A stretch of DNA of 64,000 nucleotides from Tomocerus qinae (lineage: Eukaryota; Arthropoda; Collembola; Entomobryomorpha; Tomoceridae), in contig CM034547.1 in assembly GCA_020055645.1 (NCBI GenBank), forward strand, positions 41,829,909 to 41,893,908, read 5' to 3'. The notes below the pieces were generated by a model. It did no database searches, had not been told where the DNA came from, and worked only from the letters and a program-made list of their open reading frames with translations. The first letter of the stretch is position 1. Each line of letters opens with the position of its first letter. The translations under genes were made by a program, and so were the position numbers. Shown here one piece after another: positions 1 to 64,000 of this stretch.

Positions 1-1013
1 TAAAATGTTTTATTTTATTGAATATTCCAAATAATTTCTGATAATGCATATCACATATTCATAAGACTTATTCCAAAATTTTAATCCACAGGTACTGTTA
101 GAATCAGCCAACATCAGACCTATGGTTGCCCTGGGGTACGGCGATAAGCCTTCTGATTGGCTGAAATTTTTTGAAATCCAGCCTTCTGATTGGCTATTTC
201 TATGACGAAAATTCTATAGATTACCCAAATGGGGACATTTTAGCAAATTTTGAATTGTTGCAAGCTACAATGCAGTCATATCATGAATCATCTATTTTAT
301 TGCCTAATAGTTTTCATTTCAAGTAGACCTTCATTCTGGAATATGATATTGAGCAATGAGAATGAGAAATGTATATATTGAGCTATTTACATGCACGTCT
401 TATGCAGTTATTACACTATAAATATTATGCCATGAACTATGAATCATCTATTTTTATTACCTACCAGCAGTACCAGCATAGAGATAGTATAGGTAGGTAA
501 ATCTAGAGAGAGCCTATCGTATTCCATCAATGTTATAAATTGAATAATAGTGACGTGTAATAATTAATTTTGATTGGCTATGAGGGATGAAGTCGGAGGC
601 AATTCAAATTCATTTTGTACGAAAACACATGAGAATAGCTTTCGCGCAGACCCCCTCATCATGTCATGTGCTTTTCCGCATCCTTTCCAAATGCTCTCTC
701 TAGATTTGTACAATACCTAAATACCTACCTATGTTATATCTCTATGCCTACCAGTTTCCCTTTCAATGTAGACTTTTATTCTGTAATACGATATTGAGCA
801 TGAGCAATGAGAAACAAGTATAAACCGGAAGAACACACATTGTGGATATATAAATATAGTGCATAATCCTCATAATCGAACAAGGAATGATGTGATTAAT
901 ATTAAATTAGTATCGTACAAACAAACTCTTCCTACAATGACCTTTAAAATGATAACTCAGCAAGCAAATTACTGATAACTGAAAAATGTGTGAATACTAA
1001 ATATATCTAAACA

Positions 1014-1139
1014 TTAGACCGTTTCTGGTGATTCCTGACCACCCGATCCTTGTTCCTCAGTAGTATCCAGGCGTCGATAGCCTTTCTTAGACAAGTTTTC
1101 CTTCTTAGCTTTGGTGAACTTCTTAATAGCATTTAAACG
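1014..1139 (-). pseudogene. Exon-like coding stretch, possibly a captured 3' terminal exon
   Basis: On the minus strand a good acceptor (pyrimidine-rich run ending CATCAG) is followed by 41 open codons ending at TAA. The peptide is hydrophilic: it contains KKFTKAKKENLSKKGYRRL and ends GGQESPETV. It lies between the arms of the foldback element, and no upstream exon is visible on that strand within the window. I do not recognise the protein. It could be a captured gene fragment, the last exon of a gene starting outside the window, or chance. Confidence 0.3.
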
Positions 1140-1230
1140 CTGATGGTAATAAAAATAGATGATTCATAGTTCATGGCATAAAATTTATAGTGTAATAACT
1201 GCATAAGACGTGCATGTAATAGCTCAATAT

Positions 1231-1413
1231 CAGGGTTGCGTTTTGTCCGGACAAAACTGTTCCTATCCAGGATGAAATTAGTTTTGTCCACTTTCTATCC
1301 AGGACAAAAGTGGACAAAACTAATTTCTTCCAGGACAAAACTAGTTTTGCCCTGGATAAAACCACTTTTATCCACTTTTGTCCACACCTTCCTATCCGGA
1401 CACCGCAACCCTG
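1231..1413. mobile_element. hAT-type MITE, 183 bp, with perfect 8-bp target duplication
   Basis: The ends are CAGGGTTGCG and CGCAACCCTG, a 10-bp perfect terminal inverted repeat. It is flanked on both sides by CTCAATAT (1223-1230 and 1414-1421). The empty site is preserved in the other arm of the host foldback element, which proves the insertion. The inside is built from repeated pieces of a CAGGACAAAA motif in both orientations. There is no coding capacity. Confidence 0.95.
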
Positions 1414-1700
1414 CTCAATATATACATTTCTCATTCTCATTGCTCAATATCATATTCCAGAATGAAGGTCTACTTGAAATGAAAACTATTAGGCAATAAA
1501 ATAGATGATTCATGAAATGACTGCATTGTAGCTTGCAACAATTCAAAATTTGCTAAAATGTCCCCATTTGGGTAATCTATAGAATTTTCGTCATAGAAAT
1601 AGCCAATCAGAAGGCTGGATTTCAAAAAATTTCAGCCAATCAGAAGGCTTATCGCCGTACCACAGGGCAACCATAGGTCTGATGTTGGCTGATTCTAACA

Positions 1701-2286
1701 ACTTCCAACAACTCGACTATGCTCATGCAAATGAGGTTGCAATGAGATTCGGATTTAGTATTCATCCTAATATCCATTTCTTTATCATGAGTGCATAACA
1801 TTCGATATTCACGGTATTTGCTTCATTAAATTCTACACCTTAAAATGCATTTTGGAAATCATATAGATTATGTAAATGAAATCTGCAATTTCATTGGCTA
1901 ATTTCAAAAAATTTGGACCAATCAGAGAGGGGCAAAAATGTAGTCAGAATTTGAATCACTGTCAGAACTAATGGTTACGACGGGTTACGACAATAAGTGC
2001 CTCGAAGATCAAGTGGATTCGGATTGACAATAAACAACCCGCGGCACATCCCTATGGGGAAATTAAAAAATGAAAAGTGGGTCGAGTGAGTGGTAAAATG
2101 ACGTCATTGGCGAGTGACATTGGGGGTTTCCGGGGGATTCCCATTTTCCATGTTAAATTAGTAGGGCTAACTACAAGAGAGATCAAGCTTGTATCCTCTT
2201 TCATTGAAAATGGAGAGATGTTTAATCTCTGAAATATCAGTTTTTACCGCATGTTGAAGCCAAAATAAGAGAAATCATATAAAAAA
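1701..2286. other. Intergenic, with a dispersed repeat fragment
   Basis: No gene seen. Positions about 2035-2085 recur inverted at 20950-21000. A short piece around 1995-2030 recurs inverted near 28.0 kb. A CRE-like TGACGTCA at 2099-2106 belongs to the same dispersed sequence. Confidence 0.6.
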
Positions 2287-2943
2287 ACCTACAGTAAGCC
2301 GTAACAGAAGCTCGCCTGAGTAAAGGTTACCGTGTACACATTTTGGTAGACGAAAAGTCGCACGTAACACAAAACCGAACGTACGGATTTTGATCAAGCT
2401 TTCAGAATTGAGTCTTTATATATGTAGCTACGACGTATTAAAAATTCAGACATTGATATTATAAGGAAACGAAACTATATCATTTGAAAAATCAACAGAA
2501 AATCAAAATAGATAATTGTTGACTATGAAAATCAACAGAAAATCAAAATTGATTAATGTTGAATATCAAAATCAACAGAATATCAAATTTGATTAATCTT
2601 TACTATCAAAATCGATGAATCATAAATTCAAAATAAATTTGGTAGAAGCGGAGTGAAATATTTTATACCATCATTCTAACAATTTATAGGAAACGCAATT
2701 TAACTTTTTAATGCCCATTTTTCACTTTGACTATCAAAATGAAGACAAAGTGAGCGCACGGCATCTCAGTAACCAATGGACCGATTTGCCCGAAAATCAA
2801 TAGAGGTATAGGTATGGTCCATAGGTATGGTTTTTGCCAAGTTTAATTAATATCCGTCATTGCATTTGAAAGTTATCGTGAGTACGGACGGACGGACGGA
2901 CAGACTGTGCGATTCTATAAGCTGCATTATTCAGGCGAGCTAA
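2287..2943 (-). mobile_element. DINE-1/Helentron-like non-autonomous element, copy 1
   Basis: One end carries AGCTCGCCTGA just inside a conserved AAGCCGTAACAG motif. The other end carries the inverse, TCAGGCGAGCT, next to a (GGAC)n run, with irregular AT-rich minisatellite units between. The paired short inverted motifs near the ends and the (GTCC)n microsatellite match the layout known for DINE-1/HINE elements. That class is inferred; the shared structure across six copies in the window is seen directly. Confidence 0.7.
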
Positions 2944-3124
2944 AATTGATTAATGTTGACTATGAAAATAAACACAAATTCAAAATTGATAGTTGTTGAC
3001 TATAAAAATCAACATAAATTCAAAATTGAATAATTTTGACTATCAAAATCAACATTAAATTTAAATTGAATAATGTTGACTATGAAAATCTAAAGAGAAT
3101 CAAAATCGGTCAATATTATTAATA

Positions 3125-4244
3125 AACCTAAGGCAAGCCGTAACAGAAGCTCGCCTGATCAAAGGGGACCGTGTACACATTTTTTGTTAGAACAATAATA
3201 GAAATACATTTATTTTGATTAGTATTGATTAATAGATTAAAATTGACTATCAAAATCAACATAAAATCAAAATAGATTAATTTTGACTATTAAAATCAAC
3301 ATAAAATCAAAATAGATTAATATTGACTATTAAAATCAACAGAAAATCAAAATAGATTAATATTGACTATTAAAATCATCAGAAAATCAAAATAGATTAA
3401 TGTTGACCATAAAAATCAACAGAAAATCAAATTAGATTAATATTGACTATTAAAATCAACAGAAAATCAAAATAGATTATTATTGACTATTAAAATCAAC
3501 AGATAATCAAAATAGATTAATATTGACTATTAAAATCAACAGATAATCAAAATAGATTAATATTGACTATTAAAATCAACAGATAATCAAAATAGATTAA
3601 TATTGACTATTAAAATCAACAGAAAATCAAAATAGATTAATATTGACTATTAAAATCAACAGATAATCAAAATAGATTAATATTGACTATTAAAATCAAC
3701 AGATAATCAAAATAGATTAATATTGACTATTAAAATCAACAGAAAATCAAAATAGATTAATATTGACTATTAAAATCAACATAAAATCAAAATAGATTAA
3801 TATTGACTATTAAAATCAACATAAAATTTGACTATCAATTTGCATATAAATGCGAAATAGATTTATTTCCGTCCTATAATAGGTACTTTCCGGTTTTATT
3901 TACTTTATTATTAAGTCTTAAATTTGGTCGAAGCGGCATTTAATATTTTGTACTATCCCGCTAACAATCCGTTGGAAGCACAATTGAACTTCTAATGTCC
4001 CTTTAATGCCATATTTTCATTTTGACTATCAAAATGAAGACAAAGTGAGCGCGCGGCATCTCAACAACCTATGGACCAATGTGGTTCATTTTCAATAGGC
4101 TTTGTCACAGGTCCGTAGGCAATGTTTTTGCCAAGTTTAGTTGAAATCCATCAATGTCTTCAAAAGTTATCGTGTAAACGGACGCACGGACACACGGACG
4201 GACGGACTGTGCGATTCTATAAGCTGCCTTATCAGGCGAGCTAA
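3125..4244 (-). mobile_element. DINE-1/Helentron-like element, copy 2, with expanded minisatellite
   Basis: It has the same two ends as copy 1: AGCTCGCCTGA near 3150 and a TCAGGCGAGCT match near 4232. The (GGAC)n run is just inside the right end. The interior is mostly the 40-bp minisatellite at 3238-3830. No ORF. Confidence 0.7.
3238..3830. repeat. 40-bp minisatellite, about 15 copies
   Basis: A unit built on TATTGACTATTAAAATCAAC followed by AGAAAATCAAAATAGATTAA repeats at exactly 40 bp. Most differences are single bases (AGAAAA, AGATAA or ATAAAA). It is an expansion of the looser repeats seen in the other copies of this element. Confidence 0.95.
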
Positions 4245-4666
4245 AAATTGGAATAATGCAAGTTTGACTATAAAATTGAATATAAATGCGAAATAGATTT
4301 ATTTCCGTCCTCTTATAGTTACTTCTGGTTTTATTTGCTTTTACTATAAAATCTTAAATTCGGTAGAAGCGGAGTGAAATATTTTATACTATCCCGCTAA
4401 CAATTAATAGGAAACACAATTGAAATTTATATGGCCCATTTTCTGCTTTGACTATCAAATAAAGACAAAGTGAGCGCGCGGTATCTCAGCAACTTATGGA
4501 CCGATTTGAACCAAAATCAATAGGGTTCGTCACTAGTACATAGGCATTGTTTATGCGTAATTTGGTCAACTTCGGTCAATGCGTTCGAAAGTTATCGTGG
4601 GTCCGGACGGACGGACGGACGGACAGACAGTACGGTTCTATAAGCTGCCTTATTCAGGCGAGCTAA
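4245..4666 (-). mobile_element. DINE-1/Helentron-like element, partial copy 3
   Basis: It keeps the (GGAC)n side and the TCAGGCGAGCT end at 4655-4665 but lacks the other end. It abuts the start of the outer P-like element and may have cut off that element's left terminus. Confidence 0.6.
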
Positions 4667-4739
4667 CAAGTCATTCGGACAATAATCTGTGGAATTTGCA
4701 GTAAAAATAAGCGTTTAAATATCGCAAACGCTGTGTACA

Positions 4740-6748
4740 ATGCCGTCATTCTGTGTAGCCGTAGACTGTACAAACAACAGTAACAACAACAAAGAAGTGG
4801 CTTATCACAGATTTCCCACTAACAATACTCGAATGAAAAATATATGGATTGCAAAATGTAGACTTTCAAAAGAATCTGTGAACGTTTGTACCGACAGGAT
4901 ATGTTCAGCACATTTTAAGTCAGATGACTTTAAGAGAGACATGAGAAACTAGTTATTGGGTCTGCCGTTACGAAAAACACTACTAAAAGATGCAGTTCCT
5001 TCTATATTTGGAAAAAATAAAACGCAAGGAGAGAAATCACAAAATGAGGCTCGCCAGAAACGACACGCAGTCAGAGCCCGAAAATCTATGGTTAACGAGT
5101 TACTATTAGAGAGTGAAAATAAAGGTTCACTTATCATTACATTACTTATTACATTATTCTACATTACAAAAAATCTGCTGAGCAAAAAATGTGGCAATGG
5201 CGTTGGAGGAAATTCTTTTACTTTAAAGTAAACATACCTACCAAACAAATAATTCTCCAGCGCCACCACTACAATTATCTCTAAAGGATTTTTAACGCAC
5301 AAAATATTTAATGTACTAAACTAATCAAAGTTTTCTGCTGATAGAAAATGAAAGTTTTACACTGCCTGAGCAAATGCTTATAATGAAACACGCGAAAATG
5401 AAAATAATGCAATTGCAGTAATTGGTTAGTTTCGAATATTCCAAAACTGTGAAGTTATGTATGCAATGCATTATATTAATTAACTTTTCGTACGTTTTTA
5501 CTCTAAAAGAGAAAGAAAAATACTTCGGAGAAATACGAAAGCTAGAAAATGTTATCCAGAGTCAAAGAAACATAATTGTCAATCAGAAGAAGAAAATCTT
5601 AAAGCTCAAAAAGCGAATTGCAAATCTGAAATCGAAAAAATTCCTAACCAGGGACGAGGAAATATCAATTTTCAGTAAGAATCAATCGAAAAAGTTGAAT
5701 GGACAAAAAAAAGTCAACTGGACCGGGGAAGACATAGTTAAGGCCCTATCAGTTAGAAGTATAAGCTTAAAAGCTTATGAAACTGCACGCACGAAGTGGC
5801 ATATACCCCTTCCTTGTCCACGGACATTACGTTTATGGATGCATCGTATTACATGTGCTCCAGGAATTCAGTTAGATATACTAGATGTACTGAAAGAACA
5901 TGGAAAAGATCTACAATTAGCAGATAAACTCGTCGTTCTCATTTTTGACAAAATGAGTGTCAACTCAAATTTCGTTCAAGACAAGACATTTGACTGTGTT
6001 GTGTCGCACTCAAGGGCCCAAGTAGTAATGCTACGTGGATTGATGCCAAAGTGGAAGCAGCCTATCTACTTCAATTTTGACACAGCAATGACGAAAGTAC
6101 TGTTATTTGAAATTAGTAAGCATGTCTACGATGCTAATTTTCATGTGGCGGTAGTTGTCAGTGATCTGGGAGGAGAGAATCGGGCTTTGCGAAAAGAATT
6201 AAATATAAATGCTGATAATTGCTTGTTCAAACACCCTTGTGATGAAAATGAAGATATTGTGATGATGGCTTGTGTTCCTCATTTGATAAAACTGTTAAGA
6301 AACCATCTGATTGATGATGGGGTTGACCTTGAAGACGGGACAGTTATAAACAAATCAACCCTGGAGGCCTTATTAGAAAGCGATTCAAATGAGATTAAAT
6401 TATGTCCTAATTTCTCTAGACATCATATAGAAGTGACAGGTGCAGAAAGAATGCGAGTTATATTTGCTGTGCAACTACTTTCAAGTCACGTAGCAGCTTT
6501 AGCAAAGCGACGATTTCCAGACAAGCCTTCAATAGCTTCATTTTTCAAAATCATTAATGATGGATTTGATGTTTTGAATTCTCGAATACCTTTAGATGAA
6601 AAGAATAAATTAAAATCTGGGTTTGGAGTGCATGAGAAAATACAGTACGCTGCTCTAGATAAATTGGAACATCTCAACTATGCGGTTTTATGAAATACCT
6701 AAACTGAAAACACCCACTGGACCTACTCCTGAATATGTGATAGGATAC
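4740..6748 (+). pseudogene. Outer P-like (THAP) transposase, 5' part, broken
   Basis: Related to P-element and THAP9 transposases, which cut and paste DNA in the nucleus. It starts at ATG 4740 with a THAP zinc finger (C-x4-C, later C-x2-H in ICSAHF). An in-frame TAG at 4950-4952 follows, then the same frame continues into the AVPSIF box of the THAP fold. From about 5490 there is a Lys/Glu/Leu coiled coil. Next comes the catalytic RNase H part, with FDKMSV, then SDLGGEN, and the PHLIKLLRN motif of the GTP-binding insertion. A frameshift near 6680 moves the frame to one ending at GYKP, where the inner element is inserted. The gene resumes at 12530. One nonsense codon, one frameshift and the insertion make it inactive. 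Confidence 0.85.
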
Positions 6749-7124
6749 AAACCATGGAACATTCCTATTATACCGACGCTCAACGGAGTAGACCGATATA
6801 TAGCTCATTCGAAAGATCTCGTCGAGTACATCACGAATATGGTATTGGTTTTTGGGGGAACCCCCCAAATAAGATAGTTATGGTCGGTTAAAGTTGAAAA
6901 TATGGCTATTTCGATGCCTATATTTTTAGAAAACGAAGAGTTACAAGTTCTTTAGGACATCGTTGTTTTGCTCTTCATGGTGAATTTACTTGTAACTATG
7001 GCAACGTAGCTAATAAGACTGTGTAGTTTTGGTTTTTTAAAATTCTAAATTACACTTTAACTTCTATTTTGGGTTTTTTCATTGTTCTAACTTCAATTTC
7101 AATCAATTTTGATTTAGTTAGGGC

Positions 7125-8760
7125 CACGCGGTCACAATTTGCATTTTTTAAACCTAACCTAATTAATATTAATGGAAATTGAACATGGCTTGTGGTCACA
7201 GTTAGCATTTTCTTAAAACCTAACCTAATTAAAATTGATGAAAGTTAAACATGGCACGTGGTCACAATTAGCATTTTTTTAAAACCTAACCTAATTAAAA
7301 TTGATAGAAATTAAACATGGCACGTGGTCAAAATTAACATTTTTTTAAAACCTAACCTAATTAAAATTGATGAAAGTTAAACATGGCACGTGGTCACAAT
7401 TAGCATTTTTTTAAAACCTAACCTAATTAAAATTGATGGAAATTAAACATGGCACGTGGTCACAATTAGCATTTTTTTAAAACCTAACCTAATTAAAATT
7501 GATGGAAATTAAACATGACACGTGGTCACAATTAGCATTTTTTTAAAACCTAACCTAATTAAAATTGATGAAAGTTAAACATGGCACGTGGTCACAATTA
7601 GCATTTTTTTAAAACCTAACCTAATTAAAATTGATGGAAATTAAACATGGCACGTGGTCACAATTAGCATTTTTTTAAAACCTAACCTAATTAAAATTGA
7701 TGAAAGTTAAACATGGCACGTGGTCACAATTAGCATTTTTTTAAAACCTAACCTAATTAAAATTGATGGAAATTAAACATGGCACGTGGTCACAATTAGC
7801 ATTTTTTTAAAACCTAACCTAATTAAAATTGATGAAAGTTAAACATGGCACGTGGTCACAATTAGCATTTTTTTAAAACCTAACCTAATTAAAATTAATG
7901 GAAATTGAACATGGCTTGTGGTCACAGTTAGCATTTTCTTAAAACCTAACCTAATTAAAATTGATGAAAGTTAAACATGGCACGTGGTCACAATTAGCAT
8001 TTTTTAAACCTAACCTAATTAATATTAATGGAAATTGAACATGGCTTGTGGTCACAGTTAGCATTTTCTTAAAACCTAACCTAATTAAAATTGATGAAAG
8101 TTAAACATGGCACGTGGTCACAATTAGCATTTTTTTAAAACCTAACCTAATTAAAATTGATGGAAATTAAACATGGCACGTGGTCACAATTAGCATTTTT
8201 TTAAAACCTAACCTAATTAAAATTGATGAAAGTTAAACATGGCACGTGGTCACAATTAGCATTTTTTTAAAACCTAACCTAATTAAAATTGATGGAAATT
8301 AAACATGGCACGTGGTCACAATTAGCATTTTTTTAAAACCTAACCTAATTAAAATTGATGAAAGTTAAACATGGCACGTGGTCACAATTAGCATTTTTTA
8401 AACCTAACCTAATTAATATTAATGGAAATTGAACATGGCTTGTGGTCACAGTTAGCATTTTCTTAAAACCTAACCTAATTAAAATTGATGAAAGTTAAAC
8501 ATGGCACGTGGTCACAATTAGCATTTTTTTAAAACCTAACCTAATTAAAATTGATGGAAATTAAACATGGCACGTGGTCACAATTAGCATTTTTTTAAAA
8601 CCTAACCTAATTAAAATTGATGGAAATTAAACATGGCACGTGGTCACAATTTGCATTTTTTAAACCTAACCTAATTAAAATTGATAGAAATCGAACATGG
8701 AACGTGGTCACAATTAGCATTTTTTTTAAAACTAACTAATTAAAAATGATGAAAATCGAA
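7125..8760. repeat. 66-bp minisatellite inside the left arm of the inner P-like element
   Basis: About 25 units of roughly 66 bp, each with CACGTGGTCACAATTAGC, a T-run and CCTAACCTAATTAAAATT. Two unit types, GATGGAAATT and GATGAAAGTT, tend to alternate, and occasional diverged units (TGGCTTGTGGTCACAG) recur at intervals, so larger blocks were copied. Most units hold a CACGTG E-box and two CCTAA telomere-like steps. The right arm has no such array. Confidence 0.95.
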
Positions 8761-9109
8761 GGTAGCATGGTGATAAAGCCTAACATAGAAGTTGGTGCAA
8801 TTTAGAATTTTAGAAAAAACCAAGGTGAGTGAAATTGTTATGGTAATAGGCTTCTGAATAAAGGTGTTGAAAATTTGAAATCCTGTGAAATAGGCCACGG
8901 GAACAGGTCTTATGGGGTACGGGAACAGGAGATGAATGATGGGATGAGTGCTAGAGATATAGGCAAAATAAATGTGAGTTTTGCACTGACAAGGTGTAAC
9001 TGATTAAACTGATCTCTGTGATACAATTGTTCGACTATTTCTAACTAATAGTTAGAAATCTCATGTTTGATTTTGTAATGAACTGAACTTAAAACGAGTT
9101 TCAACGAAA

Positions 9110-11859
9110 ATGGGAAGGAGGTGTGCAGTGCAGGGTTGTAGTAATTCCGGAGCTCATCCTCAAGATACTATCCACCTGTTTCCGAAAGAGGACAAAGAGT
9201 TGGAAACACGGAAATCATGGATTAAGTTCATTTCAGTTGACGATCAACCTAGCAGAAATTTAAATAATTATGGCATATGTAGTTTGCATTTCACGGAAAT
9301 GGATTACAAGCAGACAGGGAATAAAAGGAAGCTACACCAGTTTGCAATTCCAACAATCCAGAGATATTGCGTAAAAAACAACCGAGGTAGAATAACGTGT
9401 AAAAATATAACACATAGCTTGATTTTAATAAATGTCTTTTATTTCCTGATTCTCTGATTTAATAAATAATTGCAGAATCAGAGGCTTGTCAACGGGGAAA
9501 AAAGAGAAAGTTGTCTGATTTTGCGGTTCCGACAGTTAAAAGGTCGTGCGAAATAAGTATTGAAGGTAGCAAAATAATTGAAAAAAGTAATTTTTTAGCC
9601 TATTTTATGGAATATATGGCTGTTCCATTACATGGTTATTATAAATGAATCACAGAGTCTGGTGCTTTTAACGGTGTGACAGTGATGAACTCAACAAAAT
9701 ATGTCAGTCAATTGGAGAAAGAGCTTACTGCAGCAAGGAAGTTGTTATCAGACCGAAACTATAAGATAGTGAATCTTAAATTAAAAGTAGTCGAGCTAGA
9801 GAAGAAATTGAAATCAGTGAAAACTAACAATAAGTTTGTAAGCAAAACTTTGGTGACTCGATTATCCAATATATTCAGTTCAGGGCAGATAAGATTACTC
9901 TTGTCAAACAAAAAACATATTTGGTGGAAGGAGGAAGATATGGCTCGTTTAATTTCTCTACATTCTATTTCATCAAAGGCTTATAGATACCTAAAAGAGG
10001 TACTTATACACAATATGTATGAATAGCCGAGTCGTCTTTATTTCCCCGTATTTATTTTAATCAATTATTGTCATTTAGGTTTGCGACTTTCCTATGCCTA
10101 CTGAACGAACAATATTATCATGGCTTTCAAAAGTAGTTTTACGTGAGGGGTTGATTCATCCTGTTCTGGAATTGATGAAATCAAAATTTATCAATGCTAC
10201 TCCTCAAGACAGAAAATGTGTACTGGGCTTTGATGAGATGTCTGTCGACAACAAATATTGCTATGATTCGGTAGAAGACAAAATATTAGGAGGAAAGAAA
10301 AATGTAATGGTATTTTCAGTCAGAGGATTATTTCCCAGCTGGAAGCAAATTGTCTATTTTTCCTTCGATGGTGAGATTAGTAAGGACAAGTTAATGCAAA
10401 TAATTTGTAAAATACATGGTGCTGGACTTGACGTAGTTGCAATCGTGCATGATATGAGCACGAAAAATGTAGGTCTGTGGAAACAGTTGAATTGTTGCCA
10501 GTTTGAAGATTTGAAACTAATTAGCAGTAGCTTCACTAACCCAATTACCGGAAACAATGTCTACGTGTTCCCGGATGGACCACACTTGATAAAACTTGTG
10601 AGAAACAATTTTTTAGATAATGGGTTTACACTGAAGGATGGCACTAAGTTAGACAAAAAACTAATTCAAGATCTTTTATCGATTCAAAAAGATGAGTTGA
10701 AGCTGACTTTTAAAGTCAATCTGAAACATATCAACGTAAAGAAGAAGGAGAGAATGAATGTCCGATATGCATGCGAGCTGTTTTCAAAAACCTCTTCCAA
10801 TGCTATAGGGTTTTGTTTTCCTTCAAAGAAATCAGAAGCAGAATTCTTTAGTCTAATAAATGACTTCTTTGATATCATGAACGTAAGAGTCAAGGAAAGA
10901 AAAATAATCCATGCAAAAGTCCTTACGGAATGACCAATTGCAAAGCTAAGCAAGATGAAATACTACATAAAATGTACAGCGAAATTTCTGGAATGCGTGT
11001 CGGAACTCGAAAGAAATCATATTCACCTTTTCAAAAAGGGCTACTGATTGCTGTTAATTCGTTGAAGAATCTGTATAATGAGATGAGAAGTGAATTGAAT
11101 ATTGAATTCATTATCACCAGTCACTTGAATCAGGACTACATTGAAAGCTTGTTTTCTCATGCTCGTGGAATTGGTGGATTCAATATGAACCCCACTGCTG
11201 TTGAAGTGAAGTCTAGGCTGAAAAGAATAATATTCTCATGGAACTTTATAAGTTCTAAAAATACTAATGTCGAAGATGTGGATTCTACACTACTCAGCTC
11301 TCGGTTGCTAAAAACATTGATAAGCTCCACAACTGAAACACCTCGAGTTCCGTTAATTAATGATTACATCTTAGATCGCATCTTAGATATTGTTCCCGAA
11401 GTAGAAGTTCAGCCAATTAACACCAGTATGTTAACCCTCCCAGAAAAAACAAAGTTGGGAGCTCAAGAGTATGTAGCTGGTTACATTTCAAGGAAATTGA
11501 TTGAGACTCATCCAGAATTAGCCGCCTTGCCATTTGAAAGAAGAGACCCATTTTGGGTCAAATATTCCTCCAACAACTTGACTGAACCAACATCTGCATG
11601 GTTAGCAGTTTTCATAAAGTTTGACGAGTGGTTTGCAGCGTATCATTCAGAGGGGAGCTTCAATCAGGCTGCAAATGTTATATCAAATTTTGCCAAATTG
11701 TTAGAAATAAATTACCCCACCGTTCCGAAAAAAGCCATCGACTTGTTTGCAATGACACGAACTATGATTAAAATAAAAGAGTTGAACAAAGGTTTGGCAT
11801 CGGAAAAGTACAGGTATTCGTGGACACCTAATCAGCCTTTAGAAGATAACGAACTTTGA
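9110..11859 (+). CDS. P-like THAP-domain transposase, four exons, one frameshift
   Basis: Exons read as 9110-9386, 9476-9565, 9656-9999 and 10079-11859, all with GT-AG junctions that keep frame, giving about 830 residues. Exon 1 has a THAP zinc finger (C-x4-C, ICSLHF) and an AIPTI box. Exon 2 encodes a second, similar box (KLSDFAVPTVKRSC). Exon 3 is a coiled coil plus WWKEEDMARL. Exon 4 holds the RNase H and GTP-binding parts: FDEMSV, HDMSTKN, PDGPHLIKLVRN, SHLNQDYIESLF and a C-terminal AGYISRKL block. Near 10915 a run of four A shifts the frame by one base; the frame then continues uninterrupted from 10930. This may be a real defect or a homopolymer error. Family is sure; activity is not. 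Confidence 0.88.
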
Positions 11860-12529
11860 CTGAAATCTACATGAATTCGCCGGCTATTAAAGCATTAGAC
11901 AAATAGTTCCATTATACTTAAGTGTTTGTCGTTTGTTATATTAGTTACATAAGATGTATCAATTATCATGTCATTTGTCCATGCTTTCTACACCGTAATA
12001 TGGTGTAGTAAAGTGTAGAATGTGAAATTGTTGTTCATTAAACATTTCGTTCTTATTTATTTATATCTCCGTTTCTGCAAAAAAACTAAATCTAAATTGA
12101 GAATTAGATGCACCACACTTAGTAGAACTGGATAAGCCTTCGTTCCCGTAGCCTATTTTAAGCTTATACTAGGGAGTATTCAAAATTAACATCACCTTTA
12201 TAGAAGCCAGTCCCCATAACAATTTCACTCACCTTGGAAAAAACCAAATCTGCATGTTGTTATTAGCTACGTTTCCATAGTTATAAGTAAATTTACCATG
12301 AAGAGCAAAACAACGATGTCCTAAAGAACTTGTAACTCTTCGTTTTCTAAAAATATAGTCATCAAAATAGTCATATTTTCAACTTTAACCGACCATAACT
12401 TTCTTATTTGGGGGGTTCCCCCAAAAACTAATACCATATTCGTAATGTACTCGACGAGATCTTTCGAATGAGCTATATATCGGTCTATTCCGTTGAGCGT
12501 CGGTATACTAGGATTTAGCCCAAACCATT

Positions 12530-12854
12530 ACTGCCCTTCCAAATAGGATTTCTCGCAAATATAAAGGCTGTAAAAGTTCTTTACCAGAAATTGGTAATAA
12601 AGTATAATCAAACGTATGTTCTAACAAGTAGGCTCAATCAAGATTTGCTAGAAAGTTTCTTTTCGCGATTACGAGCTACAGGACCAAATAACAATCCTTC
12701 CCCACCTGAATTTCGGTATCGGTTCAGACTCATAATTTTAGGCTCGCAAATTAGAGGACCACAAGGCACAAACTGTAAATCTGAAGACCAAGATTTCAGT
12801 TTTGTTTGTTTTGTTGTTACAACTTATATCAATTCTACGGTAGTTATTCAGTAA
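12530..12854 (+). pseudogene. Outer P-like transposase, C-terminal part
   Basis: This continues the frame interrupted at 6748: LLPFQIGFL, then TSRLNQDLLESFFSRLRAT with the conserved acidic cluster, then PSPPEFRYRFR. This is the block after the GTP-binding insertion in P-element relatives. It ends early at a stop (12852-12854) and lacks the later AGY-type C-terminal block of the inner element. The right terminal repeat of the outer element was not identified. Confidence 0.85.
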
Positions 12855-13400
12855 GCAAATAAAAGATTGTCGTATAATTTTCAATGAAACTTGAACTTTA
12901 AACACTCTTCGGTCAAGCGTTAACTCTGACTTTGTGCATGTCTGTAAAGCTACTGCTACCTAAAAGTTGTTGAATGATATAGTCATAACATTAAATAGAG
13001 ACCAAATTATAACGATTTTAGTTAGTATAGATCTCTATGATTTAATTTTTTGACAAACTGAACATTTTTATTTATCACTGGCAGCAGCGTCGCAGATTGA
13101 AGGCAAAAATCTAGTTATAAGCGCGTAGAATGCATTGACAGTCATATACCCCTTTAGCTTGAGTCCTTTAACGTTACTCGCCAATGACGTCATATTCGCT
13201 AATAGCAACAAATTTTGCTCTATGTAAAAACCAAATAACTTCTTCTGTACAGATAGGTATGTTATCCCTTATGTATCCCTTATGTACTAACCAAGTTTCC
13301 ATAGAGTTAGATTTGTCGCCCGTCCGGTGTGTGTTAAAATTGGTTTTAAGGTGGGGGTATTCCTAGTTACAGCTAGTTACACTGACTATCAAATTGGCCC
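12855..13400. other. Intergenic, left arm of a large diverged inverted repeat
   Basis: No gene seen. Positions about 13200-13350 recur inverted at about 19400-19770, including the GTCCGGTGTGTGTTAAAATT segment. A CRE-like TGACGTCA lies at 13185-13192. Confidence 0.6.
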
Positions 13401-13745
13401 TTAACTTTTTTTTATCAAAGTCCCTAAGGATCTGAGACGACTGGTCCTAGACACATATAGTAAATTTGAAAAAGATGCATCGATACTTTCTTCATCGTTT
13501 CCTTATTGAAAATTTGACATTTTCGACTTCTTTTTCTAAGATACTGCAGTTTGAAAATTGAAACTTGGTTTTTTGGTCAAAATGTAAAGGTAAAAACTAC
13601 GATATCTTAGACAACAAAGTTGAAAGTGTGAAATTTTCAATAAGGAAACGATGAAGAAAGTATCGATGCATCTTTTTCAAATTTACTATATGTGTCTAGG
13701 ACCAGTCGTCTCAGATCCTTAGGGACTTTGCGAAAAAAAGTCGAA
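13401..13745. repeat. Palindromic MITE-like element, about 345 bp
   Basis: Arms of about 120 bp (13401-13525 and 13625-13745) are nearly exact inverse copies around TAGGACCAGTCGTCTCAGAT. The centre is about 100 bp and AT-rich. No ORF. Terminal duplication not resolved. Confidence 0.85.
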
Positions 13746-15221
13746 ATTTTTGTATTGCCCATGACCAACTTGGTAGTCAGGTAGCTTAGTAAATTGTCTG
13801 ATCTGTCAACTAATTATATATCCTTGGCTGGATAGGCGCTAAAATATAAATCTTTCGAAACATTTTTGTGTGTTTGTGTTTTGGTATATCATTGAATAAA
13901 ATTGTATCACATAACGTAATAGGACAACTATTTTCACTATTTTAAGGAAAATTCATTCAAAACTAGAAACAAATAGATAAATTACCTAAATTGGCTGTAC
14001 AACTTCTCCAGCCGTTACTCACAGGCAATTTAATTTACTTATTTAAGGAAATCAGAACTATCAACAATCTCTTCCATAGAAGTCATATCATTGACCATCT
14101 ATATTATTCTAATTACATTTATTTTGTACCTTTTTAGGTGACAAAGAGTGTGATGAATTTAATTTCATAGTATTTGTGATTTGGTGACTAATGTGATATT
14201 GAGTTTGAGTTTATTGACAATTGAACTAACAGTTTTAGAACTTTGTTCTCTCCCATCACAGTCATTCTAACATTCTAATATTAATAAAAAGTTTATATTA
14301 TGATATGACTATGACTATGACTATATGACTGAATGCTAACAAGCAATAATTGAAAATAGTCAATCAAATCGGAAGACGGAACAGAACGGTGGTCTATATA
14401 GCCGAAGATGTTACGAATAGTCATAGTGTCACAGTCAAAATCGCAATTCTTATATTCCCAGGGAAAAGTTCAATATATTATGCATAGGACGGGCTTTGGA
14501 TTCTGGTTTTTTGAATAGTATTCATAATTTTAAATAATATCCATAGAGATTTTATTATTTACTAAAACATGAAATTTGACACTATTTTCCCTGACCCCCC
14601 CCCCCCCCGTTAACCTGTGAAGGCTATGTCACGCCTTACTGCCCTGTACGTAAGTCATTTTGGATATGATCGCTAGGCTGTTTCCAGTTTCGGGGCAGGA
14701 ATGTGAAAAACATATATAATTGGGTAATGGTTGTTTTCAGTTTCATGTTCAAAAAAATTGCCTTTTTAATCTTAATTGTAATTATCAATTATCGAAACGT
14801 AACTCCTTACAAATTAATGATAAAAACATGAAGCTATGGATGATGGATAATTTACATTTTACGTATTTAAGTGTGAATACAGAATATAGCACTGCACTTT
14901 GAAATAGTTGTGGAGGTCATTGTTGCGTCTCATTGGATGTTGTAGCCAGTAAGTAAGTACAGGAAATAAATAGTAAAGACAGGGAACGAAAGCGGTGAGA
15001 AGGCCGAGTTAAATCGCAATAAGATACCACATAATTTAGGGTTGATCCACATATTACGTAATCAAAAAATTTAGCGGTTTTTACAGCCACCTTTTTCCTC
15101 TGTCATCAACTGTCAACATTTGCCGGACTCCCCTATGATATGTCATCATAATAAGTTCGAATCAAAAATTCAATTCGAATGCCTAAAATTTAATTTATTA
15201 AGGAGGCTCACCACGGAAGCC
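13746..15221. other. Intergenic, no gene recognised
   Basis: It contains a run of 14 C near 14585. A 120-bp segment at 14609-14730 returns inverted at about 19055-19172. ORFs here are short and unlike any family I know. Confidence 0.5.
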
Positions 15222-15372
15222 TTCATAGCAACCGTGCCTATCTAAATGCATGTTAAAAAATGTTTTACTTCTGGCTTAATTACTCCCGAAGGATAAGACC
15301 GATTTTTTTGGGACTTATATTTTTGGAATCCTGGACTATCGAGGAATGGATCAGGGCGGATGGATTTTTGAT
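15222..15372. repeat. Diverged half copy of the palindromic element at 27.4 kb
   Basis: It shares the series TTAAAAAATGTTTTA, then CCGAAGGATAAGACCGAT, then TTTTTGGAATCCTGGACTAT, with one arm of 27420-27736. Only one arm is present. Confidence 0.6.
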
Positions 15373-15648
15373 AACGTTGCTTTAAATGCTTTTAAAAAAT
15401 TTAAATGCTTTAAAACCTTTACCCTAATTACAATTATTATCCTATTTTACATTATCATTCATCTGATATGCGATTGTGGCACAGTAACTTTCACTTAGCT
15501 TATTACACATTATGTACATAGTAAATACTATTCGTATATAGTATGTCCACAATTGCCACAATGTGTGTAGGGGCAGATATTAGATATTGCATAGAAGAAT
15601 GGGTAGGTTGAAGTGACAATATTATCATTATATATTCCGTCCAATATA

Positions 15649-15835
15649 TTATCGTTCCGCTGCCACAGTTCTCTCTTTGTATTCGAAAGACAATGGGTCA
15701 TATGTTGCAATACAAAGGCTTAACTTCAGCGCAAACTTCGAGTCGAGCAAATCAACGTGGGAGGTCCATTGTAATGCAACATATGATCCATTGTCTTTCG
15801 AATACAAAGAGAGAACTGTGGCAGCGGAACCATAA
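15649..15835. mobile_element. TA-inserting foldback MITE, copy 1 (187 bp)
   Basis: It is bounded by TA on both sides, with ends TTATCGTTCCGC and GCGGAACCATAA. The arms pair over about 67 bp around a short centre containing AACGTGGGAGGTCC. Two other copies in the window (52398 and 57121) have exactly the same length and also lie between TA dinucleotides. A TA target suggests Tc1/mariner-type mobilisation. Confidence 0.92.
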
Positions 15836-16389
15836 TACCGAAACGGTACTGTACTATATCTTATTAGGATCGAAGCTTTGCTTAGTATCCTTATGAATTT
15901 GTCGCTGTCACTCTGGCGATCGTCTGGTCGTCTGGTCGTCTGGTCGTCCACTAATTTTATTGGTACTTTATTAGCACGTATATCTTTGCAACGACATAAC
16001 TTATTCCAAATCTGTTTTTTGCATATGGTAGCATATATATTCAGGATCAACCAGTTATCATTAAAATTCAAATTCGACGCATCCCCTGCTTTGTGGAAAT
16101 TATAAAAGTGCAGCAGGTGAGGCAGACAGTAATAGTACGGCAGGTGAGACAGACAGCGTATAACATAGAGGACTGTGAATGAGCTGAGCTATCTAAGAGA
16201 CTACACACCGCGCTGGTATTAACATGCTCTGAAACTGCGGGAGACAAATGCAATATAAAATAGCTTCTCTAGAGCAACGATTAGTTGAATACAATTTTCG
16301 TTTCATTGCAACAATATTGTCACTGCATTGTAACCCAAAAAGTGAAAATTGGCTAAAGAAGAGGATTTTTGTCCATTGTGATTAGTTAA

Positions 16390-17360
16390 ATACAGTTTGA
16401 AACATTTTATCGTAAAAATTGTCAAAATATAAGAGTTTGAAAGATTTTAACGTGAAAATTGTCAAAATATAATGGAAATGGTTGTCCATCTTCACTTCAT
16501 TATGAATACATGTGTGGGATTCATCAGTGGTGAGTGCAGTTAACTACAATTATCTCAAATCACTATTTAGGTATTGTTTAAATCACAATACTACATTCTA
16601 TTTGTATTTCAATCCAAAAAATTATTAATCGGGTATAATCCTAATCGTGACACTCGATTCTTTCCAGCTTTACAGTCACCTGGTGCGGAATTGATTGGGT
16701 TGGGATTAGTTTGAAACATTTTATCGTAAAAATTGTCAAAATATAATGGAAATGGTCGTCCATCGTCACTTCATTATAAATACACGTGTGGGATTCATCA
16801 GTGCTGAGTGCAGTTAACTACAGTTGTCACAAATCATTATTTAGGTATTGTTTAAATCACAATACTATATTCAATTTGTATTGAAATCCAAAAAATTATT
16901 AATCGGGTATAATCCTAATCGTGACACTCGATTCTTTCCAGCTTTACAGTCACCTGGTGCGGAATTGATTGGGTTGTGATTAGTTTGAAACATTTTATCG
17001 TAAAAATTGTCAAAATATAATGGAAATGGTCGTCCATCGTCACTTCATTATAAATACACGTGTGGGATTCATCAGTGCTGAGTGCAGTTAACTAGAGTTG
17101 TCACAAATCATTATTTAGGTATTGTTTAAATCACAATACGATATTCAATTTGTATTGAAATCCAAAAAATTATTAATCGGGTATAATCCTAATCGTGATA
17201 CTCGATTCTTTCCAGCTTTACAGTCACCTGGTGCGGAATTGATTGAGTTCTGCATGTTGACTCCAAACTTATATGAATACTCTAATACCAATACCATCAA
17301 CTCCTGCCCAGACTGTTGGACCAAAGACTCCAACTATAACCCTGGATTTTAGATGGCGTA
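16390..17360. repeat. 274-bp tandem array, about 3.3 units
   Basis: The unit boundary GATTAGTTTGAAAC occurs at 16704 and 16978, giving a 274-bp period, with diverged units before and after. Each unit holds an ATGGAAATGG segment, a potential donor region after TTCATCAGTG, and an acceptor-like TTCTTTCCAG before CTTTACAGTCACC. A further degraded unit continues to about 17640. Confidence 0.9.
16472..17352 (+). CDS. Candidate two-exon small protein in the 274-bp array
   Basis: Exon 1 (16472-16529) starts MEMVVHLHF and ends at a strong GTGAGT donor. In the later repeat units this donor is changed to CTGAGT. Exon 2 (17216-17352) follows TTCTTTCCAG, keeps frame and ends after SNYNPGF. The product would be 64 residues with a hydrophobic start, possibly a secretion signal, and cysteines in NTCVG, EFCML and SCPDCW. 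Only the first unit has the good donor and only the last has the long open exon, so duplication could have built one gene across the array. No known family; expression is unproven and chance is possible. Confidence 0.22.
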
Positions 17361-19054
17361 CTGAGTGGAATCTACAAAATCGACAAGATATTACTATTTA
17401 GGTATTGTTTAAGTCGCGTTACTATATTGAATTTGTATTTCCAGCTGACTTGCCGAATGCATCCCTACTCAATATTAAATGACATATTCCATTCTTTCCA
17501 GCTTTACAGTCTACTAGGAATTGATTTAGTTCTGCATGTTGACACATGGTGAAGAATTGAAGTTAACTATTTGGAATAAACATTTTATCGTGGAATCTAC
17601 AAAATCGACAAGATATCACTATTTAGCTTGGTGTTAATTGACTCCTGAAGGGTGGATATTCATGACTACCTGCAGTTTGATCTGGGACAGGAATGGGATT
17701 CCGGAATGGGACTAATTCAAAAGAAAGTCCCATATAAAATTTCAAACTATTTTATAGGACTTTCTCTACAGAACCCACCTGATACGGGCAGGGGATGGGG
17801 GGAGGAAGAGACAGGAATCTGTCTATTTGCCTTGATTCTAATGATAACTGATTGTGGCTGAATACATGTGCTACCATATGCAAAAAGCAGATTTGAAACA
17901 AGTTATGTCGTTCCAAAATATGCGTGCATTTTATTATCGAAGGACAACCAGACCATCAGAATTTTTTTTTAAATCTCCCGCTTCGATCCTGCGTATACGC
18001 CTGTTGCCAACAGTTTATTATATTACATATAGTGCAGTGCCATATTATTATTTCAATCAGTACTAAACATAAACAGACTTGATAAATTTACCTGTCTATA
18101 TATATATGTATGTACGTGTGGTAGGGAGAGTCTATATAGGGAACCTGCATATTAGGTAACGCAAAAACCCACTCCCACATATGTAACTCAAGTGCTGACT
18201 GCAACACTTTTGAGTACCTCCTCCTCCCATCAACTGCAAACGTATGCAGGCTCCTTAAAAGCAAAAAAGCAAAATGCGCAAGCCCAATTCCTCTAAACCA
18301 CCGAAATGAGTTGTTTCATATTATTGTTATAACATCAAAATAATAATAGAAAACATATATAGGTTAAATGTGAGGGGTGATCTAATGGAAATGATTAGCG
18401 AAGGGGAACATTTTGTAATGATAGTAATGTGCGTATTAAATAGCATTTCAAACCTTCTAATCCAAATTGGTTCTGCTACATCAACAAACTTATTCAACAT
18501 TATTTAGTAGAGCTGGGTTTACTTTTTACTACCGTCTTGATTCCTTCGTGCCAGTTGTGACATCTTTTTGTAAAATTAAAATAAATAACAGTACTGGGTA
18601 CCACTATTTATTCTTTAAAAATATTTTATTCGTAAGTTGTACTCATGGATTTTGTATGTTTTTCCAAAATCCCACGGGGAATCGAATTTTTTTGATTTTC
18701 AAAGGAAGCTTTTTGGTAACTTTGTGGGATCTTTTTCGAAAATAGAGTCTTTCATTGTTCTCTGTTTGATGCTACAATCTACAGTTTTGGTGTAGGAAAT
18801 TCCTTTTTAACAGGAATTTGGGGCTGCAGCTAATTTTGCCAACCACTTTAGAAAATAAAAGTATATTAATTAAAATATACTTTGTAGTTATAAAGTTAAC
18901 ACAATAACCTAATGGGATGTTTTCGAATTTCGAAATTGTTTTTATTACTGTGATGTGTGGCCTGCTGAATTTCTCTTGAGTGCTAGATTTGCCCCATTAG
19001 CTGGGTTCACTAGTAATTGATAATTACAATTAAGGCTAATAAAAAAGAAATTAA
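17361..19054. other. Intergenic, no gene recognised
   Basis: It holds the degraded end of the 274-bp array, a short TATATATATGTATGTACGTG microsatellite near 18100, and ORFs of up to about 90 codons that resemble nothing I know. Confidence 0.5.
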
Positions 19055-19790
19055 CCATTACCCAATTTTATATGTTTTTCACATTCCTGCCCCGAAACTG
19101 GAAACAGCCTAGCGATCAAAATGACTTTCGTACAGGGCAGTAAGGCGTGACATAGCTTTCACAGCATAGAATACCGATGGTGGCTGTGAAGCTGGCGCTT
19201 CACTATAGAAGACCAGCTTCCATAAGAGAAATGGTCCACACTTGGAATACACGTAGGTACATACGAGAGCCAATGAGAGAGCGGCTGCGTCCGACCAATA
19301 GCAAAACGGCTGCGTACCTTGTAGCAACAGCAAGGAACTCTTGATGAGAGATATACTTGGGAGACGTATAGAAGCCTAAGCTGGTCTTCCTCTTGTTCCT
19401 TGTTTCACAGGTTAAAACCAATTTTAACACACACCGGACGGGCGACAAATCTAATCCTATGGAAACTTGGTTAGTATATAAAGGATAGCATCCAAACCTG
19501 ATCCATACCAAGGAGTGTCAACAGTTTCAACAGGAGGGTTCAGCTAGGCACTTTGCGTGAATATCTATAAGGGACAAATCCTACCAGTTGTCATTGGCAA
19601 CAATCGGATAAGGGACGAAAAACGTCCCTTATAGATATTCACGCAAAGTGCCTAACTGAACCCTCCTTATGAAAAAACAGCCAAAGAGAAACCAAGGGAT
19701 ACCCCAACCAGTTAAAGCTCCTTGATCCATACCTATCTGTACAAAAGAAGTTGTGTGGTTTTTACAATACCTATAGTGTACATTTTTATG
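19055..19790. repeat. Right arm of a large diverged inverted repeat (13.2-19.8 kb)
   Basis: 19055-19172 is the inverse of 14609-14730, and about 19400-19770 is the inverse of 13200-13350, in the order expected for one pair of arms. Each arm also has private insertions, so the pair is old. Confidence 0.7.
19531..19670. repeat. Short palindromic MITE, about 140 bp
   Basis: AGGAGGGTTCAG at the left is matched by CTGAACCCTCCT at the right. About 44 bp of each arm pair, with one mismatch, around a 50-bp centre. It interrupts the right arm of the larger inverted repeat. Confidence 0.85.
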
Positions 19791-20129
19791 CTAAGGGGAA
19801 GGATTTTAAATTAAAATTAGCTAGTAGCTAAGGTGATTTTCAAAAATTTGACTCCGACTCTTGATTCTCTTATCATTATAATAATAGCTACACAAATGTC
19901 CTTTAGCATCAACTTACGACTATCAAATTATTACTGGAAGGGCACATCATAGTCAGAACCCCAAACTTCGAGTTTCAAAACGATATCTTTCATAGAAATC
20001 ATTTTACGATTTTTTGAATTTCGAATTTTAACATTGAAGGAGTGGGAGAAAACGCTCCGATCTGTCACGCTTTGTTCAAAAACTTCTCCTACAGTTTTCA
20101 TCCGAGAAAACATGAAAAATTTGAAAGTC

Positions 20130-20345
20130 ACAGGGTTATTGAAAATGATGGCGTAATTTAAAATGACAGGGTTATTTAAATTAAAATGATGGCGTAATTT
20201 AAAATGACAGGGTTATTTAAATTAAAATGATGGCGTAATTTAAAATGACAGGGTTATTTAAATTAAAATGATGGCGTAATTTAAAATGACGGGGTTATTG
20301 AAAATGACGGAGTTATTGAAAATCACTGGGTTATTAAAAATGACG
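20130..20345. repeat. About 43-bp tandem repeat, four to five copies
   Basis: The unit is AAAATGACAGGGTTATTTAA followed by ATTAAAATGATGGCGTAATTT. The first units are almost identical and the last degrade. Confidence 0.9.
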
Positions 20346-21098
20346 GTGGGATTTACAACGATGGGATTGTTTAAAATGACGTCTATTTACAAAGATGGGG
20401 TAATTAAAAGGACTTCAAACATTTACTACAATTTCGCTGTTTAGTTAAATGATGTTGAATTTAGTTCACTATTATTATGTTGATTCGATAAGTATTGTAT
20501 TTGGTTCCCCGTTCGTAAGATGTTGTAGCAATACAGCAAGCATTGTTTTACACATTTTAATCTGTTAATTTTCATACTTTTTTAAATGCATAATGCATAC
20601 TCATGATCTACCGTCCCCATTAAGGGGTTACCCATTTCCCGTTCGGAGAACGGGCCTATTACTAGTTATGAAATAATAAGAATAGAATACAGTTGATTAT
20701 ATCATGTAGACGTTTCCCACAATTCCACAGAATAACACAGACAGGTATACACAAAATACGGTGGAATTCCAAGGAAAATAGAATATAATATACTGAGAAG
20801 GAATGGTGTATTATTCGATTTATTGGGGGTTCGGAACAATTGAAAATGTGTGGAAAATTTACATGACTACAGCCGATCCCTAATTCCCCCCACTTGGGGA
20901 TCTCTATGTAAATAAGCCTTCGCCAATGACGTCATTGGCGAGCTTTTCCCACCCACTTTTCATTTTTTAATTTCCCCATAGGGATGTGCCGCGGGTTGGT
21001 GGAATTCAATAAATAAAGGTCAAATAAATTTGATGGGGAAGTATCTATGACTACGATTTAAAATCGCATAGAGGCATAGAAATTTACTCTATGACAAG
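20346..21098. other. Intergenic, with dispersed CRE-bearing repeat
   Basis: No gene. 20950-21000 is inverted relative to 2035-2085. The palindrome at 20920-20941 is listed separately. Confidence 0.5.
20920..20941. promoter_or_regulatory. Perfect 22-bp palindrome centred on a CRE site
   Basis: The CGCCAATGACGTCATTGGCG core is its own inverse and is flanked by T and A. The centre, TGACGTCA, is a consensus CREB/ATF site. Related half-versions occur at 2099 and 13185 inside dispersed repeats, so it may be transposon-borne rather than a host promoter element. Confidence 0.55.
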
Positions 21099-21360
21099 GT
21101 TAAAAAAAACTTTTTTGGCAAACTGGAAACTCCTCCGAGAATACTGGTCGTAGAAAGACAAGATTGGTCTCTAAATTCACAGAAAAACCTGGTTGAGGTC
21201 TGGTATATAAATCTAATTCATATTCATCTCCAATTTCGAGATATTGCGAATCTAAAATTAAAACCTTAAACCTTAATCCTAAAACCTAAAACCTTAATCT
21301 TGTCTTTCTACGACCAGTATTCTCGGAGGAGTTTCCAATTTGCCAAAAAAAGTTTAGGGC
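21099..21360. repeat. Palindromic element, about 260 bp
   Basis: Arms 21099-21166 and 21295-21360 pair almost perfectly (AAACTCCTCCGAGAATACTG and its inverse). The centre carries short AAACCTTAA/CCTAAAACC repeats. Confidence 0.85.
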
Positions 21361-21924
21361 TAATTTGATAGTCGAGGTCAGGTCATTAATGTAGCTCCTA
21401 CCACTTTTGGTGAAAAGTCAATAAGAGGATGTGTTTTGTTTTGCTCTCCTTCTGCCACCAGTTTGAATAAGATTGGAATAAGATAAAACCGAGGGGATCA
21501 GTGGCTGTATCCATGACCACGGGCTTCTCCCAGCCCGTGGACTGAATGCACCCAGCTAGACTTCAATCAAACAGGCTGCAGAAAAAGGGTGACTTGGCCA
21601 TTGACAACACCTTGGTGCAAATTTGCATTAGCATGTAGTGTTATTTCGAGTATTGTCGTATGTCGTATTGCACTGCTAGATCTCTTGGGACAGTAATCCG
21701 TAACCATGGGATCGAATTACTGTAGTGTGATATAAGTAATTTTATTACATAATGGAAATTCGCAGGGCAAATTGACTACACCAGCGTTGACATAGAGAAA
21801 AGTTCAATGCTCTGTCTCATGTTAGTCCATCGCTTCAATCTGTCGGATATTCATGACCTGCAAATCCGGTCAAGTATGAAGCAGTTTACATTTCAACCTT
21901 TTTCATGAAACTCTCTTTGCTATT
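21361..21924. other. Intergenic, with relative of the 28.2-kb hAT MITE
   Basis: 21490-21560 shares TCAGTGGCTGTATCCATGAC, CACGGG and ACTGAATGCACCCA with the 28155-28328 MITE. No gene seen. Confidence 0.5.
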
Positions 21925-23113
21925 TTAGCTCGCCTGAATAAGGCAGCTTATAGAACCGCACAGTCTGTCCGTCCGTAGGTTGCTGAGATACCGCGCGCTC
22001 ACTTTGTCTTCATTTTGATAGTTAAAGTGAAAAATAATCATTGAAAATTGTAATACCGTTTCCTATAGATTGTTAGCGTGATAGTATAAACTATATCATG
22101 CCGCTTCTACTAAAACTGAAATTATATAGTAAAATACCAAAAGCGGAAAATTACCTTTAAAAGTAAAATAACGAATCTGTTTCAAGTTTGTCTTGATTTT
22201 AACAGTCAATATTAATATATTTTCATTATTGACTTTGATAGTCAATATTAATATATTTTCATTATTGACTTTGATAGTCAATATTAATATATTTTCATTA
22301 TGTATTGACTTTGATAGTCAATATTAATATATTTTCTTATGCATTGATCTTGATAGTCGATATTAATATATTTTGATTTTGTGTTGATTTTGATAGTCAA
22401 TATTAATCAATTTTGATTTTCTGTTGATTTTCATAGTCAACATCAATTTTGATTTTCTGTTGATTTTCATATTCAAAAGTAATCAATTTTGATTTTCTGT
22501 TAATTTTCATATTCAAAATTAATCAATTTTGATTTTCTGTTGATTTTCATAGTCACCATTAATCAATTTTGATTTTCTGTTAATTTTCATAGTCAACATT
22601 AATCAATTTTGATTTTCTGTTGATATTCATAGTCAGCATTAATCAACTTTAATTATCTGTTGATTTTCATAGTCAACTTTAATCAATTTTGTTTTTCTGT
22701 TGATTTTCATAGTCAACATTAATCAATTTAGATTTTTTGTTGATTTTTTTCAAATAATATAGCTTCGTTTCCTTATAATATCAATGTCTGAAATTTTAAT
22801 ATGTCTCAGCTACATATATAAAGACCCAATTCTGAAAGTTTGATCAAAATCCGTACGCTCGGTTTTGTGCTACGTGCGAGTACTTTTCGTCTACCAAAAT
22901 GTGTACACGTTAACCTTTAATCAGGAGAGCTTCTGTTACGGCTTGCTGTAGGTTTTAATATGTCATAGCTACATATATAAAGACCCAATTCTGAAAGTTT
23001 GATCAAAATCCGTACGCTCGGTTTTGAGCTACGTGCGAGTACTTTTTGTCTACCAAAATGTGTACACGTTAACCTTTAATCAGGCGAGCTTCTGTTACGG
23101 CTTGCTGTAGGTT
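21925..23113 (+). mobile_element. DINE-1/Helentron-like element, copy 4
   Basis: It starts TTAGCTCGCCTGAATAAGGC, then GTCTGTCCGTCCG, and runs through an irregular 40-bp TTTTGATTTTCTGTTGATTT minisatellite (about 22180-22745). It ends TCAGGCGAGCTTCTGTTACG then GCTTGCTGTAGG. The last 160 bp are tandemly duplicated (22790-22952 and 22955-23113), so this copy has two 3' ends in a row. Confidence 0.75.
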
Positions 23114-23412
23114 TTGATATAACTTCCAGTTTTACTCCGATTTTCTAATGAAGTACATTTTCGGAAAGGTAAAAACATTGGCTAGGATTTAATTAGAGAA
23201 AATTTTCGATTATTGCCTCAGTTTTTATACATGTCACACTTTAATGATGACATCTGGATAGAAATTCGCATAAAATTTTGAACCATTGCTACTGCTAACT
23301 AATCAAAAAAATCGAAAATTTTCTCTAATTAAATCCTAGCCAATGTTTTTACATTTCCGAAAATGTACTTCATTAGAAAATCGGAGTAAAACTCTGGAAG
23401 TTATATCAAAAA
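23114..23412. repeat. Palindromic element, about 300 bp
   Basis: About 95-bp arms (23114-23208 and 23305-23410) are inverse copies running from ATATAACTTCCAG to GAGAAAATTTTCGATT. It directly abuts the end of DINE-like copy 4. Confidence 0.85.
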
Positions 23413-24283
23413 TAGCAAAAAATTTTAACATGTATTTTGATAGTCACCAGGGGTGGCATTACGTATCTTTTCAAATAAGCCGCTTAGATATAATCCAAAG
23501 TTAACCCGAGTTTAACCGTAAATATAACCTCATTCTGTAGCAAAAAGTAATATGGCTCAACTTTGGTTCAAACTAAACCATGGTTTAACTTTTTTAACCG
23601 CAATAGTTTGATCCCCATGGCTACTCCTACATGTGGATGGGTCAAATTACTAATGTGGTTTGCAGATTTAAAAATATAGTTTATATGAGTCTTCAAGTTT
23701 ACTTCCAAAATAAAAGTGTCCATGACTACCTACGCTGAGATTTGGACTTGGACTATAAAGTATGAGAAATACAATGCAAAATAACATTATTATCAGACTT
23801 AATCCACCTATGAGGCTGGATTAACTTTTTTGGCTCAATTCGTGGTTTGAACTTGACGTTTAAAGTTACAGAATATGCGTATTCGCTAATTTAGGTCAAA
23901 GTGACGATGACTTAACTTTTTCTCATCTTTTGTTGTCTCAGCCATTTTATTTCATGGTTATAGAATAGGTTTAAGTCTGGATTAGAAGATAACCCGATTA
24001 TTTCTGGCTTAACGAACTTACGTAATGCCACCCCAGAGTTTCCCAAATCGTATACACAATTACCTTAAGGGAAGCGTATGAATCTGAAAGTGGGAAAACT
24101 AGATAATTTTGTATATAGTAAAATAACCATGGATATAATTTTCAATGAAGCAGAATAGTCAATTTATTGCACAAAAGTAGTTTGCAAAGCTCTTTCTTGT
24201 TCTATCTCTTCTTGCTACTCATCACTTATCACCTTTGAATCTAAATATCTCCTAACCGAATATTACTTATTGGGACTGTGCAC
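23413..24283. other. Intergenic, no gene recognised
   Basis: Nothing beyond short ORFs. The text AGGGGTGGCATTACGTA near 23450 returns inverted near 24025, hinting at another old inverted pair. Confidence 0.4.
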
Positions 24284-25541
24284 ATTGGTATGACAAGCAT
24301 TAAAAAAGTCCATGGCTTTATTTTGTTCAATTTGATTGGAAAACGGCTTGTTGAAGTCTAAAAGGACATTATAAAACGTTTTTATTTATTGGTTATTCCT
24401 TAAAACCCGAATTCGGGTATTAAAATTGAAAGGTGAATAACTCGGTCAAAGGTCAACGTAGGGCGCTGAAATTTGCCCAGCTGATAGACATTGTTAAGAC
24501 CTTTTGAATGATATATATATTGCCTGGGTTTATTGCAGATTGCTCTAAGAGATAATTAAAAATTGAAAAATATTTTCAAAATTTGACCTTCAATATCTCC
24601 GAAGGTCGCAAAAAGTCGCAAGAGTTATTTGGCCCAAAATTACTCCAAATGTATGCCTACACGTCCCCACTAACAGCTAAGCTCAGCACTGAACAGCACG
24701 AGAGAAATCAATGTTTAAAAACTTGTAGAAAAACGAACATTTCCTTGCCAGTAGTAAGCAGAGACGTAACTCAAGCCCATCACTTCCACTTTAACTGTAC
24801 CACTACCAATGCAATACTTAAATTGTTATTGTAGGTAACTGTTTTACTGGTAAAAAGCTCTAGAAAAACATATATTTTAGAAAAGCCCTAATGGTATTTT
24901 AGTTTCCCGGAGCTGTAAATGAATCTACGAGGCATTAGGGCTTTTCTAAAATATATGTTTTTCTAGAGCTTTTTACCAGTAAAACAGTTACCTACAATAA
25001 CAATTTAAGTATTGCATTGGTAGTGGTACAGTTAAAGTGGAAGTGATGGGCTTGAGTTACGTCTCTGCTTACTACTGGCAAGGAAATGTTCGTTTTTCAA
25101 CAAGTTTTTAAACATTGATTTCTCTCGTGCTGTTCAGTGCTGAGCTTAGCTGTTAGTGGGGACGTGTAGGCATACATTTGGAGTAATTTTGGGCCAAATA
25201 ACTCTTGCGACTTTTTGCGACCTTCGGAGATATTGAAGGTCAAATTTTGAAAATATTTTTCAATTTTTAATTATCTCTTAGAGCAATCTGCAATAAACCC
25301 AGGCAATATATATATCATTCAAAAGGTCTTAACAATGTCTATCAGCTGGGCAAATTTCAGCGCCCTACGTTGACCTTTGACCGAGTTATTCACCTTTCAA
25401 TTTTAATACCCGAATTCGGGTTTTAAGGAATAACCAATAAATAAAAACGTTTTATAATGTCCTTTTAGACTTCAACAAGCCGTTTTCCAATCAAATTGAA
25501 CAAAATAAAGCCATGGACTTTTTTAATGCTTGTCATACCAA
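24284..25541. repeat. Nearly perfect 1.26-kb hairpin
   Basis: The left arm (24284-24893) and right arm (24932-25541) are inverse copies of about 610 bp, separated by about 38 bp. In the stretches compared by eye only a few differences were found, such as CTTGTAGAAAAA against CTTGTTGAAAAA. ORFs in it are mirror images and not convincing. It may be a young foldback transposon or an inverted duplication. If transcribed, it would make a long double-stranded RNA. Confidence 0.93.
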
Positions 25542-26517
25542 TGTGCTGTGTAGACCAATGTGTTATAGAAATTTTTTACTTTTCTTCTCTCGACTGGGTT
25601 GAATTTAGGCAACGGTACCTCATTGCCGTTGTTGACGATAAACATTGTTGCCAATTCATCTTTTACCAAGGGCAACAAAGGCAACACTCATTTGGTTATG
25701 TAAAACTTATCATATATAACAAACCTAACCTAAATGAAATAAACAAATTCGACATTTATCTATAAAAATTATTAGGTTAGGTTCGTTACATTCAAAACTG
25801 GTGGAATTTCATTTTTCCCCAGATCCCCCCTTATAACTTGTTTATTTCATTTAGGCTAGGTTTGTTATATCCGTAAAATATGGACCGGTAGGACTATATC
25901 AATTTATTATACGATAAGTGGTAAAGTCATTGATGAGGGTGTTGCCGGTGGTAAGTGGTAAAGATGAATTGGCACCAATGTTTACCGTCAACAACGCCCT
26001 ACCGGCAACGAGGTACCACTGTCTATATAATAAGTCCTCGACTGTGAACAAACTAATATTATTTGATGCTGTTTTCCACTCCGACACTTTGGAAACCCAT
26101 TCCAGCACATTGGAAACTCAATCCGACACAACTGTCATGTTTTCAAGATGTTTTTTGCATATTCAAACTAGTTTGTGTACGATTGAACGGTTTTTGAAAA
26201 ATCAGTTTTACATAAATAATGTAGGGAAGAGAGAAAAGTCATGCTTCATTCGCGGCCCCACTTTGACTGAGAGTTTGGCCCTACCTAAAGGATTTTGGCT
26301 TAATCTATCGGGTCATCTAGACCTGTAGACACGGTCAAAACAAATACCAGGAGAATATCATAAAAAATTTGATTATATAATTATATTCTAGCGCTTCAGC
26401 ATTTTTGACTGACTTACAAGGTGACAAGTACAGGCTGTTTATTCACTGAGCCCCAGTTACAGTTTTTTAGATCATGAAGAACATATAATACAGATTACAT
26501 CCGACTTCCTTTACAGC
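25542..26517. other. Intergenic, one unrecognised ORF
   Basis: A 136-codon ORF runs 25918-26328. It matches no family I know and has no convincing upstream signal. Short CCTAACCTAA telomere-like pieces occur near 25730 and 25770. Confidence 0.3.
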
Positions 26518-26802
26518 AATCGAATCAACTCAAAAACCAATAGACCTATAAAAAAGTTTAAATAGGCAAACAGATAGTCCACAATCCCCTGCATTCGGCT
26601 CCGAAAGAATATTTCAAACATATTGGTCCAATCTGGAGATATAAACGTTTTCGTGCGGAATTTGCAATTAATCGCAACTACAGAAAAAAGTTTAAAATAT
26701 TCTTTCGGAGCCGAATGCTGTGGGTTATGGAGTATCTTTTTCCCTATTTAAACTTTGTTGTAGCTCTTTTGGTTTTTGAGTTGATTCTTTTGGCGCAAAA
26801 AA
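26518..26802. repeat. Palindromic MITE-like element, about 285 bp
   Basis: Arms of about 95 bp run from AATCAACTCAAAAACCAA to CATTCGGCTCCGAAAGAATA, with the inverse at about 26695-26800. No terminal duplication was identified. Confidence 0.82.
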
Positions 26803-27419
26803 AGTTAAGAGGCAATATGATAGTCAGATTAATTTGCCGGTTGCCATCGGACGCGTACCTTAAGGACGCAGTTTACCGCTGGTTGCTAACGAAATAAATA
26901 TGATTTCCCCCCGACAATTGCGTCAATTGTCACAGCCGAAACCCCATAGTTAACCTGCCCGGCTATTCCATTACCTCAAGGGCAGTGCAATTTTGATAAA
27001 CAGTGCAGTGCAGTGCTATCAAGGTTAAATGCGACATAAACAGCCGTCTTACGGTTAGTATTATTATCACTATGACTACGGCGTCAATGCTTGTATTTGA
27101 CGGCCGTTTATGTCACAGGGACAATAGACATCCTTGATAGTAGTTATAACAACCATGGTTAAACTTAACCTTGTACAAGTATGAATGCACTGGAGAAAGA
27201 TACAAACAAAAAAGATTGTATTCTGAAGTAATAACATTGCCAATGACGACAGGTGGAAATGCTATTACAAGTCATAGTATAGAAATATATAACATAATAC
27301 ACTTCCCCATTTCCTAGAAACTAATTTTTTGAAATTGCGTTGACTTATGCCCTCGGATATTCCATCAACAGCAATTCGGGTCAACCTCTATTGCATTTAA
27401 AATCCATCATAGCATCTTC
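26803..27419. other. Intergenic, small inverted repeat
   Basis: About 27015-27145 holds a short inverted pair (GACATAAACAGCCGTC and GACGGCCGTTTATGTC, plus TATCAAGG outside). No gene seen. Confidence 0.45.
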
Positions 27420-27736
27420 ATATCGGCTTTTATTTCTCCCAGAGGATCAGTCCGATTTTTATGGGACCTACATTTTTGGAACCGTGAACTATCCAGGAAC
27501 AAAAGTTGCCATTCGGAATTTTGATATAGTTGTTTTAAATGCATTTAAAAAAATCAAATTCCCAAAAAAATGAGTCATTTTTAGTTTTTTATAAAACGTT
27601 GATGTTTTTGGTCCATTCAAAGCAACTATATCAAAATTCCGAATGGTAACTTTTGCTCCTGGATAGTTCACGGTTCCAAAAATGTAGGTCCCATAAAAAT
27701 CGGACTGATCCTCCGGGAGAAATAGAAGCCGATGTA
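27420..27736. repeat. Palindromic element, about 315 bp
   Basis: Arms 27420-27540 and 27620-27736 pair through GAGGATCAGTCCGATTTTTA and TGGAACCGTGAACTATCCAG. A single diverged arm of the same family is at 15222-15372. Confidence 0.85.
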
Positions 27737-27832
27737 AAACATTTTTTAACATGCATTTTCATAGTCCCTTGTGGTTGCTATGCGGGTATGAAGTAAAACC
27801 TTAATTTGGTGTCCGGCCACCAATTGTGGGAA

Positions 27833-27905
27833 ACCCAAGATGGGCTAAATTTCTATAGTATTTACGATAAATGTATTGCTATAGAAATTTAGCTCACCTT
27901 GGGGA
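27833..27905. repeat. 73-bp mini-foldback made of P-like terminal repeats
   Basis: The ends CCAAGATGGGCTAAATTTCT and AGAAATTTAGCTCACCTTGG pair with each other. They also match the arms of the P-like relic at 33913 and 35457, including ATTTACGATAAATGTATTGC. It looks like an internally deleted relative. Confidence 0.6.
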
Positions 27906-28154
27906 AACCTCTATTTGGTGAAAGCAACTAACACACTAACAGAAATACAGTTAGTTGTCATAGAAGGCAGTTAAAAAAGGCCGTGGAATTTCCTTTTTAT
28001 TATCAATCCGAATCCACTTGATCTTCGAGGCACTTATACAAAATTATATTGAGTGAAAAGCATTCCGTAGTCATTAGAAACTTGGCTTCATACTGTACTG
28101 AAAGAAAGTTGTGCCATAACTTTGTTGTCATGATCCTTCGAATATGGACGAAGT

Positions 28155-28328
28155 CAGTGTGCATCGAACGTTATAGGGTGACGATAATAGAATGTTTTGC
28201 TCTTTTTCTGCAGCCAGTTTAGATAGGAAAACTGGGTGCAGGCCCCGGGGGAATCAGTGGCTGTATCCATGACCACGGGATTTTTCACAGCTAAAAGTCA
28301 ACTGAATGCACCCAAACCTTATGCACTG
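28155..28328. mobile_element. hAT-type MITE, 174 bp, upstream of basic-protein copy 1
   Basis: It is flanked by GACGAAGT on both sides (28147-28154, 28329-28336). Ends are CAGTG and CACTG. The duplicate locus at 39.3 kb has one GACGAAGT and no insert, giving an intact empty site. The insertion therefore followed the duplication, or was lost precisely from the other copy. Confidence 0.95.
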
Positions 28329-28467
28329 GACGAAGTAGTATTTCAAACAATGTTTCAAGACGAAGGATTTTCTAATAATCTACTTCATTCTCTCTTTTCG
28401 TCTCTCGAGTACGGACGACATTTTGCTCTCTGAGATTTCTATATTTTCCTGGATATTTTCTCATAAA

Positions 28468-29651
28468 ATGGTGAAAACTCGCAGTGTAAGTTTAATTTTA
28501 CTGTGTTATTTCCGTTTTCTGTGTATTTCTATTTATAAAAATCAAGTTTTTGTGCAAATTCTGATATTTTTGAATTTTTTCTTGAAGCAAACGAAAAAGG
28601 AAGAACTTGCATTGGATAATGCAAATGCGGCCAATTCAGCCGGAGCCCCGGAAAATAATGGGGATGCAGCAGCAGTTGCAGAAGGTAAGAAAATACACGA
28701 TAACTGATATTCAATTTCAATGAATATAGAGTACCTACATAGCAAAATGACACAAAGGGGCGCCCCTGTCTCATGCTCCAGCAATCCAATTTTCTCTTTT
28801 CTCTACCCTAAGTTCCTTTGTTTGATGGTTACCCTTAGTAATATTCAACAATTTACTTACACCTTTGTTATATTATATTTTCAGCTGATTCTGCGTCAAC
28901 TGGCAAAGTAAAACCTGGTCGGAAGTCCAACAATGCATCAAAAAGTAAGAAGACGCAACCTTCATCGAAACGACGGAGATCGAAGTCAAGCTCCGCTGCC
29001 AGCCGAAAACGGAGAAGCAAGTACTCTGGTGCTGCCAACAAAAGACGTCGTTCAAAATACAGCTCCGCTGCCAGCCGAAAACGGAGAAGCAAGTACTCAG
29101 GTGCTGCCTCCAAAAGACGTCGTTCAAAATACAGTTCCGCTGCCAGCCGAAAACGGAGAAGCAAGTACTCAGGTGCTGCCTCCAAAAGACGTCGTTCAAA
29201 ATACAGTTCCGCTGCCAGCCGAAAACGGAGAAGCAAGTACTCTGGTGCTGCCCACAAAAGACGTCGTTCGAAATCAAGCTCCGCTGCCAGCCGAAAACGG
29301 AGAAGCAAGTACTCAGGTGCTGCCTCCAAAAGACGTCGTTCAAAATACAGCTCCGCTGCCAGCCGAAAACGGAGAAGCAAGTACTCAGGTGCTGCCTCCA
29401 AAAGACGTCGTTCAAAATACAGTTCCGCTGCCAGCCGAAAACGGAGGGGCAAGAAGGCGGGTGCATCAGCTTCTTCGGAGAAAAGACGACGAGGAAAGGC
29501 GAGTTCCGCTGCTAGTCGAAAACGGAGGGGCAAGAAGGCGGGTGCATCAGCTTCTTCGGAGAAAAGACGACGAGGAAAAGCAAGTTCCGCTGCTAGTCGA
29601 CGCAGGGCGAAAAGTGGCGCATCACCTGATGAGAACTCCGAATCCAAGTGA
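28468..29651 (+). CDS. Arg/Lys/Ser-rich repeat protein, sperm nuclear basic protein-like, copy 1
   Basis: Three exons, 28468-28485, 28588-28684 and 28885-29651, join in frame through GTAAGT and GTAAGA donors to give 293 residues. The N-terminal 50 or so residues (MVKTRSQTKKEE...) are acidic and Ala/Asn-rich. The rest is a 72-nt (24-residue) repeat in which SAASRKRRSKYS alternates with SGAASKRRRSKYS, seven copies. Two longer RKRRGKKAGASASSEKRRR units and a tail ending NSESK follow. Composition and design resemble protamine-like or histone H1-like chromatin proteins of sperm; this is inference from composition. Because the repeat length is a multiple of three, other frames and the antisense strand are also open; splicing selects this frame. 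It has a duplicate at 39425. Confidence 0.78.
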
Positions 29652-30085
29652 AGATACAAACAGTGAAATCTCATGCAACTAATTTGATGTACTTATTTAC
29701 TTAAATTATGATTATAATTATCAATCCAAAAGTGTGCGTTTAAAAAGTGAAAAGTAATGATCTATTGAACAAAAGTGAAATTATTTTGAATACAAAAGTT
29801 TTATGTATAATATCGTTGTGTAAACAATGGTGTGATGAAGTATTATCCGTAGGAATAAATATGATTAATCGTAATCGTGATTATGATACTTGTAAGTACT
29901 TGAGGATTTTATTTGGTACATCTGCAGGAGTATCTGTTGGAAATTAAAATCAGAAAAGTTGTAACTGTCTTCTATGATAGCATATCTTAGCTTATTGAGA
30001 TAAAACGGGGATATATTCCCAGAAAATACAATTTCATTAATCTAAAAACAGTCCGTAGAAAATAATTGAAATATAGATTTTCTAT

Positions 30086-30971
30086 TTAGTTTGAAAAATT
30101 TACAACTTTTAGAAAACCTACGTTCTTTTTCATAATCCTCCATAACAAGGGCGACCGCAGCACCCTATGTGTAATTCCAACTGTCTGCATCCTGCTGTAA
30201 GCTGCAAAAGGGTCCCAAAACTAAAGACATCAACATCCGGTTCAAATCTGAACTTTGGTATTAACCATCTTCTATATATTTATTTACTGAACGCGTCCAG
30301 TTCGTCGTAATTTACGAGATAGATTTTAGATTCTCCTTCCAATAACCGATGCATTTCATTTTATAATCAGGATCACCTATATGTACAGATTTCAACGCTT
30401 CATATGCAATCTTCTGTAACAATTTCCCACAAAAAGTCCCTCCAGATCCTCAATGAGGCTAAAAAATGTGTACAAAAGCCTGACTCAATTAAGTTACCCC
30501 AAAGTCTGGCTTTTCAAAGCCTTGAGACTTCATCCAGAATGTTTTTAGACTTCGACTTATCTCTGACTCACTTCTAACTCGATTTAAGATTTAAGTTAGT
30601 CCGGAACTTTAACTAGCCAGTTATTCCTTTCGTTTCTCTTGGGTATAGATTCTAGGCAAGACAAGGACTGGATAGCCAAATGGAAATGGACCTACAAGTA
30701 CAATGCTACAATTACAACACAACGATATAATATGTATTTTATTTACGATTTTAGGCATAGGGTTTCAAAATTCATTCAAGTGATCGATATTTTAATGTGC
30801 AAATTGGATTTTTATTGGACAATATGATTTATTGAAGGAGGACTGCCAACTGTCGAATGATAGCAGATTATTTCAGCGGATTGCAACTTCTTCCCATGAT
30901 GTAGAAAGCCTAGAGAGAACTGACTACGACCCGTGGAATTGTTATTGAATTTCAAACAAATGTTACACATT
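30086..30971. other. Intergenic, no gene recognised
   Basis: It holds the 3' flank of the duplicated block and then unique sequence. A 62-codon ORF at 30639 is not convincing. Confidence 0.45.
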
Positions 30972-31755
30972 TTACAGATAAAAGAAAGATTTATTGCTTT
31001 CTTGTCCATAGCGGTCGATTGCAGAAATTGCATACGCCGCACCTTTTTCTAGTGAAATTTCGCCGGTATTGACACTGTAAAGGTTTAAAATATTCCAACC
31101 ATCTGCAGACCTTTTATAAATGACGACCTTGTACAGCCTGTCATCATCAGAAAACCAACTGACTCCTGTTCCCTGTTTAGATTTGATAATAGTCAATTGC
31201 TTAGGAGGGGATTTAACATTTGCAGCATCAGCAAGCCAGTGAAAAGTGGGCTGTAGTGCCGGATAAAAATACACCCTGTCTCTGAAATGGTTGATAGAAT
31301 CTGGGTTGTTGAAGATTTTAGCGCTAAATTGGACATTTCCCCATGACCCTCTTTCTCGGTTATCCTTGTCTCTTGATATGACGACTTGATTGGTAATTTC
31401 CGATATATCCCATCCCTCCAACACACGGCTCAGGAAATTTCCCGCGTAAACATGTCGATTCATTGTATTTTGTTCCACCCACCAATTCAAAAGGACTGGA
31501 TAGCTCTGCTGAGGAGGATCAATTTTCCAGTATAATTGTGGCTGAAGAACATCAATCTACAAAGCCAAAATATAAAAGTTTGACCAAAATATTATTTTGA
31601 CAGTAAAATTTTGTGCGATTAAATGCAATATAATAATTAATTAACAACCCATCCGCGATTAAGCCACAGTTTAGGATCAGAGTAGATAGCGCTGTATTGA
31701 TCAAGTCCTTGAATACTGCAGGGCATTCCCTCTTCGTGGCACGGGCGATAAATTC
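30972..31755 (-). CDS. GHL10-type glycosyl hydrolase-like protein, 3' exons only
   Basis: Two minus-strand exons, 31649-31755 and 30972-31556, join in frame. The encoded part has the conserved end of the GHL10/DUF187 barrel: QGLDQYSAIYSDPKLWLNRG, then LQPQLYWKIDPPQQSYP and LNWWVEQ, followed by HVYAGNF and a C-terminal beta-rich domain ending SFFYL. Known members (YngK, YddW type) are mainly bacterial cell-wall-associated predicted glycosidases. Here the gene has introns and eukaryotic splice sites. The first two thirds of the barrel are missing: upstream lie a DINE-like element and CIMIP1-like exons. It may be a broken duplicate. A second copy starts at 62067. Confidence 0.72.
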
Positions 31756-31800
31756 CTAAAATCAAAGGAGGATTTTAATGTTTAATTAATTTGGGCTAGA

Positions 31801-32890
31801 TTTAGCTCGCCTAAGGAAGCGAGGTTATAGAGCCGCACAGTCCGTCCGTCCGTTCGCCAACGCTGTAACTTTTGAACGTAACGACGGAAGTTAACCAAAC
31901 TTAGCAAAAACAATGCCTACGGACCAGTGACGAACCCTATTCATTTTGGTTCAAATCGGTCTATAGGTTGCTGAGATGCCGCGCGCTCACTTTGTCTTCA
32001 TTTTGATAGTCAAAATTAAAAATTGGCATTAAATGGACATTAAAAGTTTAATTGTGTTTCCTAAGAATTGTTAGGAATAGTATATAATATTTAACTCCGC
32101 TTCGACCAAATTTAATATTTTATAATAAAGTAAATATAACAGGAAAATAACTATTATATAGGACGGAAATCAATCTATTTCGCATTTATATGCAATTGAT
32201 AGTCAACTTTATATTTTTCGAGTTACTTTTCATTGTGATAGTTAATATCAACCAATTTTGATTTTCTTTTGATTTTTATACTCAATATTAATTAATTTTT
32301 AATTTCTGTTGATTTTGATACTCATTGTTAATCACTTTTGATTTTCTGACATTACTGATGATTTTGATACTCAATATTAATCAGTTTGGTAATTATTTTG
32401 ATACTTAATATTAATCAATTTGGGATTTCTGTTTATTTTGATACTCACTGTTAATCAATTTGGGATTTTTGTTAATTTATTTGGTACTCAATATTGATCT
32501 ATTTTTGATTTTCTGCTGATTTTGGTATTCAATATTGATCTATTTTTGATTTTCTGTTGAATTTGATAGCCAATATTAATCAATTTTGATTTTCTGTTAA
32601 TTGTAATGTTCAATAATTATTAATTTTGATTTTCTGTTGATTTTGATAATAAATATAAATCGATTTTGATTTTCTGTTGATTTTGATAATAAATATAAAT
32701 CGATTTTGATTTTCTGTTGATTTTGATAATCAATATAAATCTAAATCGATTTTGATTTTCTGTTGATTTAATACTCAATATAAATCAATTATTTATTTTT
32801 ATTGTGAATTATGAATAAATATTAATCTAATTTGGATTAGTGTTCACTTTAATAATCAAAATCAATTTATTTCCTCTATTTATATGTTTG
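31801..32890 (+). mobile_element. DINE-1/Helentron-like element, copy 5, truncated
   Basis: It starts TTTAGCTCGCCTAAGGAAGC, then GTCCGTCCGTCCG, then a 40-bp TTTTGATTTTCTGTTGATTT minisatellite. The other end (AAGCCGTAACAG) is absent. It occupies the place of exons 4-5 of CIMIP1-like copy A and separates that copy from the GHL10 exons. Confidence 0.7.
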
Positions 32891-32899
32891 AATTTTTAC

Positions 32900-33332
32900 C
32901 ATTCTTTGCCAAGCGATCCATTCCACGGAACGATAACTGGGCTTTCGCATTGCCCGATTGATTCCACTGCAAACCCATTTCCTACAGTAACAAAAACAAA
33001 AATACTTTTAGGATTTATTCCTTTTTTCAGTTTACAACATGCAGCTGACACAGCCACTTGGCCAAGTTTATTATGGTTAGGTTATTTTAATTATTTAAAG
33101 TGGACAAACTGATGTTCTTTCATCCATGGACCATTTCCCCAACGGTTCATCCAGTTTTTTCGCCCCTCATATTCTTTCTGCACTTTCCATTCAATGATAT
33201 TGGCATCCAACCATCCTTCAAACAAATTATTATTTTATGATACTGTTTTGATATTTTCTCATTCATCTCTTAAATAATTTGAGTATTTTACTTACCAAGG
33301 TATTTTCTGTCTTCTGTTTTTCCACTAGTCAT
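32900..33332 (-). pseudogene. CIMIP1-like gene, copy A, exons 1-3 only
   Basis: Minus-strand exons 33296-33332, 33110-33215 and 32900-32981 match exons 1-3 of the intact copy at 41333, with the same splice sites. Exons 4 and 5 are missing; a DINE-like element starts right after exon 3. It is inverted relative to the intact copy. Transcripts would lack the conserved C-terminal half. Confidence 0.8.
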
Positions 33333-33912
33333 GATCAATAATGGATTACTTACTTAATGTCCTTGAATCAGTTGAATCTACAAAATCATCCAGATGTCAA
33401 TTTTGCGAAATGTTTCATGCACCTGACTGTATTGATCAGCAGGAGTACTAGTCTGGGGTCGGAGTCGGAATTTAGCACCTCACTCCAGCACCTCACTCCA
33501 TTTTCCCCGCAACAACCTCTACAACCGAATTGATACCTTTGTTACAATTATCGCTAAGAGATATTTTTCAAATAATAACCGCAGTGAAAATCGCTTCTGA
33601 TTGGTCGATGCATTTTTGAAATTGACCAATCAGAGCACAGAATTCCATAGCAAAAGAACCCTATCGGATTTAAACACGTTTCTGGCCCCCGGGCAACCTG
33701 AGGTCATGGAAATTGACCCATCCTGGCCTGGCCCCATCTCTCAGTGTGGAAAATAAAAATGTGACACAGTTGTCACTTGACATTACATGCCATGGTTACT
33801 CATGGCAGTACCTCGGTTGTACTAAGGTCAACTTTTAGATTATTTTGAGACTCCGGGTTAGGAGTAACCCAAGATTGGCTGTAGTCATAGTCACTGTCTA
33901 ACTAATACTGCA
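33333..33912. other. Intergenic, shared with the 39-41 kb locus in inverse
   Basis: 33333-33450 matches 41210-41332 inverted, and 33565-33650 matches 39065-39165 inverted. It is the upstream part of the CIMIP1-like duplicate. No gene. Confidence 0.7.
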
Positions 33913-34106
33913 TCAAGGTGAGGTAAATTTCTATAGTGACGCTTGTTTTGCTTATAGACAGGTGGTGAAAGGACCTTTATATCGGTGGACAAACTCTGGG
34001 ACAAAAATTCACATTTTTGTCCCAGCAGTCCCGTCCCCATCTTAGATTCCTTGCATGCGTATTTCACATATTAACAGGCGTCTATTGCTCATTGCTGGAA
34101 TTGGCG

Positions 34107-34364
34107 ATGGTTAGGCGATGTGCTGTCAAGTGTTGCAAAAATTTAAAAGGTAGCCCTTCTGCTACAGTATTTTATTTTACAAGCGTACAGGAAGAATGCA
34201 TGGTTGGATTTTGTGCTTTGTTGCGGATCGAGTTTTTAAAGCGAACATCGATCAAGCGTCAGCGATCAGTTAAAGCGTCTGTAAATTGCATTTTATCTTT
34301 ACATGATTTTATTATTCCGAGTTTGCGGTGGCTCCCGGCTAAAAAACTTCCTCAGTCAAATATC
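34107..34364 (+). pseudogene. Decayed THAP-domain fragment
   Basis: It starts MVRRCAVKCCKNLKGSP, a typical THAP N-terminus with C-x3/4-C spacing. The frame then decays: a shifted frame continues with GWILCF and FKANIDQ. HDFIIPSL near the end looks like the remains of the AVPTIF box. No transposase body follows. Confidence 0.55.
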
Positions 34365-34837
34365 TAGGCTTTTCAGTTAATGGATTTCAGATTGAACTTC
34401 CTCAAGAAGTTCGCTGCGCTTAATAGGTTTACATGCGGTCAGGTCAATGAGACTATGAGGATCATGAACATTAAGCAACTTCCCATTGCCCCGGAGCTGA
34501 GGCTGGAGTATGGACTCCGGAGATTTAGCACCTGCCCCGCTGCCCAGTGAGAATCGAGTTGGAGTGGAGTGGAGTATGGACGAGGACAAGTAGGGAACGA
34601 GAATTTCATTATTTATTTAATTATTTCTGAGACCCATTGCAGTTAAGCTCTCAGAATTTCCACCTCTAGGTATATTATTTAGAATCGTACTTTAGCATTA
34701 GGGACTTGAAATTGTCAAAAAACGAGGTTAAAGTCTCTTTTCATTGGTGGATGCATTTTGCCTTTAACCAATGGGATTGCAGATTTCCATGATTGCAATT
34801 GTAGCTTGGTCCATTGCATAGAATGCATCGGCTGTCA

Positions 34838-35170
34838 GGGACCGATTCCTACGAGAGAATTACTCCTAAAAGACTACTCCTATAAAGGATTCCTAAAAAG
34901 TACTTCCTCCAATGCAATAACTGATTGTTTTTAATTATTTTAGAGTTGCCCTTTATACTACATCTAATCGTGACTATTCGATTGGTTTACAAATCAGTTT
35001 AATTTTCAGTATCTTTAATGTTAGTTTAGTTAACTGTTAAGACAATCTTAAGCTGTTATTGCATGATGAAGCTGCACTGGACATAGTATTAGCTGGCTTT
35101 AGGAGTCCTTTAGGAGTAAAGTCTTTTATGAGTGATTCCCTCGTAGGAGTCGTTCCATGTAACCGATTGC
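34838..35170. repeat. Palindromic element inside the P-like relic
   Basis: ACCGATTCCTACGAGAGAAT with ACTCCTAAAAGACT (34845-34905) is mirrored at 35085-35170. Arms of about 70 bp with several mismatches. Confidence 0.7.
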
Positions 35171-35667
35171 ATCGTGAGTTTAATTTGTTCAAAATTTTAC
35201 GTTAATCTCGATACATAGGTATTAAGTACTTCAAATTAATTTGGAAACTAAATGACTATCAATTTGTATGGTATCGCTATGATCATTCGAATGAAAATGA
35301 GTTCCTAACTGAATTTGGATATTGGTACCATGAGCTGGGACGATCCGTCCCAGAGTTTGTCCGTATCATTTCAATGGTAATATAGAGTCCTTTCCACACC
35401 TGTGTATTTACGATAAATGTATTGCTATAGAAATTTACCTCACCTTGTACTGCATGAATTTTGGGAGTAACCAATATGCATACTATGCCCTCAGCATATC
35501 ATCAAGGCATCGTATAATAGTAAAATGTACTAAAAGATAGTCTAACCCTGATAGAAGTGTGATTATGATTTATGAACTACTGCAGCGACTTGTGTATGGC
35601 GAGTTACGGAATGACTGATTGAAATCTGACTGAACTGAATACTCTGCATGGTTATTACAATTACTAT

Positions 35668-35891
35668 CAGTTCAAAACTTCTTTGAGTCCATTCATTAGA
35701 AAGAGTGGATTATGTGACAAAATACAATACGCTTATCTCGGACGAAAAGTTGGAGCCGAGGCTTAACGTAGGAGGTCCAACTATACAATTGGACCTACCA
35801 AATTGATCCTCGACTCCAACTTTTCGTCGAGACAAGCATATTGCATTGTGCCACATGATCCATCATCAGTCCAAGAAGTTTTGGACTGAAT
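35668..35891. mobile_element. Foldback MITE related to the TA-inserting family
   Basis: Inverted arms start CAGTTCAAAACTTCTTTGAG and end CTTGGACTGAA-like. The centre has ACGTAGGAGGTCCAACTATA, resembling the GTGGGAGGTCCA centre of the 187-bp MITEs. Arms are diverged by perhaps a fifth. Confidence 0.7.
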
Positions 35892-35991
35892 AATAAAAGG
35901 ACAAACAAACCTGTGGTTAATTGTGTTCTAACTTCATTTATTCCATAAATGTTAAAATATTGCATTTCGCATGAAAGTTGAGCTTAACTGA

Positions 35992-36371
35992 AATCTTTTC
36001 TCGATACAGTAGTATATAGTAATGCAGAAACTGAAACAATACAAAAATGGCTAGGGGGAATTCAAAAATTGTGATATTACAAAAAATAATAATTTAACAC
36101 CTTAGTGTATAGTACATTACTGTATTGTGCCAAAGAGAAATGGGAAAAATTGAAAAATGACTAGGGAGCATTCATAAACTATGTAATTGGAAAAATATAC
36201 TATCTTAGCACTCGCATGTATAGTATAATACATATCATTAAAAACAATTAAAAACGAATGAAAACTGGTTAGGGATCATTCATAAAATGTGTAATAGTAC
36301 AAAATTATTATTTTAACACTTCCATAAACATTGCACTGCTGTAGTGTATCAAATCACTGATAACTATTAAA
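35992..36371 (-). repeat. Degenerate satellite monomers, inverted orientation
   Basis: Three diverged units of about 110 bp contain TAGTACATTACTGTA, the inverse of the main array. The DINE-like copy 6 is inserted next, and one more degenerate unit continues to about 37420. Confidence 0.7.
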
Positions 36372-37325
36372 AACCTACAGCAAGCCGTAACAGAAGCTCG
36401 CCTGAGTAAAGGTGGCCGTTTGCACATTTTTGGCATATTATCAATTATGGAAATAAATATGATTTTGATTATTAAAGTGAACCTTAATTCAAATTAGGTT
36501 AGTATTATTAATAATCAAAAATAAAAACCAACAACAAATCAAAATAGATTGATGTTGATTTTAATACTCAGTGTGAATTAATTTTGAATTTATGTTTATT
36601 TTGATACTCACTGATTTTAAATTGATTCACACTGAGTATTAAAATCAACAGAAAATCAAAATTGATTGTTATTGATTATCAAAATCCACAGAAAATCAAA
36701 ATTTATTAATATTGATTATCAAAATCCATAGAAAATCAAAATTAATTAATATTGATAATCAAAATCCACAGAAAATCAAAATTAATTAATATTTATTATC
36801 AAAATCTACAGGAAATTAAAATTAATTAATATTGATTATCAAAATCCACAGAAAACCAAAATTAGTTAATACTGAGTATTTAAATTAACAGAAAATCAAA
36901 GTTGATTAATACAAATTATGAAGTACATTAATAATAACTATGAAACACAAATACAATGAAAAAAGATTGATTTTTAACCCATAACCAGTTTTCACTGGTT
37001 TTATTGGCTTTACTATAAAATTTCAATGTCGATAGAAGCGGTATGATATATTTTATACCATCCCCTAACAATTTATAGGAAACGCAATTGAACTTTTAAG
37101 GCCCATTTTTCGCTTTGACTATGAAAATGAAGACAAAGTGAGCGCGCGGTAGCTCAGCAACCTATGGACCGATTTACCCCAAAATCAATAGGGATCGTCA
37201 CCAGTCCATAGGCATTGTTTTTGCCAAGTTTGGTCAACTTCCGTCTTTGCGTTCCAAAGTTATCGTGGGTACGGACGTACGGACGGACTGTGCGATTCTA
37301 TAAGCTGCCTTATTCAGGCGAGCTA
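36372..37325 (-). mobile_element. DINE-1/Helentron-like element, copy 6
   Basis: It has both ends: ACCTACAGCAAGCCGTAACA plus AGCTCGCCTGA at the left and TTCAGGCGAGCT at the right. The (GGAC)n run sits before the right end and a short, irregular 40-bp minisatellite is internal. It splits the degenerate satellite units. Confidence 0.78.
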
Positions 37326-37429
37326 AAACTGGTTAGGAAGCATTCATAAATTGTGTAATGGTACAAACTTACTATCTTTGAAAGCATTGAAAACAATCGA
37401 AAATAAAATGTACTAAACATGCAAGTGCT

Positions 37430-38840
37430 AAAATAGTGATTTTGTACTATTACCCAATTTATGAATGTCCAGTGGCCAGTTTTCAATAGTTTTCAGTGAT
37501 TTGATACACTACAGTAATGTACTATACATTTATCTGCTAAAAAAGTAATTTTTTGTAGTTACACAATATATGAATGTCCCTTGACCAGTTTTCAATCGTT
37601 TTCAGTGATTTAATACACTACAGTAATGTACTATACATTTATCTGCTGATAAAGTAATTTTGTACTATTACACAATTTATAACTGTCCCTTGACCAGTCT
37701 TCAATTTTTTCAGTGATTTAATACACGGCAGTAATGTACTATACATTTATCTGCTAAAAAAGTAATTTTTTGTAGTTACACAATATATGAATGTCCCTTG
37801 ACCAGTCTTCAATCGTTTTCAGTGATTTAATACACTACAGTAATGTACTATACATTTATCTGCTAAAAAAGTAATTTTTTGTAGTTACACAATATATGAA
37901 TGTCCCTTGACCAGTTTTCAATCGTTTTCAGTGATTTAATACACTACAGTAATGTACTATACATTTATCTGCTGATAAAGTAATTTTGTACTATTACACA
38001 ATTTATAACTGTCCCTTGACCAGTCTTCAATTTTTTCAGTGATTTAATACACGGCAGTAATGTACTATACATTTATCTGCTAAAAAAGTAATTTTTTGTA
38101 GTTACACAATATATGAATGTCCCTTGACCAGTCTTCAATCGTTTTCAGTGATTTAATACACTACAGTAATGTACTATACATTTATCTGCTAAAAAAGTAA
38201 TTTTTTGTAGTTACACAATATATGAATGTCCCTTGACCAGTTTTCAATCGTTTTCAGTGATTTAATACACTACAGTAATGTACTATACATTTATCTGCTG
38301 ATAAAGTAATTTTGTACTATTACACAATTTATAACTGTCCCTTGACCAGTCTTCAATTTTTTCAGTGATTTAATACACGGCAGTAATGTACTATACATTT
38401 ATCTGCTAAAAAAGTAATTTTTTGTAGTTACACAATATATGAATGTCCCTTGACCAGTCTTCAATCGTTTTCAGTGATTTAATACACTACAGTAATGTAC
38501 TATACATTTATCTGCTAAAAAAGTAATTTTTTGTAGTTACACAATATATGAATGTCCCTTGACCAGTTTTCAATCGTTTTCAGTGATTTAATACACTACA
38601 GTAATGTACTATACATTTATCTGCTGATAAAGTAATTTTGTACTATTACACAATTTATAACTGTCCCTTGACCAGTCTTCAATTTTTTCAGTGATTTAAT
38701 ACACTGCAGTAATGTACTATACATTTATCTGCTAAAAAAGTAATTTTTTGTAGTTATTCAATATATGAATGTCCCTTGACCAGTCTTCAATCGTTTTCAG
38801 TGATTTAATACACTACAGTAATGTACTATACATTTATCTA
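37430..38840 (+). repeat. Satellite with about 324-bp higher-order repeat
   Basis: Monomers of about 101-110 bp share CAGTAATGTACTATACATTT and GTCCCTTGACCAGT. One monomer type (CTGCTGATAAAG, TTGTACTATTACAC) returns near 37643, 37968, 38291 and 38617, every third unit, so the real repeat is a trimer of about 324 bp in about four copies. Confidence 0.92.
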
Positions 38841-39182
38841 CATTTACTACACTGCGTATCCAGACTGCTTAGTGAAGTAATAATAAATTGTAACACATGC
38901 AAGCAGTTGCTCTGTTCAGCAAGTAAGCATCATAGAGTTGAGTACTGTGTATTAGTTTGCGATTATGCTAAAAGTGTTAGTCCGTATTTTCTTATCCTAT
39001 CACAAGTCTAGTTCAAAGTTCAGTGTTGAAATAAATATTTCCCTTGGGAATGATTTATGAAAATCATAAAATTTTGCTATGGAATTCTGTGCTCTGATGG
39101 TCAATTTCAAAAGTGCATCGACCAATCAGAAGCGATTTTCACTGAGGTTATTATTTGAAAAATATCTGCGATAATTTCAACA
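38841..39182. other. Intergenic, boundary of the duplicated block
   Basis: 39065-39165 is the inverse of 33565-33650. An 80-codon ORF from 38769 crosses into the satellite and is not credible. Confidence 0.5.
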
Positions 39183-41177
39183 GTATATTGAGTAAAAAGC
39201 ATTCCGTAGTCATTAGAAACTTGGCTTCATACTGTACTGAAAGAAAGTTGTGCCATAACTTTGTTGTCATGATCCTTCGAATATGGACGAAGTAGTATTT
39301 CAAACAATGTTTCAAGACGAAGGATTTTCTAATAATCTACTTCATTCTCTCTTTTCGTCTCTCGAGTACGGACGACATTTTGCTCTCTGAGATTTCTATA
39401 TTTTCCTGGATATTTTCTCATAAAATGGTGAAAACTCGCAGTGTAAGTTTAATTTTACTGTGTTATTTCCGTTTTCTGTGTATTTCTATTTATAAAAATC
39501 AAGTTTTTGTGCAAATTCTGATATTTTTGAATTTTTTCTTGAAGCAAACGAAAAAGGAAGAACTTGCATTGGATAATGCAAATGCGGCCAATTCAGCCGG
39601 AGCCCCGGAAAATAATGGGGATGCAGCAGCAGTTGCAGAAGGTAAGAAAATACACGATAACTGATATTCAATTTCAATGAATATAGAGTACCTACATAGC
39701 AAAATGACACAAAGGGGCGCCCCTGTCTCATGCTCCAGCAATCCAATTTTCTCTTTTCTCTACCCTAAGTTCCTTTGTTTGATGGTTACCCTTAGTAATA
39801 TTCAACAATTTACTTACACCTTTGTTATATTATATTTTCAGCTGATTCTGCGTCAACTGGCAAAGTAAAACCTGGTCGGAAGTCCAACAATGCATCAAAA
39901 AGTAAGAAGACGCAACCTTCATCGAAACGACGGAGATCGAAGTCAAGCTCCGCTGCCAGCCGAAAACGGAGAAGCAAGTACTCTGGTGCTGCCAACAAAA
40001 GACGTCGTTCAAAATACAGCTCCGCTGCCAGCCGAAAACGGAGAAGCAAGTACTCAGGTGCTGCCTCCAAAAGACGTCGTTCAAAATACAGTTCCGCTGC
40101 CAGCCGAAAACGGAGAAGCAAGTACTCAGGTGCTGCCTCCAAAAGACGTCGTTCAAAATACAGTTCCGCTGCCAGCCGAAAACGGAGAAGCAAGTACTCT
40201 GGTGCTGCCCACAAAAGACGTCGTTCGAAATCAAGCTCCGCTGCCAGCCGAAAACGGAGAAGCAAGTACTCAGGTGCTGCCTCCAAAAGACGTCGTTCAA
40301 AATACAGCTCCGCTGCCAGCCGAAAACGGAGAAGCAAGTACTCAGGTGCTGCCTCCAAAAGACGTCGTTCAAAATACAGTTCCGCTGCCAGCCGAAAACG
40401 GAGAAGCAAGTACTCTGGTGCTGCCCACAAAAGACGTCGTTCGAAATCAAGCTCCGCTGCCAGCCGAAAACGGAGAAGCAAGTACTCAGGTGCTGCCTCC
40501 AAAAGACGTCGTTCAAAATACAGCTCCGCTGCCAGCCGAAAACGGAGAAGCAAGTACTCAGGTGCTGCCTCCAAAAGACGTCGTTCAAAATACAGCTCCG
40601 CTGCCAGCCGAAAACGGAGGGGCAAGAAGGCGGGTTCATCAGCTTCTTCGGAGAAAAGACGACGAGGAAAAGCAAGTTCCGCTGCTAGTCGACGCAGGGC
40701 GAAAAGTGGCGCATCACCTGATGAGAACTCCGAATCCAAGTGAAGATACAAACAGTGAAATCTCATGCAACTAATTTGATATACTTATTTACTTAAATTA
40801 TGATTATAATTATCAATCCAAAAGTGTGCGTTTAAAAAGTGAAAAGTAATGATCTATTGAACAAAAGTGAAATTATTTTGAATACAAAAGGTTTATGTAT
40901 AATATCGTTGTGTAAACAATGGTGTGATGAAGTATTATCCGTAGGAATAAATATGATTAATCGTAATCGTGATTATGATACTTGTAAGTACTTGAGGAAT
41001 TTATTTGGTACATCTGCATGAGTATCTGTTGGAAATTAAAATCAGAAAAGTTGTAACTGTCTTCTATGATAGAAATCTTAGCTTATTGAGATAAAACGGG
41101 GATATAATCCCAGAAAATACAATTTTATTAATCTAAAAACAGTCCGTAGAAAATAATTGAAATATAGATTTTCTATT
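39183..41177 (+). repeat. Segmental duplication, copy 2 (partner 28046-30085)
   Basis: It lacks the hAT MITE found in copy 1 but has more coding repeats. Beyond 41177 the sequence switches to the CIMIP1-like locus. Confidence 0.95.
39425..40743 (+). CDS. Arg/Lys/Ser-rich repeat protein, sperm nuclear basic protein-like, copy 2
   Basis: Exons 39425-39442, 39545-39641 and 39842-40743 give 338 residues, with the same splice sites as copy 1. There are ten 24-residue RKRRSKYS-type repeats against seven in copy 1, and only one of the longer RKRRGKKAG units against two. The repeats are nearly identical at nucleotide level, so the count changes by whole units without loss of frame. The acidic N-terminal region is the same. 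No MITE in the promoter. The chromatin role is inferred from composition; expression may differ from copy 1. Confidence 0.78.
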
Positions 41178-41332
41178 TAGTTGTACTATTTAGTGTTAGT
41201 GTTAGTGAGTACTATTAGTACTCCTGCTGATCAATACAGTCAGGTGCATGAAACATTTCGCAAAATTGACATCTGGATGATTTTGTAGATTCAACTGATT
41301 CAAGGACATTAGTAAGTAATCCATTATTGATC

Positions 41333-42245
41333 ATGACTAGTGGAAAAACAGAAGACAGAAAATACCTTGGTAAGTAAAATACTCAAATTATTTAAGAGAT
41401 GAATGAGAAAATATCAAAACAGTATCATAAAATAATAATTTGTTTGAAGGATGGTTGGATGCCAATATCATTGAATGGAAAGTGCAGAAAGAATATGAGG
41501 GGCGAAAAAACTGGATGAACCGTTGGGGAAATGGTCCATGGATGAAAGAACATCAGTTTGTCCACTTTAAATAATTAAAATAACCTAACCACAATAAACT
41601 TGGCCAAGTGGCTGTGTCAGCTGCATGTTGTAAACTGAAAAAAGGAATAAATCCTAAAAGTATTTTTGTTTTTGTTACTGTAGGAAATGGGTTTGCAGTG
41701 GAATCAATCGGGCAATGCGAAAGCCCAGTTATCGTTCCGTGGAATGGATCGCTTGGCAAAGAATGGTAAAAATTCAAACGATAACTGCCCATACTGAGGC
41801 TATTACTTAACTATTTTTGATTAAAAATGATAAATGTTTGATAATGTAAAACAGAAATTAGTTATACTCTTTGAGTCTTATTATAAAACCGTCAAATGTT
41901 AAATATAACTTACATTTAATATTTACAGTGTGATATCCCCAGGAGGGAGAGTGCAATACACGGAAGGAAGTTCTAATGGAACCCAAAAAATGCCAATGTT
42001 GCCGTCCTTGTCGTTGGCCTATTACAACTGCGGGAGAGGTAAAAAGAATTTTAAAAGATTTTTTTATGCAAACCCACTGTAAACCAAATTTCCACTATAA
42101 TGTGTTTTTTGTGCTTTTTTAGGTTGGTTGGCTAGGTCAACATCGTTGCTGCCAATTGGAGATTTACCCAAATGACTTCATGAAAAAGCCTCCATTGCCT
42201 CGCTATTCTGTCAAAATATCAAGCTTCCTGGCCAATAGCCAATAA
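41333..42245 (+). CDS. Intact CIMIP1 (C20orf85)-like axonemal protein gene, five exons
   Basis: Exons 41333-41369, 41450-41555, 41684-41765, 41943-42038 and 42123-42245 join in one open frame of 147 residues, close to the 137 of human C20orf85. Residues 14-39 (WLDANIIEWKVQKEYEGRKN, then WMNRWG) and 101-110 (PITTAGEVGW) fit the two conserved blocks of that family, a ciliary/sperm-tail microtubule inner protein. A cysteine knot-like C-x-C-C-x2-C lies at 92-98. The exon 2 donor (CAGTTTGTC) and exon 4 acceptor (CCCCAG) are the only choices that keep frame. Family assignment is from remembered motif pattern and is moderate; the exon structure, shared by three copies, is firm. Confidence 0.62.
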
Positions 42246-42998
42246 CCTAAGACCTCAACCTATGTGTATAAATATAGTATTTGTAACAATTTGTAAACAC
42301 CTATACAATATTAAAACTTTACGCAAGATATTTTAAATATCAATCTATAATTTCTGTACGTGGTAAATATTTCCAGAAGTTGATAATCGTAAAGTGGATT
42401 AGAGAAACTCATATTATCACCATTTGGGCTTACGAACAAATAAATAGGTTATAAAAATGCAAAACTAAACATCTTTCAATAATTCTGCACCCATATCTTA
42501 TCGTTGATTGTCTCATGTCTTGATAATAATGTAAATCAACAAATCTAATAATTTAGATCAATTGAATGATGTTTTGATTTCCAACGAAAATATTAAATAA
42601 AAAGCACAAAAGATTTTTCGAAATGAGATTTTTTGCAAAGACAATAATGGTAACGGACCCTCGCAAAGGTGAAGGAGTATGTTCCGTGTTCCTGAATCCT
42701 GTCTCGTCCTAATTTCCTCGTCAGAATTAGCCGCTATCCCTTAAAAACATTACGATTTCATTCACAATCACAAAGTAGTCTTGGCCTGACATGTGCTTTC
42801 ATTGTTACGTGATTCTTGATATTGGTGAGCCGGTGAACAATATTTTGTGATGGATTTTAGGCTGTCGTCAGCTGTTCATTTGAATACTGAATAAATAAAA
42901 TACTGAAAGAACTGAAAAACATATGTAATACAGGTAATAATTAGTTATTTTATACTTGATACTAGAAGAAAAGACAAAATTATTAAATAAAAATTGTC
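42246..42998. other. Intergenic, 3' flank of the CIMIP1-like gene
   Basis: Up to about 42630 it matches 61628-62015 next to copy C. After that it is unique and upstream of the Myb gene. An AATAAA lies near 42595. Confidence 0.5.
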
Positions 42999-43220
42999 AA
43001 ATGGTTGAGTTTCTTATTATAAGTCTCTGGTGGATGGGCGACCTCACTAAGGAATAATCATCGTTATTGCGCTCGATAGATGCCCCACCACTGCACTGAA
43101 AGTAACGTGCATGTACAGTCAAATGCAGTGGTGGGACATCTATCGAGCACAATAACGATGAATTATTCCTTAGTAAGGTCGCCCATCCACCAGAGACTTA
43201 TAATAAGAAACTCAACCATT
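42999..43220. repeat. Palindromic element at the 5' end of the Myb gene
   Basis: Arms of about 95 bp, AATGGTTGAGTTTCTTATTA and its inverse, enclose about 25 bp. It ends 43 bp before the start codon and keeps an upstream reading frame open, so it probably forms the 5' UTR or promoter. Confidence 0.88.
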
Positions 43221-43262
43221 GTAGTAATAGTTTCCCAAAAGTTTGATTGGAAAGGAGACGAA

Positions 43263-46200
43263 ATGGAGTCTGAAGTCTCTGAAGGAAGAGGAAGGAAGAA
43301 AAATGACAATCCTTTCGATCTGAATACCACCGTTGGTTTGATACAATTTATGTCAGAACCTTATTTCAAATCTACCGTGGATGATGGGAATTTTATGGTT
43401 GCTCCAGTGCTGGAAGATCCTTCAAGAAAAACTAAACTGCCATTTCGATTGACTTATCTTCTACAGCGACAAGAATGTAACTTCTGTATTTTTTGCTTAG
43501 ACATACTGTCAAAACAACCTCTAGCCCCCGTTGAACTTTAAAATAATAATTTTAATCTTCATTGCAATGGTAATGTATAAAGTAAATAATTATATAAATT
43601 TTTAGCCTCAAGGAAGGAAATCAAGGCTATAAAAGGTTGTGTCGTAAATACTTTGCGCGAAGAGCTTGAAAGAAAATTAAAAGATCATTTTGAAAGCTGT
43701 TTGTCAAAAATGGATTTAACAGTAAATGAAATTCAAAGTATCACAATATGCGAGACGGATAATCAATTGGTAGACGCTGTTGTCCGAGTATGTGTCGATC
43801 GAGAAATAAGTGGAATATCGGAACCTAACTATGCGCCCGTGATGTGCTACGTTACATGTCCTGAAAAGAGATTTACAGTTTTGTCCGAAACTAAAAATCT
43901 TTATGACTTACTGCAGTTTAAACTTAAATGTTCAAGAGATATTGCTCAATTAGATCTCGTGGAATTCAGTAAAAGCTATCCAATTGATTGGCTCGCTGCT
44001 TCCGTTAAAATGGTAAGTTTTTTGAGAATTATTTAATAGTTCCAGATTTTAAGTACATTTTTGATTTAGTCTTAATCATGTGCCCTATCCGAGTCTGGTT
44101 GTAGCTTTGTGAGAGAGAGGTATGTGTGCTGTTGTGTTCAGTCAAGAAACTGAATTTCTGGTGTGCAAAGTGATTCTAGGATTGTAAAATTAGTATCAAT
44201 TTGGGCAGTTTGTGGAGCTGGGCCCGAATAAATCATCAGCTATTAACGGGAGGAAGCTGTTTTTGTGAAAATTCGGGTTTTTTGAAATTGCCATGCCGTC
44301 GGTTTGGAATTTTTCTTAGTTCAGTGCGATAGAGATAGTACGGCCTTGCGTTGGAAGTCAAGATAACCAAATTAAGATATTCAGATGCGTTCCCTCGATC
44401 TAGCACTGCATGAACTCCAGCACACGTACCTTCTAACTTAACGCCATAAAATAGCAGAGAAGTGTAAGCACAACCAGGCTCCCCCATCCAATTGTACTTG
44501 GATTGGGTAGGAAATAGCACGAAAGGTATTCATGTTAAGAAAATTTTGTTATCTCTCTAAAGACTGTATAACTATGTCTACTGTGAGTAAAGTAAGTAAC
44601 TATACTATAGCTATAATACGAGTTATCTGGATTAACAGTAATGCGAGAATCGAAATTTCTGCAAAATAAAATTGTAATTGCAAACTGTAACAGGCAGAAT
44701 TAGTAGGTTAAGCAATACTTTACATCCTGATAAGTAGTCAATTAGCTGTGTAAGTAAAAATATAACAAATTAGCCACAATTTGAATTATTATGGGCATTT
44801 CTATGTTGTTAAATAAGTAACTGTTGTAAACACTAGCTATTTTTATGCGAGTTTAGTCGTGTATGGTTAGTAGTAACAATTTTTATATAAAAGTGTCGGT
44901 CAAAAATTCTGCAAACTCCCAAATGTAATAGTAAATAGTATCAGGCAGAATTTCTAGACTGGAGTAACAGTGATGTGTAAATCGAAAACTCTGCAACCCC
45001 AAAAATTGTGATAGTAAACTGTAATAGGCAGAATGAGTAGGAGAAACAATACTTTACTTTACGAAATTCATCTGAAAGCTTGGCAAGTATAAAGTAGTAA
45101 CTGTACCAAGGAATCTGTTTTACCGTATAGAAATGTATGCTTATTTATGAGATGATACAAATGTAAACCATATTAAGCGTGCTGTTAACTATATTATAAC
45201 ATGAAATTGTAAATCGAAATGTTTGTCTAATTTTGTCAAAATTACTCTGGATAATTTACATATATGCTGTGTACATCAATGGTTTATGGGTAACTTGGTA
45301 CAATCTGTGGGGGCGGAATGTAATTTCATTTCCATCGTGTTGGTAATGTCCTGACGAGTCGTGTGGCATAGGGAGGGGACAATAGTCTCTGTCCACGCGT
45401 GAAGTAAAAAGTGATATTTGTGTTTATCATGGGTAGGCATATAATATTTCTTCTGAAGTTGTCAGTTGTTCGACTTATAGATGTTTGTCACCTATTAATA
45501 TCTATGATGTAAATATATGTAATGTTCTAAATGTCATGTGCTATGGGCCATTGCTCGTCAAGTGCATTCAATAAAAATCTTATCAATCAATCAATGTGCC
45601 CTATCCAATTATCTTAATTGAATTGCTTAAAAGTAAATTAAATTATTTTTATAATTTTTTACTTCATAAGCGAAATCTATCCATTTGTCCATTCCATTCG
45701 ATGTGTTATCGATATTGTATTTACTGTTAAATTTAAGATTTTATATTCATTGTATTCGTGGTGTCAAGTGTCTGATTTTATGATTATTTTGTAGCTTAAT
45801 CTTCATAATCGCTTAAAAACTCCTGAAGAATGCGAACTCATGTGGAAATGGAACCATAGCCCTGGTATTTACCGAGGTCCTTTTGATTTCAAAGAAATAG
45901 AAGAAGTTGTGGTAAGTCAAGTCCCCAGGTCTATATTAATTACATATTCAAACTGCCTGTTTATCAGTTATTTCTTATTCAGATTTTAATTTTGTATGTA
46001 TTTCTATAATATTTAGTTTTATTGTCCAAAATATGCAAGATATTATTTCGTTCTTCTGGTTTTACTCTTACGTGAATTTTTTAAATGGCTTTAGAATGTG
46101 TTAGATCAAATTGGGACGCAGAATATGTGGCATGAATTACCAGAATTGATGAAAAAAGGAAGAACAGATTTCGATTACTACATGATGTATTCTTCATTAC

Positions 46201-49200
46201 CTAAGTATGAAATGGAGTACAAAATACCAAAGGGACTCGCGAAGCAGTTAGCAAATTCGTTTTTGTCTTACCAGGATTTTAACATCATAGCCGCAAAACT
46301 AAATGTGGCTTTTCCACAAATGAATTCAGACATAGCTCGAGTACTCTATTCCAGAACGTTAAATCCGATGCTGAGAAAAAACAATTTTACAGCTATTGAA
46401 GATGCTATTTTATTGGTGGTTATGGAACTGAAAAAAGAAGAAATACTCGTTAATAAAGCTTACGACAATTTTTATCATTGTATTTCGGAATACATGCCAT
46501 GGCGTTTTACGGATCTTTTGCGTGAACGATTTGAAAGTTTATTCCAGTCAACATTCTATCCTTTTACAATGTAAGTATGCGATGTAATGGAAGTAGCATG
46601 TTTTGAGATTTCCGTAAACTAATTAATTTAGTTATCATTTTGTGTTTCAACTGTGTTTTTTAGTGAAGAAGACCGACTTTTGATAGCTGCTGTAAATCTC
46701 TTGGGCCGAGAGTGGGGAAAAATTTCTGAACTCTTCACTTCAAATAAAACAAGGAGGCAATGTGCATCCCGTTACAATCTCATTACAAATTGGTCTGAAG
46801 CGCAGTTGGAGCATGTAAATATATTTTTGTTTCCTAAATCTTTTCTGCCTTTCTTTTACTCCATGTCTATAATAATATTAATAATAATAGTAAAAGTACG
46901 CTTTAGTCTTTGTAGTCTATGTTTAGAATGACGCCGTTTATTTTAATATTTTAGTATCACCTGTTTGATTCTAAACCATACAAATTGACTTTAACCAGCC
47001 CTTTGATGCAAGCTCTGTACAAAATTAGTCAACTTTTATTGGAATGGGAAAGACGTGATAAAATTTCCTCATCTCAATTACCACGGCTTGAACCACCTAC
47101 AGAAAGGGAATTACACTTGTACATCAGATCATTTCCTCGTTCAGTTGTACAGAAAACATTTGACAAACTTATTGATCACTGTCATCACAATTTGGAATAT
47201 CGACCGCCTCCTCCAAGTCGATTGAATTTCGACCGTAGTAAGTTTTTTCAATTTTAAAAATTTCTATGAACAATGATGCTATGTTTATTTGTCGGGAAAG
47301 AGTATTCATTATTATTTAGGACAAAGCTAACTTTTTATTTTCCTTTTTTAGGAAAATTCAACAGAGTGCTGCCTGTCAGCTGGGCTTCTGCTTTGCATTT
47401 GCGACAAATCGCTCTGAAGCCTATAGAATGTGTTGAAAATCCTACAGATTTTGAATTGTCTATTTATGCTCATTATAACAAATATGGACTTGGGATGAAA
47501 CCGAAAACCAGTATTATTCGGTATGGAGTTCCATCTGCTGAACAGCTTGTCGAATATCCAGAAATTTCTAGAATAGTTGTTAATGACCAGATTCAACCAA
47601 GCCTTAACCCTGAGTCAACTCCATCTAGTCCTGTAAATGTTAAACTGGAAAAGTAAGTGCAATATTTATTGTTTTTTATAATATTATTATGGTTTTTAGT
47701 GAACCGTTGAACTGAGGTGTACTATCATATTCAGCTAACTTTTCCAGTTCATTTTTAATCCTACTAATTGGTCTTTTGTTCTTTGATATGGCGAAGCAAT
47801 GAGCTGCGAAGAAATCGTGATTGAGAATCAATAGACCACCTACCAAGCTAGTCACGATTCCTTCGCAGCTAACTGCTTCACCAGCCAAGAACAAAACATA
47901 TATTAATGGGATTAAAAATGTGCTGGAAAAGTTAGCCGAATAGGGTAATATCCTCAGTGTAGAAATGTAGGTAGTAGGTAGCCATTTTTAAAAGGGTGCT
48001 ATTTAATGTGTCCCTGAAAAAATTTAAAAGTCCCTGAAAAATAATTGAAACGGTCAATTGCTGACTATGTCCCTTTGTTTTATTAACGGGTCCCTATGGA
48101 AATATTTAAAAAGTCCCTACAAATGCTTAAATGGTACATGGACCAATTAGTGTGGTGTTGTCAACGTCATTTTTAGTATAAGACTACAAGGAAATGAATA
48201 TTATGTTAAGATTGAGAACTTGGAGGTACAACATAGATTGTATTAATTTCTAATTACCCTTGCCTTAGACTGTCAGACGATTAGAGGTGCACAATCAGAT
48301 AAGCTGAAATAAACGACCTAGTTCACTATGTCTAGAATCTCACAGTTGTCTCCAACTCACTGCACAATTAAGATATTGACGCGTCTTCTGTTCTATTACT
48401 TCCCTACTAACATCATATAGCTAGGAAACATAACCATGAGCGGTTCTATAAGCTTGTCAGGCGAGTTAAAAGATTAGATTGGACTTTTTTGAAAAAATAC
48501 GAGACCTAAGAAGAATCTAATAGAGACCTTTTTACTTTATGGACTCAAAGATCTGTGAATTTAAGCAGCAGTGTGGAAGTGTGCTACTGTTAGTCCAAAC
48601 AGAGTAAAATGTCCGTGTAAGCCAAATTTGGTATCCAATTAAAGCAGAAGTTGTATATTTTAAAAACGCGCCTTTAAATACACAGGGCATACCGGACCCA
48701 GATTTTGAGGGACGTAACCTAATTAAAACAATAACATTAAGAGGTATTTGCGTAACCTCTGCCTTACTTCAACCCAAAATTTGATTTTCGATGAAGGGAA
48801 TGTGTTTTTATTTTTTTCCAACAAGTGTTCACTTCCACCTTTAAAAAAATTATTTTAAGCGAAAGAAGGAATTACAAAACTTCTTAAAAACATTTCTAGT
48901 AATGACATTTCAGAGTTAACGACTTTCATTATTTTAAGTAAGTAAGATAACTATTTGTCCATGTACCATTTCAACATTTGCAGGGACTTTTTAAATAATT
49001 CCATAGGGACCCATTAATAAAACGATAGGACCAAATCAGCAATTGACGTTTCAATTATTTTCAGGGACTTTTAAATTTTTTCAGGGACCCATTAAATATA
49101 CCCCTTTTCAAAAGCTCCGAAACGTAAAATAAATGTCGATTATTATATTTAGAGTTCCGAAATTCGAGCGTGATGAAGAGGAAGAAGAATTTTGTTGCAA

Positions 49201-49753
49201 TGACTCCTTCGGTTGCATAGACTACGACCATCACTCTGAATGTATATTCACCGAAGAACAACTAAAATCCGAAGGTTTAGAAAATGTGCAAAGCTTAGAA
49301 GAATACAATCTACAAAGCACAAATGACTGTAACCAACAAAACAATGACGCATTGCAAGTAGAGAAGCCAAAGAGGGGTCCGAAATCAAAACGTATTAGTA
49401 ACTTGCGGAAAGAAGCTGCAAAAGCTAGGTGGGCTAAACATAAAAGAGCTAATGCTGAAGAACAAAGTTCAGTTGAAAGTTTTGAAACGAAGAATATAAA
49501 AGTTGATTTAGATGTAAAACAAAGTTCAAGCTCTTTTGATGGGACAGCTGCAAACGAAGAAAGTTCTGTTGAAACTAAGAATATAAAAGTTGATTTAGAT
49601 GTGAAACAAAGTTATTTTAAAACAGATGTTAAATTATTCAAATCTTCCGTAGATCCAAAGATTAACATAAAGAAAGAAAATTTATTAGATGACAAGGACA
49701 TTAAAATTGACATAATCAACCATGACCACAGGTACTGTAAACCTAATTATTAA
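43263..49753 (+). CDS. Myb-domain protein, SNAPC4-like, eight exons
   Basis: Exons 43263-43476, 43606-44012, 45795-45911, 46095-46570, 46664-46814, 46955-47237, 47352-47652 and 49153-49753 join in frame to 849 residues. The central part has SANT/Myb-like repeats: DWLAASVK with GIYRGPFDFKEIEE, NFTAIEDAILLVV (about 344), and FTIEEDRLLIAAVN with GREWGKISELF and RRQCASRYN (about 402-447). The C-terminus is acidic (DEEEEEF), then basic (KPKRGPKSKR). Order and spacing suggest the largest subunit of the snRNA-activating complex, which binds snRNA promoters in the nucleus. Another Myb factor is possible. A more upstream ATG in the palindrome is in frame but less likely. Introns 2 and 7 carry mobile elements. 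Confidence 0.65.
44091..45593 (+). mobile_element. Non-LTR-type retroposon with 13-bp target duplication
   Basis: It is flanked by ATGTGCCCTATCC on both sides (44078-44090 and 45594-45606). It ends with AATAAAAATCTT and an ATCA tail, as left by target-primed reverse transcription. No reverse transcriptase remains. It contains about three diverged 180-bp internal repeats with AGGCAGAAT and a GC-richer block at about 45310-45410. It lies in intron 2 of the Myb gene in the same direction. Confidence 0.88.
47728..47942. repeat. Palindromic MITE in intron 7
   Basis: ATTCAGCTAACTTTTCCAG at the left and CTGGAAAAGTTAGCCGAAT at the right, with about 90-bp arms enclosing AATCAATAGACCACC. Confidence 0.8.
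47990..49109. repeat. 1.1-kb element with long inverted ends in intron 7
   Basis: About 155-bp terminal inverted repeats (47990-48140, 48958-49109) are rich in GTCCCTGAAAAA and GTCCCTA motifs. The interior has no ORF. A TTCTATAAGCTTGTCAGGCG piece near 48445 resembles a DINE-like end. It stops about 40 bp before the exon 8 acceptor. Confidence 0.82.
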
Positions 49754-49764
49754 GAGCGGTGATT

Positions 49765-50049
49765 CTTTGAAGGCCGGGAAACAATTTTCATATTTAGGAG
49801 TTCCACTTGGGGGAAGGGAAGGGGCTGAAAGTTCTTATGTAGACTGTTTTGCTCTTCAAAATTATAAAACTAAAAAACGCCATATCTTCTGAAGAAAGTA
49901 TTGTATTGTATAGTATAATAAAATACAAAAGAACAATACATTGTATTGTATTTTATTATACTATACTAAAAAGTATTATTCTGAAAAATGCAATTATCTT
50001 TCGCTCCCCAAGTGGTATCCCTTAAAATGGAAGTTCCCGACCTTCAAAG
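49765..50049. repeat. Palindromic MITE just after the Myb gene stop codon
   Basis: CTTTGAAGGCCGGGAA is mirrored by TTCCCGACCTTCAAAG. The centre has a second palindrome of TATAGTATAATAAAATAC. It is probably in the 3' UTR and could supply or disturb the poly(A) region. Confidence 0.82.
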
Positions 50050-50757
50050 TATCAGATAGTTTTTTCTTCTAAATAAATCTACATCATCTGTCTCAGATGA
50101 AGACACTCAATGTTCCAAATGTTTAAAATAATCTTTCTTAGTAGTTGTTAAAGAATATTATGTAAATTATTGCTATTATAAAGTTATAAAATATAATATA
50201 AATTTTATTATTATCTGAAGAAACGTATGTCCATTGAATTATGAATTAATTTTGGTAACAAGGCTAAATACTTGTCATATTCTGCAAAATCGTTGAAAAC
50301 TAAATGACTATACATATTCGTGAAAGTGGATCCCCGTGTGGCTGTAGAGGTAACCTAGCTTTAATTAGCTTTTGCCCTTGATCCCCTTACCGATTGGCGT
50401 ACTAGGAGTTATGTAAGGTTCAACTATTAGTATTGTAGTGTTTGTAGCAATGTGTAACAGTGCCACGTTCTTCTACAATGTGAAGAGTAGTGTAGTTAGT
50501 ATTATGGTCCCAAGCAAACTATTTTTCCTTTCAATTGGAAGAACAATGAATCATATGGTACTACACAAAAGGCTTGCTTCGACCAGAACTCGAAGCCGAT
50601 AAAAACAACGTGTGAGGTCCAACTACACTACAACTCTGCGGGTACGATTTCATATCCGAAGCACGTTACGATTTGCCGACCGATGAATGCTACTTACTTG
50701 ATTACAGATTGAGCTCAATGACCATATGTTTCGCGATCTGACGTAAAACTCGTAAAA

Positions 50758-51146
50758 TTCGATAATTTACTTGTAATTTCGATAATTTACTTGTAAATTC
50801 GATAATTTACTTGTAAATTCGATAATTTACTTGTAAATTCGATAATTTACTTGTAATTTCGATAATTTACTTGTAAATTCGATAATTTACTTGTAAATTC
50901 GATAATTTACTTGTAAATTCGATAATTTACTTGTAAATTCGATAATTTACTTGTAAATTCGATAATTTACTTGTAAATTCGATAATTTACTTGTAAATTC
51001 GATAATTTACTTGTAAATTCGATAATTTACTTGTAAATTCGATAATTTACTTGTAAATTCGATAATTTACTTGTAAATTCGATAATTTACTTGTAAATTC
51101 GATAATTTACTTGTAAATTCGATAATTTACTTGTAAATTCGATAAT
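50758..51146. repeat. 20-bp minisatellite A, about 19 copies
   Basis: The unit GATAATTTACTTGTAAATTC is almost invariant. It contains the dyad TTTAC-TT-GTAAA. Confidence 0.97.
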
Positions 51147-51165
51147 GGTAAATTTGATAATTACG

Positions 51166-51445
51166 AGTAAATTCAAAAATTTACGAGTAAATTCAAAAAT
51201 TTACGAGTAAATTCAAAAATTTACGAGTAAATTCAAAAATTTACGACTAAATTCAAAAATTTACGACTAAATTCAAAAATTTACGACTAAATTCAAAAAT
51301 TTACGACTAAATTCAAAAATTTACGACTAAATTCAAAAATTTACGACTAAATTCAAAAATTTACGACTAAATTCAAAAATTTACGAGTAAATTCAAAAAT
51401 TTACGAGTAAATTCAAAAATTTACGAGTAAATTCAAAAATTTACG
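51166..51445. repeat. 20-bp minisatellite B, about 14 copies
   Basis: The unit AAAAATTTACGAGTAAATTC alternates in blocks with a GACTAAATTC version. It is related to array A and keeps the TTTAC..GTAAA dyad in most units. Confidence 0.97.
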
Positions 51446-51704
51446 AGTACAGTATACAGTCATCACATTCGGCTATTCAGTCATTACATCATTTACATTC
51501 AGCTCAATATTTTAAGTACATACTATTTATCAGTCGGCAAATAGTAGTGGGCTTGGGGTATGAAATCGTACCCGCAGTGTGGTAGTCTCATAGTACAGTT
51601 CTCGGCTTCGAGTTCTGGTCGAAGCAAGCCTTTTGTGTAGTACCATATGATTCATTGTTCTTCCAATTGAAAGGAAAAATAGTTAGTTTGGGACAATAAT
51701 ACTG

Positions 51705-52397
51705 CTATTATTGATATAATATGTTAATGTTTACTCATGCGATCTATCTAGTTCTCCTACTGCTGCTATTGCATCGTTAATTTCAGATCTCACTATTATA
51801 ATTTCTAATATACGCATACGAATTATTTATTCAGAAATGTAGGATAAAATGCAGTAGTAAGTACATCTGTATTGTAATACGAGTGCCTAGTATTTATTTA
51901 TTTTAGTATCACTCTCATATATACTCTCCATTATCTTGTTGCTTCCCAAGCCATAAATTCAAAAGATGAGGGAAAATTAAGGAAATTTTTTTCCGGCCTG
52001 TACGACCACTATACACACACATTCATAAGACTCGTTTATTCGTAAATCTATTATGGGATTTTTATTTGCATAAGGCATAAGGAAAATTAATTAAACAGCT
52101 AATAACAATAAAACGTGCTGTTTGGATATGCCATGCATAGCAATATAGCACAACTGGATTGTGGATATACCGAAAATTACTAGTAATGCTAAATCTTACC
52201 CACGGTATTTACTAAGACCTGGAAAACCGGTAATTTTTAGCTCTTTTCTTATTCAGCTCTAGTCTGAGGGAATAATGTTTACGTTGTGCTGATTAATTAC
52301 GTCCAGGAACTATCCCATAAAAAGATCGCATGAAAGATTGCTAATAAATTTCTCATAAACACTTGAACCTAGAATCTCACCGGAACCTTTCCTTGTA
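51705..52397. other. Intergenic, no gene recognised
   Basis: Unique AT-rich sequence with no long ORF. Confidence 0.5.
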
Positions 52398-52584
52398 TTA
52401 TCGTTCCGCTGCCACAGTTCTCTCTTTGTATTCGAAAGACAATGGATCATATGTTGCAATACAAAGGCTTAACGTCAGCTCAAACTTCGAGTCGAGCAAA
52501 TCAACGTGGGAGGTCCATTGTAATGCAACATATGATCCATTGTCTTTCGAATACAAAGAGAGAACTGTGGCAGCGGAACCATAA
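52398..52584. mobile_element. TA-inserting foldback MITE, copy 2 (187 bp)
   Basis: Same ends and length as the copy at 15649, flanked by TA (52396-52397, 52585-52586). A few internal substitutions, such as AACGTCAGCTC for AACTTCAGCGC. Confidence 0.92.
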
Positions 52585-53349
52585 TACTATCATAATTTCC
52601 TTTTTTCAGTAAATATTAGCTCTCCGGATTATTGCTTAGAACGTTACATACAAGGACAAGCTACACCTATACACAATTCTTAAATATCTGTATTGTTTAT
52701 ACATAACAGTTTTTATTTCTATGCATTGCGTGTATAGACTATACACTTACACTACAGAGATAGGAGTATTAATATTATAATTTATTAGTTAGCTATTCCT
52801 TATAATAATACGCACTAATGATGATGACTGAATATATACAGTCAAAGCTTGGTAGCGGACAATAAAATTAGTTTACGTCTTTTCTACCTTTTTTTGTGGT
52901 TTTCTTCATTTCTTCCACCCACATGGGAGAAATGGGAGAAACTACCACATTTCTGAATTTATTTGGATATATTTTATCCTTTCTGCCACATCACATTTCT
53001 AACTTTAGTAATATTCCATTTTAGACAAAAGCTTCGAGATGCTAGTTTTGTATTAATGCAACGTTTTTGATATTTGCCACTATATGGGTTTAAAAATAAA
53101 ATTCTTTGTGCGAAATATTATTTACTTTACTTTTAGAACCAGTTTCCCTTCAGATAGCTTTGACTGTATTTCCTAATTAACAAAGTACAGCAATGCAACG
53201 ATAACGTTCAGAGCCGTAAGCAATGCATGAATGTTACGTGACGAGATGAAGTTAGTCTATGGTATTTATTCATATGGAAAAGATCGAGCTAAGCAATATA
53301 GAGCACGCAGTTTATCTTTCGACACAATCAGCGATCCGTGTCAGGGGCA
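52585..53349. other. Upstream region of the carboxylesterase
   Basis: No gene. Repeated TGGGAGAAATGGGAGAAAC is near 52925. The sequence TATGGAAAAGATCGAGC precedes a possible TCAG initiator near 53328, but no strong TATA box was identified. Confidence 0.4.
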
Positions 53350-56142
<2,793 letters not shown>

Positions 56143-57120
56143 GTATGTAAAATAAATTAAACATTTCAATAGAATATTTTATACAAACTGGATGAACCGT
56201 TGGGGAAATGGTCCATGGATGAAAGAACATCAGTTTGTCCACTTTAAATAATTAAAATAACCTAACCACAATAAACTTGGCCAAGTGGCTGTGTCAGCTG
56301 TATGTTGTAAACTGAAAAAAGGAATAAATCCTAAAAGTATTTTTGTTTTTGTTACTGTAGGAAATGGGTTTGCAGTGGAATCAATCGGGCAATGCGAAAG
56401 CCCAGTTACCGTTCCGTGGAATGGATCGCTTGGCAAAGAATGGTAAAAATTCAAACGATAACTGCCCATACTGATGCTATTACTTAACTATTTTTGATTA
56501 AAAATGATAAATGTTTGATAATGTAAAACAGAAATTAGTTATACTCTTTGAGTCTTATTATAAAACCGTCAAATGGTAAATATAACTTACATTTAATAGT
56601 TACAGTGTGAATTACCCCAGGAGGGAGAGTGCAATACACGGACCGATACGATCAGTGCGGTATATGGAGGCATTTGACGGCATACCGTGACATGATTTCT
56701 GGTGACGTAATGGTGACGTCAATAATACTTTCCAATGCTTTTACAGTCTAGAAATAGGCATTGCTGAAAATTGATATAAACAAGTACGTAGCGTCATACT
56801 GCAATGTAGCGAAGTGCAAGTACTGAAAAGCAGTACTTATTTATCGGTACAAATAAGCACATTTCGACATACTACAGTGTAACGCAGTTCAAGCATTGGT
56901 AGGTACTCTAGGTAGGACTTAAAAATTGCGGTACATTTAAGCATATAGTGGTATACCTCAATGTAACACAATGCAAGTATTACTTCGTAATCGGTACATG
57001 TAAGTATATGACGGTATGCCCCAATGTAACCCAATGCCAGCATTTAAAAGTACATATCACCATCGGCTGTAAAATTATGCGCAACTAGTCAAATGTTATT
57101 CCATTCAGTCCAGTGAACTA

Positions 57121-57307
57121 TTATCGTTCCGCTGCCACAGTTCTCTCTTTGTATTCGAAAGACAATGGGTCATATGTTGCAATACAAAGGCTTAACTTCA
57201 GCGCAAACTTCGAGTCGAGCAAATCAACGTGGGAGGTCAATTGTAATGCAACATATGATCCATTGTCTTTCGAATACAAAGAGAGAACTGTGGCAGCGGA
57301 ACCATAA
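57121..57307. mobile_element. TA-inserting foldback MITE, copy 3 (187 bp)
   Basis: TA at 57119-57120 and 57308-57309. Nearly identical to the copy at 15649, including the AACTTCAGCGC centre. It is nested in the 1.78-kb transposon. Confidence 0.92.
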
Positions 57308-57627
57308 TACTTACTCCTGGCCGCACAAAATCTTCTATAACCATTTTCATTTAGAGCACAAATGGAACCGATCAAAGTGACAGAATCTAAACATTTCATA
57401 TCTATTTATAATGGTAAGTACATTTAAAACAAAAATAATCATCATAATAATACGTCCAAATTATCATTTATGTGCATTAAAGATACTTGTTTTATATTGA
57501 TTTTTTCTAAATTTTGTTATTGTATAGAATGTCGTTTACCAATATTTAAGTCATTATTCTGTTTTAAGACTGCCTTCAAAGATTAAGGATTATTCAAACA
57601 AGACACCGAGTTTGTTATACGGCGGAG

Positions 57628-57671
57628 GTTCACGGACACACGACAAGCATGCTTGTCGTGTGTCCGTGAAC
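57628..57671. repeat. Perfect 44-bp palindrome without spacer
   Basis: GTTCACGGACACACGACAAG followed by CA, then its exact inverse, with centre at 57649/57650. GC-rich compared with its surroundings. Confidence 0.95.
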
Positions 57672-58102
57672 TTTGAAATGTTCTTTTGTCTTCTGGTATG
57701 TAATCGCTAAAGATTTTAAAAATTATCAATTTTCTAGATTTACTGGTTTGTTACTCTGTTAGTATTATCTTTAATGTTATACACTTTCTATTATTCTAGT
57801 GACATTTAACGCAAAAGTTTGGAAGCTACGGATACATTTCTTCATGATTGGAGACTAGATAGATGACAAGCATGGATTCCGTAAATGTAGTAAAATATTA
57901 TCGTAAATGATGTTTTTAATAAAATCATTTTTGTATTGTAGTAATAGTATCATTAATCATTTTCTTACTATACATTTTGATTCGATCATTTGGGAATTCA
58001 GAATGTAATGTGTTTGTTATTTAATGGTAAAATAAATATAAAATCTATAAATTATCATTTAAAAGAGCATTTTGGTGTCATCCGTCTAAGGCATGAAAAG
58101 AA

Positions 58103-58255
58103 GCATTTAACGGTATACGTCAATGGCATTAGAGAAAGCATTTAACGGTATACGTCGATGGCATTAGAGAAAGCATTTAACGGTATACGTCGATGGCATT
58201 AGAGAAAGCATTTAACGGTATACGTCGATGGCATTAAAGAAAGTATTTAGCGGCA
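58103..58255. repeat. 35-bp tandem repeat, about four copies
   Basis: The unit GCATTTAACGGTATACGTCG followed by ATGGCATTAGAGAAA repeats with few changes near the right end of the 1.78-kb transposon. Confidence 0.93.
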
Positions 58256-58463
58256 TATGCCCAAATACTCCACTTTGGGCATACGCACGCATACGTTCAC
58301 CAGGTCATCCTGGCATGCCGCCACATGCCGAACAGTCCCATTTCCGGTATTTGCACGTATGCCGCTGCCAATAAGCACTTGAAAGTATTCGGTAGTACCG
58401 CAATATACTTCTCTGATCATATGGGGAAGGAAGTTCTAATGGAACCCAAAAAATGCCAATGTT

Positions 58464-61377
58464 TCAGATTCAGATTAGTTTTATTTAAGTGCCAATTATT
58501 TTCAGTACAAGCATATATGAGCGTTTCGAACGAAAAAGGAGGAATATAAAATCAATTTACTATTTAGTTTAACCCATAGTTACTAATGTGTCAATTTTTT
58601 GATAATAATGAAAAGTCAGGGGTAGGATTTACCGATGATAAGTTAGCAATTGCAATGAAAGTAAACCGTCTTTCCTGCAATGCAATTAAAGGGAACGTGT
58701 GTAAAAACAAGCAAAGAAACTTATATGGTGTCAGATCGGTTTAAGTATTGTGCACTTTTGTCCTTCATCAGTTCAATTCAGAGTCGCTTGAAATTAACTT
58801 AAACATTGGGAACTAAATTTTCTAAATAAAAAAGTAGTATTACAAATACTAGTGTAATGATTTTGTCTATTTTTCAAAAATCGCGAATTTCGGTTGACCT
58901 GCTTTGTAGTGTGTAGCACAGGTTACTGTTGTTTCAATGACATCCTTTCAATAATGACAATACTTTGCATTATTGAAAGAAACGATGTCAATTTTAAATT
59001 TTGGTAATATTTAAGCACACCATTGAATTGGCGGTAGATAATCATATAATATAATACTTTATAACTAACTAAGCCCCCAGTATTAATGCTGAATTTCAAA
59101 ATGATTAGGCATATTAACAATGTTCAATTTTCGAAATAAGCTAACCATTCATATTGGACTTCCTTGTTTTATGAAATATGCATAGTGTACAGTTTTATTA
59201 TACAGCGATGGAGTTAAAGATTTTCACGCTAAAAGAGCGGTTCAGCTTGTTGGTAATAAATAATGAAAGCATAATATTCCCACAATAAAATTGATGTCAA
59301 TTTTAGCCTAAAATGCAGGCAAAGCACGTTCAAAAGAGGGAATATAAACTTTTCACTATGTTTATTTGCTTTGAAGTAATTGGTATTTGTGTTAACTACG
59401 ATATAATTTTGTCCGTATTACATCAATAACTTGAAAACTAAATACCTAAGCCAAGATAATTTCTTACATGTTATTGGGACTGGGATCAGGTAAGCTGATA
59501 GTCCGAGTAAACAAATTAAAATTTCAATTTCTTTCTTATTTTATTTTCATATGCAGCAGTAGGACTACTCTCCCTATCTCACCCTGCCCTTTGCTTACTA
59601 CCATTCATTTTGGCACAAAATTGTCGAATTTAAAAAAATGAAAAAAAATCGATTTTAATTTTTTGCATTTGACTACCAACCTACCTGATCACAGTTCCAA
59701 TAATAGTCACTTAGGTAATTATTACGACTTCGTCCTTGAGTAAAACCAATCTTGTATTAATTTTTAAAAAACCCATTATATTAAGTGTTGTATTATGAAC
59801 TGGAACCTCGTCTTAAGTGCTGAGGGCATAGTTTCGGATTTTCCCATTTCCCACCTCATTTTGATAGCCAGTTGGGAAAAGTGGGAAAAGTGGGAAATAC
59901 GGGAAAAGTGGGAAATTTCTGGGAAATGAAAAAAAGTCACGTGAAATGATACGATTCGCTGCGGTAACCTACGGCGGCTGTTCTTTTATGCTACAAATTA
60001 CCAACCAAAAATAAAAGTAAATAATTTTGTAATTCCTCAATCCAGATGACAAGGACTGCCAATTCCATACTCTAAATTTTACTTTGGTTTATTTTCTGCT
60101 TATTAAGATCACGAAATTTATGATAAAGTGAATAATAATTTGGAATACTCGGCAGTTGCATTAGTGTTGACATGTGAAGTGAGTAATACAAGTAATTTGA
60201 TTTAATAATCACATTTTGTAATTTGGGCTATGAATTTATACAGCTGAATAACGTGACTGCATCTGAAGCACAGTGCGCAGTGTTTTTATTTTAATGTACA
60301 TTAATCTGTTGCATTCATTGCATAAGGCAACACAGGTAACGATATCCCGCTGACTAAAAGCCCTAAATTATTGTAATTATTATTACGTTTACATACGTTA
60401 AAGAAAAAAACTTCAATGCAAAATTTTTACTACGTCTACAAACAACTTTCAGTAACTTACGAAATGTAAACGAGCAAGGATGACTTGAGAGCACTAAAGA
60501 AGTCTCGTCTCATAGGAGACTGCTAGGGAGCAGTATTTATACCTACTGTGTACTAATGTTTCATTTCCCAGTCATTTTTTTCATTTCCCATTTTCCCACC
60601 CACTAAGCCATTTTGATTCCCACTTTTCCCACTGGGAAAATGGGAAGATCCCACTTTTTGATTTCCCACCCGAAACCTTGGCTGAGGGCTTCTCAAGACG
60701 TCCAATCGTCGAACCGATACGTAGAAATCGGCGTCTTGACGACTGTAAAAAAATTCATACCCCTAGTGCCCGTCCATCATTTGTCGCAATTCCATAGTTG
60801 AAAAATTTTACCCCTGATATTTCATTTTTATCTTAATTGTAACTATGGATTAAATAATCATAAAATAAAACTTTATATTCCTCCTTTTTCGTCCGAAACG
60901 CTCATATTATTATACATGAAGTCTGTTTCTCAAATAAAAGCACCGAAGGCAAGCTAGTTACCTTTAATTAACGTAACATTATCTGATTAATATACACTTA
61001 TACATTTCCTCGAATTCTGACCTGATGATTAATGTACGAATTCATCTTCCCTAATGTGTAACAGGTGATAGTTAAGAAGTTTACTGAAATTTAGAACACT
61101 CTCTTTCTTATCCTTAAGCAGCGGACTAAGGGAGTTCCATCCAGGTGACGTTTGAAAAGTAAATTGGACTTTTCGCAAAAAGTGCAGTACGATGCTCCAT
61201 TACTGGCACTGGCAAGTTGTTCGCTTGCCTGGTACTTCTATTTGTTACATTTAATATTTCTTTACTGTAATACTTATTTAGCGATTTAATCTTTGTGCCA
61301 AAAGTAACAATCTTATACAGACTAGACTAGTCATAGTGAGAAAGATCAACCTTTCATATACTGTAAGCAAATTACCT
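58464..61377. mobile_element. 2.9-kb insertion in exon 4 of copy C
   Basis: It is flanked by TGTT (58460-58463, 61378-61381), single in the intact copy. Internal inverted arms near 58505-58640 and 60800-60930 share GAGCGTTTCG and GAAAAAGGAGGAATATAAA. The outer ends do not pair well. No coding region recognised. It holds a nested hAT-like element. Class unknown. Confidence 0.75.
59827..60680. mobile_element. hAT-type non-autonomous element, 854 bp
   Basis: It is flanked by GCTGAGGG on both sides (59819-59826, 60681-60688). Ends are CATAGTTTCGG and CCGAAACCTTG. Both subterminal regions are packed with TGGGAAA/TTTCCCA repeats in inverse orientation. No ORF. Confidence 0.9.
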
Positions 61378-62303
61378 TGTTGCCGTCCTTGTCGTTGGCC
61401 TATTACAACTGCGGGAGAGGTAAAAAGAATTTTAAAAAGATTTTTTTATGCAAACCCACTGTAAACCAAATTTCCACTATAATGTGTTTTTTGTGCTTTT
61501 TTAGGTTGGTTGGCTAGGTCAACATCGTTGCTGCCAATTGGAGATTTACCAAAATGACTTCATGAAAAAGCCTCCATTGCCTCGCTATTCTGTCAAAATA
61601 TCAAGCTTCCTGGCCAATAGCCAATAACCTAAGACCTCAACCTATGTGTAAAAATATATAGTATTTGTAACAATTTGTAAACACCTACACAATATTAAAA
61701 CTTTACGCAAGATATTTTAAATACCAATCTATAATTTCTGTACGTGGTAAATATTTCCAGAAGTTGATAATCGTAAAGTGCATTAGAGAAACTCATATTA
61801 TCACCATTTGGGCTTACGAACAAATAAATAGGTTAAAAATGCAAAACTAAACATCTTTCAATAATTCTGCACCCATATCTTATCGTTGATTGTCTCATGT
61901 CTTGATAATTATGTAAATCAACAAATCTAATAATTTAGATCAATTGAATGATATTTTGATTTCCAACGAAAATATTAAATAAAAAGCAAAAAAGATTTTT
62001 CGAAATGAGATTTAAATTAAAACTAGCCTAAATTAATTAAACATTAAAATCCTCTTTTGATTTTAGGAATTTATCGCCCGTGCCACGAAGAGGGAATGCC
62101 CTGCAGTATTCAAGGACTTGATCAATACAGCGCTATCTACTCTGATCCTAAACTGTGGCTTAATCGCGGATGGGTTGTTAATTAATTATTATATTGCATT
62201 TAATCGCACAAAATTTTACTGTCAAAATAATATTTTGGTCAAACTTTTACATTTTGGCTTTGTAGATTGATGTTCTTCAGCCACAATATACTGGAAAATT
62301 GAT

Positions 62304-63952
62304 TGTTGCCGATTCCGTTAGGTTGAGTTAGAATAGGTTAACCTTATTTTTGGAAATTTATTTGTCTGCTATACGCAGCATTATTTATTGTGTAATAGTA
62401 CGTATTTATATGATCAAGATATGTTAATATAGTACAGGGGTTAGATTAACAAAGTGTAACATAATGTAACTTTACTTAGGTTGGGTAACAATTTCTGAGG
62501 AGCCCTTGGTACTTTTATTTAGCAGTTCCCTAAGACTAGCAAATAGCAGTTTGCGGATCCGGCTAAATGTAATATAACCTCAAAGTTAGGTTAGGTTAGG
62601 TTGGGTAACAATTTCTGAGGAGCCCTTGGTACTTTTATTTAGCAGTTCCCTAAGACTAGCAAATAGCAGTTTGCGGATCCGGCTAAATGTAATATAACCT
62701 CAATTTAACCTAACCTCATTTTACTTTGGTTAGTGGACATAAATTCTGAGGAGGGTTGGGTACATTTATTTAGTCATTAAAAACGGCTGGCTAAAAGCTA
62801 GCTAAAGATTGGGCTAAAAATATGTGCCAAGGCGACCTCCAAACATGTAACAAGATGAGGTTAGGTTGGACTGAATTGTGGGTTTAATTAGGTTATACTG
62901 TAATGGTAGGTTTAATTAGGTTAAACTAAATTGTGAATGTTCTATGATTAAATTTAGTTTAAATTGAATTGTAAAATGTCATGTGAGTGAGTTTAGGTTA
63001 AAATGTCATGTGATTGAGTTTAGTTTAGAATGTCATGTGATTGAGTTTATGTTGTAAATGTCATTTGATGAAGTGTAAATGTAATACTTATATTATTGAT
63101 ATTATTGAATGTGTATGTCATTGTGAAACATTGTAAAAGTGGGGTAGTAGGGCGGTTGCTAGTACGTCGGCACCGACCCCTTATGTATACATGAATATAT
63201 TGAGTGTGTGTAACTAGAGTAGTTGGTCCCGGTGCTTGAACGTCCGCACTCGGGGGTATAAGTATGAGCTCAAGTGAGAAGGAGCTCAGTCTTGTTCCAG
63301 AATTTGCTCGCAGAAGTTCCTCTCTGAAATCTCTCTTGGAAGTTCCGTGTTGTAGTGCCTCAGTGAATATTTTGGTTTTGAAGAGCACTAGGGACATTTC
63401 TGAGATAGAGAAAAAGTAGCCGGCTGAATATTTATTTGGCTGAATATTTTTTGGAAGTTCCGTGTTGTAGTGCCTTTGTGAATATTTTGATTCTGAAGAG
63501 GACTAGGGACATTTCTGAGATAAAGAAAAAATAGCCGGCTGAATATTTATTTGGCTGAATATTTTTGGGTTTCTGAAGAGCACTTGGGACATTTCTGAGA
63601 TTCAGGAAAAATAGCCGGCTAGCTATTTTTTTGGCTGAAGATTTTTTTTGTTGAGTTCGTGGTGACCATTTGATTAAAAGGGATTGTATTTTGTGTTGGT
63701 GAATTAATTAATGTCTTTTGATGAAATAAAGTGTATCTGAGTTTGTGTGAATGAAGATAACGCGACTAGTGCATTTTTGATCATTGAGTAGAAAAGCATT
63801 ATTTAAGAAAGAAAAATCCTTAAGTAGTAGTTGTATCTATTTAAGGTTGGTCCTTCGAGTATTTTTGAAACGATTCTCTAACTTAGCAATACTAAGCTTG
63901 TGTTGCAAGTTAGCGTTAGTTACAGTCAAGAAGTGTAGGAACTGGCTGTAAT
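62304..63952 (+). mobile_element. Solo-LTR-like insertion, 1.65 kb
   Basis: It is flanked by ATTGAT on both sides (62298-62303, 63953-63958), single in the 31-kb copy. It begins TGTTGCC but ends GGCTGTAATAT rather than CA. It has a core promoter at 63257-63291, an AATAAA near 63725, and no coding region. Two internal tandem duplications are present: about 120 bp twice at 62477-62716, and about 110 bp two to three times at 63340-63650. Layout fits a U3-R-U5 solo LTR, perhaps BEL/Pao-like; a non-LTR origin is not excluded. Confidence 0.65.
63257..63291 (+). promoter_or_regulatory. Core promoter: TATA box and TCAGT initiator
   Basis: TATAAGT at 63257-63263 is followed by TCAGTC at 63286-63291. 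The spacing of about 30 bp is the arthropod core-promoter arrangement. It lies in the LTR-like insertion and would drive transcription rightward into the GHL10 exon. Confidence 0.6.
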
Positions 63953-64000
63953 ATTGATCCTCCTCAGCAGAGCTATCCAGTCCTTTTGAATTGGTGGGTG

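What the first reader, a model, noticed from the sequence alone, without database searches (positions are those of the whole stretch)
28046..41177. Recently duplicated pair of spliced, highly basic repeat proteins that differ by whole repeat units
Two loci 11 kb apart share introns, promoter and flanks almost base for base, yet one has seven and the other ten 24-residue RKRRSKYS-type repeats, and two versus one longer C-terminal units. The reading frame is set by two short 5' exons that simple ORF calling misses, and the frame and antisense shadows look like larger genes. The composition suggests a sperm chromatin protein (inference). Fast repeat turnover in such a gene would be of interest for sperm competition or meiotic drive.
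Basis: partly seen in the sequence, partly recalled or inferred. Interest (0 to 1): 0.82.

Follow-up and report, generated by a model that had tools for sequence, protein, structure and literature searches.

The report
Duplicated protamine-like repeat gene pair
Two nearly identical copies of a probably spliced gene for a very basic, repeat-built protein sit 11 kb apart and differ by whole in-frame repeat blocks; the protein is probably a DNA-packing protein, perhaps of sperm, but its expression could not be tested.

Summary
Two three-exon models (A 28468-29651, 293 aa; B 39425-40743, 338 aa) have identical exons 1-2 and introns and encode repeat proteins with 35-36% Lys+Arg. C-terminal 27-aa units number 2 and 1. 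The basic unit is 12 aa, doubled to 24. B carries one extra three-unit block (216 bp).
The reading frame is well supported: the two 36-bp halves of a unit match at 18 of 36 bases yet keep 9 of 12 residues in this frame only (0 of 20,000 simulations as good).
A has a 174-bp hAT-like insert with an 8-bp target duplication about 140 bp before its ATG. Divergence is mosaic, which suggests gene conversion. Intron 1 is 102 bp, open and in frame, so its retention would add a hydrophobic N-terminus. Copy B lies among rearranged repeats and looks like the derived copy.
No Pfam domain (copy A scanned) and no relative in the collections searched. A protamine-like nuclear protein is the best reading; the sperm role and drive are untested inference.

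The parts
28047..30091 (+). Copy A duplicated segment (contains a 174-bp insert absent from B)
   Evidence: Alignment to B 39186-41182
28147..28154 (.). Target-site duplication GACGAAGT, left
   Evidence: Exact 8-bp repeat flanking the insert; single in B
28155..28328 (.). 174-bp insert with hAT-like ends (CAGTG...CACTG; hAT label recalled), about 140 bp upstream of the ATG of A
   Evidence: a 73% identical stretch lies at 21437-21554
28329..28336 (.). Target-site duplication GACGAAGT, right
28468..28485 (+). Copy A exon 1, coding part (MVKTRS)
   Evidence: ATG in context AAAATGG; donor AGT/GTAAGT
28486..28587 (+). Copy A intron 1, 102 bp, 22.5% GC, in frame and without stop
   Evidence: acceptor GAAG/C is weak by recalled consensus
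28588..28684 (+). Copy A exon 2 (part of the mixed-charge head)
28685..28884 (+). Copy A intron 2, 200 bp; read-through meets a stop after 7 codons
28885..29651 (+). Copy A exon 3 to stop: rest of head, 12-aa half, six 24-aa units, two 27-aa units, tail
39186..41182 (+). Copy B duplicated segment
39425..39442 (+). Copy B exon 1, coding part
39545..39641 (+). Copy B exon 2
39842..40743 (+). Copy B exon 3 to stop: rest of head, 12-aa half, nine 24-aa units, one 27-aa unit, tail
39072..39182 (+). Left flank of B, matches 33655-33540 (- strand), 92%
41216..41779 (+). Right flank of B, matches 33450-32886 (- strand), 99.6%

Best explanation
Each locus is a three-exon gene for an intracellular, intrinsically disordered, highly basic protein. 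A mixed-charge head of about 66 residues (11 Lys/Arg, 7 Asp/Glu) is followed by a tail built from 12-residue boxes, each holding a four-residue Lys/Arg cluster, SKYS or a relative, and a small-residue linker. The tail most likely binds DNA by charge, as protamine-like proteins do, with the head as a possible removable precursor part and the serines and tyrosines as possible phosphorylation sites. About 2 kb carrying the gene with its upstream region and 3' end was copied (B is probably the derived copy). The 5' part was probably homogenised later by gene conversion or exchange, while unequal exchange in the array changed the number of whole units and so the net charge (+91 versus +111). Shown: sequence anatomy, frame signal, copy and unit differences, insert. 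Inferred: splicing, DNA binding, nuclear location, sperm role, conversion, direction of copying.
For: Frame: unit halves share 18/36 bases but 9/12 residues, with 6 of 9 differing codons synonymous, in this frame only; the other five frames keep 3-4 of 12 with simulated P 0.26-0.54 (one consensus unit). No in-frame start in exon 3; intron 2 read-through stops after 7 codons. GC is 48-53% in exons 2-3 and 22-34% in the introns. AATAAA/ATTAAA motifs lie about 203 and 292 bp after both stops. Composition: A 103 K/R of 293, B 122 of 338, 11-12 acidic, 6 hydrophobic residues (V, I, L, M, F, W, C), no Cys. Mosaic: 1 substitution in 1,218 bp of the 5' block versus 7 in 439 bp after the stop, Fisher P 0.0005; 5' non-coding positions only, 1/541 versus 7/439, P 0.026. 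Insect SNBPs are described as appearing to come from precursors by extensive cleavage, with less charged disordered regions ahead of the basic part in the bee (PMC12216123).
Against: No transcript, tissue or localisation data. No relative found in viral contigs or genome contigs, collections that are not animal collections. No known DNA-binding domain (copy A only). Arg is about 19-20%, below an arginine-rich protamine. At 293-338 aa it is longer than Nv-PL1 of Nasonia, 216 aa. The acceptor of intron 1 (AAG) and the exon base before its donor (T) are uncommon by recalled consensus. Intron 1 has no stop in frame. The mosaic test used limits seen in the data, so its P values are lenient.
Confidence: 0.55

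Rival explanations
1. A nuclear or nucleolar basic repeat protein with a somatic or general role (chromatin, ribosome or RNA related), not a sperm protein.
For: Composition alone does not separate these; [quoted passage not shown] The ten PDB sequence matches, none significant, were to ribosomal protein uL24/L26, best E 0.13.
Against: No RNA-binding domain. Young duplication and unit-number change fit a fast-evolving gene better (inference).
Confidence: 0.28
2. Intron 1 is retained: the protein gains a 34-residue hydrophobic N-terminus and is a membrane or secreted precursor whose RKRR/KRRR boxes are furin-type cleavage sites, releasing repeated short peptides such as SKYSGAAS.
For: Intron 1 is 102 bp, in frame and without stop (7.4% of 5,000 dinucleotide shuffles have no stop, before the one-in-three chance of frame). 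Maximum 19-residue hydropathy is 1.69 when retained versus -0.20 when spliced. 8 R-X-[KR]-R sites in A.
Against: Intron 1 is 22.5% GC and 53% T, unlike exons 2-3. The donor has GTAAGT and the acceptor a long T tract. In the 27-aa units the basic boxes are kept and most of the would-be peptide changes. An Arg interrupts the hydrophobic stretch.
Confidence: 0.08
3. One or both copies are not expressed, or the pair is an assembly artefact (two alleles placed in a row).
For: Near identity of the copies.
Against: Homology stops sharply on both sides and the flanks differ, which two misplaced alleles would not be expected to show. 7 substitutions and a one-base gap in the tail, an insert with target duplication and unit-count differences separate them. 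Both frames are intact.
Confidence: 0.09

Closest known systems
Insect protamine-like SNBPs of the histone H1 type (Apis Am-PL1, Nasonia Nv-PL1/Nv-PL2; PMC13148410, PMC12216123)
   Same: Basic, disordered Lys/Arg-rich tail behind a head that is thought to be cut off
   Different: Those have an N-terminal winged-helix domain and the two wasp genes are single copy; this one has no such domain, is built of 12/24-aa repeats and is duplicated
Drosophila HMG-box SNBPs (ProtA/B, Mst77F, tHMG; PMC9917458)
   Same: Gene copy number changes quickly
   Different: No HMG box here; sex linkage unknown
Arginine-rich protamines (e.g. honey bee P1/P2)
   Same: Very high calculated pI (Biopython's ceiling of 12 is reached), Arg clusters, no hydrophobic core
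   Different: Arg about 19-20%, Lys 16%, much longer, strongly periodic
Multi-copy peptide precursors with furin-type sites (recalled class)
   Same: Short repeats separated by RKRR/KRRR
   Different: No signal peptide unless intron 1 is kept; the basic boxes rather than the peptides are conserved between unit types

Membership tests
H1-derived insect protamine-like protein | Winged-helix domain in the N-terminal half | tested here: not met
   0 Pfam families for whole copy A (E up to 0.1) and for its exon 3 (E up to 1); 6 hydrophobic residues in 293. Copy B was not scanned; its units are the same kinds
HMG-box SNBP (Drosophila type) | HMG box | tested here: not met
   No Pfam match (copy A)
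Protamine (P type) | Very high arginine content | tested here: not met
   56 Arg of 293 and 68 of 338
SNBP, protamine-like in the broad sense | Rich in both Lys and Arg, roughly 6-40 kDa | tested here: met
   35-36% K+R overall, about 41% in the tail; 31.9 and 37.2 kDa; mass range from a passage of PMC11607694
SNBP, protamine-like in the broad sense | Expressed in the testis and present in sperm chromatin | not testable with these tools
   No expression data; host genome not held
Secreted multi-copy peptide precursor | N-terminal signal peptide | tested here: inconclusive
   No hydrophobic stretch in the spliced model; one appears only if intron 1 is retained (hydropathy only, no signal-peptide program was run)
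SR splicing factor | RNA recognition motif plus RS domain | tested here: not met
   No RRM in the Pfam scans (copy A)

The most novel reading that the evidence does not exclude
A protamine-like sperm protein class of independent origin, made of 12-residue boxes without winged helix or HMG box, whose total charge is tuned by gain and loss of 216-bp blocks (three 24-aa units) between paralogs that keep exchanging sequence; copy B would be a recent dispersed copy, as in sex-chromosome conflict over SNBP genes in flies.
Probability: 0.2. Interest if true: 0.68.

Novelty: new variant of a known kind. Interest (0 to 1): 0.42.

Why it matters
Insect sperm chromatin proteins are poorly catalogued because such sequences are hard to find and annotate (PMC12216123). 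If this pair is of that kind, it gives a case where charge and length change by whole repeat blocks between paralogs, testable by long reads and testis RNA. If it is not, it is still a clear example of a gene that ORF callers replace by shadows.

Tried and rejected
Relatives of copy A were sought and not found: viral contigs (24 pattern matches, 0 confirmed), genome contigs (216 pattern matches, 0 confirmed), Pfam, PDB sequences (best E 0.13). These collections are not animal genome collections, so this is weak evidence of absence. Four motif strings (RKRRSKYS, KRRRSKYS, RKRRSKY, KRRRSKY) occur in 0 papers of the library. Searches for insect or hemipteran SNBPs and for repeat or length change in them (one search returned 0 papers) gave the papers cited; I saw no match to this protein in what I read. 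Rfam and tRNA scans gave nothing and did not help name the host. An 11-kb tandem unit was rejected: only 2 kb is shared. A gene in a shadow frame was rejected by the frame test, which used one consensus unit only. Two outputs are not used: most of the amino-acid percentages printed (scaling slip; counts are used) and the Fisher value (unequal lengths from an off-by-nine join; redone). A structure prediction was not run.

Full report
What is there. Two loci, A and B, share about 2 kb (A 28047-30091, B 39186-41182). Each reads as an ATG exon (18 coding bases), 102-bp intron, 97-bp exon, 200-bp intron, and a long third exon with the stop. The exon-3 frame holds no ATG, GTG, TTG or CTG, and intron 2 read-through stops after seven codons, so the protein needs the upstream exons. 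The listed ORFs in other frames and on the other strand look like shadows.

Repeat anatomy. By the residue at position 12 A reads N-S-S-H-S-S and B reads N-S-S-H-S-S-H-S-S, so B differs by one three-unit block of 216 bp; its last unit also has one synonymous difference from the last unit of the earlier block. The single 27-aa unit of B has one Ala to Ser change.

Frame test. The two 36-bp halves of the consensus unit differ at 18 of 36 bases. In the proposed frame 9 of 12 residues are kept and 6 of 9 differing codons are synonymous, including serine codons of different sets (AGC and TCA); 0 of 20,000 random mutants of the same distance did as well. In the other five frames 3-4 of 12 are kept, P 0.26-0.54. 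This is the best evidence that the RKRR frame has been translated over a long time.

Copy history. The copies are identical over 1,110 bp from 28337 to 29446, across 5' flank, exons, introns and the first six units. The 5' block as a whole has 1 substitution in 1,218 bp; the tail after the stop has 7 in 439 bp plus a one-base gap (P 0.0005; 5' non-coding positions only, 1 in 541 against 7 in 439, P 0.026). The limits were chosen after seeing the data, so this is suggestive. Gene conversion or exchange in the 5' part after an older duplication explains it simply. A has a 174-bp insert with an 8-bp target duplication and hAT-like ends about 140 bp before the ATG; the hAT label rests on recalled features. 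B lacks it, so the insert probably came after the duplication, and after any conversion that covered the site. The sequence on both sides of B matches, in reverse, one stretch at 32.9-33.7 kb (left 92% over 116 aligned positions, right 99.6% over 565), where 89 bp stand in place of about 2 kb. B is therefore probably the derived copy, although the unequal identities leave other histories open.

Intron 1. It is in frame, has no stop (7.4% of dinucleotide shuffles do as well) and would code for a hydrophobic stretch. It has intron-like composition (22.5% GC, 53% T, against 48-53% GC in exons 2-3), a GTAAGT donor and a T-rich tract, but an AAG acceptor. I take it to be an intron; this is the weakest joint of the gene model.

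Function. A has 103 Lys/Arg of 293 and 12 acidic residues, net +91; B has 122 of 338 and 11 acidic, net +111; each has six hydrophobic residues (V, I, L, M, F, W, C) and no Cys. A folded domain with a hydrophobic core is unlikely in the spliced protein and none is matched. Such a chain should bind nucleic acid by charge. The plan (mixed-charge head, basic tail) resembles insect SNBP precursors as described in PMC12216123 and PMC13148410, but the class-defining domains are missing and sperm expression is unknown. Fly SNBP genes amplify mostly on sex chromosomes (PMC9917458, passages); nothing here tests that for this pair, and the two wasp genes are single copy (PMC13148410), so fast copying is not a rule for insect SNBPs.

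Host. No whole genome is held. P-element-like transposases, carboxylesterase and Myb-like exons point to an animal, and I guess an insect; that is inference.

Verdict.

Noticed in passing
30975-31556 (-): 194-aa open frame between the two copies that weakly matches Cwp19 in the PDB (5oq2, E 0.0033, residues 1-91), a bacterial glycoside hydrolase by recall; possible horizontally acquired fragment. No Pfam match and no confirmed relative in genome contigs (26 pattern matches).
   Followed up: partly
4719-6690 and 9071-12851 (+): Two or more P-element-like transposase remnants with THAP and TNP-like domains.
   Followed up: partly
2488-3827, 22189-22747, 32232-32830, 36619-36911: Related 40-bp AT-rich satellite arrays in four regions, on both strands.
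   Followed up: no
37407-38839: 109-bp array with a 326-bp higher-order unit ending about 350 bp before copy B.
   Followed up: no
96-383 and 1413-1700: 288-bp inverted repeats, 99.3% identical, bounding about 1.6 kb: a possible mobile element.
   Followed up: no
15647-15838, 52396-52587, 57119-57310: 192-bp repeat present three times at 97.9-99.5% identity, open in several frames.
   Followed up: no
41508-41964 / 56185-56642; 41997-42631 / 61378-62013; 31518-31804 / 62018-62303 (last pair inverted): Dispersed repeats, about 98% identical, near copy B and elsewhere.
   Followed up: partly
53302-53619 and 55491-55781 (+); 46632-46928 (+): Carboxylesterase exons (E 2.4e-10; the second piece E 0.015, below Pfam's cut-off) and a Myb-domain exon (E 5.6e-10).
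   Followed up: no
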